Origin: Lolium rigidum
Lineage: Eukaryota; Streptophyta; Magnoliopsida; Poales; Poaceae
DNA: 64,000 nucleotides
Direction: 5' to 3'
Assembly: GCF_022539505.1 (NCBI RefSeq)
Contig: NC_061510.1
Location: forward strand, 264,377,687-264,441,686
Both the position numbers and the translations under genes were made by a program. Every line of letters begins with the position of its first letter. Within the stretch, counting starts at the first letter, position 1. The notes under the pieces were generated by a model. That model made no database searches. It saw nothing but the letters and a program-made list of their open reading frames with translations, and was not told where the DNA came from. Below are positions 1-64,000 of the stretch, piece after piece.

Positions 1-1776
1 CTCAATTATGGTGTTACACTCAAGTTAGTTGAGGCAACACTTGAGTTTGAGAGAGAGAACTATCCATATACCCAGATGATAATATCATCATTGATTAAGT
101 AGAACCCTAACATAATATCTCAGGCATTCTCCTGGGATATAAACTAAAGAGACAACCATAGTAGTCCCATCCAAGAAAGTAAATTAGAAGTGCTATACCT
201 TGATTGATCTAGACAATGCTTGATCATGGAAGTGAGAACCCATTTAATGAGAGATCCCTAGGAATCCAAACCTTGATCATTATAAATTGAGTGATGATCA
301 TAAACCCTAAGAACTTGAGGTAAAAATGTTAAGAACAAGATGATCATGCCTAATCCATGATCATGCTCTTGAGGTATTGAGGATAAACCCTAAAAGGATA
401 AGTAGATATCCTTCACCACATGAAATCATAGGGAGGTAATTAATAAGCAACCCTAAGCTTATATCCCAACCTTAACTTGTGAATCACTTGGTGATCATAA
501 GTAGAATCCTACCATATCTACATTCCACTTATTCCTCACCTAAGAAGCATAAGAAAACCTTAGAGTCAAACTCCATATTTAATATGGTGAGAAACCATCC
601 ATCCATATGACCAAGGTTAACTATAAAAAGAACTATAACAACTTTAGTTACTTTAATGATAAATTGAGGATATCAATAGAAGTTAATTGGGAGAAGACAA
701 AACTAATTCTCAAGTCCTTAGTAATTAAAGAAGCACATGAACAATTAAGCAAGTAATCATATTACCTTGGTTAGGGGAGATTAAACTCTAGCAAATGCAA
801 TATGATGTCATCTCAATTCTACAAACTATAATTATGTCTCAACCCTAGTTTATGTATCACTATGGTGATCATAATATAAACCTAGGCCATAACTGAGATT
901 CAAACCAATTGCCATTAGGTAAATATCATTAGAACCCTAGTATGGCACATTAATAAAATCTTAACCTATAATTATTAAACCTGAGAAAACTCTTGTGATA
1001 CATCTTCTAATTAGAACCATAAGTGTGATTAACAACCACTTATCTTTATAAACAAAGTCCAACCATGAGGAGAGTAATGTCTACTCTAGGTAATTCAAAG
1101 TGTTATTAAAATATAATATTAGTGCTAACCATGACATAGAGTGATAATCAAAATTACAAGATCTTAAGAAATAGAGGATCACATAAAATCATATGCAGGG
1201 AACTAAATTCTCAGTTAAGAGCTCAAACCCTAATGATAAATTCTAAAACACTTAGAGTAGAAATTATCAACCCTAATAATTCAAAATAGATTTGATTACA
1301 CAAGAAAAAGGAAATTAAAATGAGTGCATAAAATCATGATTAATTACAATTTGTAATAAAGCTCACATATGTGAAATGTTTAATCAAAACAATTAAGTAT
1401 TACAATAATACTTTTATTAGTCTTCATACAAGACCAATTGTTTAACACCTGCAATATAGAAAATAGTTAAAACATGAATTATAAACAGAATTCAAAACAA
1501 TGAATAAAACAGAAAATAAAAAGAAAACAGGAAAGAAAAGAGAATGGGGCTTACCTGGACCTTGCCAGCCGCAGAAGCCCAGCAAGGCAGCCCAGCAGCA
1601 GCCCAGAACCGAACCACTTAGCAGCCCGAATACCCCTTCGTTAAAATAACGAGGAGGAGGTCATCCTCATCCCTTCCTCACGCATGGAGGCCACCGAGAC
1701 GCCGTGCTCCTCTTCTCCTCGCCGCTGGCAAGCTCTGCTCGATTGAATTCGTGACGAGGCACACGCCCAGGCACCG

Positions 1777-1784
1777 TATAAAAG
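1777..1784 (+). promoter_or_regulatory. LTR promoter, TATA box TATAAAAG (5' LTR)
   Basis: TATAAAAG is followed within about 30 bases by ACGAACCCTAACGCC and a long CT repeat, the look of a plant transcription start and 5' leader. The same element is at 21698-21705 in the 3' LTR. If transcription starts near 1810, U3 is about 2.7 kb and R plus U5 about 3.8 kb. A consensus-like 5' splice site (CGCG|GTGAGCC) is at 2075-2076, so a spliced leader is possible. Confidence 0.6.
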
Positions 1785-4700
1785 CACTGGACGAACCCTA
1801 ACGCCGACCTCTCTCTCTCTCTCTGTCTCCATTTTTCCCCCAAATTGAAACCCTGGCCGACCCGGCCATCTCCAATCGCCGCCGGTGGAGACCTCCCCTG
1901 GTCAAGCCGTAGCCACCATCGTCTTCGCCGTCCTCGACATGTTCACGGTGCAAAAGGAATTGAGCCGAAGCGTCCTGCAACGCCCTCACCGAGCTCGCCA
2001 TTCCGACGGCCGGAGCCATGAATTCCGGCGAACCAGGCCTCCATCGACCTCGTCGTCACGCGCGTCGTACTCGCGGTGAGCCACTCCACCTCGTGGCAAG
2101 CTCGCTTTGCTCGATTACACGCTGTAGCGCCACCGCATCGCTAGCCCGTGAGCACCTCCGAAGCACCACGTCGCCGGCCACCCTCCGGTGACCATTCGGA
2201 GGGGGCGCCGCCACTATTAGGTTCGCCTTGTTCCCCTGGATCCAACGAGCACACGCAGAGCCCCGCGGAAACCCTCCATCGCCGGCGTCGTCCTTGACTG
2301 GCCGCCGGTGGTGCACTTGGTTGCCACGTTGGCACCACGTGGTAACCAACGTGGCCATAGGCCCACCAGTCAGCCTCTCTGTGTAGGTTCAACCGTGTAC
2401 CTTTAGCCGTTTTTCATTTAAATCTAATTCCAGAAAATTGCTGCAACTTCAAATAAATTTAGAAAATCCAATTTAAGTCAGAAAAATATAAATGAGATAT
2501 TAAAATTCTTAGAAAAGTAAACTCTATACAATAAAAATATAATATGAAATTTTTATAAAAATTCAATTATTTAATACTTGTTAATTAAGCCTTTTCTTTT
2601 AATCCTAAATGCAATTAAAATTCAATAATTAGGAAAACTACCTAAAATAAATAAAAAAAACCAGAAAGTAAATAAGGAAAACATTAAAATCAATTTTTCC
2701 TGTATTATTAACTTATTAAATCCTTATCAGGAGGATTTCAAATCCTAATTAATAATTACCCTAATTAGTAAATTATTTAAAAATAGTAAAAAGCCAAATT
2801 AAATATTATTTTATTTTGAATTTATTAATAACTTCAACTTTATTAATGAAGTTATTAACTTGTGAACTAGATGGTAATTATGCAACACTAATTCCATATG
2901 GTAGAAAACTAGGAACTCATCATTTAATGTGAAACCTAAAACCCTAAATTCAATTAGGAACCCTAGTTCCATTATTACATGTGAACCCTAAATGGTTCCA
3001 AACCTAAAACCAAGTTAACATGTGATCATGATACCTTCCTTTCAAACATAGAACAATAATAGCAACTAAATAATTTCCATGACCACATAAAATGTAGAAT
3101 ACCTATCACTAATATATGGGTATCCCATGTGTTCATCCTCATTAGACCTAACTAATCAAGTGGGGGTCAACCAAGTGAAAACCCTAAATCCTATTACCAA
3201 AGCCATCATCATTATTTATCCCTATTTAGCATCACACCATTGTGATGAACCCTAATAGCAACCATACCTACTATTTTACATTACATAACCCTGTTCCACT
3301 AAACCCTACTAGTATGAGATACTTGTGAACCATCCTATTTAGGAACCAACCATTCTCTACTTAGTGAATTCAATAGCAAACCCTAGACAACCTCAACCCT
3401 AATTGATAAACTTCTTATTATTTAAGAAGTATGTTCTTCAAAAGTTATTCTTTTGAAGTAAATAAAAAATCATCATCAACCCTGCTTATAAGGACCTATA
3501 AACCCTAGCTAGCTATCACCAATAAGATGAACCAGTCCTGATAGAAACCTTGTATGAATAATTGCTTAGGATACCTAGGCTTAACTCAACCCTACAAGCC
3601 CTTGGTGTTGATGAATCCAACTAGGTTGTGATCCATCTAATCCTTACTCTAGAAACCAATTAGAACCATAGAAAACCATAGAACCCCACAAACCTAATTA
3701 TCATACTTGTTCTTTATTAAAGAACATGTTCTTCAAAAGTTATTCTTTTGAAGTATATGATAATTAATCATTAACCATACCATGTAGTGTTAAAACCAAC
3801 CACTATCCATTACATGTTAGGATTATACCAAATGTTATTGTTGTGTGCTATTAATGCTATTGTTATGATATGTTGCAACACTTGTTTATGATACCATGTA
3901 ACCGCACCTGAATAAGAACCTTGTTTGCGAACCATCTAAAAGTGCAACACACGTTGAACTAATCATTACAACCCACTAATCCTAAATCATCGGGGTTAGA
4001 TCACGCTTAGAGCGATTGCATCTCATACTTATGCATTATTGCATCCTTGCCAATCTTTTAAACATCGTCCTTACCGGACGATGATGCTATTTCAGAATTT
4101 GGAGTTATTGCGTATCGAAGACCTTGACTGCATAATCTTGCAGTCAAGAAAGGCAAGTTCATCGCTTGCTCATGTCATTTGAGTATTTTTACCAAATTAC
4201 TTGCAAAGTACTATGTTTATGACTATTGCATAAAAAGAAAAACCACTATTTTCATAACTATGAATATGACTATGTGGTGGGCAATGGAACCATGGATTGT
4301 GTTGATATGGTGGAGGTTCCATTGCAAGGGCTTATATCCATCTAGGATTCAACAAAAAATGTCGTCCAGTGATTCTTGTGCCGTAATACCCGTGTTAACC
4401 ATAAGATCTGGAGTGGGACGGAGTAGTCAAAAGTGTTTCCACCTCTCATACATCAACGGACGCGCTTTACCGTAGACACTTGTATCTGTCAGGGGCAAGC
4501 GGTAGGCTAGGGAAGCCTTAAGTCCCCACGGCATTGTTCGTAGACACTTGTCGCCCGAAGAACAAGCGGTAGGCTGGGGAAGCCTTAAGTCCACACGGTA
4601 TTGCGGTCTATGATGGGTTGCAGCTACCGGCGAAGGATTTTGGTTAACGAGTCCCAAAATGTCGTCGTGGTCGGGGTCCACCCTGAAATCTATGGGAATA

Positions 4701-5243
4701 ATGGGACCGGCGTGGACCCAGGGTCGGGGTATGCAACAAAGGGTGGGTGTGCGAGGTAGCGGAGGAACATGATTGGCTAGACCTTATACCGGGCCTCACA
4801 CCAAAGGAAGTGTGGACGAGAACATGACTCGGTTGGCACCAAGGTTAAGATAAAGCAACACACCTCTGCAGAGTGTAATGAATCGTGACCTGTCACTCCC
4901 TGTTCCAGGATATGGAACTGTGAACGCTGCCGGAAAGGAACTCCATGAAGTTCTAGTAAACCGGTGAAGGCTGACGGACATAGTTCTTCTGAATAAAAGC
5001 AACCTTTTTAAGAAATGGTTATGAAAACCTGCATTGGTATTAGACTCTCTGGTCTAATATCGTAGCTAGTGCATTAAACACCTCTTTCCTATAATGAACT
5101 TGTTGAGTACGCTCGTACTCATCCCACTCTTAAATCCCCTGCTTAGATATGGAGGCATCGATGGAGGATCTAGAGTGGAACTCGAAGGCCTTGGAGTCAA
5201 TAACTACTTCAAGGGCCGGGACCCTGTCAGAGGAGTCAGATAC

Positions 5244-6933
5244 TGATACGTTAATTTGTTATGTTCCATGCCACATTATTGATGATATCTACATGTTTTA
5301 TGCATACTTTATGTCATATTTATGCGTTTTCCGGAACTAACCTATTGACGAGATGCCGAAGGGCCAGTTCCTGTTTTCTCGCTGTTTTTGGTTCCAGAAA
5401 TCCTAGTAAGGAAATATTCTCGGAATCGGACGAAATCAAGACCCAGCATCCTATTTTTCCACAAAGCTTCCAGAACAGCCGAGAGTCGCCAGAGGGGGGC
5501 CACTGGGCCCCCATATGATAGGCCGGCGCGGCCCAGGCCCTGGCCGTGCCGCCTTATGGTGCCACCGCCTCGTCGCCCTTCCGACTCCGCCTCTTCGCCT
5601 ATATAAAGGTCCCAGACCTAAAACCTCGATACGAAAAAGCCACGGTACGAGAAACCTTCCAAAGCCGCCGCCATCGCGAAGCCAAGATCTGGGGGACAGG
5701 AGTCTCTGTTCCGGCACGCCGCCGGAACGGGGAAGTGCCCCCGGAAGGCTCCTCCATCGACACCACCGCCATCTTCATCAACGCTGCTGTCTCCCATGAG
5801 GAGGGAGTAGTTCTCCATCAAGGCTCGGGGCTGTACCGGTAGCTATGTGGTTCATCTCTCTCCTATGTACTTCAATACAATAATCTCATGAGCTACCTTA
5901 CATGATTGAGATTCATATGATGATGCTTGTAATCTAGATGTCGTTATGCTAGTCAAGTGAATTTTACTTATGTGATCTCCGGAGACTCCTTGTCCCACGT
6001 GTGTAAAGGTGACAGTGTGTGCACCGTGTGGGTCTCTTAGGCTATATTTCACATAATACTTATTCACTGTTATGAATGGCGTAGTGAAGTGCTTATTTAT
6101 ATCTCTTTATGATTGCAATGTGTTTTGTATCATAATTTATCTATGTGCTACTCTAGTGATGTTATTAAAGTAGTTTATTCCTCCTGCACGGTGTAATGGT
6201 GACAGTGTGTGCATCCGTGTTAGTACTTGGCGTAGGCTATGATTATGATCTCTTGTAGATTGTGAAGTTAACTATTGCTATGATGGTATTGATGTGATCT
6301 ATTCCTCCTACATAGTGTGAAGGTGACAGTGTGCATGCTGTCTTAGTACTTGGTTTAGTCGTGTTGATCTTTCATGCACTCTAAGGTTATTTAAATATGA
6401 ACATTGAATTGTGGAGCTTGTTAACTCCGGCATTGAGGGTTCGTGTAATCCTACGCAATGTGTTCATCATCCAACAAGAGTGTAGAGTATGCATTTATCT
6501 ATTCTCGTTATGTGATCAAAGTTGAGAGTGTCCACTAGTGAAAGTCTAATCCCTAGGCCTTGTTCCTAAATATCGCTATCGCTTGCTAGTTTACTTGTTT
6601 TATCTGCGTTACTACTGCTGCCATATTACCACCATCAACTACACGCCGACAAGCTATTTTCCGGCGCCGTTACTACTGCTCATATTCATTCATACCACCT
6701 GTATTTCACTATCTCTTCGCCGAACTAGTGCACCTATTAGGTGTGTTGGGGACACAAGAGACTTCTTGCTTTGTGGTTGCAGGGTTGCATGAAAGGGATA
6801 TCTTTGACCTCTTCCTCCCTGAGTTCGATAAACCTTGGGTGATCCACTTAAGGGAAACTTGCTGCTGTTCTACAAACCTCTGCTCTTGGAGGCCCAACAC
6901 TGTCTACAAGAATAGAAGCTCCCGTAGACATCA
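5244..6933 (+). mobile_element. Solo LTR, type A (1690 bp), nested in the LARD 5' LTR
   Basis: It starts TGATACG and ends GACATCA, and is flanked by the 5-bp duplication GATAC at 5239-5243 and 6934-6938. The LARD 3' LTR keeps the empty site with a single GATAC near 25250. It is closely similar to the LTR at 52706-54421, but with no interior, so it arose by LTR-LTR recombination. A TATATAAAG box is at about 5600, and a GC-rich inverted repeat lies upstream at 5521-5553. Three copies of an AGGTGACAGTGTG motif lie between 5995 and 6352. Confidence 0.92.
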
Positions 6934-7309
6934 GATACCACATCCAACAAGGAGAAAACCTAGATTAGCCATAGAAAGGAACTAGCTTCCTAAACATAGC
7001 TCCTATTTAGCTAGAATCTATTCGTAGCCCCTATAGCTAGTCAAATACTCTACAAATAGAGTTCGTGATAAGATTAGACTACGAGTCGTTCTTCTGGAGT
7101 TTATCTGCAGATTTACCTCATTGTAAAGTAGGAGGCTGTGCTGATCTTATGTAACAGAGTCTGTATGTAATTCTATAGACCTGCCTTGGACCCGCATATG
7201 TTTCTGTTGTACCACTCTGAGCGATATAATACTAGTGGAACGGTGTTTCATTGGTGTTATATCAGACTTGCATACTACACCATGCAGTGGTATGCCGGGT
7301 CACCACAGC

Positions 7310-7321
7310 TGGTATCAGAGC
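7310..7321 (+). other. Primer-binding site of the LARD, initiator tRNA-Met type
   Basis: TGGTATCAGAGC lies two bases after the end of the 5' LTR. This 12-mer is complementary to the 3' end of plant initiator tRNA-Met and is the usual primer site of many plant LTR retrotransposons. It fixes the element on the plus strand and marks the LTR end at 7307. Confidence 0.9.
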
Positions 7322-8879
7322 AAATTCTTTGACCCTAGGATTAAAAAACCCTTTAAAGGAGACCTATAGGATTGGTAGTGTCTATAGGAAGTTTTCTTAG
7401 CTAAACCAAAATCTTCTTATGACTTGAGATGGATATTCACTTGGGAATAATCCTGACACACTTGAGTCAACATTTCTTACCTATCTTTCCTAAGTGAATT
7501 TAGTTAGCTAATCCCAAATATGTAGCACATTATTAAGTCTTTAAAACAATAGATGAGTAGATCACAGTTGGTGCACAATACATGGTAGTCCAAAGAGAGG
7601 ATACAACCATAAGGAAGATATCCTATTGGAAGATGTGTACCAACACATGTTATAGTTAAATAAGAATTACTCAGACCTGTACTAGAAGTAATATCAAGTG
7701 ATGAATATAAGGAATATATCCTACTAGAAGGTGTATAGCCAGACAAGTAATGGGTAAGTAAAATCTATCCAAACTTGTGAAACATTTGATAGTAAGTGAT
7801 AAATATAAGTTAGATGAAGTAGTATAGATGATTCAATCATGGGAGGTAAAGAAGAGAGATATTAATATAATATGTTCACTTACATGGTAGAGTTTTTAAT
7901 CATATATGATTCACCTGAGAATCGTTATGTGATGGATTAGAACATTATAAATAATTAAGAGGAGTACAATGAGAAGTTAGGTCTTCAACAATAGGGCAAG
8001 ATTTGTGTTCCAAAACCATGGGAAATGTGTCAAGTACATCAGAACCCTAGTTACATGGTAAGAACACATGGAAGTTTAGGAGCTATATTCCAATAATTAT
8101 GTGTTTAGAGTAACGATGTTGGAACCTAAAGATATCATGTGAGGTATTCCTCAACAAAAATGGAAGCTAAATTAGTACTTCCAAAGAAAATTAGGTTAAC
8201 CTTAACTATCCTAAACGACTTTGTTTCAAGTTTATCTCATTGCAATTGTGCAATTAAGGTAAAGGTTGAGACAAATAGTAGACTTCCATATATGAGTACT
8301 AACTATCACGATATAAACCTATCTGATGTGGTGTTATATACTACACATCAGAGCCTGATGTTTAGAGATGTCTTACTCAACTATTATATTCAGGCTTATG
8401 ATGATGTGTATTATAAACACAAAGCTGAATCTTCTTGGATTTCATTGGATTTTCATTGTTTGACTAGATCCATACATGAAGTTTGACTTTGATATGCAAA
8501 TGCCTGTTGCTATATCAAGTTCTTACTTAATGCTATAGGTCTAGAGGGTAATATTATTCGTGTGAGGAAGTGACGAATTCGGAAGATTCTGAAGACAAGA
8601 TGAAGGTTCATCAGAAGAAGGAAGCAAAATTGTTGGAAGCAACCACAATACTCTAAAGGAAGTGCCAATCAAAATTCATGCCTTGCCTCAACAGAGGAGT
8701 ACTTTAGTACATAAGAAGCATGAAGGTGAGAAATATAATGACTATGGAGTAGTAGAAGCAGATCCATAGTTAATATAGAAGAGGGAATGCATGGGAAATC
8801 ACTTAGGATACTATATTCATAGTGTCAGCTAGTGGTTTTCTTGCAAAATAAACCCTGAATGAAGGAAGATGATATAAGA

Positions 8880-9095
8880 AGACCATAGTTGATATCAAAA
8901 GACCACAATTGGTATAGGATCAATTCTGCGAGATAGAGTAGAAGATGTCTCGTACAGTTGATCAAAACCTATAATAGAGTACACTTTTAGATAACAAATA
9001 GCCACAGTTGGTATCAAATAACTCAAACTGATATCAAATAAACCACAGTTGGTATTAGATAAACCACAACTGGTAGAACAAATAAAATTTTGCCA
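8880..9095. repeat. Degenerate short tandem repeat around CCACAGTTGGTAT
   Basis: Variants such as CCATAGTTGATAT, CCACAATTGGTAT, CCACAGTTGGTAT (twice) and CCACAACTGGTA recur at irregular spacing of about 20-30 bases within the LARD interior. Their order and decay suggest an old minisatellite. Confidence 0.55.
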
Positions 9096-9760
9096 GTCAA
9101 ATAACTATGACCTATAATCATTTAGTCGAAGGATTCACATTGGATGTCCACAATTGAGTGGATATACCACAAAGATTCTTCGCAAAACCTTAGAGGAATA
9201 TAAATCATAAACAAGACCTAGAATAACATTCCAACCATAAGTCCAATGGTTGGAAGAATAGGAGTTGAAGACCATAAGAAAACTCTAAGGGGTAGAGTAA
9301 ACATTGAGTTGGATGTACAATAACTCAATATTTTGAGCAAGATAGATGATGAAGGTCTGAACTGGGAGGTAGTTCGATCTTATTTTCATAAGATTATCAA
9401 ACACTACTTTCAGAAGGATGTCAGACCAGAAGCCGAGATTTATACCTCGAGGAAGTAAGAAGTGGACTATAACTTGAGAAAGTGAGTAGTAGTTACTCAG
9501 AAGTACGAAAGCTCAAGTAAGTCAAGCATAAAGAAGTTGGACGAAGAAAATACCATAGACCAAATACAGCTCAAGAAGGCCAAAGACTGAAGTAGATTGA
9601 CCATACCAAAAATCAAAGACAAATAGAATGATTCCTTTCATGGAACCTAAAGAACCTAAAATAGTTATAGATATCAATTATAAACCATGATTGGATGGAC
9701 TAATTGAGTCTAACCCATTCTTAGAGGAAATTAAACCATCACAATCATTTCCATGGTAAG

Positions 9761-11437
9761 TGATACGTCTCCGACGTATCGATTATTTCTTATGTTCTAT
9801 GCCATATTATTGATGATACCTACATGTTTTATGCACACTTTATGTCATATTCGTGCATTTTCTGGAACTAACCTATTAACAAGATGCCGAAGTGCCGATT
9901 CTGTTTTCTGCTGTTTTTGGTTTCAGAAATCCTAGTAACGAAATATTCTCGGAATTGGACGAAATTAAAGCCCGGGGGCCTATTTTCTCACGAAGCTTCC
10001 GGAAGTCCGAAGGAGAGACGAAGAGGGGCCACGGAGGGGCCACACTATAGGGCGGCGCGGCCCCCTTGGCCGCGCGGCCCGTGGTGTGGGGCCCCCGTGC
10101 CGCCTCTTGACCTACCCTTCCGCCTACAAATAGCCTCCGTGACGAAACCCCCGAGTACCGAGAGCCACGATACGGAAAACCTTACTGAGACGCCGTCGCC
10201 GCCGATCCCATCTCGGGGGATCCAGGAGATCGCCTCCGGCACCCTGCCGGAGAGGGGAATCATCTCCTGGAGGACTCTACGCCGCCATGGTCGCCTCCGG
10301 TGTGATGAGTGAGTAGTCTACCCCTGGACTATGGGTCCATAGCGGTAGCTAGATGGTTGTCTTCTCCCCATTGTGCTATCATTGTCGGATCTTGTGAGCT
10401 GCCTAACATGATCAAGATCATCTATCCGTAATTCTATATGTTGTGTTTGTCGGGATCCGATGGATAGAGAATACTATGTCATGTTAATTATCAAGTTATT
10501 ATACATGTGTTGTTTATGATCTTGCATGCTCTCCGTTTCTAGTAGAGGCTCGGCCAAGTTTTTACTTTTAACTCCAAGAGGGAGTACTTATGCTCGATAG
10601 TGGGTTCATGCCCGCATTGACACCGGGACAGTGACGAAAGTTCTAAGGTTGTGTTGTGCTTGTTGCCACTAGGGATAAAACATTGATGCTATGTTCGAGG
10701 ATGTAGTTATTGATTACATTACGCACCATACTTAATGCAATTGTCTGTTGTTTAGCAACTTAATACCGGAGGGGTTCGGACGATAACCTGAAGGTGGACT
10801 TTTTAGGCATAGATGCAGTTGGATGGCGGTCTATGTACTTTGTCGTAATGCCCAATTAAATCTCACTATACTTATCATGTCATGTATGTGCATTGTTATG
10901 CCCTCTCTATTTGTCAATTGCCCGACTGTAATTTGTTCACCCAACATGCTTTTATCTTATGGGAGAGACACCTCTAGTGAACTGTGGACCCCGGTCCATT
11001 CTTTAATACTTGAAATACAAATCTGCTTGCAATACTCGTTTTTACTGTTTTCTCTGCAAACAATCATCTTCCACACAATACGGTTAATCCTTTGTTACAG
11101 CAAGCCGGTGAGATTGACAACCTCACTATTTCGTTGGGGCAAAGTACTTTGGTTGTGTTGTGCAGGTTCCACGTTGGCGCCGGAATCTCCGGTGTTGCGC
11201 CGCACTACATCCCGCCGCCATCAACCTTCAACGTGCTTCTTGGCTCCTCCCGGTTCGATAAACCTTGGTTTCTTTCGAGGGAAAACTTGCTGCTGTGCGC
11301 ATCATACCTTCCTCTTGGGGTTGCCCAAAGAACGTGTGAAATACACGCCATCAAGCATATTTTCTCGGCGCCGTTGGCGGGGAACTGAAGAAAAGCTACA
11401 CCACAAAGATTTCTAACTCCCACGTCAACTACGCACC
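9761..11437 (+). repeat. 5' LTR, type B, extended form
   Basis: It matches 14911-16592 throughout. The family end as seen in the solo LTR at 48439-50030 corresponds to 11353 (GCCATCA). Here the LTR continues through a former primer-binding site (11366-11383) and leader to 11437. A weak TATA-like CTACAAATAG is at about 10124, and the GC inverted repeat is at 10051-10080. Confidence 0.85.
11366..11383 (+). other. Former primer-binding site now inside the extended LTR (tRNA-Asp type)
   Basis: CGGCGCCGTTGGCGGGGA differs at two positions from the tRNA-Asp complement TGGCGCCGTTGCCGGGGA. In the 3' LTR copy (16519-16536) the site is a perfect match. It lies 12 bases after the ancestral LTR end CATCA, the distance seen at 54421-54450. 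Because target duplications lie beyond it, it is now LTR sequence. Confidence 0.8.
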
Positions 11438-11450
11438 GAGCATATTTTCT

Positions 11451-11468
11451 CGGCGCCGTTGCCGGGGA
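11451..11468 (+). other. Probable active primer-binding site of the type B element (tRNA-Asp type)
   Basis: CGGCGCCGTTGCCGGGGA follows the second copy of the AGCATATTTTCT leader and differs from the tRNA-Asp complement only in its first base. Priming here gives an LTR that ends at 11437, which matches the integrated 3' end at 16592. Confidence 0.75.
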
Positions 11469-11677
11469 GATCAAGACACGCTTGCAAGGGGAGTCTCCAC
11501 TTCTCAATCTCTTTACTTTGTTTTTGTCTTGCTTTATTTTATTTACTACTTTGTTTGCTGCACTTATATCAAAACACAAAAAAATTAGTTGCTAGCTTTA
11601 CTTTATTTGCTATCTTGTTTGCTATATCAAAAACACAAAAAAATTAGTTTACTTGCATTTACTTTACTTATTTCATC

Positions 11678-12322
11678 ATGTTTCCTTTTAATTTTACCGC
11701 AAAGAACATACCGGTAGGACAAGGGTCTATAATTGGGAGGAACAATATAGAAGAATTTTTCACCCATGTTAGTACCGTTGAAGATTTCGAAGATAGACAC
11801 TTGGTAGACCTTGCTCCCACCTATGAAATTGCTGCTGCTGCTTTAGTTCGCCTGTTGGAAACTAAATTTGTTAATCTCAATCCTATAATCCAACACATGT
11901 TTCTTACACTTGGTGATTTGGAAGAGGGGGAAAAGAAAGATTTTGTTTTAGAAACCCTTCTTAGAGAATTTGGTGGTCTAGCAAGAGAGGCTAGAAAGGT
12001 CTTTGCTAAATTTAATATGCTTGGTTCTCATACTAATTTTGTTAGCCTCCTTGAAAAAATGGATATGGATAGGATAAGGTACACTAATAATGCTAATGAT
12101 GGTGGGGAGATCAAAGCACCAATACCATGTAAACTCCTAGCTATGAATGATGCACTAGAAAATAACTATGCTTGGCTTGTTCCTGAAAATTTGTTCGATG
12201 AGAGTAGCAAGCCCAAGACTAATGAGAAGGGAGATGCTGAAACTTATGTACCTAATATATTATGCATGGTCGAGAAAACTTCAAACCCCGCTGTAGGTGC
12301 ACCACCCTTCGATAATACTTGA
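11678..12322 (+). CDS. Retroelement-borne open frame of unknown function, 214 aa
   Basis: The frame starts with an ATG after an A/T-rich leader with two CAAAAACACAAAAAAATTAG-like repeats and stops at 12322. The product starts MFPFNFTAKN, is acidic and mostly alpha-helical in look, and has no zinc knuckle, protease, RT or integrase motif. It sits where gag would be. Two stretches look helical: a central one with LLETKFVNLNPIIQ and one with LREFGGLAREARKVFAKFN. I do not recognise a family beyond 'frame found in non-autonomous grass retroelements'. It may be a gag remnant, a captured host fragment or a packaging-related frame. Frame integrity suggests recent origin or selection; the two cannot be separated here. 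Confidence 0.55.
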   Translation: MFPFNFTAKNIPVGQGSIIGRNNIEEFFTHVSTVEDFEDRHLVDLAPTYEIAAAALVRLLETKFVNLNPIIQHMFLTLGDLEEGEKKDFVLETLLREFGGLAREARKVFAKFNMLGSHTNFVSLLEKMDMDRIRYTNNANDGGEIKAPIPCKLLAMNDALENNYAWLVPENLFDESSKPKTNEKGDAETYVPNILCMVEKTSNPAVGAPPFDNT

Positions 12323-14893
12323 GATACACTTTCCGCGCCTAGCTGAAAGGCGTTAAAGAAAAGCGCTTATGGGAGACAACCCATGTTTTTACCTACAGTA
12401 CTTTGTTTTATATTTGTGTCTTGGAAGTTGTTTACTACTGTAGCAACCTCTCCTTATCTTAGTTTTGTGTTTTGTAGTACCAAGTAAAGTCTTTGATAGA
12501 AAAGTAAGTACTAGATTTGGATTACTGCGCAGAAACAGATTTCTTTGCTGTCACGAATCTGGGTCTAATTCTCTGTAGGTAACTCAGAAAATTATGCCAA
12601 TTTACGTGAGTGATCCTCAGATATGTACGCAACTTTCATTCAATTTGAGCATTTTCGTTTGAGCAAGTCTGGTGGCCTAATAAAATCCATCTTTACGGAC
12701 TGTTCTGTTTTGACAGATTCTGTCTTTTATTTCGCATTGCCTCTTTTGCTATGTTGGATGAATTTATTTGATCCATTAATGTCCAGTAGCTTTATGCAAT
12801 GTCCAGAAGTGTTAAGAATGATTGTGTCACCTCTGAACATGTGGATTTTTATTATGAACTAACCCTCTAATGAGTTGTTTCGAGTTTGGTGTGGAGGAAG
12901 TTTTCAAGGATCAAGAGAGGAGTATGATGCAATATGATTAAGGAGAGTGAAAGCTCTAAGCTTGGGGATGCCCCGGTGGTTCACCCCTGCATATATTAAG
13001 AAGACTCAAGCGTCTAAGCTTGGGGATGCCCAAGGCATCCCCTTCTTCATCGACAACATTATCGGGTTCCTCCCCCGAAACTATATTTTTATTCGGCCAC
13101 ATCTTATGTACTTTGCTTGGAGCGTCGGTTTGTTTTTGTTTTTTGTTTTGTTTGAATAAAATGGATCCTAGCATTCACTTTATGGGAGAGAGACACGCTC
13201 CGCTGTTGCATATGGACAAATATGTCCTTAGGTTCTACTCATAGTATTCATGGCGAAGTTTCTCCTTCGTTAAATTGTTATATGGTTGGAATTGGAAAAT
13301 GCTACATGTAGTAACTCTAAAATGTCTTGGATAATTTGATACTTGGCAATTGTTGTGCTCATGTTTAAGCTCTTGCATCATATACTTTGCACCCATTAAT
13401 GAAGAAATACTTAGAGCTTGCTAATTTGGTTTGCATATTTGGTTTCTCTAGAGTCTAGATAACATCTAGTATTGAGTTTTGAACAACAAGGAAGACGGTA
13501 TGGAGTCTTATAATGTTTACCATATGTCTTTTATGTGAGTTTTGCTGTACCGTTCATCCTTGTGTTTGTTTCAAATAACCTTGCTAGCCTAAACCTTGTA
13601 TCGAGAGGGAATACTTCTCATGCATCCAAAATCCTTGAGCCAACCACTATGCCATTTGTGTCCACCATACCTACCTACTACATGGTATTTATCCGCCATT
13701 CCAAAGTAAATTGCTTGAGTGCTACCTTTAAAATTCCATCATTCACCTTTGCAATATATAGCTCATGGGACAAATAGCTTAAAAACTATTGTAGTATTGA
13801 ATATGTACTTATGCACTTTATCTCTTATTAAGTTGCTTGTTGAGCGATAACCATGTTTACGGGGACGCCATCAACTATTCCTTGTTGGATATCATGTGAG
13901 TTGCTATGCATGTCCGTCTTGTCTGAAGCAAGAGAGATCTACCACCTTCATGGTTGGAGCATGCATATTGTTAGAGAAGAACTTTGGGCCGCTAACTAAA
14001 GCCATGATTCATGGTGGAAGTTTCAGTCTTGGACATATATCCTCAATCTCATATGAGAATAAAAATTGTTGCCACATGCTTATGCATTAAAGAGGAGTCC
14101 ATTATCTGTTGTCCATGTTGTCCCGGTATGGATGTCTAAGTTGAGAATAATCAAAAGCGAGAAATCCAAAATGCGAGCTTTCTCCTTAGACCTTTGTACA
14201 GGCGGCATGGAGGTACCCCATTGTGACACTTGGTCAAAACATGTGCATTGCAAAGATCCGGTAGTCCAAGTTAATTAGGACAAGGTGCGGGCACTATTAG
14301 TATACTATGCATGAGACTTGCAACTTGTAAGATATAATGTCCATAACTCATATGCTTTATTACTACCGTTGACAAAATTGTTTCATGTTTTCAAAATAAA
14401 AGCTCTAGCACAAATATAGCAATCGATGCTTTCCTCTTTGAAGGACCATTCTCTTTACTTTTATGTTGAGTCAGTTCACCTATTTCTCTCCACCTCAAGA
14501 AGCAAACACTTGTGTGAACCGTGCATTGATTCTTACATACTTGCATATTGTACTTGTTATATTACTCTATGTTGACTATTATCCATGAGATATACATGTT
14601 ACAAGTTGAAAGCAACCGCTGAAACTTAATCTTCCTTTGTGTTGTTTCAATACCTTTACTTTGATTTATTGCTTTATGAGTTAACTCTTATGCAAGACTT
14701 ATTAATGCTTGTCTTGAAGTACTATTCATGAAAAGTCTTTGCTTTATGATTCAATTGTTTACTCATGTCATCACCATTGTTATGATCGCTGCATCCACTA
14801 CATATGTTTACAAATAGTATGATCAAGGTTATGATGGCATATCACTTCAGAAATTATCTTTGTTATCATTTTACTCGCTCGGGACGAGCGGAA
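12323..14893 (+). other. Long 3' non-coding region of the type B element
   Basis: This region has no sustained frame and is nearly identical to 55240-57807 in the type A element; a diverged version is at 25626-27544. It contains two internal copies of the purine-tract motif CTAAGCTTGGGGATGCC (12956-12972 and 13014-13030). The second is part of a perfect 9-bp hairpin. Conservation across elements with different 5' frames suggests a cis-acting role such as RNA packaging or plus-strand priming. Confidence 0.7.
13022..13042 (+). other. Conserved RNA hairpin, arms GGGGATGCC / GGCATCCCC, loop CAA
   Basis: A perfect 9-bp stem with a 3-base loop overlaps the second internal purine-tract copy. The same hairpin is at 25793-25813 and 55937-55957 in the two other elements, with an identical stem and loop. 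Confidence 0.65.
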
Positions 14894-14910
14894 CTAAGCT
14901 TGGGGATGCT
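14894..14910 (+). other. Polypurine tract of the type B element
   Basis: CTAAGCTTGGGGATGCT directly precedes the 3' LTR start TGATACG at 14911. This is the expected plus-strand primer position. The same motif precedes the 3' LTRs at 27561 and 57825. Confidence 0.75.
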
Positions 14911-16592
14911 TGATACGTCTCCGACGTATCGATAATTTCTTATGTTCTATGCCATATTATTGATGATACCTACATGTTTTATGCACACTTTATGTCATAT
15001 TCGTGCATTTTCCGGAACTAACCTATTAACAAGATGCCGAAGTGCCGATTCGTCGTTTTCTGCTGTTTTTGGTTTCGAAATCCTAGTAACGAAATATTCT
15101 CGGAATTGGACGAAATTAAAGCCCGGGGGCCTATTTTCTCACGAAGCTTCCGAAGTCCGAAGGAGAGACGAAGAGGGGCCACGGAGGGGCCACACTATAG
15201 GGCGGCGCGGCCCCCTTGGCCGCGCGGCCCTGTGGTGTGGGGCCCCGTGCCGCCTCTTGACCTACCCTTCCGCCTACAAATAGCCTCCGTGACGAAACCC
15301 CCGAGTACCGAGAGCCACGATACGGAAAACCTTACTGAGACGCCGTCGCCGCCGATCCCATCTCGGGGGATCCAGGAGATCGCCTCCGGCACCCTGCCGG
15401 AGAGGGGAATCATCTCCTGGAGGACTCTACGCCGCCATGGTCGCCTCCGGTGTGATGAGTGAGTAGTCTACCCCTGGACTATGGGTCCATAGCAGTAGCT
15501 AGATGGTTGTCTTCTCCCCATTGTGCTATCATTGTCGGATCTTGTGAGCTGCCTAACATGATCAAGATCATCTATCCGTAATTCTATATGTTGTGTTTGT
15601 CGGGATCCGATGGATAGAGAATACTATGTCATGTTAATTATCAAGTTATTATACATGTGTTGTTTATGATCTTGCATGCTCTCCGTTTCTAGTAGAGGCT
15701 CTGGCCAAGTTTTTACTTTTAACTCCAAGAGGGAGTACTTATGCTCGATAGTGGGTTCATGCCCGCATTGACACCGGGACAGTGACAGAAAGTTCTAAGG
15801 TTGTGTTGTGCTGTTGCCACTAGGGATAAAACATTGATGCTATGTTCGAGGATGTAGTTATTGATTACATTACGCACCATACTTAATGCAATTGTCTGTT
15901 GTTTAGCAACTTAATACTGGAGGGGGTTCGGATGATAACCTGAAGGTGGACTTTTTAGGCATAGATGCAGTTGGATGGCGGTCTATGTACTTTGTCGTAA
16001 TGCCCAATTAAATCTCACTATACTTATCATGTCATGTATGTGCATTGTTATGCCCTCTCTATTTGTCAATTGCCCGATTGTAATTTGTTCACCCAACATG
16101 CTTTTATCTTATGGGAGAGACACCTCTAGTGAACTGTGGACCCCGGTCCATTCTTTAATACTCGAAATACAAATCTGCTCGCAATACTCGTTTTTACTGT
16201 TTTCTCTGCAAACAATCATCTTCCACACAATACGGTTAATCCTTTGTTACAGCAAGCCGGTGAGATTGACAACCTCACTCTGTTTCGTTGGGGCAAAGTA
16301 CTTTGGTTGTGTTGTGCAGGTTCCACGTTGGCACCGGAATCTCCGGTGTTGCGCCGCACTACATCCCGCCGCCATCAACCTTCAACGTGCTTCTTGGCTC
16401 CTCCCGGTTCGATAAACCTTGGTTTCTTTCCGAGGGAAAACTTGCTGCTGTGCGCATCATACCTTCCTCTTGGGGTTGCCCAACGAACGTGTGAAATACA
16501 CGCCATCAAGCATATTTTCTGGCGCCGTTGCCGGGGAACTGAAGAAAAGCTACACCACAAAGATTTCTAACTCCCACGTCAACTACGCACCA
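14911..16592 (+). repeat. 3' LTR, type B, extended form
   Basis: It matches 9761-11437 and ends CGCACCA before the target duplication GTAAG. It contains a perfect tRNA-Asp primer-site complement at 16519-16536, which is abnormal for the interior of an LTR. The GC inverted repeat is at 15201-15230. Confidence 0.88.
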
Positions 16593-16597
16593 GTAAG

Positions 16598-17017
16598 TAC
16601 CTTACTAAGTACCATTATTGCAGTTTTGGTAGTAAGTTAAAACAAAGACCTATTTTACCAAGTAGAAGTATGTTATCAAATTAGTCTTCAGTTAAGGCTA
16701 GCAGCACCAGAAGAAGTCCCATCATTGATTCTTCAATGAGAAAGGAAACAAGCATTTAAAGTTAGAAGCCATGGCTCAGAGACAGGTATTATTAGATCTC
16801 AGAGATAGGTATCGTAGAACTGGAGTAAGAAACTAATTTTCAGAGACAAACCCTAATGGATTCCAGGAAGAATCTGGATAAGGGATGTATTCAATTATAT
16901 CCAGTAAGATCAATACGGAGTTCGAGAAAAGTCGTAGTCTGCACAAGTCAGATCCACACTCCAAAACGTGAGAGAGCTCAAACTTCGAGGACGAAGTTTA
17001 GTTTAAGGGGTAGAGAC
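16598..17017 (+). other. LARD interior, second part, ending in its polypurine tract
   Basis: This non-coding segment resumes the LARD after the nested element. The final bases TTTAAGGGGTAGAGAC (about 17002-17017) are purine-rich and directly precede the 3' LTR start TGTAATATCCC, so they are the likely plus-strand primer. Confidence 0.7.
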
Positions 17018-17344
17018 TGTAATATCCCAGGTAATGGGGTTACAAAAATAGAGGAAACAGATGTGTGCAATTCATTCATGCATAGAAAATCTGGGGAATT
17101 TTCGCGCGTTAAAGTAAAACAGTCACAGTAACTAAAGTTTCACTTGACCTTGGTGGAATTGAAGTAGCTCATCAAGTCAAGTGCGATAAACCTCAAAGTG
17201 ACTTTTTTAAAACCTTATTTTGGGTAGAGATAATTTGATCTAAGGGATTAGATCAAATAGAATTAAAATCAACACAAGAACTTATTAATCAAGGATCAAC
17301 TACTTGATCTTATTAAAGATCACAACATGATATTCCTTGCCATA

Positions 17345-18744
17345 TGATGACCCACAAGTATAGGGGATCGCAACAGTCTTTGCGGGAAGTAAAACCCAAT
17401 TTATTGATTCGACACAAGGGGAGACAAAGAATACTTGAAAGCCTTAACAACGGAGTTGTCAATTCAGCTGCACCTGGAAACAGACTTGCTCGCAAGAGTT
17501 TATCAGTAGTAACAGTTTTATAGTAGTAGCAGTAGTAAAATAACAGCAGCAGAGTAACAAAGACAGCAGTAGTGATTATGGTAAACAGCAGGATTAAAAT
17601 ACTGTAGGCACGGGGACGGATGACGGGCGTTGCATGGATGAGAGAAACTCATGTAACAATCAAGCAGGGGCATATGCAGATAATAATAAAACGGTATCTA
17701 AGTACTAATCAATCAATAGGCATGTGTTCCAATTATAGTCGTACGTGCTCGCAATGAGAAACTTGCACAACATCTTTTGTCCTACCAGCCGGTGGCAGCC
17801 GGGCCTCTAGGGAAACTATCGGATATTAAGGTACTCCTTTTAATAGAGTACCGGAGCAAAGCATTAACACTTCGTGAATACATGTGATCCTCACATCACT
17901 ACCATCCCCTCCGGTTGTCCCGATTTGCATCACTTCGGGGCCATTGGTTCCGGACAGCGACATGTGTATACAACTTGCAGGTAAGACCATAAACAATGAA
18001 TATCATGATGAAACAATAACATGTTCAGATCTGAGATCATGGCACTCGGGCCCTAGTGACAAGCATTAAGCACAACAAGTTGCAACAATATCATAAAAGT
18101 AACATCTACGGATACTAGGCACTATGCCCTAACAATCTTATGACTATTACATGACCAATCTCATCCAATCCCTACCATCCCCTTCAGCCTACAGCGGGGA
18201 AATTACTCACACATGGATGGGGGAAACATGGCTGGTCGATGGAGAGGCGTCTGTGGTGATGATGGCGATGATCTCCTCCAATTCCCCGTCCCGGCGGAGT
18301 GCCAAAACGGAGACTTCTGGCTCCCGAGACGGAGTTTCGCGATGTGGCGGCGTTCTGGAGGGTTTCTGGCAACTTCGACTTCTCCCCGTGCGTTTTTAGG
18401 TCGAAGGCAATAAGTAGTCCGAAGGAGGGCGTCGGGGGCCAGCCGAGGCTGCCACACACTAGGGCCGCGCGGGCCCCTCCTGGGCCGCGCCGGCCTAGTG
18501 TGTGGGGCCCTCGTGCCCCCACCTAGCTTGCCCTTCTAGCTCCGTAAGTATTCTGGGAAAATAGGGCCTTCTGTCAAAATCCCGAGGTTTTTCCTGAAAG
18601 TTGGATTTCTGCACAAAAACAAGACACCAGAGCAATTCTGCTGAAAACAGCGTTAGTCCGTGTTAGTTGTATCCAAAATACACAAATTAGAGACAAAACA
18701 ATAGCAAAAGTGTTCGGGAAAGTAGATACGTTTTGGACGTATCA
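17345..18744 (-). repeat. 3' LTR, type D (1400 bp), minus strand
   Basis: Its terminal 81 bp (18664-18744) match 19285-19365 with one mismatch, which defines the LTR. The GC inverted repeat is at about 18463-18495, with long outer arms CCACACACTAGG / CCTAGTGTGTGG. Confidence 0.85.
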
Positions 18745-18760
18745 ACTCCCCCCAAGCTTA
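18745..18760 (-). other. Polypurine tract of the type D element (minus strand)
   Basis: On the minus strand the bases TAAGCTTGGGGGGAGT directly precede the LTR start TGATACGTCC. The motif is a variant of the CTAAGCTTGGGGATGC tract of the plus-strand elements in this window. Confidence 0.75.
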
Positions 18761-19184
18761 GCTTATTGCTTGTCCTCAAGCAATTCAGTTAACAACTGAG
18801 CGATAAAAGAACTTTCACGAACACATTTGTTCATATGATGTAAATATTCTCATGCTATGGCTAACACTTAAGCAGTTCATAATAAGATACATGCAAATAA
18901 GATCATCTAATAGCTATACCAATCATGGAAAGGTACCAACAATTAATAACAAGCATCATGGATCGTGAATATAAGCAGGATTGCAATGTTCATAAATAAT
19001 TATCATTAAATTGATATCACAGCTTTTATAACTATACTAAGAATGAAAGTTGTGCTCTCAGAAAGTGCTCAAAGAAAAGAATGGAACTCAACTTTCATTC
19101 TTAGTATGTACTTGTCTCAAATATGATTGATTGTGGTATAACTTTGATGCTTTATCTTTATTTGGTACTATTTCTGAACTTCAG

Positions 19185-19284
19185 NNNNNNNNNNNNNNNN
19201 NNNNNNNNNNNNNNNNNNNNNNNNNNNNNNNNNNNNNNNNNNNNNNNNNNNNNNNNNNNNNNNNNNNNNNNNNNNNNNNNNNNN
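19185..19284. other. Assembly gap, 100 Ns
   Basis: Exactly 100 Ns suggests a placeholder of unknown true length. It hides most of the interior and 5' LTR of the minus-strand element. Frames that run into the Ns are artefacts. Confidence 0.98.
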
Positions 19285-22200
19285 TAGTTGTATCCAAAAT
19301 ACACAAATTAGAGACAAAACAATAGCAAAAGTGTTTGGGAAAGTAGATACGTTTTGGACGTATCACCATAACATATGAACATCCATTTAATTGGAAATCA
19401 AGTAACAATAAAATGGAGAAACCATTCTTGATTATCTTTTCCATGTCTTAAACAAATCCATGATCCTACCATGAACCTCATGGTATTCATATTATTTCAT
19501 TCTTGGAAACATAACAAGGAGATCCACTCTAGAAATATATATCCTTCTCTATTCCATATTCTTGTACATCAAACCTAGAGAGGTGAGAGTTCTATAACAA
19601 TTATTAGAGAAGCAATAACAAACCTTGAGCTAAACCTTGGATATACATCCAAGTATTCAAATCATCATTTTTAAGAGGAACCTTAGGATATTATTCAAGA
19701 CATTCCTAGAGAAAGAAACCATTTATGTTAAACATAGATATTGATGAACACATCAATCCCTGTGGAGCCTAACCTTAAGTTAGTATTAAAGTCCTTTCCA
19801 AAATGAGAGAGACCAATCATACAAATCATAGCTTTATCTATTTAAGAATAAAGGACAACCATTGAACTAGAGTATTAGGAGTACACCATAATCTAGAATG
19901 ATCCATTCTTATATAAGAGAGCTCAATTATGGTGTTACACTCAAGTTAGTTGAGGCAACACTTGAGTTTGAGGGAGAGAACTATCCATATACCAAGATGA
20001 TAATATCATCATTGATTAAGTAGAACCCTAACATAATATCTTAGGCATTCTCCTGGGATATAAACTAAAGAGACAACCATAGTAGTCCCATCCAAGAAAG
20101 TAAATTAGAAGTGCTATACCTTGATTGATCTAGACAATGCTTGATCATGGAACTGAGAACCCATTTAATGAGAGATCCCTAGGAATCCAAACCTTGATCA
20201 TTATAAATTGAGTGATGATCATAAACCCTAAGAACTTGAGGTAAAAATGTTAAGAACAAGATGATCATGCCTAATCCATGATCATGCTCTTGAGGTATTG
20301 AGGATAAACCCTAAAAGGATAAGTAGATATCCTTCACCACATGAAATCATAGGGAGGTAATTAATAAGCAACCCTAAGCTTATATCCCAACCTTAACTTG
20401 TGAATCACTTGGTGATCATAAGTAGAATCCTACCATATCTACATTCCACTTATTCCTCACCTAAGAAGCATAAGAAAACCTTAGAGTCAAACTCCATATT
20501 TAATATGGTGAGAAACCATCCATCCATATGACCAAGGTTAACTATAAAAAGAACTATAACAACTTTAGTTACTTTAATGATAAATTGAGGATATCAATAG
20601 AAGTTAATTGGGAGAAGACAAAACTAATTCTCAAGTCCTTAGTAATTAAAGGAGCACATGAACAATTAAGCAAGTAATCATATTACCTTGGTTAGGGGAG
20701 ATTAAACTCTAGCAAATGCAATATGATGTCATCTCAATTCTACAAACTAGAATTATGTCTCAACCCTAGTTTATGTATCACTATGGTGATCATAATATAA
20801 ACCTAGGCCATAACTGAGATTCAAACCAATTGCCATTAGGTAAATATCATTAGAACCCTAGTATGGCACATTAATAAAATCTTAACCTATAATTATTAAA
20901 CCTGAGAAAACTCTTGTGATACATCTTATAATTAGAACCATAAGTGTGATTAACAACCACTTATCTTTATAACCAAAGTCCAACCATGAGGAGAGTAATG
21001 TCTACTCTAGGTAATTCAAAGTGTTATTAAAATATAATATTAGTGCTAACCTTGACATAGAGTGATAATCAGAATTACAAGATCTTAAGAAATAGAGGAT
21101 CACATAAAATCATATGCAGGGAACTAAATTCTCAGTTAAGAGCTCAAACCCTAATGATAAATTCTAAAACACTTAGAGTAGAAATTATCAACCCTAATAA
21201 TTCAAAATAGATTTGATTACACAAGAAAAAGGAAATTAAAATGAGTGCATAAAATCATGATTAATTACAATTTGTAATAAAGCTCACATATGTGAAATGT
21301 TTAATCAAAACAATTAAGTATTACAATAATACTTTTATTAGTCTTCATACAAGACCAATTGTTTAACACCTGCAATATAGAAAATAGTTAAAACATGAAT
21401 TATAAACAGAATTCAAAACAATGAATAAAATAGAAAATAAAAAGAAAACAGGAAAGAAAAGAGAATGGGGCTTACCTGGACCTTGCCAGCCGCAGAAGCC
21501 CAGCAAGGCAGCCCAGCAGCAGCCCAGAACCGAACCACTTAGCAGCCCGAATACCCCTTCGTTAAAATAACGAGGAGGAGGTCGTCCTCATCCCTTCCTC
21601 ACGCATGGAGGCCACCGAGACGCCGTGCTCCTCTTCTCCTCGCCGCTGGCAAGCTCTGCTCGATCGAATTCGTGACGAGGCACGCGCCCAGGCACCGTAT
21701 AAAAGCCCTGGACGAACCCTAACGCCGACCTCTCTCTCTCTCTCTCTCTCCATTTTTCCCCCAAATTGAAACCCTGGCCGACCCGGCCATCTCCAATCGC
21801 CGCCGGTGGAGACCTCCCCTGGTCAAGCCGTAGCCACCATCGTCTTCGCCGTCCTCGACATGTTCACGGTACAAAAGGAATTGAGCCGAAGCGTCCTGCA
21901 ACGCCCTCACCGAGCTCGCCATTCCGACGGCCGGAGCCATGAATTCCGGCGAACCAGGCCTCCATCGACCTCGCCGTCACGCGCGTCGTACTCGCGGTGA
22001 GCCACTCCACCTCGTGGCAAGGTCGCTTTGCTCGATTACACGCTGTAGCGCCGCCGCATCGCTAGCCCGTGAGCACCTCCGCAGCACCACGTCGCCGGCC
22101 ACCCTCCGGTGACCATTCGGAGGGGGCGCCGCCACTATTAGGTTCGCCTTGTTCCCCTGGATCCAACGAGCACACGCAGAGCCCCGCGGAAACCCTCCAT

Positions 22201-22497
22201 CGCCGGCGTCGTCCTTGACTGGCCGCCGGTGGTGCACTTGGTTGCCACGTTGGCACCACGTGGTAACCAACGTGGCCATAGGCCCACCGATCGACCTCTC
22301 TCGTGTAGGTTCAACCGTGTACCTTTAGCCGTTTTTCATTTAAATCTAATTCCAGAAAATGCTGCAACTTCAAATAAATCTAGAAAATCCAATTTAAGTC
22401 AGAAAAATATAAATGAGATATTAAAATTCTTAGAAAAGTAAACTCTATACAATAAAAATATAATATGAAATTTTTATAAAAAATCAATTATTTAATA

Positions 22498-22579
22498 CTC
22501 CCTCCGTTCTTTTTTAATTGACTCGGATTTAGTAAAAATTTGTACTAAATCCGAGTCAATTAAAAAGGAACGGAGGGAG
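22498..22579. mobile_element. Stowaway MITE (82 bp) in the LARD 3' LTR
   Basis: CTCCCTCCGTTC starts it and GAACGGAGGGAG ends it, with TA duplications at 22496-22497 and 22580-22581. The arms are nearly perfect over about 36 bases, so the whole element folds into one hairpin. The 5' LTR of the same LARD has the empty site near 2575, so this MITE moved after the LARD inserted. Confidence 0.95.
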
Positions 22580-25500
22580 TACTTGTTAATTAAGCCTTTT
22601 CTTTTAATCCTAAATGCAATTAAAATTCAATAATTAGGAAAACTACCTAAAATAAATAAAAAACCAGAAAGTAAATAAGGAAAACATTAAAATTATTTTT
22701 TCCTTTATTATTAACTTATTAAATCCTTATCAGGAGGATTTCAAATCCTAATTAATAATTACCCTAATTAGTAAATTATTTAAAAATAGTAAAAAGCCAA
22801 ATTAAATATTATTTTATTTTGAATTTATTAATAACTTCAACTTTATTAATGAAGTTATTAACTTGTGAACTAGATGGTAATTATGCAACACTAATTCCAT
22901 ATGGTAGAAAACTAGGAACTCATCATTTAATGTGAAACCTAAAACCCTAAATTCAATTAGGAACCCTAGTTCCATTATTACATGTGAACCCTAAATGGTT
23001 CCAAACCTAAAACCAAGTTAACATGTGATCATGATACCTTCCTTTCAAACATAGAACAATAATAGCAACTAAATAATTGCCATGACCACATAAAATGTAG
23101 AATACCTATCACTAATATATGGGTATCCCATGTGTTCATCCTCATCAGACCTAACTAATCAAGTGGGGTCAACCAAGTGAAAACCCTAAATCCTATTACC
23201 AAAGCCATCATCATTATTTATCCCTATTTAGCATCACACCATTGTGATGAACCCTAATAGCAACCATACCTACTATTTTACATTACATAACCCTGTTCCA
23301 CTAAACCCTACTAGTATGAGATACTTGTGAACCATCCTATTTAGGAACCAACCATTCTCTACTTAGTGAATTCAATAGCAAACCCTAGACAACCTCAACC
23401 CTAATTGATAAACTTCTTATTATTTAAGAAGTATGTTCTTCAAAAGTTATTATTTTGAAGTAAATAAAAAATCATCATCAACCCTGCTTATAAGGACCTA
23501 TAAACCCTAGCTAGCTATCACCAATAAGATGAACCAGTCCTGATAGCAACCTTGTATGAATAATTGCTTAGGATACCTAGGCTTAACTCAACCCTACAAG
23601 CCCTTGGTGTTGATGAATCCAACTAGGTTGTGATCCATCTAATCCTTACTCCAGAAACCAATTAGAACCATAGAAAACCATAGAACCCCACAAACCTAAT
23701 TATCATACTTGTTCTTTATTAAAGAACATGTTCTTCAAAAGTTATTCTTTTGAAGTATATGATAATTAATCATTAACCATACCATGTAGTGTGAAAACCA
23801 ACCACTATCCATTACATGTTAGGATTATACCAAATGTTATTGTTGTGTGCTATTAATGCTATTGTTATGATATGTCGCAACACTTGTTTATGATAACATG
23901 TAACCGCACCTGAATAAGAACCTTGTTTGCGAACCATCTAAAAGTGCAACACACGTTGAACTAATCATTACAACCCACCAATCCCAAATCATCGGGGTTA
24001 GATCACGCTTAGAGTGATTGCATCTCATACTTATGCATTATTGCATCCTTGCCAATCTTTTAAACATCGTCCTTACCGGACGATGATGCTATTTCAGAAT
24101 TTGGAGTTATTGCGTATCGAAGACCTTGACTGCATAATCTTGCAGTAAAGAAAGGCAAGTTCATCGCTTGCTCATGTCATTTGAGTATCTTTACCAAATT
24201 ACTTGCAAAGTACTATGTTTATGACTATTGCATAAAAAGCAAAACCACTATTTTCATAACTATGAATATGACTATGTGGTGGGCAATGGAACCATGGATT
24301 GTGTTGATATGGTGGAGGTTCCATTGCAAGGGCTTATATCCATCTAGGATTAAACAACAAATGTCGTCCGGTGATTCTTGTGTCGTAATACCCGTGTTAA
24401 CCATAAGATCCGGAGTGGGACGGAGTAGTCAAAAGTGTTTCCACCTCTCGTACATCAACGGACGCACTTTACCGTAGACACTTGTATCTGTCAGGGACAA
24501 GCGGTAGGCTGGGGAAGCCTTAAGTCCCCACGGCATTGTCCGTAGACACTTGTCGCCCGAAGAATAAGCGGTAGGCTGGGGAAGCCTTAAGTCCCCACGG
24601 TATTGCGGTCTATGATGGGTTGCACCTACCGGCGAAGGAGTTTGGTTAACGAGTCCCAAACTGTCGTCGTGGTCGGGGTCCACCCTGAAATCTATGGGAA
24701 TAATGGGACCGGCGTGGACCCAGGGTCGGGGTATGCAACAAAGGGTGGGTGTGCGAGGTAGCGGAGGAACATGATTGGCTAGACCATATACCGGGCCTCA
24801 CACCAAAGGAAGTGTGGACGAGAACATGACTCGGTTGGCACCAAGGTTAAGATCTCTTATGGGTAAAGCAACACACCTCTCGCGAGTGTAATGAATCGTG
24901 ACTCGTCACTCCTCGTTCCGGGATATGGAACTGTGAACGCTGCCGGAAAGGAACTCCATGAAGTTCTAGTAAACCGGTGACGGCTGACGGACATAGTTCT
25001 TCTGAATAAAAGCAACCTTTTGAAGAAATGGTTATGAAAACCTGCATTGGTATTAGACTCTCTGGTCCAATATCGTAGCTAGTGCATTAAACACCTCTTT
25101 CCTATAATGAACTTGTTGAGTACGCTCGTACTCATCCCACTCTTAAATCCCCTGCTTAGATATGGAGGCATCGATGGAGGATCTACAGTGGAACTCGAAG
25201 GCCGAGGAGTCAATAACTACTTCAAGGGCCAGGACCCTGTCAGAGGAGTCAGATACCACATCCAACAAGGAGAAAACCTAGATTAGCCATAGAAAGGAAC
25301 TAGCTTCCTAAACATAGCTCCTATTTAGCTAGAATCTATTCGTAGCCCCTATAGCTAGTCAAATACTCTACAAATAGAGTTCGTGATAAGATTAGACTAC
25401 GAGTCGTTCTTCCGGAGTTTATCTGCGATTTACCTCATTGTAAAGTAGGAGGTCTGTCTTGATCTTATGTAACAGAGTCTGTATGTAATTCTATAGACCT

Positions 25501-25625
25501 GCCTTGGACCCGCATATGTTTCTGTTGTACCACTCTGAGCGATATAATACTAGTGGAACGGTGTTTCATTGGTGTTATATCAGACTTGCATACTACACCA
25601 TGCAGTGGCATGCCGGGTCACCACA

Positions 25626-27544
25626 AGTACTAACCCCTCTAATGAAGTTTATGAGAAGTTTGGTGTGAAGGAAGTTTTCAAGGGTCAAGAGAGGAGGATG
25701 ATATATGATCAAGAAGAGTGAAAAGTCTAAGCTTGGGGATGCCCCTGTGGGTCATCCCTGCATATTTCAATAAGACTCAAGCGTCTAAGCTTGGGGATGC
25801 CCAAGGCATCCCCTTCTTCATCAACTTATCAGGTTTCTTCTATTGAAACTATATTTTTATTCGGTCACATCTTATGTTCTTCACTTGGAGCGTCTGTGTG
25901 TTTTTATTTTTGTTTATGTTTGAATAAATTCGGATCCTAGAAATCCTTGTGTGGGAGAGAGACACGCTCCGCTTTTTCATATGAACACGTGTGTTCTTCG
26001 TTTTACTTTTAATGATCAATGACAAAAGTTGGAAGCTATTGGATTTATTGCTATTTGGTTGGAAACAGAAAATGCCTCATATTGTCTTGGATAATTTGAT
26101 ACTTGGCAATTGTTTTGAGCTCTCAAGTAGATCATGATTAAGCTCTTGCATCATGTAGTTTAAACCTATTAGTGGAGAAGTACCGTAGAGCTTGTTGAAA
26201 TTGGTTTGCATGATTGGTCTCTCTAAGGTCTAGATATTTTCTAGTAGAAGTGTTTGAGCAACAAGGAAGACAGTGTAGAGTTTTATAATGCTTGCAATTT
26301 GTTCTTATGTGAGTTTTGCTGTACCGGTTCATACTTGTGTTTGCTTCAAATAACCTTGCTAGCCAAAGCCTTGTACTGAGAGGAAATGCTTCTCGTGCAT
26401 CCAAAACCTTGAGCCAAAACCTATGCCATGTGTGTCCACCATACCTACCTACTATGTGGTATTTTTCCGCCATTCCAAGTAAATACTTCATGTGCTACCT
26501 TTAAACAATTCAAAACTTTATTACTCCTTATTTGTGTCAATGTTTTATAGCTCATGAGGAAGTATGTGGTGTTTTATCTTTCAATCTTGTTGGGCAGCTT
26601 TCACCAATGGACTAGTGGCTTCATCCGCTTATCCAATAATTTTGCAAAAAGAGCCGGCGCGGGGTTCCCAGCCCCCAATTAATTAACTTCATTAATAATT
26701 CTCTTCACGTGTTTTGCCCTGATTCATCAGTAAGCAACTTAATTTTGCAAATAGACACTCCTTCATGGTATGTGAATGTTGGAAGGCACCCGAGGATTCG
26801 GTTAGCCATGGCTTGTGTAAGCAAAAGGTTGGGAGGAGTGTCAACCATAAATAAAACTAAAGTACATGTGTAAACAAAAGAGAAGAGGGATGATCTACCT
26901 TGCCGGTAGAGATAACGTCCTTCATGGGAGCCGCTCTTTGAAAGTCTGTTTGGCAAGGGGGTTAGAGTGCCCATTACCATTCGTTGACAACAACAAACAC
27001 CTCTCAAAACTTTACTTTTATGCTCTCTATATGATTTCAAAACTTAAAAAGCTCTAGCACATGATTTAATCTCTGCTTCCCTCTGTGAAGGGCCATTCTT
27101 TTACTTTATGTTGAGTCAGTTTACCTACTTCCTTCCATCTTAGAAGCAAACACTTGTGTCAACTGTGCATTGATTCTTACATACTTGCTTATTTGCATTC
27201 ATCATATTACTCTGTATTGACAATTACCCATGAGATATGCATGTTGAAAGTTGAAAGAAATTGCTGAAACTTAAATCTTCCTCTGTGTTGCTTCAATGCC
27301 TTTACTTTGAATTTATTGCTTTATGAGTTAACTCTTGTGCGAGACTTTTGATGCTTGTCTTGAAAGTACTATTCATGAAAAGTTTTGCTATATGTTATCT
27401 ATTTGTTAGCAACTATAGATCATTGCCTTGAGTCATTGCATTCATCTCATATGCTTTATAATAGTAAGATCAAGGTTATGCAAGTAGCATGTCACTACAG
27501 AAATTACTCTTTTTATCGTTTACCTACTCGAGGGCGAACAGGAA
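25626..27544 (+). other. 3' non-coding region of the type C element
   Basis: No sustained frame is seen. The first 100 bases align with 12844 onward and with 55770 onward. From about 26640 to 27000 it holds a stretch absent from the type A and B elements (an insertion or family difference), after which the similarity resumes. No recognised coding domain. Confidence 0.6.
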
Positions 27545-27560
27545 CTAAGCTTGGGGATGC

Positions 27561-29089
27561 TGATACGTCTCCAACGTACCTATAATTTCTGATGTTCCAT
27601 GCTTGTTTTATGACAATACTTACATGTTTTTTTTGCACTTTATAATGTTTTATGCATTTTCCGGAACTAACCTATTAACGAGATGCCGAAGTGCCAGTTC
27701 CTGTTTTCTGCTGTTTTTGGTTCCGTAAAGGCTGTTCGGGCAATATTCTCGGAATTCGACGAAACGAAGACCCAACATCTTATTTTTCCCGGAAGCATCC
27801 GGAACACCGAAGGAGAGTTGGAGAGGGGCCGGGGGCCACCACACAACATGGCGGCGCGGCCCCAGGCCTGGCCGCGCCGGCCTACTGTGAGGGGGGCCCA
27901 GGCACCCTCTGACTTCGTCTCTTCGCCTATATAAGCCCTTTCGACCTAAAAATGCGACACCAATTGACGAAACTCCAGAAAGACTCCAGGGGCGCCGCCA
28001 CCATCGCGAAACTCCATTTCGAGGGACAGAAGTCTCTGTTCCGGCACCCTGCCGGGACGGGGAAGTGCCCCCGGAAGCCATCTCCATCAACGCCACCGCC
28101 TCCATCATGCTCCGTGAGTAGTTCCCCCATGGACTACGGATTCTAGCTGTAGCTAGTTGCTATTCTCTCTCCCATGTACTTCAATACAATGATCTCATGA
28201 GCTGCCTTACATGATTGAGATTCATATGATGTAATCGGTGTTGTGTTTGTCGGGATCCGATGGATTGTTACATTATGATTGTCTATCTACAAAATTTATG
28301 AAGTTATTGTTGCTGCAATCTTGTTGTGTTTAATGCTTGTCACTAGGGCCCGAGTGGCATGATCTTAGATTTAAGCTCTATACTTATTGCTTAGATTGTA
28401 TCTACAAGTTGTATGCACATGTCTATGTCCGGAACCAAAGGCCCCAAAGTGACGAAATTGGGACAAACTGGAGGGGAAGGCTTAGATATGAGGATCACAT
28501 GTTTTCACGGAGTGTTAATGCTTTGCTCCGGTGCTCTATTAAAAGGAGTACCTTAATTTCCAGTAGATTCCCTAGAGGCCCGGCTGCCACCGACTGGTAG
28601 GACAAAAGATGTTGTACAAGTTTCTCATTGCGAGCACGTATGACTATATATGGAAAACATGCCTACATGATTAATGATCTTGATGTTCTGTCTTAATGCT
28701 ATTTCAATCCTATCAATTGCCCAACTGTAATTTGTTCACCCAACACTTGTTATTGGAGAGTTACCACTAGTGTAGATAGCTGGGAACCCCGGTCCATCTC
28801 TCATCATCATATACTCGTTCTACATGATATTGGAAGTAGTATCAACTATTTTCCGGTGCCATTGCTCCTGTATTAGTATTACTGCTGCTGTGTTACTATT
28901 ACTACTGCTCTCATATCACTGCTACTTTCACATCACCCCTGTTACTAGTGCTTTTCCAGGTGCAGCTGAATTGACGACTCAGTTGTTAAGACTTATAAGT
29001 ATTCTTTACCTCCCCTTGTGTCGAATCAATAAATTTGGGTTTTACTTCCCTCGATGACTTTTGCGATCCCCTATACTTGTGGGTTATCA
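27561..29089 (+). repeat. 3' LTR, type C (1529 bp)
   Basis: It starts TGATACGTCTCC directly after the purine tract and ends GGGTTATCA. A TATATAAG box is at 27928, and the GC inverted repeat is at about 27851-27882. A decayed primer-site-like string (CTATTTTCCGGTGCC) lies at about 28846-28860 inside U5. The partner LTR is not in the window, so no target duplication can be checked. Confidence 0.8.
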
Positions 29090-29202
29090 CAGTGCAGTAC
29101 AAACTTTCGCACGGCTGACACATCTCCAACGCCGGCTTCGTCGTGCCACCGCCGCTGGCAGGAACACAGACGCGAGCCCTCGCGAGGGAACGGCGGAACC
29201 GG

Positions 29203-30025
29203 ATGACGCCGACGGACAGAAGCCTGCCAGACAATGCCGTCGAAAGCCTGATCTGGCAGTGGCGTTTTGACGATGAGCGCGCTGTCGAGCTCGCGCGGGC
29301 CGACCATTCGCGCGGTCGCTTCAACAACGTCGGCCGCCATGCCTGGTGGTACGACGGCGACGTCGACACCACACTGCGCCAGTACGGCTACCGCCAGTGC
29401 GTCTGCGGTGACCCGCCGCGCGTCTCACTACACTTTCCGCTGGCGGCCTGCATGGCGCCGGCGGCGCCGACTTTGCAGAGGCCGCCGGAGAGGACCGCAT
29501 CGTCAGGAAGTTCGTGCACCGGATCTTCATTGGCCGTCGCTCGCACGTGCTCAGCCGCGCCCGCGCCTCCTTCCGGTGGCATCGTCATCTGCGACGGGGG
29601 GGGGGGGGAGGCGCGCGTCCTCTGCTCCGGCCCGTCGGACGACGGGGTCGGGCCACCGCCGCCGCCTCAAGGAGGAGGAAGTCGCGGCCTCGCCACCGCT
29701 TCCGCCGGCGAAGAAGAAATGGTGGGAGGAGGCCGAGGCGCAGGCGGCCCTCCGTGGCGACGACGATGAGGAGGAGTTCCCCGACCATAATTTTATTCTC
29801 GGCCGCGTCGACCAAGACTATCGGCATATCGCGATCGACCCGCGGCAGGCAGCGGTGTGGTCCACCAGGGACCACGACGCAAACTTCGTCGACCTCCACG
29901 GGCCTTCCGAGCTGCCGGCGCCAAAGAAGGAGGAGGCCGACGAGGACGACAACTGGTCCTTCGGGGCATCCAGCGACGACGGCAAGGACCTGAACTTCAG
30001 CGCCTTCGACTCCCAGCGACGCTAG
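29203..30025 (+). pseudogene. Frameshifted GC-rich repeat-associated gene of unknown function
   Basis: Three frames in turn carry protein-like sequence. The first (from ATG 29203) gives an N-terminal part with the motif GRHAWWYDGDVDTTLRQYGY. The second gives EDRIVRKFVHRIFIGRR near 29490-29545. The third gives AKKKWWEEAEAQAALRGDDD and an acidic, Asp/Glu-rich end with DDGKDLNFSAFDSQ before TAG at 30023-30025. At least two frameshifts separate them; a G run near 29600 is a likely site. I recall similar WW-rich frames as repeated, transposon-associated genes in Triticeae, but cannot name the family. Function unknown; it is probably not expressed as one protein. Confidence 0.5.
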
Positions 30026-31645
30026 ATTTTTTTTAGTTTTTAAGTTTAAATTCGCTTTAAATTTGTACAAATTTGTTCGAACTTTGTATGAATATCGTTT
30101 TCAAAATTTAATTTAAATTTCTAAATTTAGGGAACCGCCGGTTTGAGACCACCGGTATGGGAGCAGCATCCCCAAATAGAGAATGCTCACGGCGCGGCAC
30201 TGCCGACGTCTATTTGGGACAGTCGGTGGAGATGATCTCGCTTGGAGTAAAATGGAATGAGCAAAGGTGGCACCTCTGACCTCTTTCCCTCTCGTAGCGA
30301 TTGGCTAACCACTGGCGCCAAAGCTCACCACAGGTTGGCCGCGTCCAGGCCCGCAAGCGCTGCAAGTTGTCCTAGGAAGAGAAAATCGATCTGTTGGTTG
30401 CGCGCACGTCGGTATCCAAGCCGTAGCACGAGGTCCACACTTTGTCGGCTCCATCAGCGCTGCAACACGCGTCTCCGACGACAAGTCCTTGTTTTATCAC
30501 GGAGCACACCTGGCGGCGTCCGCGATCGTAGAGCTCAGGCGATCTTATCAACACGGGAAGGATCGAGTCGCGGAATATTCCCGACAATGGGGGTGAGAGA
30601 GCTTTTTCATCTGATCAAAGCTTGGTGTTCACTAATCACTACACATGCGTGCTCTTGGTAAAAAAACTTATCGGGGTCACTAAGGTACCTTAGTTCTCAT
30701 TTCTTCTAAACATATTATGGAGAACGCTAGGGTTCACTTGTGTAGATCGAGCCTTTTAAGATCTATTATAGCGTACGATGATTTTTTTCATATGAAATGG
30801 GAACAATCCCTGGCGGACGTAAATAGAAAATGTCTGCAGGTCTTCACCCGCACGCGGAGGTCCGAAACACCGCACACGATTCTCATCAACGAAACCCGAC
30901 AGGAACTTGAGGGTCTTGCCCCATCTGTTTTGATTTATATCGCACATGTTTTGTTTTTGAAAAATGTGTGAGATGTAGAATGCAATCAATGACAATGTGT
31001 TTAAACTAAAATTGTAGCGATTGGCCAAAAACTAATTTTATTGAAAATGAGTTCATTTTTTTGCATAAACACCGTACTAACAACAATGTCAAAATAAAAT
31101 AGAAGAATATTTTTTTTTCATTTCCTTGGTGGAAAAACAATGTACTTTCTGTGATATATTGCACAGGTTTTTTTCTCAAAAGAAAAAGGGTATGTGATGT
31201 ACGAGACAATTACAAACATCCTTTTTTTAATTAACGTATATAGGAGGTAATCATAGAAAAATCATAGAAATTTTTGAAATTAAATTTATGTGTGATGCAC
31301 TAAAAAATAGTTTTCATGATAATATGTCCTTTTTGATGTACAAAAGTGTAATAATTAACCTGATGACTATACTTTGCTATCAATTAAAATGTAACTACGA
31401 TTAGGTAAGTTTTATGCATTGGTATACCTCTAAATATTACTGCTTAACTGACGGAATTGGAAGACACTAATTATAGAAATGCCTAATTAGCAAGTAATTA
31501 TGGCAGACACTAATTAGCAATAGGAATTAGTACCTAGCCAAAATTGACCCGTGTACTCTATATACATTCAACCAATCATGTTCTGTGACAGTTAGTACTC
31601 TATCTCTAAAAGATAAAGTTATTTGGAAATTCAATTCGATTTCCG
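30026..31645. other. No gene recognised; possible DNA-transposon end at 30200-30240
   Basis: After the broken gene comes an AT-rich 3' flank. Near 30160-30245 a CCCAAATAG / CTATTTGGG pair and GGGACAGTCGGTGGAGATGATC look like the end of a DNA transposon (reverse complement GATCATCTCCACC), possibly Harbinger-type, but the other end is not visible. From 30250 to 31645 I see nothing I can name. Confidence 0.3.
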
Positions 31646-31649
31646 AGTG

Positions 31650-32035
31650 CACATGCTCCCTCTATTAAAAAATTATGTTTTGAAATATCTAAAAATTTGA
31701 TGATAAATTCTACATGTACATCTCCATATTATATGTGCGTTCGTCAAACATGCAAAATCTCAATGTGAAATTCTTAGTACTTTAGGGTACACAAAAATGA
31801 TAAATGTGTGGATCTGAGAATAGTGAATAGTGCATATTTCAAAACTATAAAACCTGTCATATTTTGTCATTTTTGTGTAGTGTACAATACAAAGAATTTT
31901 ACATTGAGATTTTGCACGTTTGTAGATTCCATTATCGTCTACATCCTAGAATTTTTTTCAGATTTTTTTATAACTTAAAACTATAATTTCGAATTTTTTA
32001 AAATAAAGAGCTACATGTAGCTTGACCTCCATTTT
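31650..32035. repeat. Imperfect fold-back element (MITE-like), about 380 bp
   Basis: The left arm (about 31655-31835) and the right arm (about 31840-32033) are imperfect reverse complements. For example, CAAAATCTCAATGTGAAATT on the left pairs with AATTTTACATTGAGATTTTG on the right. The outer arms contain CTACATGTA on both sides. No exact target duplication was found. It resembles long-hairpin MITEs of grasses, family not identified. Confidence 0.6.
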
Positions 32036-32243
32036 GACAAGTCCTTTATTTATTAGTACTCTATATCGTAACTAATTAGAGCCCACAGTCCCATGATGTC
32101 TCTACCTACCCCACGGGACTACCAAGACTCCCAAGTCCTGGCCACACACGACTGCCACCTTCTACCTCCTTCCTCTGCATGTCTCTTCCTCTTTGTTTCG
32201 CATTCTGTCTCTCAGGCTCGCTCACCAGTTCTTTCATGTGCAG

Positions 32244-32499
32244 GTTGAGGAGCTCTGTCGCCGTAGCATGGATGACACCTTGGACTAGCAGATCGACGAT
32301 GTGGACAAAGAAATCAATACCATGTACGAGCAGATCGACGCCTTGTACAAGTAAATTGACGCGTTGGACGAGAAGATCGAGACCTTGGACGAGCAGATCG
32401 ACGCCTTGGCCATAGGAGCTGTGCAAGTTCTGCTCGTCCCATTCTTGCTTAGCTGTTGTGTTTGTTCTGAATATGTGGACAAACAAGTTGATGGACTTT
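32244..32499 (+). pseudogene. Decayed coiled-coil frame of heptad repeats
   Basis: One frame reads VEELCRRSMDDTLD, stop, QIDDVDKEINTMYEQIDALY, stop after K, and then IDALDEKIETLDEQIDALA and a hydrophobic tail. It is built from 21-base units (GAGCAGATCGACGCCTTGGAC and variants) that encode the heptad L-D-E-Q-I-D-A, a coiled coil. Two in-frame stops (TAG at 32286, TAA at 32352) break it. A SINE inserted just after, at 32500-32793, would remove the last codons. No partner domain is seen, so its parent gene is unknown; a repeated gene fragment carried by a transposon is possible. Confidence 0.5.
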
Positions 32500-32793
32500 T
32501 TTTTTGAGAAACACAGTACAAACGCAGACGCTCACATACACGCTCATACACTCACCCCTATGAACGCACACACGCACACCCCTACCCCTATGAGCACCTC
32601 CGGAAGACTGAGCCGGCGGATTGTATCTTGAAATTGACGAAGTCACCACGAGCGCTCGCTGTCGACGGGAACGTCGCCTCCCACCGAATGAATATTCCGC
32701 CTTTATGAGACAGCACGGATGTCAAACCCGGGTTTGAACTGCAGTGGCTGGGGTACAACCACCCTCCTAACCACCCAACCTCAGGTTGGTTCT
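32500..32793 (-). mobile_element. tRNA-type SINE, minus strand, 16-bp target duplication
   Basis: CAAGTTGATGGACTTT occurs at 32484-32499 and 32794-32809. On the minus strand the element begins GAACCAACCTGAGG, has an A-box-like TTGGGTGGTTAGG and a B-box-like GTTCAAACCCGGG, and ends in an A-run. It is about 300 bp and similar in its whole length to the SINE at 34736-35039. Confidence 0.9.
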
Positions 32794-32809
32794 CAAGTTG
32801 ATGGACTTT

Positions 32810-33078
32810 ACCTATGATAATTGTCGATTTTATTTGTGCTGATGTGTAGATGTGTAGCAGGTGGTGGTAGGCAAGGTGGACGGCACCAAATCCAGATCAA
32901 CCACCACGGCCAGCGAATTGACGATCATCGATGACCGCCGCCACCATATCGATTACCGCGACCACCGGATTGATGAGGACCACGCCGGTGTTTGACCGGG
33001 TCGGCGACAACCATGTCGCACGACTATTGAGTTAACAAAGTTGACGGTCATCTTTCATGGCGGCAGGCTCCGTAGCTG
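32810..33078. other. No gene recognised
   Basis: The start continues the interrupted coiled-coil locus (stop codon soon after 32810). From 32880 to 33010 the sequence is rich in CCACC/GGTGG and CGAT motifs and has no open frame of note. Confidence 0.4.
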
Positions 33079-33079
33079 T

Positions 33080-33187
33080 TTTTTTAATTTCTCAATATCC
33101 GATTCCAAAGGGTTTTCTCATTCTGAGGGTGTGTTTTTTAATTTCTCAATATCCGATTCCAAAGGGTTTTCTCATTCTGAGGGTGTG
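33080..33187. repeat. Perfect tandem duplication of a 54-bp unit
   Basis: The segments 33080-33133 and 33134-33187 are identical: a T run, AATTTCTCAATATCCGATTC, then CAAAGGG to GAGGGTGTG. No mismatch implies a recent duplication. Confidence 0.9.
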
Positions 33188-33189
33188 TA

Positions 33190-33370
33190 CTGAGATAGAA
33201 TCCCACACGGTTTGAGTTCTCTAAATTGTGTGCTATTTTTAGCCCACTGAAGACGGGTTATTTAGCCGTGTGTAGTAGACACATTTGCACGCCCATGGAT
33301 AGTGACGGTAAGGGTAGCCGTGTGCGATAGGCTCAAATAGCCGCGTGTGATACCTGAATATGTACTAGTG
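33190..33370. mobile_element. Right end of a small CACTA-type element (partial)
   Basis: The block ends ATATGTACTAGTG at 33370; its reverse complement starts CACTAGTACATATTC, a CACTA-type terminus. Three copies of AGCCGTGTG or AGCCGCGTG lie within 120 bp, like the subterminal repeats of this superfamily. I could not find the other terminus, so the left boundary is a guess. Confidence 0.45.
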
Positions 33371-34722
33371 GGTACAACTAGGTGAGGATTGTTACTTCTG
33401 CGCTCGTCCTCCTCTTGGCCTCTCTACCACCCTATAGAAGCTCGCCATGATCGCCCCTCTCTCCCCTGGTGCCCTCCTCTTATCCTCCCACCACTATTTC
33501 ATGTTCTCCTCCATTGTTTGGATCTGGAAAGGCCACATAACTCGTACACCATGAATGGACCACCGGAGAAGCTCAAATTTGAGGGGCCTTGAGTGTCCTC
33601 ACTTGGGGGAGATGGTGGGTGGAGGCTAGGGCTAGCGAGACTCATGTCATGGACGATGATATAAGGTTAGTTTTGTCGAATTTTTTTGATGTTGCATGGG
33701 TTCTCTCGACATGGTGTACAGTCGTGCACCTTTTGCTACGAACACACGATCAAGGTGCTACAACTGTTCTAATTGCCTGCTGCAAATATTCTCCAAATTC
33801 TGCAAATGTCTTAATGGCAGCGTCAAAGGTCGTCCTCCCATATTTCATACATGTGTTGACCATTTTCCTGGATTTACTACGACGATTTTAGGATCAGCTG
33901 CAGGCCTGCAGTGGTCATTTTCTACATATCCCTTTTATACGTATTTAACCAATGCGGGTGAATTGATGCAACAATGTAGCAATAATATAAAAAATCATTG
34001 TGCGGATGATGGTTATGTGCTGTAAGGATCAGATGGTCGAGATTTGGCATTTTATGACGATCGGTTTTCATCCCCGGGGATGCCTAATGTTGTCCACATA
34101 TTATTAGCCAGTTGTAGACTTTAGATGTGTTATTGGAGGCACACCTGCATGGTTGTATAATATGCTGGCAGGTCTCGTTTGGAATGGAGAAAAGGAAAGT
34201 GGAAGAATATTCCCTGTGCATGGGGAAAATTCCGTTCCAGCAAGCAGAGTTCACACCAGGGTGCGTGGATGCCGACTGAGTTATCACTAGCACTGCTCGA
34301 CTGGGATCCGTTGGTCCGCGTGATCGGAGGGCCAGAGGAATGGCAAACGGATGAGTGGAGTCGTCCTCACCCCCGACGCTGCATATGGGCTGCCGGGCAC
34401 CGCGTCGCCTATTTTGCTTTTCCCGATTGTCTCCTTCCCAACATATCAAGAGCAAAGTGATGTTCTGGCAATTTTGTTCACGATAATAAGTAGTTTCCTA
34501 GAATATATTTTGAAGAATATGCCATAGCTCGTGGATGTATGAGTCGTTGGCAGAAAATGTCCCCGTGGCTGTAAATGCTGCATGGAATCATTTTCAGATG
34601 TACGGGGATAACTTGCGCAAAGTAGTGGCTACACCAAGTAAACACACAACGAAATATTTTTGCTTATGTGTTTATATTGATATTTTTCTATAGAACGTCA
34701 AGCTTACAAAAGTATGATTCAT
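33371..34722. other. No gene recognised
   Basis: Several short frames (up to about 120 codons) exist on both strands, but none shows a domain or a codon pattern. The stretch 33700-34020 has a Cys-rich frame fragment (RCYNCSNCLLQIFSKFC) that may be chance. Nothing can be supported. Confidence 0.35.
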
Positions 34723-34735
34723 AACCTTTTTGTCA

Positions 34736-35039
34736 ATGAGAACCAACCGCATGGTTGGATGGTTAGGAGAAGCGATGATTTCGCAGCCACCGTAGGTTCA
34801 AATCCCGCATTCGACACTTTGCTGTCTCATAAAGGCGGAATATTCTTCGATGGGAGGCGACGTTCCCGTCGACAATGAGCGCTCGTGGTGACTTCGTCAA
34901 TCTCAAGATCCGCCTTCAACGCAGTCTCTTGGAGGTGCTCATAGGGGTAGGGTGTGCGTGTGTGCCTTCATAGGGGTGAGTGTGTGCGCGTATGTATGAG
35001 CGTCTTTGATTGTACTGTGTTTCGCAAACAAAAAAAAAA
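34736..35039 (+). mobile_element. tRNA-type SINE, plus strand, 13-bp target duplication
   Basis: AACCTTTTTGTCA occurs at 34723-34735 and 35040-35052. The element has a promoter typical of RNA polymerase III: an A-box-like TGGTTGGATGGTTAGG at about 34752 and a B box GGTTCAAATCCC at 34795-34806. It ends in an A-run. It shares the whole body with 32500-32793 but has diverged, so the two are independent insertions. Confidence 0.93.
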
Positions 35040-35158
35040 AACCTTTTTGTCAGTTGATTACGAAAAAATGTTGACTAACGGAGAAAGAATTTCCTTTTTA
35101 GCTATACGTACGTTGTTAGATAGATGAAACATCTCAAGCGATTTTTCATACGGACAAC

Positions 35159-35245
35159 GCCTCGTTCAGTCTGAGCGTGCTTCAGCTGCCACTCGAACCC
35201 AGGGAGCTCTGGCCACCAAGCCATCGCTTGGTTCTCAGCTGGACG
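35159..35245 (-). mobile_element. Possible second tRNA-derived SINE fragment, minus strand
   Basis: On the minus strand GATGGCTTGGTGG resembles an A box, and 20-25 bases further GGGTTCGAGTGG resembles a B box. The rest of the body and a tail are not clear, and no target duplication was found. Confidence 0.35.
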
Positions 35246-36049
35246 ATTAAGAAGAAAAATTGTACGCCTTATATTTTGTGAATGACGAAGTATTTGTTAT
35301 TCAATATGTAACATTTCTTATTTTCCTTGTTGTTATATTTAGTTGAAAGTCTTCCTGAGTTCACCAATTGATCACATCTTATCACAATGCAAGGAGCTTA
35401 TGTATGAATGTTTGGGTCAACATTTGGCAGACATGGAGAGTGAACCTTCCTCCTAGCCAAATGCCTAAGCTCCTGAGCGACTTCATTACATTTTATGGAT
35501 ACCTTCATAGTTGAAAACTATAAGAGGAAGAAAGGGCGAAGATGCCCATACAAGGTCTACCTTTAGAGGCGAAGATGCTTCGTCACAACCTTGAGAAAGG
35601 GGGATAATGGCAGATAACAGTGGGCCTCCTAAGGGGTGAGGGGGATTGTTTCTCGAGTCGTTAGCTAGCTGGAACGATGAAAATGAACAGGTTTGTGTTT
35701 TACGTTCCGGTGAATTGGATATGCCATCTTATCGTTGATGTTGTACGGGCATTTTGCCCTTTCTTTTTTTCTTTAATAAATCGGCGTCATGGAGGACAAG
35801 GAAAAAAAGTGAAGAACATAATACTTTCTATGCCGTCTTAGCATTGTTGTTGTACGGGCATTTTTCCTTTTTCAATAATAACCCGTCACATTTCTCTCTT
35901 TGCTTCCAAGAATTGGAAGCGGACAATCACCTGCTTCTACAATCATCCTTCACAAGAGATATCTGGTTCAAAATCCTTGCCCTATAGCATGTCCAAGTTC
36001 ACTGAAACAAACATTGACATGTTCCAAGACTGGTGGCCTACAGTGATAA
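35246..36049. other. No gene recognised
   Basis: Mixed composition, short frames only. A short pair of related strings (GTTGTACGGGCATTTT) near 35740 and 35850 shows a small direct repeat about 110 bp apart. Nothing else is supported. Confidence 0.35.
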
Positions 36050-36556
36050 GGGGCCTGTTTGGTTGCTCGCGAAGTGGTTTCCCGGCTCCGCTTATGCAAG
36101 AATCGGCAGTTTGGATCCCCACGCTTTTCCTTTTCTCTACTTCGCACAATTCTTAAGGCACTATAGAGCCTATATGAGGAGGCACACTCGATTCGGGTGT
36201 TCCTGACGAGACAAGCTCTTCTCGCGCTCGCGGGAGAAAATTTGCGCCAAGCTAGTACGAGCGAGAGATGGCGAGAGCTTGCACGTGTAGAGGGAAATCC
36301 CACGGGAGAAATTCGCCCACCACCCGCGGAAACTCCGCCCCTATTTACACCGCCACGCCTCACCGGAAAAATCCTCCGCCACTATTTCTCCCTTTCGATC
36401 CCTCCATCAAGGGTGGCTACTCACGGCCGACAAGCAGGTAAGCGACTGCATTTCTCCGGCCGGTGTACCCCACCGCAACAAGTCATCCTCCTCTTCCTCG
36501 TTGGCATGTTGACTTCCTCCGCCTCCTCGGACGGTTAGATCCACGTGAGTACCATA

Positions 36557-37389
36557 CAGAGGCGGAGCCAGGATTTGGGCATAGGGGGGCGAGCAGCGAC
36601 AATCACACGTTGTAGTATAATATATCAAGTTTAGACAAGACTTAAATATCAAGTTATTAACAATGTTTGCAAAAAGCTAATAACATTAGTTAACTGGTAC
36701 ATTTTCGCCTACTTTTTTTAGAAGTTCAAATATAGCGCTACTATCACCATTCACCACCGAATTGATCTAAATTCCCAGCACTAGGTCAGATTTGAAACTG
36801 AAACAACTTGAGCGAAAAGAGATATTGTATGCTTTATCTTTGTTTTCCAATTAGCAAATACATAAAATGGAGCAAACAAAAAAAAGGAGAACTAGATCAG
36901 ATTACCATGTACGGCTGTACATACCTGAATCCTTGACTCATAATCTCTTAGTGCGGGCGTGGCCATCGACAAAGATCGGCCGAAGCCGTGGCATTCGCTG
37001 CTACCGCTGCCTAGAGACTAGAGATAGCACATCCAATCAAAGGTTGGCGTTTTATCGCCGCCGCCAGGCGATCATGCGCAACTGGTAGCAAGATAGATCG
37101 ACCCGATCGATGTGCTCGAGTGGACAGAGTAGACGATGGGCAACGACCGGGCGCACCACACCACGAGTCCATGATCGATGGTATACATGGGCTGTTCTAC
37201 TTGCTGGGCTTCGGTCCGTGTATGGGCTTAAGTACTGCTAGTTACCTAATTATGTACATCCATTAGCGCATCCTGCTTATACATATACAGACATACAGTA
37301 CTGAACCTAGCTGTATTTTCATGAGGGGGGCGATGCGTTGGGGGGGGGGGGGGGGGCTAGCCCCTGCTCGCCCCCTGTCTCCGCCCCTG
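36557..37389. mobile_element. hAT-type non-autonomous element (833 bp), 8-bp target duplication
   Basis: GTACCATA occurs at 36549-36556 and 37390-37397, and 8 bp is the hAT duplication length. The ends are CAGAGGCGGAGCCAGG and, on the other strand, CAGGGGCGGAGACAGG, which agree in 14 of 16 positions. A G run lies near 37340. The short interior frames have no transposase motif. Confidence 0.88.
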
Positions 37390-37689
37390 GTACCATAGAA
37401 CCCTAGCTTAGATCCATTTGCCCAAGCTTGTTTGCTTAGATATGGCTAGTTTGCTTACATCTGGAGGCTGTTAGTTCATGCTAGTCTGCTAGATATGTAG
37501 TTTCTTCATGAAGTGTCTGGTAGTGGCAGATAAATGTCTTCTGCCTTTGTTCATTGTGAACTGTGATCTTCGTTGCTGTGTAGGCCATGTATAAGTTCAA
37601 TAGTTGGTACAAGGATTGCTTCTAGAACGTGTATGTGCTTTTCTTGTACCATCTTGGACTTATACATGCCAGCAGGCAAACAAGATTGT

Positions 37690-37915
37690 TGTAAGTGCTT
37701 GTTATTGTATTTGTCTGCAAGGTATTTGATGTGTGCTATGTTGTAAGACCTTGTTAGTATGCTTGCCTGCCAGGTGATTGATGCATGCTATGTTGTAACC
37801 GCTAGTAATATGCTTGCGTGTTAGGTGTTTGTTGCATGGTATGTTCTAACAGGTCATAAATGTGCTTGCATGTTAGGTGTTTGATGCATGCTATGTTCAA
37901 AGAACTTGTTAATTT
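37690..37915. repeat. Degenerate tandem repeat, about 55-60 bp unit, four copies
   Basis: The motif GCTTG followed by an AGGT-TTTGATGCATGCTATGTT-like stretch recurs near 37705, 37760, 37815 and 37870. It lies between the hAT element and the Myb-like exon, so it would be in an intron of the transposon gene. Confidence 0.5.
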
Positions 37916-37988
37916 GTGCTATGGTATTTTATTTGTGCTCGATGGCAAGGAAAACTCGCCAGATCTATCTATGAACTCCGTGCTATAG

Positions 37989-38510
37989 GCGGCGTCGCTC
38001 CATTACAAGACGCTGCCTGACAACTGCTGCCCGCTAACGAAGAAGAACATCATGACATTGCCACCAACTCTGTCCACATTTGTTCTAAATAGGGTGTGTG
38101 ACATCATCAAGAAAGGGGTTAAAGTGGACCCTGGATTCAAGGCGAAGTACCTGAAGGATGTTGCGGAGTCCGTTCTCACATGTTGTGGTTGTGTAGTTGC
38201 ACCGAAAAAGATCTACAACCATCTTAGACACTAGAGAGCACGTTGCATTCATATGAGCATGGTCAAACGGCTTGAGGGAGTGCGTTGGGTGGAAGATACC
38301 ACATCAAACTAAGTATCTTCTTGTTTGCAGACTCACCCGAAGGAGAGTGATCTCATCAACCAGCCCATCGCGAACTATGCTCAGATGAAGATGATCTATG
38401 TCGGGCGTGTTTCACAATCACCCATCTCTCCCACTTTGATCCACCGTGATCTTAGCCACCGCATGGAGCAAAAAGGCATAGGCCACCAGGTACCTTCCGA
38501 TGAACCGTAA
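37989..38510 (+). pseudogene. Decayed Myb/SANT-like DNA-binding transposon gene
   Basis: In the frame of 38052 the sequence reads HYKTLPDN, LTKKNIMTLPPTLSTFVL and then NRVCDIIKKGVKVDPGFKAK and VVAPKKIYNHLRH before TAG at 38232. Reading on after the stop gives GVRWVEDTT and, past a likely intron (a TGTTTGCAG acceptor near 38330), THPKESDLINQPIANYAQMK. This order matches Myb/SANT-like proteins of grass DNA transposons, in which a conserved YNHLRKWR-type helix follows. The premature stop, a stop just upstream (37986) and loss of the reading frame at the end show it is inactive. The product would have bound transposon ends in the nucleus. Confidence 0.55.
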
Positions 38511-38659
38511 GTGCAGGATGTCCTGGTTTACTGGCTTTGTAAGGAAATGTTATCTTTGAGGAGCCCGTGTAGTGGGTTCTTGTTATGGTGCTCATTCTGG
38601 TGTTGATGACAATGATGTATATTTTTGAGTAGCTAGGTTTGATGAAAATTGATGCCAAG

Positions 38660-39100
38660 TCTGTATATTTTTTGTGGTAGCTTTGTATGACGAGGAGGTA
38701 TGTACTAACCCCTCGGTTGATGAAACTTATATTTCATCACGACCAGTTATTCGTGAACTCGTGGTGTAACAATCTAATCCACTGTTAGAACTATGTTTAT
38801 ATGTTGCTCTGCCTGAAATGCTATTCTGTCGAACACCTTAGGTGTAGTGCTTATCATTTTGGTAAGGTCACCACACGAAGTGACGTGGTAACTGTATGCG
38901 GGAAACGGCTCGTAACCAAACAAAGGACAAAAACACGAAATGGAAAAGAGGATCAAACCAAAAAAAAAAAGAGGCTTGGGCTTCTGCTAGGATGCTCAAA
39001 AGGCCTTATTGGCAACCAATCTAGTTGCACAACGTGACTATGAGATCGCATTACCTCCTACATCTTCCGTGGGGCTAAGTTCCACAGATGCAACGAAAAC
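38660..39100. other. No gene recognised
   Basis: AT-rich flank of the transposon remnant. It contains an A run near 38960 and an AACCAAACAAAGG string near 38918 that partly echoes the element's terminal repeat. No frame of interest. Confidence 0.35.
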
Positions 39101-39199
39101 GTGCGAACAACCAAACAAACCCGAGATTAATTTGGTTGGAGAGGAATAACATAATGTTTGGCAGATTTGTCTCGAGAAGTGTGCAGGAAAATCAAAGCC

Positions 39200-39675
39200 G
39201 AGTTTCGTCTATGGAGGGAATCCAAGCTGTGTGGGACATCGCAGCATAACACTTAAAGTACAAGCAGCATCCATGCAGAAAACACAAAACGCAGGAGTTA
39301 CCAACAATGCCCATCCTATTTGCATGGATAAAAGTAGATAGATAACATCTTTGTCCTGACACTGTAATGCAAAACCATACAAAGAGAACTAGCAAAATAG
39401 ATACGAAATTTACTAGATGATATGATCGTAAGTACCCACGCATACTAGTACTAAATTGGCATGCTAACAGCCTCTACCGCAATCAGTTCTACATGCAGGG
39501 GTCCAGGAATTTGAGAACACATGGGCAAATAATGCTTTTTCGGTGCTCATAAGTCCTAACTCATGCTCATCGGCTCCAAATTGAACAGAGAAGCAAGGAA
39601 CTTAAAGCAACTAAGCAAGGCACATTGAGTACGTGTCAAATATGCTGCTCAGCCAAAGCCAAACTGGCCTCCAAA
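39200..39675 (-). pseudogene. MATH-BTB gene remnant (3' end only)
   Basis: Minus-strand sequence at about 39451-39675 aligns with the C-terminal BACK-like part of the neighbouring MATH-BTB genes, and 39200-39450 aligns with the 3' flank of the truncated copy (42300-42508). For example, CATACTAGTACTAAATT and TGCTCAGCCAAAGCCAAACT are shared. Many small deletions destroy the frame, and the MATH and BTB parts are missing. It is the oldest-looking of three tandem copies. Confidence 0.7.
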
Positions 39676-40084
39676 TAAAACTTTCAGCATTGATTTCCAC
39701 TTAAATCAAAGCAAAAAAAACCTAATAATTTTTTTATATTATGAGAATATTTTTTGATAAAAATATAACATATTATTTTCATAGATCTAATCAACATATA
39801 CTACAACAGAAATGATAGTCAAAGTTCTAAATTAAATCTAGCAGTGCCAATGTGCAGGTCATTGATCTATTGGAACAAAACAAAAATCTGACTGGAAATT
39901 CATGCCAATATATCACTTCAATCCGGTGATGTTGCTATGTAAAACTAGAAAAACAGATAAGCGCAGTTTTCTACTTTTTCAATAACATAATAATCAGGGA
40001 TCACTGTGCATAAAACATGTGTTTTAAACAAGGAGAGAACAACTAGACGATTGCAAAGGCTAAGAAGACTCAGCTCCACGCAGC
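39676..40084. other. No gene recognised
   Basis: AT-rich spacer between the MATH-BTB remnant and the 3' flank of the intact gene. From about 40085 to 40290 the 3' flank of the gene family resumes (AAAACACAAAATGCAAGAG and following). Confidence 0.4.
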
Positions 40085-40295
40085 AGATTAAGTGTGTACA
40101 GAATCCCTGCAAAAAACACAAAATGCAAGAGTCATGAAACGATACACACTCCATTTGCATGCTTGGATATGTATTAATAGCATTTTGGTTCACGTTCTTG
40201 ACATAATGACGCATTCATACATGGAGAACTAGAAAAATAAAAAATAAATTAGCTAATAGATGATATATGATCATAAGTTCCTAGAAATAGAAATA

Positions 40296-40408
40296 CTCCC
40301 TCTATTCCACGAAGATTGTCAAAAATTTGGTTGTATCTAGACACTAAATAGCTTCTAGATACATTAAAATTTTGACAAATCTCAGACAACCTTCGTGGGA
40401 TAAAGGAG
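40296..40408. mobile_element. Stowaway MITE (113 bp) directly behind the MATH-BTB stop codon
   Basis: The ends are CTCCCTCTATTCCACGAAG and, on the other strand, CTCCTTTATCCCACGAAGG; TA duplications are at 40294-40295 and 40409-40410. The interior arms (TTGTCAAAAATTTGG / AAATTTTGACAAATC) also pair. On the gene strand the stop codon TAG (40411-40413) is followed at once by TA and then the MITE, so the MITE supplies the start of the 3' untranslated region. Confidence 0.9.
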
Positions 40409-40410
40409 TA

Positions 40411-41499
40411 CTAGATTGCCATGATAATATCCTTAACTGCTTTCAGTTCAGCAGGCAGCACTCTAACAACCAGGTCCTTGAGGACAGATGGGCAACTGCT
40501 CTTCAAATGCTCAAAACCATCACTTGCCACCATCTCCTCCAAGTTGGAAGGCAAAGCAAGGAACTCAAAGCAAGCTTCCTTGAGTCCATTGCAACTGTGT
40601 TGCTCAGCTAGAGCCAAAGTGGTTGCCACCATGTTGGAGTCAATGTGGTTGCACAACTTCTCCTCGCATATCAGCTTCAGCCTTTCAATGTTGTACAAGT
40701 CAGCTGCTACGAGCAGATGACTAGCTGTCACCACATCTCCTCTTGTTGCTCCTCCGTCATGGGTTCCTTCATGAGTCAGCTCAGGCAGAGAGTCGGTGTA
40801 AACGAAATGGAGCAAGGACTTGAACACTTCAGCTTCCATATCATTGATTTCAATAGGGTCACATGAATTCTCCTTCATGTCACCGAATAGCTCCGCCTTG
40901 AAGACAGATGACCGAGCAGCGAGCACGGAGCGGTGAGCCGAGAATCTCTCCCCGCCGACTATAAAGGTCACGTCCGCTCCATCCATGCTCTTCAGAAGGT
41001 TACCCAGCTGCTGATGCAAGTCGCTTGGAGGTACCATGACAAACTTATTACCTTCGTTGGCACCCTTCAAGACAGAGATATCACATTTGATGCTGAAACA
41101 GTCATCTCTTGGATGCACTGATCCCTCCAAATCTTCATGGCTTATAGATTTAAGATAAATTTCCTGAGATGATCCTTTGGCCGCAAAGAAGATATCCGCA
41201 GTGGATGTATGGCTGTGCGACGGCACGGGTTTCCCATCCCTGTCAAGCAGACTAAACCTGATTTTCACACTTAGCTCCTTGACATGAGAAGAATCAAGAA
41301 CCAGATAGATTGAAACGAAGCCAGGCATGAAGTTACCGAGCGGGTAGTACTTGATGACCCAGCTAAGACCTCCAACGCTGAACGGAGCAGATTTCGCGCA
41401 CGCGCCTTTCTCCGGTAGCACCGAGCACCCATGGATCTTGACCACATGCGACCTTTTCTCGGATACAGCGGCAACGGAGATGGTGCAGTGCCCTGCCAT
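40411..41499 (-). CDS. MATH-BTB domain protein, 362 aa, likely CUL3 E3 ligase substrate adaptor
   Basis: This is the only probably intact host gene. The first ATG of the frame is at 41499 (A at -3, G at +4); the frame runs further upstream but has no ATG there. Domains: MATH about residues 17-145, BTB about 165-285 (MDGADVTFIVGGERFSAHRS, then VLAARSSVFKAELFG, then FKSLLHFVYTD), then a BACK-like helical end to 362. Length fits grass MATH-BTB proteins (about 350-380 aa). The BTB domain would bind CULLIN3 and the MATH domain a substrate for ubiquitination; this is family knowledge, as is nuclear or cytosolic location. The gene is intron-less in the coding part. A remnant lies downstream (39200-39675) and a truncated copy upstream (42509-43036), all in the same orientation. 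A MITE abuts the stop codon. Expression is not shown by the sequence. Confidence 0.88.
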   Translation of the reverse strand: MAGHCTISVAAVSEKRSHVVKIHGCSVLPEKGACAKSAPFSVGGLSWVIKYYPLGNFMPGFVSIYLVLDSSHVKELSVKIRFSLLDRDGKPVPSHSHTSTADIFFAAKGSSQEIYLKSISHEDLEGSVHPRDDCFSIKCDISVLKGANEGNKFVMVPPSDLHQQLGNLLKSMDGADVTFIVGGERFSAHRSVLAARSSVFKAELFGDMKENSCDPIEINDMEAEVFKSLLHFVYTDSLPELTHEGTHDGGATRGDVVTASHLLVAADLYNIERLKLICEEKLCNHIDSNMVATTLALAEQHSCNGLKEACFEFLALPSNLEEMVASDGFEHLKSSCPSVLKDLVVRVLPAELKAVKDIIMAI

Positions 41500-41760
41500 T
41501 CTGGTTCTGGGATAGGAATAGGATGGAACCAAGAGGAAACACTTCCTTTTTATCGTCTTCTTATTAATACCGGAGGGTCCCGTTCCGGCAAAAGATCCGT
41601 CCTGTCCGGCTAAGGTGGCTTCCGCGCGTTCTGGCCGGAGCAATCGTCTCGTCTGTCACGGAAACGCAAGAAATACAGGAGTAGCGCGCCCCTGCCGGAG
41701 CTAATGGGGAAGGGACTAGCAAGGAGCTTCGCGGCACGGCTCGGAATATGGCAAACGCGG
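41500..41760 (-). promoter_or_regulatory. Probable 5' region of the MATH-BTB gene
   Basis: On the minus strand a TATTAATAAG and a GATAAAAAGG string lie about 50-80 bases before the start codon, either of which could act as a TATA element. The region further upstream is GC-rich (CCGGCC, CGCGCGG motifs). No firm transcription start can be set. Confidence 0.35.
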
Positions 41761-42300
41761 CAGCGAACGCTCAAGGTATACAGTGGAGATTGGCTACAGG
41801 TCGAGGAACGGAGGCGGCTGAGGCGTCAATACTCAATATAGCAAAGGAAAAAGGAGAAGCCCTAGGCCCCTTCTGGGCTATGAGACCACAATGGGCCCAA
41901 GATGGCCCAATTTGCGATGCGCCTATAATGAATTGAAGTGGGCTGGAATGCAGAGAGAGCATTTTGCCTGCTGTGATTTTTAGGGCGTTTTTCCTGCTGT
42001 CCTTTTTTCAGTTAAATCTTAATCTAAATCTTCTATGCATGCTAATACACGAAGGCCCTCACTTGGTGGATTTTTTTAGAACAAAAGATAACCTTGCACG
42101 AGTGATGATTCGGGCAACGCTTGGATCACTTCAATCCACCGGAACTACTAGTATGTCAAACTCAAAAAACAGAGAATTGATATTTTTTTCATTTCCAGAA
42201 CAGAATAAACATGGATTATGCTGCATAAACAAGATGCTTAATATTGTGAAGTATGAAGAACAAGGTAGGCAAAAAAAAAGACTCATCTCTCTAGTCTCTA
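41761..42300. other. No gene recognised
   Basis: Spacer between the intact and truncated MATH-BTB copies. Contains GGGCCCAAGATGGCCCAA near 41893, several AT-rich runs and no frame with a known domain. Confidence 0.35.
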
Positions 42301-42508
42301 CAAGCAGCACTATAACACAATTCATTCAGAAAACAGTAAATGCAGGCGTCACCGAGCAATCCTCATTCTAGTTGCATGAATAGATAAAGATCGATAACAT
42401 TTGTGTCCTGACACGGAAATGCAACCATACATAGAGAACTAGCAGAAATAGATACGAAGTACTATAATTACTAGATGACATGGAGATAAGTATCCACACA
42501 TACTAGTA

Positions 42509-43036
42509 CTAAATTCCCATGATAATATCCTTGGCTGCTATCAGTTCAACGGGAAGGAGTCTGGCAACCAGCTCTTTGAGAGCAGATGGGCAGCTGTTTT
42601 TCAGGTGCTCGTAACCATCACTTGCGATCATGGCCTTCAAATTGGACGGAGAACCAAGGAACTCAAAGCAAGCCTCCTTCAGTCCATGGCAACCGTGCTG
42701 CTCAGCCAAAGCCAAACTAGTTGCCACCATGTTGGAGTCAATTTGGTTGCACAACTTATCTTCGCATATCAACTTCAGTCTCTCAATGTTGTACCTGTCC
42801 GCAGCTACAAGCAAATGACTAGCTGTCACCACATCTTCTTGTGTTGGATCTTCATCAGTTCCTTCACGGGTAGTCTCAGGCAGCGAGTCCGTATAGATGA
42901 AATGGAGCAAAGATTTGAACACGTCAGCTTCTATGTCGCTAATTTCAATAGGATGACCTGCCTTCCCCTTCATGGCACCAAAGAGCTCCGCCTTGAAGAC
43001 GGATGACCGTGCAGCGAGCACTGTCCTGTGAGCGAA
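42509..43036 (-). pseudogene. 5'-truncated MATH-BTB copy (BTB second half plus BACK)
   Basis: Similarity to the intact neighbour starts abruptly at F-A-H-R-T-V-L-A-A-R (43036) inside the BTB domain and continues without a frameshift to the stop codon at 42509-42511 (ending AAKDIIMGI). The MATH domain and first BTB strands are missing, and the sequence before the break is unrelated. The frame is open further upstream but has no ATG. The intact frame suggests a fairly recent truncation or an unrecognised upstream exon; no AG acceptor sits at the break, which favours truncation. The 3' flank (42300-42508) matches the other two copies. Confidence 0.75.
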
Positions 43037-43250
43037 GAATGCCCAGTATTTGATTAGGTACACTTGCCTTTCAATCTGTCTAAAACACAACGAATCTCAA
43101 TAAAATTTGATGAAATAATGTGGCACGAATCTTAAAACAGGAAATTGATAACAGAAACCTACATGCGGATTTTCCAAGATAAATTATGAAGTGCAGTAAA
43201 AAAATGCATTGGAAAGATACATCTCTCATTTTTTAATTTTTTCATCTCTA

Positions 43251-43359
43251 AGACTAGCCACAATGGGAGTATCATAGATAGTATCATGCATGCCATGTAA
43301 GAAAAAATCTTATGTGGCACATCAATTAATAAGGAGAGAGGTGAGAGTAGCATCATAGG
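43251..43359. mobile_element. MITE-like fragment beginning GACTAGCCACAATGGGAG
   Basis: ACTAGCCACAATGGGAGTATC starts a sequence of a kind common in grass genomes (short elements with AGCCACAATGG termini). Only one end is clear; the other may have been replaced by the Stowaway MITE at 43362. Confidence 0.35.
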
Positions 43360-43361
43360 TA

Positions 43362-43578
43362 CTCCCTCTGTCCCGGTTCATAGGACTTGCACGTATCCCT
43401 AGATTATCAATTTAGCGAACATAATATTATTTATATAATACTATTAAAATTATATCATTAGAAAGTAGAACATCTAACCTTTCTAATGATATATATTTTG
43501 TAATACATATATTACATTATCATCATCAAATTTACGATCTAGGGATACGCGTAAGCCCTGTGAATTGGGATAATGGAA
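43362..43578. mobile_element. Stowaway-type MITE, older, about 217 bp
   Basis: It begins CTCCCTCTGTCCCGGTTCA after a TA, and the right end (TGAATTGGGATAATGGA) is a decayed reverse complement. The inner arms GTATCCCTAGATTATCAA and its partner near 43530-43550 pair well, and AACATCTAACCTTTCTAATG forms the centre. Confidence 0.7.
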
Positions 43579-43579
43579 A

Positions 43580-43907
43580 GCGCATGGGGTTGAACCCCGG
43601 CCGATGCTCCACATCAATATGTGCTCTGCCATTTGCGGCAGTGCTTTATTCGGCTCACAAAGCAGTGATGTGATGGTGCTCCGACGGCTATTCAGCGTGT
43701 GGTGTTTGTCTCCTCCGGGCAGCAAACAGAGATTTGGTTCTGCAACAAACCCCCTCAGAGAGCTATTTGTATATTTCTTTTGTGTGGAGTGTTTTTTTGC
43801 TTATGTGTTTGGACAGTTGTTGTATATGGAATTGTCTAGTGTGGTCTACATGTGTTGTAACTTCCAACAGTATATTATGAACATGTGGTTTCCTTCAAAA
43901 AAAAAAT
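43580..43907. other. Possible retroposon (LINE or SINE) 3' end with A-run
   Basis: The block ends GTGGTTTCCTTC followed by ten As at 43898-43907, preceded by TGTTGTAACTTCC-type sequence often seen at grass LINE ends. A B-box-like GGGGTTGAACCCC is near 43591. No target duplication was found, so this stays tentative. Confidence 0.3.
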
Positions 43908-43994
43908 GTTGTAAATTACAGTCTCGCAAAAAGGCAACATCTAAAGGTATAATTGATGCAACCCCATGGGGCTCTCGTAGGGTATCCACGTAAG

Positions 43995-44444
43995 CCACGT
44001 CGCGCGCACTAGTTGGGTCATTCACCTCACTCGCTTTCCATCGATAGCCCACACGTCGCGCAACAGTTGGACGCGGATGGTCGTGCGAGGAGACAAAACG
44101 ACCGCCCCAGCCTAAGCCTCTCCCAATCCTTGCAGCCGCCACCTCCCCCCACCGCATCCCCATCTCCGGCTCGTCGCGGACGCCGCGTCCCCATCTCCGG
44201 CTCGTCGCGGCCGCCTCCCTAGCTCCCCACCGCGGCCGGCCTCCTCTCCGGCGAGCCGCCGTCGCCCGCGCCCTCCAGATCTGGATCATAAAGGCAAAGG
44301 ACGAGCGGGTCTTGCTGGCACGACCGCGCTCACCTTGGTCTTCATTGGCTCCGGCGAGGCAGGGCCGTGGGTGTCGGCCGCGGCCTTTGTCGGCGGCACG
44401 CTGACCGTACCTCGCGGTGTCGCCATCGCTGGGAAGAGGGGCAG
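43995..44444. other. CpG-rich segment without a recognised gene
   Basis: Very GC-rich, like the 5' end of a grass gene. It has a direct repeat (TCCCCATCTCCGGCTCGTCG, at about 44157 and 44188). The long minus-strand frame here has no recognisable domain and looks like a by-product of GC content. It is cut at 44445 by the LTR sequence. Confidence 0.4.
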
Positions 44445-47108
44445 TGTCGCGACCCCGGAGGTCAGGGCTAGACAAACCCAGATATCAAATCTGGCATAAG
44501 CCTAACCTAGATTTCTAGGGCCTACAGGGTGAGAATCGGTGACACAACAGTGACTCTACGACTGAAAGAAATATATTACAACTCTTAGCAGAGTTAAGAT
44601 CCAAATTTAATACACGCAGAGGTCACTGACCATAATTCAACAAGTAACGAAAGCAAATTATGTTATCTAGATAACAAGACTGCGAAGGGCCTAAGAGGCC
44701 ATAACATAAGGCGACGTCCCAGCCCATAAGTCTCGGGCTGCCACCTGGGGAACTCCGAACTACTCGTCGATGTCGAGGTAGAACCCACCATCAGTTGGAA
44801 GAACTTCGTCTGAAACAAAGCATGCAAGACTGAGTACAGGGACTCAGCAAGACTTAGTACAACCTTTTAGCAAAGCGGGTATGCGAGGCTTTATGTGGAG
44901 CTTATTTTGCGGAAAGCCAGTTTTCCTTTGTAAACAAGAGGAAGCAGAAGCTCGTCTATTCAGACCATTTTCAAAAGGGATAAGAGAGCGATATCAACTC
45001 TAGCTCTAATATCATCATGTTGAATCCACCGAATCTTCACCATCACCTGAACCTATTACCTAGGATCACCCCCTCGACACCCTGAGAAGGGATCCTTATT
45101 CACACATAGATATCAATTTTTACAATCAGGTTCAAGTTGTCTATGATCATCCCGTCCTTTCCCAAGTCGTCCTTAACCGTGGACACAGCTTTTCGAAAAG
45201 ATTTACCCTGCAGGGGTGTACAACTTTACCCACACACGCCGACCGACTCTTAGTGCCACTAGTATAACACACTTCCTTGGTGTGCTGGCAGAGGGTGGTC
45301 GACCAAAACCTTTCCCTTACTTCGCCTATTCCATGAGTAAAACTAACTGGGGAACTCCGTCATCGTAGGTAGCCATTCTCCGAGGCGGTCCCGGTCATTA
45401 TGCGCAAGGGATCCAGTTCAATGCCTCCAGCATCCTTCACCCTAGCCACGCCCTGTATGATGCACTTTGAAAACCTTTTCCACCTTTTTCCCATGCGTAT
45501 GACAAATGGAACTCGCAAACTAATTGACTCATGGGTAAGCTAGGTAAGTTCGGGTCAAGGGGTTCCCATGGGCCCCGTGTGGCTGTACGCTCAGTCTTGG
45601 TTCCGAAGGCGAGAACTCAGGTCCTAGTATCGGCGAGAACGAGTCAAATCACCATATCCCCATGTTGCGGCCCATCCAAGCCTTTAGCATGTTTATTAAC
45701 ATCGTCACTGATCTTACCACGTCATCCTGTCAAACTAGGTTCATTCGGAGCTCTGATTCATCAACCGGATGGATCAAACTTCAATAACTAAGCATGGCTA
45801 AGCATATCATATATAAGGCTCTAGCGATGAGATCAAGCTCAACCTAGTTTTGCTAGGAGAGGTGGATCAGGAACTTTAGGCTACAAGGAAAGATTATGCA
45901 CACATAGGATAGCTACAACTGCCGATAAAACATATTTGAAGCGGATGCAATATGTAAGAACCAGAAGAAAAGCATTTCGAAACCGTATATGAACCAGGTT
46001 AGGGCTTGCCTTGTCCCTCGTTGTTCGGGTACTGCTCTTCGGTGGCATTGACCTCAGGTTCGCGTTCGGCCCCTATCGAGAAGAACCAAATACCGGAAAG
46101 GAAGAGCACAATCAAGACAAGGTACAATGCAATGCACAAATGATATGATGACATGTCATATTAGAGGGGTTCGGGTAAACCCTAGGTGCATCGACAGAAT
46201 TTAGAGGAGTTTGGCATCGAACCCGACACATGAGAGGGGTCGATTTAGGTTTTCTACTAAGGGTCCACATTTAATTGGGTCAAACTTGTATGAAACATGG
46301 ATAAACAATTAGGAAATGTTTTTCTAATCATTTTGATATATAATTTTATATTTTTCTGATTTAAAATGAATTACTTATGAATTTCCAAATTTTAATTCAT
46401 TTTGAATCAATTTCTGAAAATTCTATAAAATTAATAAAGGTTTAACAATTTGGACCCACATGTCATAATTTTGTTATTTTCCAAATATTTATGAAATTAA
46501 TAAAATCCTGACAAGGGACCCCACATGTCATAATTTTCTATTTAAAGAAATACATAAATGATTTACTCAAAATACAGGGGAAAAATAAAGAAAAAGAGAA
46601 ATGACGTCACGCTGACGTCATGCTGATGTCCGCGCTGCCATTGCCCGAAGTAGAGCTCGGGTGGAGCTCAATCTCGGCGCTCCCGTGGGCGGGAGGACGT
46701 GCGAGTTGGGGCAAAAGGGGCGCCTCGACATGGGGAACCTATTGGTGGTTGTGCCTCCCCTTATTGGCCGCTGGAGCATGGCCGCCGGCGAGCCTGTGCG
46801 GCGGCCGGGACAGGCGGCTCGAGGCGACGGTGATAGAGAGGGAGAGGGGGCGAGCCGAGGGTGCTAGGAGGTGCAGCAGCTCACCGCGAGCAAGACGGTG
46901 AGGTTGACGGCGCCGGAGGAGCTTCGCCGGCGATGAATTTGAGCGGAGGCCGGTCGTCCCTGCAAGTTAGGGTTAGGGTTTCTTGGGTGTAGGAGACTAC
47001 GGGGAAGGGGAAAAAGCGGGGCTAGGGTTCGGGGCAGCGGCCGATGAGCCTTTATAGCCATCGGGGGGGGGGGGCGGGGAGCATCTGGGCCACCGGCACC
47101 ATCGGGTG
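44445..47108 (-). mobile_element. Minus-strand LTR (partial or solo) with promoter, cut by a CACTA element
   Basis: On the plus strand it starts TGTCGCGACCCCGG at 44445, so on the minus strand it ends GGGTCGCGACA. A strong minus-strand promoter lies at 47051-47056. The organisation resembles the LARD LTR: promoter, leader with CCCTAACCCTAAC, a CGCG|GTGAGC splice-donor-like site (minus strand, at 46883-46886), then a long AT-richer U5. No primer-binding site follows, so it is either a solo LTR or truncated. The CACTA element starts within its U3. Confidence 0.6.
47051..47056 (-). promoter_or_regulatory. LTR TATA box (minus strand, TATAAA)
   Basis: On the minus strand GGCTATAAAGGCTC is followed about 30 bases later by CCCCGAACCCTAGCC, a typical plant leader start. 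A G/C homopolymer run of ten lies just upstream (47066-47075). Confidence 0.55.
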
Positions 47109-47363
47109 CACTACAAGAAAAGTTCTGATAGACAACGTCTCAAAATCGTCCGCTAAGGGGTATTTTTCGTCGCCTATGGGCCTAACCCGACGATATGGGT
47201 TCTGTTGTCGAAACTGCGTCAGGCAAAGTCCTACGACGATTTTTTCGGTCCGTCGCGCTTGGGCGCCCTTCCGCCACGGAAAATCGGATCGTTGCAGAAG
47301 TGTTTCCGGGAGCCCGTTGACTGCTGACGTCATGCAAACTGACACGTGGCGAGACGCCGTTAG

Positions 47364-47388
47364 CGGCGGTTAACGGCGTTAACCGCCG
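47364..47388. repeat. Perfect 11-bp inverted repeat in the CACTA subterminal region
   Basis: Arms CGGCGGTTAAC and GTTAACCGCCG with a GGC loop. It sits about 255 bp inside the terminus, in a region where transposase binding motifs are expected. Confidence 0.7.
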
Positions 47389-47672
47389 AAACCCCGTGGT
47401 AGATGGTAGGCCCACACGAGGCCCGCCACGTCTTAGCGGGCCGGCCCATTAAGTTTGCGGGCCGGGCTAGCCGACTTAGTTTGACCGGTCAACTATATAG
47501 CCGGGCTGGTCCATTAGTTACGTGGGCCGGGCCTAACCTCTAAGGTTGATCGGTCAAAACATTAATGGGCCGGCCCACTAAGCATGTGGGCCGGGCCGAA
47601 TGCACTCGTTTGACCGGTCAACAGGCAAAAGGGCCGGCCCACAAAACATGTAGGACCCACTTTCCTTTTATT

Positions 47673-48436
47673 GGGCCGGCCCATTTACCAAGTGGGGTCC
47701 ACCGTAAAGCAAGTGGGTCGGCCCAAGAAGTTATTGGGCCGGCCCAATTAGCCTGTGGGTCCCATTTTCCTCCTATAGGGCCGGCCCATTTAGTATGTGG
47801 GGTCCACCATATAGCAAGTGGGCCGGCCCAACAAGCCAGTGGGCCGGGCCAAAATCACATGTGGGTCCCACTTTCCTGTTAACGGGCCGGCCCATTTAGT
47901 ACGTGGGGTCCACCATATAGCAAGTGGGCCGGCCCAACAAGTTAGTGGGCCGGGCCAAAAACACAGGTGGGTCCCACTTTCCAGTTAAAGAGCCGGCCCA
48001 TTTAGTATGTGGGGTCCACCATAACGTAATTGGGCTGGCCCAACACGCTAGTGGGCCGGGCCAAAAATACAGGTGGGTCCCACATTCCTGCTAAAAGGCC
48101 GGCCCATTGAGCAAGTGGGGTCCACGATATAGCAAGTGGGCCAGCCCAATAAGATAGTGGGCCGGGCCAAGAACACTGGTGGGTCCCACATTCCTGTTAA
48201 AGGGCCGGCCCAGTTTGTAAGTGGGGTCCACCTTATAGCAAGTGGGCCGGCCCAACAAGATAGTGGGCCGGGCCAAAAACACAGGTGGGTCCCACTTTCC
48301 TCTTAAAGGGCCGACCCATTTAGTATGTGGGATCCACCACAAAAGCAATTGGCTGGCCCAACTAGTTAGTGGGCCGGCCCAGTAGTGGGTGGGGTCCACC
48401 TTAAAGCAAGTGGGCCGGCCCAATTAGAGTGTGGGG
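47673..48436. repeat. Subterminal tandem array, 106-bp unit, about seven copies
   Basis: GGGCCGGCCC-type starts lie at 47673, 47778, 47884, 47990, 48096, 48202 and 48308, a period of 105-106 bp, then at 48371. Each unit holds GGCCGGCCCA, GTGGGGTCCACC, a second GGGCCGGCCCAA and GTGGGTCCCAC. Subterminal repeats bind transposase in CACTA elements. Confidence 0.9.
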
Positions 48437-48438
48437 TC

Positions 48439-50030
48439 TCATGCGTGCAGTCGACACGTCCGTTGGGAACCCCAAGAGGAAGGTGTGATGCGTACAGTAG
48501 CAAGTTTTCCCTCAGAAAGAAACCAAGGTTTATCGAACCAGGAGGAGCCAAGAAGCACGTTGAAGGTTGATGGCGGAGGAGTGTAGTGCGGCGCAACACC
48601 AGGGATTCCGGCGCCAACGTGGAACCTGCACAACACAACCAAAGTACTTTGCCCCAACGAAACAGTGAGGTTGTCAATCTCACCGGCTTGATGTAACAAA
48701 GGATTAGATGTATAGTGTGGATGATGATTGTTTGCAGAAAACAAGTAAAACAAGTATTGCAGTAGATTGTATTCGATGTAAAAGAATGGACCGGGGTCCA
48801 CGAGTTCACTAGAGGTGTCTCTCCCATAAGATAAATAGCATGTTGGGTGAACAAATTACAGTTGGGCAATTGACAAATAGAGAGGGCATGACCATGCACA
48901 TACATGATATGATGAGTATTGTGAGATTTAATTGGGCATTACGACAAAGTACATAGACCGCTATCCAAGCATGCATCTATGCCTAAAAAGTCCACCTTCA
49001 GGGTTATCATCCGAACCCCTTCCAGTATTAAGTTGCAAACAACAGACAATTGCATTAAGTATGGTGCGTAATGTAATCAATAACTACATCCTCGGACATA
49101 GCATCAATGTTTTATCCCTAGTGGCAACAACGACATCCACAACCTTAGAACTTTCGTCACTCGTCCTGCATTTAATGGAGGCATGAACCCACTATCGAGC
49201 ATAAATACACCCTCTTGGAGTTAAGAGTAAAAACTTGGCCAGAGCCTCTACTAATAACGGAGAGCATGCAAGATCATAAACACCACATAGGTAATAGATT
49301 GATAATCAACATAACATAGTATTCTCTATCCATCGGATCCCAACAAACACAACATATAGCATTACAGATAGATGATCTTGATCATGTTAGGCAGCTCACA
49401 AGATCCGACAATGAAGCACATAAGGAGAAGACGACCATCTAGCTACTGCTATGGACCCATAGTCCGAGGGTGAACTACTCACTCATCACTCCGGAGGCGA
49501 CCATGGCGGTGAAGATTCCTCCGGGAGATGATTCCCCTCTCCGGCAGGGTGCCGGAGGCGATCTCCTGAATCCCCCGAGATGGGATTGGCGGCGGCGTCT
49601 CTGGAAGGTTTTCCGTATCGTTGCTCGCGGTACTGGGGGTTTCGCGACGAAGACTATATGTAGGCGGAAGGGCAGGTGAGGGGGCCACACGAGGGCCCCA
49701 CACAACAGGCCGGTGCGGCCAAGGGCCAGGCCTCGCCGCCCTAGTGTCTGGCCACCTCGTGGCCCCACTTCGTAAGTCCTCCGGTCTTCTGGAAGCTTCG
49801 TGGAAAAATAGGCCCCTGGGCGTTGATTTCGTCCAATTCCGAGAATATTTCCTTACTAGGATTTCGAAACCAAAAACAGCGAAAAACAAGAATCGGCTCT
49901 TCGGCATCTCGTTAATAGGTTAGTGCCGGAAAATGCATAAATATGACATGAAGTGTGCATAAAACATGTAGATATCATCAATAATGTGGCATGGAACATA
50001 AGAAATTATCGATACGTCGGAGACGTATCA
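48439..50030 (-). mobile_element. Solo LTR, type B, minus strand (1592 bp)
   Basis: On the minus strand it starts TGATACGTCTCCGACG at 50030 and ends at 48439, aligned to the unextended type B LTR 9761-11353 (1593 bp). The flanks GGGTC (48434-48438) and GAGTC (50031-50035) are a 4-of-5 target duplication. Its last bases read CGCATGA where the family has CGCCATCA, so the terminal CA has mutated to GA. The GC inverted repeat is at 49708-49740. Confidence 0.85.
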
Positions 50031-50619
50031 GAGTCCACCGTAAATCAAGTGGGCTGGCCCAATAAGTAAGTGGGCCAGCCCGTTTAGCTGTTTATATGCC
50101 GGCATAATAGGCGCTTTAGGATTTTGCGGGCCGGCACATACGTGATTTCGGTTAATTGGGCCGTTTAAGGGATGGGAATTCGTGATTTAGATACTGAGAA
50201 TATTTACGCAGCAATGATTTCTGTCGGATAGCGTCACTTACCACAAGCAACAAAGAAAAAATGCGCGAAAGAACTATAAAAACTAACTAAATATTACATC
50301 AGCTGCACGGCTTTGAAAAAATATTACAGAACCCAGAGAAATTGAATGGTAATTAAACCTAGCAATACAATGAAGCGATCCGGCAATCTTTTAAGTTGTC
50401 CATGCAGCACCTATATCTGAAACAAAGACATTACAAGTTAAGAAATCAACAATGGAAAGGCAAAGACACTACAATATTGTTTGCCAAAGAATTTGGAACT
50501 CATCATTTCGTCGTTATAACAAGATCATTGTAATGCGCACAATAAGCAAACAAAGAGTGCATGCCGCATACCAACAACCAATATAACGAAGCATGTTAGA
50601 ATGAAACATCGGACTTACT

Positions 50620-51625
50620 ACTGTCGAGTCCCATGCAAACCAACATGTTCGGGGAGTACAAAATTGGCATGAACAACATAGTAGCGAGGCTATAAATTTT
50701 GTAACAACGACTGAGCAAGATGAAGTTATGATGCCTACATCTACGGAGCAGGGGAATGTAAACCAAAAATAGAAGTTACGATGGCAAAAGCTAAAGAGGA
50801 GGGAATGTGAACCAACATGTGCCAAGTGCAATTACTTCATTTTGGCCGTGAACTAAATAATACTCCTGAACTTATAGTGAAGGGGATGCAAATAAAGATG
50901 TTTCGGGATATAAACTTGTAATGAGTAACACATAGAGGATAGTTAATGCTGGAGCTTAGGATGGACCGGATACTGAGAATATAGTGGGATCACCTGTGAA
51001 CTTGTATAAGAGGGAATGCAAACCAATATGTTCAGCATTCCATATGTGAGCGTCATGCCAAGTCAGAGAAACAAGTCAATAATGCAGCTTTTGAAGAACA
51101 AGATGGCACGCAAAATTATTATCTAGTAATATGACAAGTTTATTTGTACTACGGGCTAGATAGCGAGTGATAGCATGCCAAACTAAGTCCTTACTTTGTT
51201 AGCTTACAATGAAGTAGATACAAAACAATGGCATCACCAGTAGTACGAGGAATGCAAGCCAACATGTTCATGGAGTAAAAAATTGGCACAAACAACATAG
51301 TAGCAGGCCATATTTTTTGTAACAACGACCGAGCAAGATAAAGTTATGATGGCTAGATCTACAGAGCGAGGCAATGTAAACCAAATATAGAAGTTACGAT
51401 GCCAAAAGCTATAGAGCGAGGGAATGCGAACCAACATGTGCAATTACTTAAAATTGGCCATGAACTAAATAATAGCGAGGATGTTACTATAATACCTATA
51501 ATTTTTGTAACAACGACAGAGCAAGATAGAAGTTATGATGGCTACATCTACGGAGCAGGGAATGCAAACCAAAATGTTCAATCGCTTAAAGTTAGCAATG
51601 AACTAGAAAATAGCAAGGTGTTACG
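50620..51625. repeat. Three long diverged direct repeats in the CACTA interior
   Basis: Blocks at about 50625-50860, 51235-51480 and 51500-51625 share CCAACATGTTC, a TTTTTGTAACAACGAC- stretch, GAGCAAGAT, GAAGTTATGATG and GAACTAAATAATA in the same order. Similarity is about 80-90 percent by eye. Confidence 0.7.
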
Positions 51626-51649
51626 GTCATAGCTAGGAATGAACTAAAA

Positions 51650-52700
51650 GAGCTTCAGACAAACAAGCATCTGAACCCAGAACATGGCGCTAAAACAAGG
51701 GACTTACATTAGGAGAAGCACTCGTGGGAGTCACGAGTAGATCTTCCCGGGGTTGATAGATCCGGTGATGAAGTACGCTACATGTGCTACTTGGGGTTGG
51801 AGAGACGGCCATTACACTTCATGGTTACTCCTCTCATCTCGCAAAAACGTAACGGCGCGTCGTTAGCACAAACAGAGTTCCCCAAGATTAAACAAGAACT
51901 TGCAGGCAAGCAATAGAAAAGCGACAGCAGAAGAGTTTAGATCTTGCACGGCACCGGTGAAGCAGATCCGGTCCATGCACAGCGGTGTCGGTGTGCAAGA
52001 TCCGATGCGGTGGACGAAGGATCTGGCGAAGCGGCTCCGGTGGGGTGGACGATACCGCAGCTGAAGCGACTGCGGTAGACTGCTGGATGAGCATATGGTT
52101 TCGAGGTTCGGCGGGGATGATCCGGTCCGGTTGATGACGGCGTCGATGAAGCAGCTCCGGCAGGCAGCCGGATGACGAGGATCGCGAGGCCTCGGGTAGG
52201 CCAGGGAAGTCCGACGGGGATGTTCCGGTGCGGTGGTCGTGGAGGTGGGAGAGAGAGGGACTTGGGAAGTTCCGGTGGGTGTGGTCTCGGAGGAGAGACT
52301 GAGGGAAATGAATTTTTTTCGGTTAGTTTCCGGGGCTAGGGAGGTGGTGATCGAAAAAAATGACGGGTAGACCCCCCACCAACCGACTTATACATGGACA
52401 TTGTTGTCATCTTTACGAGGGTAGAATGGGAAGTTAGAAGCGTGTGAAATATTTGTATTTTTGGGGCGGGAAGTTTTGCCGCTGGAATGAGATTTCGAAT
52501 TTGGCTACAGTCCAAGTAATACAAAAATATGAGACCGTACTAGTACGGCCAAATGTCACATCAAGTCATCATCACGTTGAAAATCGGTTACCACGATCAT
52601 AATCATGATGTATCTTGAAAATCCATTTTGAAAAGCCCTTCCGAAATATTTCAGGATTGGTTGGAGATTTTGCAGCTTGACTGAAAATTGATTTTGAATA
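51650..52700. other. CACTA interior, GC-rich then AT-rich; no gene recognised
   Basis: 51880-52330 is rich in CGGTG and GATCCGG motifs (GCAGATCCGGTCC, GCGGCTCCGGTGG and others) with no long frame. 52340-52700 is AT-richer and contains a perfect palindrome CCGTACTAGTACGG at 52535-52548. Confidence 0.4.
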
Positions 52701-52705
52701 CGGAC

Positions 52706-54421
52706 TGATACGTCTCCGACGTATCGATAATTTCTTATGTTCTATGCCATATTATTGATGATACCTACATGTTTTATGCACACTTTATGTCATATTCGTG
52801 CATTTTCGGAACTAACCTATTAACAAGATGCCGAAGTGCCAGTTCTGTTTTCACGCTGTTTTTGGTTTCAGAAATCCTAGTAACGAAATATTCTCGGAAT
52901 TGGACGAAACGAAGACCCGGGTTCCTATTTTCACCGGAAGCATCCGGAACACCGGGAAGGACCGGAGGGGGGCACCGGGCCCCCGGACCATAGGCCGGCG
53001 CGGCCCAGGCCCCGGCCGCGCCGCCATATGGTGTGGCCACCCCTTCGACCCTCTCGCGCCGCCTCTTCGCCTATATAAAGCCTCCGTCGCGAAAACCCCG
53101 AGGCGAAGAACCACGATACGGAAAACCTTCCGGAGCCGCCGCCATCGCGAAGCCAAGATGCGGGGGACAGGAGTCTCCGTTCCGGCACCCTGCCGGAGCG
53201 GGGAAGTGCCCCGGAAGGCTTCTCCATCTCCACCGCTGCCATCTCCACCGCCATCTTCATCACCGCTGCTGCTCCCATGAGGAGGGAGTAGTTCTCCATC
53301 GAGGCTCGGGGCTGTACCGGTAGCTATGTGGTTCATCTCTCTCCTATGTGCTTCAATACAATAATCTCATGAGCTGCCTTACATGATTGAGATTCATATG
53401 ATGATGCTTGTAATCTAGATGTCATTATGCTAGTCAAGTGAGTTTTACTTATGTGATCTCCGGAGACTCCTTGTCCCACGTGTGTAAAGGTGACGAGTGT
53501 GTGCACCGTGTGGGTCTCTTAGGCTATATTTCACGGAATACTTATTCACTTGTTGAATGGCATAGTGAGGTGCTTATTTATATCTCTTTATGATTGCAAT
53601 GTGTTTGTATCACAATTTATCTATGTGCTACTCTAGCAATGTTATTAAAGTAGTTTTATTCCTCCTGCACGTGTGCAAAGGTGACAGATGTGTGCACCGT
53701 GTTAGTACTTGGTTTATGCTATGATCATGATCTCTTGTAGATTGCGAAGTTAACTATTGCTATGATAATATTGATGTGATCTATTCCTCCTACATATGCA
53801 TGAAGGTGACCGTGTGCATGCTATGTTAGTACTTGGTTTAGTCTTTTGATCTATCTTACACTAAAGGTTACTAAAATATGAGCATTATTGTGGAGCTTGT
53901 TAACTCCGGCATTGAGGGTTCGTGTAATCCTACGCAATGTGTTCATCATCCAACAAGAGTGTAGAGTATGCATTTATACTGTTCGTTATGTGATCAATGT
54001 TGAGAGTGTCCACTAGTGAAAGTGTAATCCCTAGGCCTTGTTCCTAAATATCGCTATCGCTGCTTGTTTACTTGTTTCTTTGCGTTACTACTGCTGCGTT
54101 ACAAATGCTGCGTTACTACTGCTTGTTTACTTGTCTCGGGCAAAGCACTTTTACGGTGCCGTTGCTACTGCTTATTCATACCACCCGTATTTCACTATCT
54201 CTTCGCCGAACTAGTGCACCTATTAGGTGTGTTGGGGACACAAGAGACTTCTTGCTTTGTGGTTGCAGGGTTGCATGAGAGGGATATCTTTGACCTCTTC
54301 CTCCCTGAGATCGATAAACCTTGGGTGATCCACTTAAGGGAAAACTTGCTGCTGTTCTACAAACCTCTGCTCTTGGAGGCCCAACACTGTCTACGGGAAA
54401 GGAGGGGGAACGTAGACATCA
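52706..54421 (+). repeat. 5' LTR, type A (1716 bp)
   Basis: Starts TGATACG and ends GTAGACATCA, like the solo LTR 5244-6933 and the partial 3' LTR 57825-58984. A CTATATAAAG TATA box is at 53071-53080, with the GC inverted repeat at 52993-53024. Three AGGTGAC motifs lie at about 53487, 53680 and 53803. A decayed primer-site-like string (ACTTTTACGGTGCCGTTG) is at 54147-54164. Confidence 0.9.
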
Positions 54422-54432
54422 AGCTATTTTCA

Positions 54433-54450
54433 CGGCGCCGTTGCCGGGGA
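54433..54450 (+). other. Primer-binding site of the type A element, tRNA-Asp type
   Basis: CGGCGCCGTTGCCGGGGA differs from the tRNA-Asp complement TGGCGCCGTTGCCGGGGA only in its first base. It lies 11 bases after the LTR end. A partial second copy (CGGCGCCGTTG) is at 54499-54509. Confidence 0.8.
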
Positions 54451-54585
54451 GGAAAGGTAAAAGGCACTCATACTCCGGTCTCGGGTAAAGTACTTTTCCG
54501 GCGCCGTTGTGTGTGTGCTCGAAGCTATTTCCTTTAGATCCTGCAATTGCATCTTTTTGTTTCTTGTTTACACTAGTTTGGCATA

Positions 54586-55239
54586 ATGGACAACAATGAG
54601 CTTCTTATTCTATTTCCTGATTTAAAACATAGATTGTTTGATGCGAAAATTAAAAAACCTATGAAATCTTACTTGCATGCTGGTAGTAATATTAGTATGA
54701 ACGCTTTGAACACCATTGTTGATAATAATATAGAAAGTTCTAAGCTTGGGGAAGCTGGTTTTCATGATCTTTTTAGTCCCCCAAGCATTGAGGAGAAAAT
54801 TTTCTTTGATTATACTATGCCTCCTACACTTTATGAGAATAATAATGATAGCTACTTTGTTGAATTTGCTCCCACTACAACTAATAAAATTGATTATGCC
54901 TATGTGGAGAGTAATAATTGTATGCATGAGACTCATGATAAGAATGCTTTATGTGATAGTTATATTGTTGAGTTTGCTCATGATGCTACTGAAAGTTATT
55001 ATGAGAGAGGAAAATATGGTTGTAGAAATTTTCATGTTACTAAAATGCCTCTCTATGTGCTGAAATTTTTGAAGCTACACTTGTTTTATCTTCCTATGCT
55101 TGTCACTTTGCTCTTCATGAACTTGTTTATTTACAAGATTCCTATGCATAGGAAGCATGTTAGACTTAAATTTGTTTTGAATTTGCCTCTTGATGCTCTC
55201 TTTTGCTTCCAATACTATTTCTTGCAAGTGCATCATTAA
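54586..55239 (+). CDS. Retroelement-borne open frame of unknown function, 217 aa
   Basis: ATG at 54586 starts MDNNELLILFPDLKHRLFDA; the frame stops at 55239. The N-terminal half is conserved-looking and acidic, with SYLHAGSNISMNALNTIVDN and LGEAGFHDLFSPPSIEE. The middle repeats DSYFVEFAP and DSYIVEFAH, two related segments about 40 residues apart. The end is hydrophobic (LPMLVTLLFMNLFIY) and could be a membrane segment or the product of a frameshift. I recall very similar N-termini from many wheat retroelement copies, but no known function. It shares no residues with the frame at 11678-12322, although both occupy the same place in their elements. Confidence 0.55.
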   Translation: MDNNELLILFPDLKHRLFDAKIKKPMKSYLHAGSNISMNALNTIVDNNIESSKLGEAGFHDLFSPPSIEEKIFFDYTMPPTLYENNNDSYFVEFAPTTTNKIDYAYVESNNCMHETHDKNALCDSYIVEFAHDATESYYERGKYGCRNFHVTKMPLYVLKFLKLHLFYLPMLVTLLFMNLFIYKIPMHRKHVRLKFVLNLPLDALFCFQYYFLQVHH

Positions 55240-57807
55240 AACTGCTGAGCCCATCTTAATGGCTATAAAGAAAGAACTTCTTGGGAGATAACCCATGTGT
55301 TATTTTGCTACAGCACTTTGTTTTATATTTGTGTCTTGGAAGTTGTTTACTACTGTAGCAACCTCTCCTTATCTTAGTTTTATGTTTTGTTGTGCCAAGT
55401 AAAGTCTTTGATAGTAAAGTAAGTACTAGATTTGGATTACTGCGCAGTTACAGATTTCTTTGCTGTCACGAATCTGGGTCTACCTCCCTGTAGGTAGCTC
55501 AGAAAATTAAGCCAATTTACGTGCATGATCCTCAGATATGTACGCAACTTTCATTCAATTTGAGCATTTTCGTTTGAGCAAGTCTGGTGGCCTAATAAAA
55601 TCCATCTTTACGGACTGTTCTGTTTTGACAGATTCTGTCTTTTTATTTCGCATTGCCTCTTTTGCTATGTTGGATGAATTTCTTTGATCCATTAATGTCC
55701 AGTAGCTTTATGCAATGTCCAGAAGTGTTAAGAATGATTGTGTCACCTCTGAACATGTATATTTTATTATGCACTAACCCTCTAATGAGTTGTTTCGAGT
55801 TTGGTGTGGAGGAAGTTTTCAAGGATCAAGAGAGGAGTATGATGCAATATGATCAAGGAGAGTGAAAGCTCTAAGCTTGGGGATGCCCCGGTGGTTCACC
55901 CCTGCATATATTAAGAAGACTCAAGCGTCTAAGCTTGGGGATGCCCAAGGCATCCCCTTCTTCATCGACAACATTATCGAGGTTCCTCCCCGAAACTATA
56001 TTTTTATTCCGTCACATCTTATGTACTTTGCTTGGAGCGTCGGTTTGTTTTTGTTTTTTTGTTTTGTTTGAATAAAATGGATCCTAGCATTCACTTTATG
56101 GGAGAGAGACACGCTCCGCTGTAGCATATGGACAAATATTTCCTTAGGCTCTACTCATAGTATTCATGGCGAAGTTTCTTCTTCGTTAAATTGTTATATG
56201 GTTGGAATTGGAAAATGCTACATGTAGTAACTCTAAAATGTCTTGGATAATTTGATACTTGGCAATTGTTGTGCTCATGTTTAAGCTCTTGCATCATATA
56301 CTTTGCACCCATTAATGAAGAAATACTTAGAGCTTGCTAATTTGGTTTGCATATTTGGTTTCTCTAGAGTCTAGATAACATCTAGTATTGAGTTTTGAAC
56401 AACAAGGAAGACGGTATGGAGTCTTATAATGTTTACAATATGTCTTTTATGTGAGTTTTGCTGTACCGTTCATCCTTGTGTTTGTTTCAAATAACCTTGC
56501 TAGCCTAAACCTTGTATCGAGAGGGAATACTTCTCATGCATCCAAAATACTTGAGCCAACCACTATGCCATTTGTGTCCACCATACCCACCTACTACATG
56601 GTATTTATCCGCCATTCCAAAGTAAATTGCTTGAGTGCTACCTTTAAAATTCCATCATTCACCTTTGCAATATATAGCTCATGGGACAAATAGCTTAAAA
56701 ACTATTGTGGTATTGAATATGTACTTATGCACTTTATCTCTTATTAAGTTGCTTGTTGTGCGATAACCATGCTTACGGGGACGCCATCAACTATTCTTTG
56801 TTGAATATCATGTGAGTTGCTATGCATGTCCGTCTTGTCCGAAGTAAGAGAGATCTACCACCTTAATGGTTGGAGCATGCATATTGTTAGAGAAGAACAT
56901 TGGGCCGCTAACTAAAGCCATGAATCATGGTGGAAGTTTCAGTTTTGGACACATATCCTCAATCTCATATGAGAATAATAATTGTTGCCACATGCTTATG
57001 CATTAAAGAGGAGTCCATTATTTGTTGTCCATGTTGTCCCGGTATGGATGTCTAAGTTGAGAATAATCAAAAGCGAGAAATCCAAAATGCGAGCTTTCTC
57101 CTTAGACCTTTGTACGAGGCGGCATGGAGGTACCCCATTGTGGCACTTGGTCAAAACATGTGCATTGCAAAGATCCGGTAGTCCAAGTTAATTAGGACAA
57201 GGTGCGGGCACTATTAGTATACTATGCATGAGGCTTGCAACTTGTAAGATATAATGTACATAACTCATATGCTTTATTACTACCGTTGACAAAATTGTTT
57301 CATGTTTTCAAAATAAAAGCTCTAGCACAAATACAGCAATCGATGCTTTCCTCTTTGAAGGACCATTCTCTTTACTTTTATGTTGAGTCAGTTCACCTAT
57401 CTCTCTCCACCTCAAGAAGCAAACACTTGTGATTAACTGTGCATTGATTCCTACATATTTGCATATTGTATTTGTTATATTACTCTATGTTGACAATTAT
57501 CCATGAGATATACATGTTACAAGTTGAAAGCAACCGCTGAAACTTAATCTTCCTTTGTGTTGCTTCAATGCCTTTACTTTGATTTATTGCTTTATGAGTT
57601 AACTCTTATGCAAGACTTATTGATGCTTGTCTTGAAGTACTAATCATGAAAAGTCATTGCTTTATGATTCAGTTGTTTACTCATGTCATTACCATTGTTT
57701 TGATCGCTGCATTCATTACATATGTTTACAATATGATCAAGGTTATGATGGCATGTCACTTTAGAAATTATCTTTGTTATCGTTTTACCTGCTCGGGACG
57801 AGCAGAA
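55240..57807 (+). other. Long 3' non-coding region of the type A element
   Basis: Almost identical to 12370-14893, with about one difference per 40-60 bases by eye. It includes the internal purine-tract copies (55871-55887 and 55929-55945) and the conserved hairpin (55937-55957). No coding frame is supported. Confidence 0.7.
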
Positions 57808-57824
57808 CTAAGCTTGGGGATGCT
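57808..57824 (+). other. Polypurine tract of the type A element
   Basis: CTAAGCTTGGGGATGCT directly precedes the 3' LTR start TGATACG at 57825. Confidence 0.75.
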
Positions 57825-58984
57825 TGATACGTCTCCGACGTATCGATAATTTCTTATGTTCTATGCCATATTATTGATGATACCTACATGTTTTATGCAC
57901 ACTTTATGTCATATTCGTGCATTTTACGGAACTAACCTATTAACAAGATGCCGAAGTGCCGGTTCCGTTTTCTGCTGTTTTTGGTTTCAGAAATCCTAGT
58001 AACGAAATATTCTCGGAATTGGACGAAACGAAGACCCAGGTTCCTATTTTCACCGGAAGCATCCAGAACACCGGGGAAGGACCGGAGGGGGGGCACTGGG
58101 CCCCCAGACCATAGGCCGGCGCGGCCCGGGCCCTGGCCGCGCCGCCATATGGTGTGGCCACCCCTTCGACCCTCCTGCGCCGCCTCTTCGCCTATATAAA
58201 GCCTCCGTCGCGAAAACCCTGAGGCGAAGAACCACGATAGGGAAAACCTTCCAGAGCCGCCGCCATCGCGAAGCCAAGATGCGGGGGACAGGAGTCTCTG
58301 TTCCGGCACCCTGCCGGAGCGGGGAAGTGCCCCGGAAGGCTTCTCCATCGACACCGCTGCCATCTCCACCGCCATCTTCATCACCGCTGCTGCTCCCATG
58401 AGGAGGGAGTAGTTCTCCATCGAGGCTCGGGGCTGTACCGGTAGCTATGTGGTTCATCTCTCTCCTATGTGCTTCAATACAATAATCTCATGAGCTGCCT
58501 TACATGATTGAGATTCATATGATGATGCTTGTAATCTAGATGTCATTATGCTAGTCAAGTGAGTTTTACTTATGTGATCTCCCGGAGACTCCTTGTCCCA
58601 CGTGTGTAAAGGTGACAGTGTGTGCACCGTGTGGGTCTCTTAGGCTATATTTCACAGAATACTTATTCACTTGTTGAATGGCATAGTGAGGTGCTTATTT
58701 ATATCTCTTTATGATTGCAATGTGTTTGTATCACAATTTATCTATGTGCTACTCTAGAAATGTTATTAAAGTAGTTTTATTCCTCCTGCACGTGTGCAAA
58801 GGTGACAGTGTGTGCACCGTGTTAGTACTTGGTTTATGCTATGATCATGATCTCTTGTAGATTGCGAAGTTAACTATTGCTATGATAATATTGATGTGAT
58901 CTATTCCTCCTACATATGCATGAAGGTGACAGTGTGCATGCTATGTTAGTACTTGGTTTAGTCTTTTGATCTATCTTACACTAA
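57825..58984 (+). repeat. 3' LTR, type A, truncated by the assembly gap
   Basis: It aligns with the 5' LTR from 52706 to about 53865, with few differences, and then runs into Ns. The missing end would be about 550 bp. The GC inverted repeat is at 58113-58146 and TATA at about 58193. Confidence 0.88.
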
Positions 58985-59084
58985 NNNNNNNNNNNNNNNN
59001 NNNNNNNNNNNNNNNNNNNNNNNNNNNNNNNNNNNNNNNNNNNNNNNNNNNNNNNNNNNNNNNNNNNNNNNNNNNNNNNNNNNN
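58985..59084. other. Assembly gap, 100 Ns
   Basis: A placeholder of unknown true length. The sequences on its two sides belong to different elements, so the distance and even the join are not assured. Confidence 0.98.
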
Positions 59085-59119
59085 CACTTTATTATTGCCT
59101 CTTGGGCATATCTCCAACA
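59085..59119 (-). mobile_element. Terminus of an Angela/BARE-like Copia LTR, minus strand
   Basis: The reverse complement begins TGTTGGAGATATGCCCAAGA and GGCAATAATAAAGTG follows, the well-known LTR start of the BARE-1/WIS/Angela Copia family of Triticeae and relatives. Only 35 bp are visible; the rest is in or beyond the gap. Confidence 0.8.
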
Positions 59120-59638
59120 CATAGAGTGAATTCACGAGTTGAAGCCCTTCTTCGTCTTGCCAGAGCTAATGACATTGATTTTTGGGCACACGAAAGTCGA
59201 TGTCGATGTATTGTTCAGTTTCAGGATCGAGCCACCAAACTCGAGGATTCCTTGAATTCTGCAACAGTACATTGGCTATGGTGTATAATGCCATGTTTCC
59301 TCGGAACCCTCAGCCCGAAAATCTTACCGAACTCATGGACAAGTTCAAGGACGCGTAATATCCACGACTTTGTGAAGGCTCAGATGGTGGCGCTGGTGCC
59401 AAGTTTGCCTTGATTTGGTTGAAGATTTGCCACTCGGAGTTAGATCTTGACAAGGTTTTTGAGAGATTTCTTCTCAGGATGTCGAAGAGGAAAGTGAACA
59501 TTGACAAGTACAATGCGGTTGTATCTCCTGTCGCCTAAAAAATGATTGATGAGCTCCTCAAGGTGGACACCGCTTTCTTCAAGGAATATCGATACGACGA
59601 TTCGACACAGAATATACGCTCAATGTGTGAGGTTTAGA
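59120..59638 (+). pseudogene. Opposite-strand frame in the 3' region of the Tat element, decayed
   Basis: Plus-strand reading gives RVNSRVEALLRLARANDIDF, then after a frameshift MVYNAMFPRNPQPENLTELM, DKFKDA, then HDFVKAQMV, ALIWLKICHSELDLDKVFER, MSKRKVNIDKYNAVVSPVA, a stop, and KMIDELLKVDTAFFKEYRYD. The frames join into one protein-like sequence of about 165 residues with at least two frameshifts and one stop. It is antisense to gag-pol. Tat-lineage elements such as Grande are known to carry an extra antisense gene near the 3' LTR. The function is unknown to me. The first 18 bases of the apparent open frame belong to the Angela-like LTR. Confidence 0.5.
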
Positions 59639-59659
59639 CCAAGACGCGGAGTTGTATAT

Positions 59660-60102
59660 GTGTATTTGTCGTGTATGTTGTAAATTTATGCAAGACATAT
59701 ATGAAGTCAACGAGTCCACTTCCATTCCCACGGAACCAGAGGAATCCCGTGAATAAGGACTTCATATTCTGCTTCGTTATTTCATGCATTGGTAAAGGTC
59801 ATCCGCAATATATACTTCATCTTGTCACCCTGTGGTGAGACAAGTACCACGCCTGCTCCAGGTCCTTCCAATCTCTTGGATCCGTCGAAGTTCATATGCT
59901 AGGTACTCGATAAATCTGGGGGTCCCGTGTTTTGGAATTCCATCCACTCTGCAACGAAGTCCGACATAATTTGTGACTTGAGTGCCTTTATTTTTTTCAT
60001 ATGTGATGTACCGAGGGGAAAGCTCGATTCTCCAAAGCGAGACACGTCCTGTAGCTTATGGGTTGTTCAAGATGTTCGAGAGAGGCACCTCGTTGAATAC
60101 TA
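59660..60102 (-). pseudogene. RNase H segment of the Tat pol, broken
   Basis: Minus-strand reading across frames gives SDFVAEWMEFQNT, then MNFDGSKRLEGPGAGVVLVS, PQGDKMKYILRMTFTNA and NEAEYEVLIHG. The D-G-S and E-A-E-Y motifs are the catalytic core of the second RNase H typical of Tat elements. Stops and frameshifts interrupt it. It follows the RT segment directly. Confidence 0.65.
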
Positions 60103-61200
60103 TTATCGGGTGTGCCAAAAATAGTGTCTTAGCTTCCGTGCTGACATAAAAACTGTGTATGCCAACTTCTGATAGTGTGGGTAGCGCTGCTTGGATGGTG
60201 ATAGGAATTCACTGAGGAAATATATTGGGCGATGAACCCCATGAATTTTCCCTTCTTCTCGTTCTACCACGAGAATTGTGCTAACCACTTGAGGTGTGGA
60301 CGCAATGTATAACAGCAGAGGCTCTTTTTCTCGTGGTGCCACCAATAATGGTGTTGTCGAAATTGTATGCTTCAGATGCTCAAAAGCTTTGTATGCCTCC
60401 TCGTTCCACTCGAACTTTTCTCCTTGCTTGATGAGCGCGTAAAATGGCAGTGCTTTTTCTCCTAACCTTGCAACAAATCTGCTCAAAGCTGCGACTCGTC
60501 TAGTTAACTGTTGTATCCCTTTGAGATTGGTTGGTTTTCTCATCGTTAGGATAGATTGTATTTTCTCTGAATTGGCCTCGATTCCTCTAGCTGACACTAA
60601 GTATCCGAGGAGTTCTCCCGCAGGAACACCAAAGGAACATTTTGTCGGTTTCAACTTTAGACGGAACTTGTCGAGGTTGTCGAAGGTTTCCTTGAGGTCA
60701 TCAATGAGGGATGACCCTTGCTTTGTTGTGATGACCATATCGTCGATGTATACTTGGAAAAAAATTCCTATCTGCGTGGCTAGGCACTTATGCATCATCC
60801 TCTGGTATGTGGCTCCCGTGTTTTTTAACCCGAAAGGCATTGTTCTGTAGCAGAATACACCATAAAGGGTTATGAAAGCTGTTTTGACTTCATCTTCTTC
60901 TTTTAGGTGAATCTGATTGTAACCAGAATACACATCGAGGAAGGAAAGACATTCGCAACCTATCGTGGAATCGATAATTTGGTCGATCCTCGGGAGGAGA
61001 AAGTGATCCTTTGGACAATGTTTGTTGAGACACGTGAAATCGATGCACATGCGAAGGACTTTAGTGTTTTTCTTCAGGACCAGCACTGGGTCAGCGACCC
61101 ACGTGGCCTCGGTGTGTAGTTCTTTGATGAAACCCGCTTCTTTAAGTCGACGGATCTCAGATAGCATAGCTTTGCGTTTTGGCTCGGAGAATCGCCGCAA
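60103..61200 (-). pseudogene. Reverse transcriptase and first RNase H part of Tat-lineage pol
   Basis: A 365-codon uninterrupted stretch, open upstream of 61200 (the first codon there is TTG, not a start). It contains RT motifs in order: ADPVLVLKKN, RMCIDFTCLNKHCPKDHF, SFLDVYSGYNQIHL (domain A, catalytic D), FGLKNTGATYQRMM and VYIDDMVI (domain C, two catalytic D), then LGYLVSARGI and a connection or RNase H-like end (LLLYIASTPQVVS, RPIYFLSEFLS). The first RNase H lacks its usual acidic residues, as in Tat elements. Although this segment is open, the polyprotein as a whole is broken on both sides. It would have copied retroelement RNA in cytoplasmic particles. Confidence 0.85.
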
Positions 61201-61695
61201 AAGTTGTCGAATAGGCCTATATCTTGGATCTAAATTAAGTGGGTGCTCGGCAAGTTCCCTGGGTACTCATGGCATGTCAGCTAGGCACCATACGAAGATT
61301 TCCCAGTGCTCACGGAGGAACTCGACAAGCGCTCTTTCCTATGCGCTATCCAAGTTTGTCGCGATGGGTGTCATCTTTTTTGGATCTCTCGGGTGGATCT
61401 GCCCTTCCTTGGAATTCTTGGAGTTGTCGAAAGCTTGCTCCTACAAGGATCTACCTCCATCAGGTAACACATCGTAATTGGTGGTGATCTTGGATGCCTC
61501 GTACTCAGCCTGCATTCCAAATGTTTCAGAAAGCTTGTGGAAATCTTTGTCGCACTTATCTGCCAAGGCAAAACTTTCTTTGACTGTTATTGGGCCCTTA
61601 GATCCAGGGATTCTCCATAGCAGGTATGTGTAGTGTAGCATAGCCATGAATCTGGCATATGCGGGTCATCCCAAGAGGGTGTGATACTGCGACGG
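61201..61695 (-). pseudogene. Region between protease and RT of the Tat pol
   Basis: Minus-strand frames give YRPIRQLLRRFSEPKRKA directly before the RT. Further upstream are MAMLHYTYLLWRIPG, ITVKESFALADKCDKDFHKL and SETFGMQAEYEASKITTNYD. These fit the linker of Tat polyproteins. Two frameshifts or stops lie near 61240-61440. Confidence 0.6.
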
Positions 61696-62193
61696 CTAGT
61701 AGATGACTTCGAACTCTAGCTTCTCCTTCCTGAAATTTTCTCGTGTCCCAAACTGCATGTCGAGTGCAATCTTGCCCCAAGGATAATTTGGTTTCTCGGG
61801 TGCAATGCCGTGAAAACGCGTGTCTGTTGGTGTCAAGTTTGCTAGAGAGATGTTCATCTTCCACAATGTGTCTGCGTATATGAGATTTAGACTGCTTCCT
61901 CCATCTATGAATATTCGGGAGACATCATATCCCTCAATGACTGCTGGTAGTACCATGGCTGAGTGTCCTGGCCATGGGACCTGAGGTGGATGATCCTCTC
62001 GTGTGAATCCTATTGGCTGGCCCGACCAATTGAGGTACTCGATAGTTGGTGGAGGTGATGTTACTACCATGTACACATGTCGAGATATTAGCTTCTGCAA
62101 CCTACTCGAAGGTCTGCCCTTCTGTATCATCGATACTGTTCCTCTTGTACTTGTGAAGTCGTCATTGTTGCTTGGAGCTGCCGCAATTTGCAA
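61696..62193 (-). pseudogene. Aspartic protease segment of the Tat polyprotein
   Basis: The motif FIDGGSSLNLIYADTLWKM is the retroviral-type protease active site (D-G-G-S-S replaces the usual D-T/S-G-S, as is common in the Tat lineage). The preceding VPWPGHSAMVLPAVIEGYDV and following FHGIAPEKPNYPWGKIALD support it. There is no ATG; the first codon of the open stretch is TTG, so it is part of a longer polyprotein broken upstream. Confidence 0.75.
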
Positions 62194-63099
62194 CTAATAC
62201 TGGTTCGCACTAGTAATTGCGGGTGGTGGTGGCAGAGGTACATCAACTTCGCTCCTTGGCCCTTGCACATACCCCCTATTTGCTGGTTCCACGTTTGTGC
62301 TCTCCGTGTATCTTCGCAAAGCTTGGAAAGTTTGGCAGTCCTTCTGAAGATGTCCCGATGGTCTCCTTCCATCATTGTCAACGTAAAAATGCATCTGGCA
62401 CGGCCCATTCAGCGGATCTTCGGGTGACATACTGTATGGCCTTGGAAATCTCGGCCGATTATTTTGTCTGCTGGAACTCGGTGCTTCTTTGTGATCATTG
62501 CATTGATCACTGCACCTTTGGTAATCATCACGATGATTTCCTCCACTGTTTCCTCAGAAGCCAGCCGCTATTTGGCTGGGATCGTCTTAATCCGTGAAGT
62601 TGCGAAAACGTCGTCTGTTTTGGTTGTTGTTTCATTACGATCTTCTTCGGGTGACCTATACCATTTGTTATGAATAGCATCTTCTCCATCAGCCTAGCGA
62701 TTCGCTATTTCCATGAGGTCTGCTATTGTCCTGGGGTTGGACCTCCCCAACTCTTCAACTAAGTCTCTTCTTCGGATTCCTGCAACAAACGCGTCGATTG
62801 CTCTTTTATCAGACACATGCTCACCCGAGTTTATTATGATGCTCCACCGCTGAATGTACATCCTCATTGATTCATCTAGCTTCCGCTGCAAGTCCTTAGT
62901 TGCTCTATCGATGCTGGTTTCTTGCAAGTAGAACGGAATTTCCTCACAAACAAGTCCTTGAAAGTTTCCTAGCTATCGATGGATCCTTCCGGCAGCTTCT
63001 TCATCCAGGATCTTGCGGCTCCACTGAGGTGGACTTGAATGCTCTGCATAGCTGTTGTTCTGGTTCCGCCCATCAACTTCACTGTCTCCAGATTATTGA
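62194..63099 (-). pseudogene. Gag C-terminal part with a knuckle-like motif, in several frames
   Basis: Minus-strand pieces: ETVKLMGGTRTTAMQSIQVH and LSGAARSWMKKLPEGSIDS (62969-63099), then RKLDESMRMYIQRWSIIINS and KRAIDAFVAGIRRRDLVEEL (62694-62927), both typical of the retrotransposon gag domain. Near 62330-62430 a C-x2-H and H-x4-C arrangement (GPCQMHFYV, GHLQKDCQTF) resembles the atypical knuckle of Tat gag. Frames change at least three times. Confidence 0.7.
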
Positions 63100-63885
63100 T
63101 TAACCAATCCTCTGGATCTTGCAGCCCGTCGACCTTTTTATAGTTGTCAGGTAACTTAAAGCTAGTAGGCACTCGAGTTTTGCGAACCCGTCGGGTAAAG
63201 CAAGGGAGTCCGCACAAGTCCTCATCACTATCTTCTGGTGTATATCGATGTTCACGTGTTCTGTTTTCACGACTCCTTTCCTCACGTCATCGGTCGACTC
63301 GAGCTTGAGCCACCGTGTTTTTGCGTCACCTTCTCTTGGAGCATCTCGCGCCACCACCACAGTGGGTCGGGGACTATTTTTCCTTGGACTATTCTTGTGT
63401 GTAGCACTTTCGGGTTGTGGTGCGACTTCTCTTCCTGCTATCGATGCGCCCATAATGCCGACTCCTGCCATAGCCATCTGGTACTGCGATGACCTGGGAT
63501 CTCCCTGAGGTGGTTTGGATGCCATTAGGAATGCATGTGTCACCATATATCCTGCCTCTGGTGTTTTCGGGATAATATGCCCTCTCGTGTATATTGACAT
63601 AAAGGACATGTCGAGGTCTTGAATCAGGTTTTCTTGATCTTGCTCGAGTATTCCTGCCAGTCGAGATCTTGCTTGTGTGCGGGCGTCCCTGTGACTATCT
63701 CTTGAAGTCCTTGATTGTCGGCTCAGGTTGGCCCTGCGCTCGCTTGATGCATCAGCTGCAACTTTTCTTTTGTCAAGTTCTTGTTGCATCTTTTCTAAAT
63801 CACGTCTGGAGCGAGCGAGCATGTACTGATATGCTTGTAGTGCTTGTGGCGTGGCCTGTGTGGTCATTGGCTCCGCGCCACTCAT
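63100..63885 (-). pseudogene. Gag N-terminal part of the Tat element, 261 codons then frameshift
   Basis: ATG at 63885 starts MSGAEPMTTQATPQALQAYQ; a charged helical region follows (SRRDLEKMQQELDKRKVAAD). A linker rich in R, S and P comes next. Near 63217 the reading shifts: the expected gag core (VRKTRVPTSFKLPDNYKKVD) continues in another frame. After that point this open stretch is out of frame and not real. No gene in the Tat element is intact. Confidence 0.7.
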
Positions 63886-64000
63886 GGCTCTTGCGGCTAT
63901 GTCCCACGCCTCCTGAGGTAGCTGTAATTTTTCTCGCGGCGCAGTTCCGATGTACTTGTTGCCAGTTCGGCGCGTGAGATCTGCGAGATCGACGTAGGGG
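63886..64000 (-). other. Leader side of the Tat element, no gene recognised
   Basis: The 115 bases upstream of the gag start contain no open frame of note. The LTR and primer-binding site should lie further right, outside the window. Confidence 0.4.

Follow-up and report, generated by a model that had tools for sequence, protein, structure and literature searches.

Long and short LTR ends from one layout with two tandem tRNA-Asp primer sites in a retrotransposon lineage of Lolium rigidum

A lineage of LTR retrotransposons in Lolium rigidum integrates with two different LTR ends, a long one and a short one, and both ends integrate with target-site duplications from one and the same 5' layout. 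Among the copies sampled, nothing suggests that end type is inherited. From the sequences of these copies we estimate a probability of about 85% that the RNA of the lineage keeps two tandem tRNA-Asp primer sites, that either of them can be used, and that the inserted LTR end records which one was chosen. The lineage is represented by element A in the window, i.e. the 64,000 nt stretch of contig NC_061510.1 (positions 264,377,687 to 264,441,686) that was analysed.

Element A and its neighbours in the window

Features of the window are collected in Table 1. According to the first-pass annotation, the usual CATCA end of the 5' LTR of element A is followed by leader, a primer site, more leader and then a second leader with its own primer site, and this layout is confirmed. 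The 3' LTR has the same 84-bp extension, as had also been claimed, and the homology between the two LTRs ends at a single point (11437/16591, blastn). PBS1 of the 3' LTR matches the tRNA-Asp complement at 18/18 positions; the perfect complement noted earlier is thus real, but it lies at 16520-16537 and not at 16519-16536. The exact GTAAG pair bears out the view that the long form is what integrated. Past its usual end the 3' LTR continues with AGCAT, which differs from the 5' flank. There are 22 substitutions in 1674 aligned bases between the LTRs, and their termini are TG and CA apart from the last base of the 5' LTR, which is G (11438) where the 3' LTR has A (CACCG vs CACCA). We take both primer sites to be those of tRNA-Asp, judging by the 3' end of that tRNA. 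The primer-site pattern has five matches in the window at up to 3 mismatches, where shuffled sequence is expected to give 0.04; one of the five (53010, minus strand) is outside any leader.

A primer site after the 5' LTR and a polypurine tract before the 3' LTR are present in element A, but the primer sites are two. Apart from the primer sites and the ends, it is an ordinary LTR retrotransposon in the features tested. Since no pol-sized ORF was found among the intact frames of its internal region, element A is probably non-autonomous; gag-pol, which an autonomous element would encode, is absent from these frames. The longest ORF of the internal region has no Pfam match at E up to 1. Element A is presumably kin to the non-autonomous Ty3/gypsy families of grasses (Sabrina, WHAM, Athila-like).

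Table 1. Coordinates of the features in the window
Feature	Position	Strand	Remarks
Element A	9761-16592	+	long LTRs, GTAAG on both flanks
5' target-site duplication GTAAG	9756-9760	+	exact match to 3' copy
3' target-site duplication GTAAG	16593-16597	+	exact match to 5' copy
5' LTR of element A, long form	9761-11438	+	core end 11353
Usual LTR end ACGCCATCA in 5' LTR of element A	11345-11353	+	ends CATCA
First spacer (s1), between CATCA end and PBS1	11354-11365	+	
PBS1, tRNA-Asp complement inside long 5' LTR	11366-11383	+	2 mismatches over first 17 bases
Leader X, 55 bp	11384-11438	+	tail ACTACGCACC similar to U5 end
Second spacer (s2)	11439-11450	+	same type as s1
PBS2, tRNA-Asp complement past long LTR	11451-11468	+	1 mismatch; leader proper then starts
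Longest ORF in internal region of element A	11678-12322	+	214 aa
Polypurine-tract region ahead of 3' LTR	14893-14910	+	
3' LTR of element A, long form	14911-16592	+	CACCA end; core end 16508
84-bp extension (s1, PBS1, X) in 3' LTR	16509-16592	+	
Parts of the 3' LTR extension	s1 16509-16519; PBS1 16520-16537; X 16538-16592	+	
Sibling solo LTR, short end	48439-50030	-	flanks GACTC/GACCC, 4 of 5
Solo LTR of sister type, short end	5244-6933	+	GATAC on both sides; empty site 25252-25256
Element B, up to N gap cutting its 3' LTR	52706-58984	+	leader PBS 54433-54450

The sibling solo LTR ends short and lacks the extension, in agreement with the first-pass annotation; a tandem array of 106-bp units (47619-48438) adjoins it. 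Element B has in its leader a second, partial PBS-like site, CGGCGCCGTTG (54499-54510, 66 bp on from the first), and no CA tail like that of element A was found just before it. The 3' two thirds of the internal region are common to elements A (11439-14910) and B (54422-57824), with 90-100% identity per 120-base block, and the start of U3 is common as well, while the rest of the LTR and the leader differ. To judge by these blocks, A and B are mosaic elements. In sister-type LTRs there are also decayed cassettes of leader and primer site, at 6650-6672 and 54132-54165, roughly 270 bp inside the end of the LTR. The one at 6650-6672 aligns to element B's true leader with its primer site at a score of 20, compared with at most 14 in 200 mononucleotide shuffles and 9 in the rest of the LTR, and the second aligns to the second site of element B with a score of 17 (shuffles at most 14). 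Such remnants suggest an earlier capture of a primer site.

Two further repeats were seen in the window. A long direct repeat (1-7307 / 19922-25625, pieces 97.7-98.9% identical) has element A between its copies and looks like the LTRs of an outer element; the primer site at 7310-7321, after its first copy, is presumably tRNA-Met-like. An 81-bp repeat (18664-18744 / 19285-19365, 98.8% identical) flanks the N gap at 19185-19284.

Long and short ends in the genome

Genome searches were made in the 2.44-Gb assembly that contains the window. In a BLAST-type search with the 84-bp extension, 40 of 723 candidates were scored, giving 43 matches, of which the first 30 were examined as loci. Eighteen of these run on into non-leader sequence, including the window's own 3' LTR, and 12 run on into s2 and a primer site. 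With up to 2 mismatches allowed, the 25-base tail of the extension is matched 2237 times, tail variants included, and its reversed pattern not once. The exact tail ending in GCACC matches 305 times and the exact variant ending in ACACGCC 1345 times; the first 20 matches of the variant comprise 16 that lead to a primer site and four long ends, of which two have a flank in common. The extension is present genome-wide, so the window copy is no one-off. Fixed junction patterns gave 248 matches for the two-site 5' layout (53 bases, tail variants included) and 5259 for the one-site layout (52 bases), numbers that miss indel variants and other spacers and are not frequencies. Outside this genome, the primer-site patterns were not found in two scans of viral contigs, and 97 stretches in prokaryote records that match an 18-mer were taken as chance.

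Regarding the long end, flanks were sought for 39 copies (the window copy and sets of 18, 12 and 8). Perfect 5-bp duplications lie directly outside the extended end in 22 of the 23 testable copies, as the first-pass annotation would predict, and in the remaining one (L285/L280) the duplication is offset by one base. Eighteen of the 23 end in CACCA and all of these are perfect; the other five end in AGCA, four of them perfect. None of the 506 cross-pairs of flanks from different long copies match. Sixteen of the 39 copies stand outside this count: nine with a polypurine tract upstream, for which the 5' LTR was not fetched, five in which no LTR start was found, one with N in the flank and one false pair. 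One of these five, L286/L287, was rejected as a long end, as it leads into a primer site. More long ends than these 39 were seen among the tail matches.

The short end occurs on the same layout. Specifically, 26 copies (20 and 6) with the 5' order U5-s1-PBS1-X-s2-primer site were searched for their 3' mate. A 3' end was resolved in sixteen, and in all of these it is CATCA followed by non-leader sequence; the 26 copies had been chosen because no long mate was in view, and 16/26 is therefore not a frequency. Short ends of two-site copies have perfect duplications in 12 of 13 testable cases and 4 of 5 bases in the remaining one, with no match among 156 cross-pairs of flanks. One sample was not chosen by outcome, namely the first 30 exact tail matches listed, which come from a single chromosome; of these, 22 proved to be 5' ends and the other 8 long ends. 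Among the mates of these 22 two-site 5' ends, 15 are resolved, 4 as long and 11 as short; three of the four long mates have tested duplications and one has N in the flank. The usual expectation of one LTR boundary per family, itself no formal criterion, does not hold here, as long and short ends go with one layout.

On a tree of LTR bodies (38 LTRs, 26 long and 12 short, outlier L108 removed) end type changes 11 times, compared with a mean of 10.4-10.5 for shuffled labels, and 394-420 of 500 shuffles are as low. A tree with L108 kept (39 rows) gives a like result. The labels are read from the sequence after the LTR, also in copies without a duplication test (e.g. short L150 and L160, and those long copies that stand outside the count of 23). 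Support is thin, with 9 of 35 inner branches starred, and the starred branches alone force 6 changes.

Choice between two primer sites

The reading that we favour is as follows. The RNA of the lineage would carry two tRNA-Asp primer sites in tandem, at a spacing of about 85 bp, and each would lie some 10 nt downstream of a CA-ending, U5-like tail, which is CATCA for PBS1 and CACCA or AGCA for PBS2. Priming at PBS1 would give a strong-stop DNA that ends at s1, and after trimming of the spacer to CA a short LTR would integrate. Priming at PBS2 would give a strong-stop DNA that ends at s2 and has PBS1 and X inside; trimmed to the second CA, it would integrate as a long LTR. In the standard pathway of reverse transcription a long 3' end cannot stem from PBS1 priming, because X is absent from the 3' part of the RNA. 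The RNA both starts and ends in R, so that long and short insertions should give transcripts with the same 5' layout, the choice of primer site should be made anew in each round, and the lack of inheritance on the tree is what one would predict. We infer that primer choice is the cause of end type and that the trimming is done by integrase. End trimming in retroviruses is usually 2 nt, and removal of a spacer of about 10 nt would exceed that.

Each of the two LTR ends is about as far from its own primer site as the other. Of 20 copies of the common variant, 16 have ACGCCAGCA as the tail of X, where element A has CTACGCACCA; the U5 tail reads ACACGCCATCA. Since the two tails resemble each other, the duplicated cassette probably brought an integration end and a primer site together. 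Within copies the two spacers tend to agree: the 76 loci scanned gave 39 copies for comparison, with s1 and s2 both of the major type in 30 and sharing a minor type in 8. Agreement in L157 should be ignored, as two unlike minor types were lumped there into one class. The spacers could be homogenised if the nascent strand switches between the two sites, which are similar. The 5' leader of one copy, L113/L114 (G000:C3:207457539-207462919), holds three primer sites and two X units in tandem and its 3' LTR a single extension; the copy has a perfect GTAGC duplication. It could have arisen if a PBS2-primed plus strand annealed to the PBS1 complement on a minus strand copied past PBS2. In L153/L154 (G000:C1:17728593), a different copy, another LTR starts within the second primer site, which breaks off after TTGCCGGG.

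Several points count against priming from either site. The 3' end was resolved in no more than 16 of 26 two-site copies, no more than 23 of 39 long copies could be tested, one long duplication is off by a base and one short duplication agrees at 4 of 5 bases. In addition, short ends could come from PBS2-primed cDNA if priming is always at PBS2 and the long end is then shortened to the inner CATCA by integrase or nucleases. Both ends are bounded by CA and the spacers indicate that some trimming takes place anyway, which suits such a cut. In the sample taken without regard to outcome, however, precise removal of about 95 nt would be needed in 11 of the 15 resolved copies, and the similar closeness of each end to its own primer site is explained directly by primer choice. 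We consider this explanation unlikely.

It had been proposed in the first-pass annotation that the primer site was duplicated once, that initiation moved to the downstream copy, and that U5 has since included the old site. Initiation at the downstream site fits the long form, and the window copy, like many others, is long with matched duplications. A settled change of U5 does not agree with the short CATCA ends on two-site copies, which contradict permanent growth as the whole story, nor with the scatter of end types over the tree. Together, these two observations indicate that the LTR did not simply grow, and a lineage with long LTRs ever since is a shade less probable than cutting back. An assembly error or chance duplication, despite the many doubtful CHG bases in the LTR pairs of this assembly and some loci with common flanks as if duplicated (L162/L164; L280/L281), is refuted by the tail counts (2237 vs none reversed) and by perfect duplications with differing flanks in 34 of 36 testable copies of both end types, and has next to no probability.

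Regarding base quality, LTR differences are concentrated at CHG contexts: 16 of 24 events in element A, where such contexts make up 0.111 of positions, and 17 of 24 in element B, where they make up 0.116, i.e. 33 of 48 in the two elements. Many of these differences alter or delete the middle base, which deamination of C does not do, and for this reason many of them are likely to be assembly errors at methylated sites. A literature search found nothing plainly on assembly errors at methylated CHG sites. Such errors would make the LTRs look older than they are, and they are relevant to the apparent mismatches in the primer sites at 11366 and 11451. Several primer sites have a C at position 1, which was therefore not accepted as real decay; the CHG pattern makes an assembly artefact likelier.

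Primer-site capture and known systems

Plant Ty3/gypsy elements that use tRNA-Asp have, like the element A lineage, TG...CA LTRs, 5-bp duplications, a tRNA-Asp site and a polypurine tract; the tandem second primer site and the 84-bp end difference set the latter apart. One survey gives 5-bp duplications for 93.4% and tRNA-Asp sites for 6% of plant elements (PMC6317226). The short internal region without a pol-sized ORF is shared with non-autonomous grass Ty3/gypsy families. In einkorn, an autonomous/non-autonomous pair, Cereba and Quinta, has been described with exchange by template switching, and Sabrina and WHAM are named as further non-autonomous cases in that work (PMC11302176).

A natural duplication just downstream of the primer site is known from HIV-1. 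The MAL-type leader, found in 14% of isolates, has a 23-nt insertion that repeats part of the primer site (PMC3185550); that copy is partial, and the available portion of the report describes neither a second start nor a change of LTR length. Two primer sites have been noted for one element group in a Copia cluster of Anopheles (PMC3212995), but these are valine and methionine tRNA sites in different sequences, and no second LTR end is described in the accessible text. In a search of mostly open-access literature, no natural case of an LTR retrotransposon that uses two primer sites and has two LTR ends came up. Retroviral constructs with dual primer sites exist.

A wider reading, tentative and rather less probable than not in our judgement, is that primer-site capture has driven the evolution of LTRs repeatedly in this group. 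U5 tail, spacer and primer site would form a cassette that template switching duplicates; the new cassette would serve as an alternative start, become homogenised with the first copy and at times be fixed in the LTR. It is the older decayed cassettes in sister-type LTRs and the three-site copy, which extends the ladder, that lead us to this reading. As a guess at why two sites are kept, the second site may give resistance to blocking of the primer site by tRNA-derived small RNAs.

The LTR boundaries of a family are normally regarded as fixed. If either primer site can indeed be used, each inserted end records the site that was used, and the genome holds many natural readouts of primer choice in living plants. 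This would also be a warning for annotation and dating pipelines built on a single LTR end and a single primer site, and would suggest how LTRs lengthen and how old primer sites become buried inside them.
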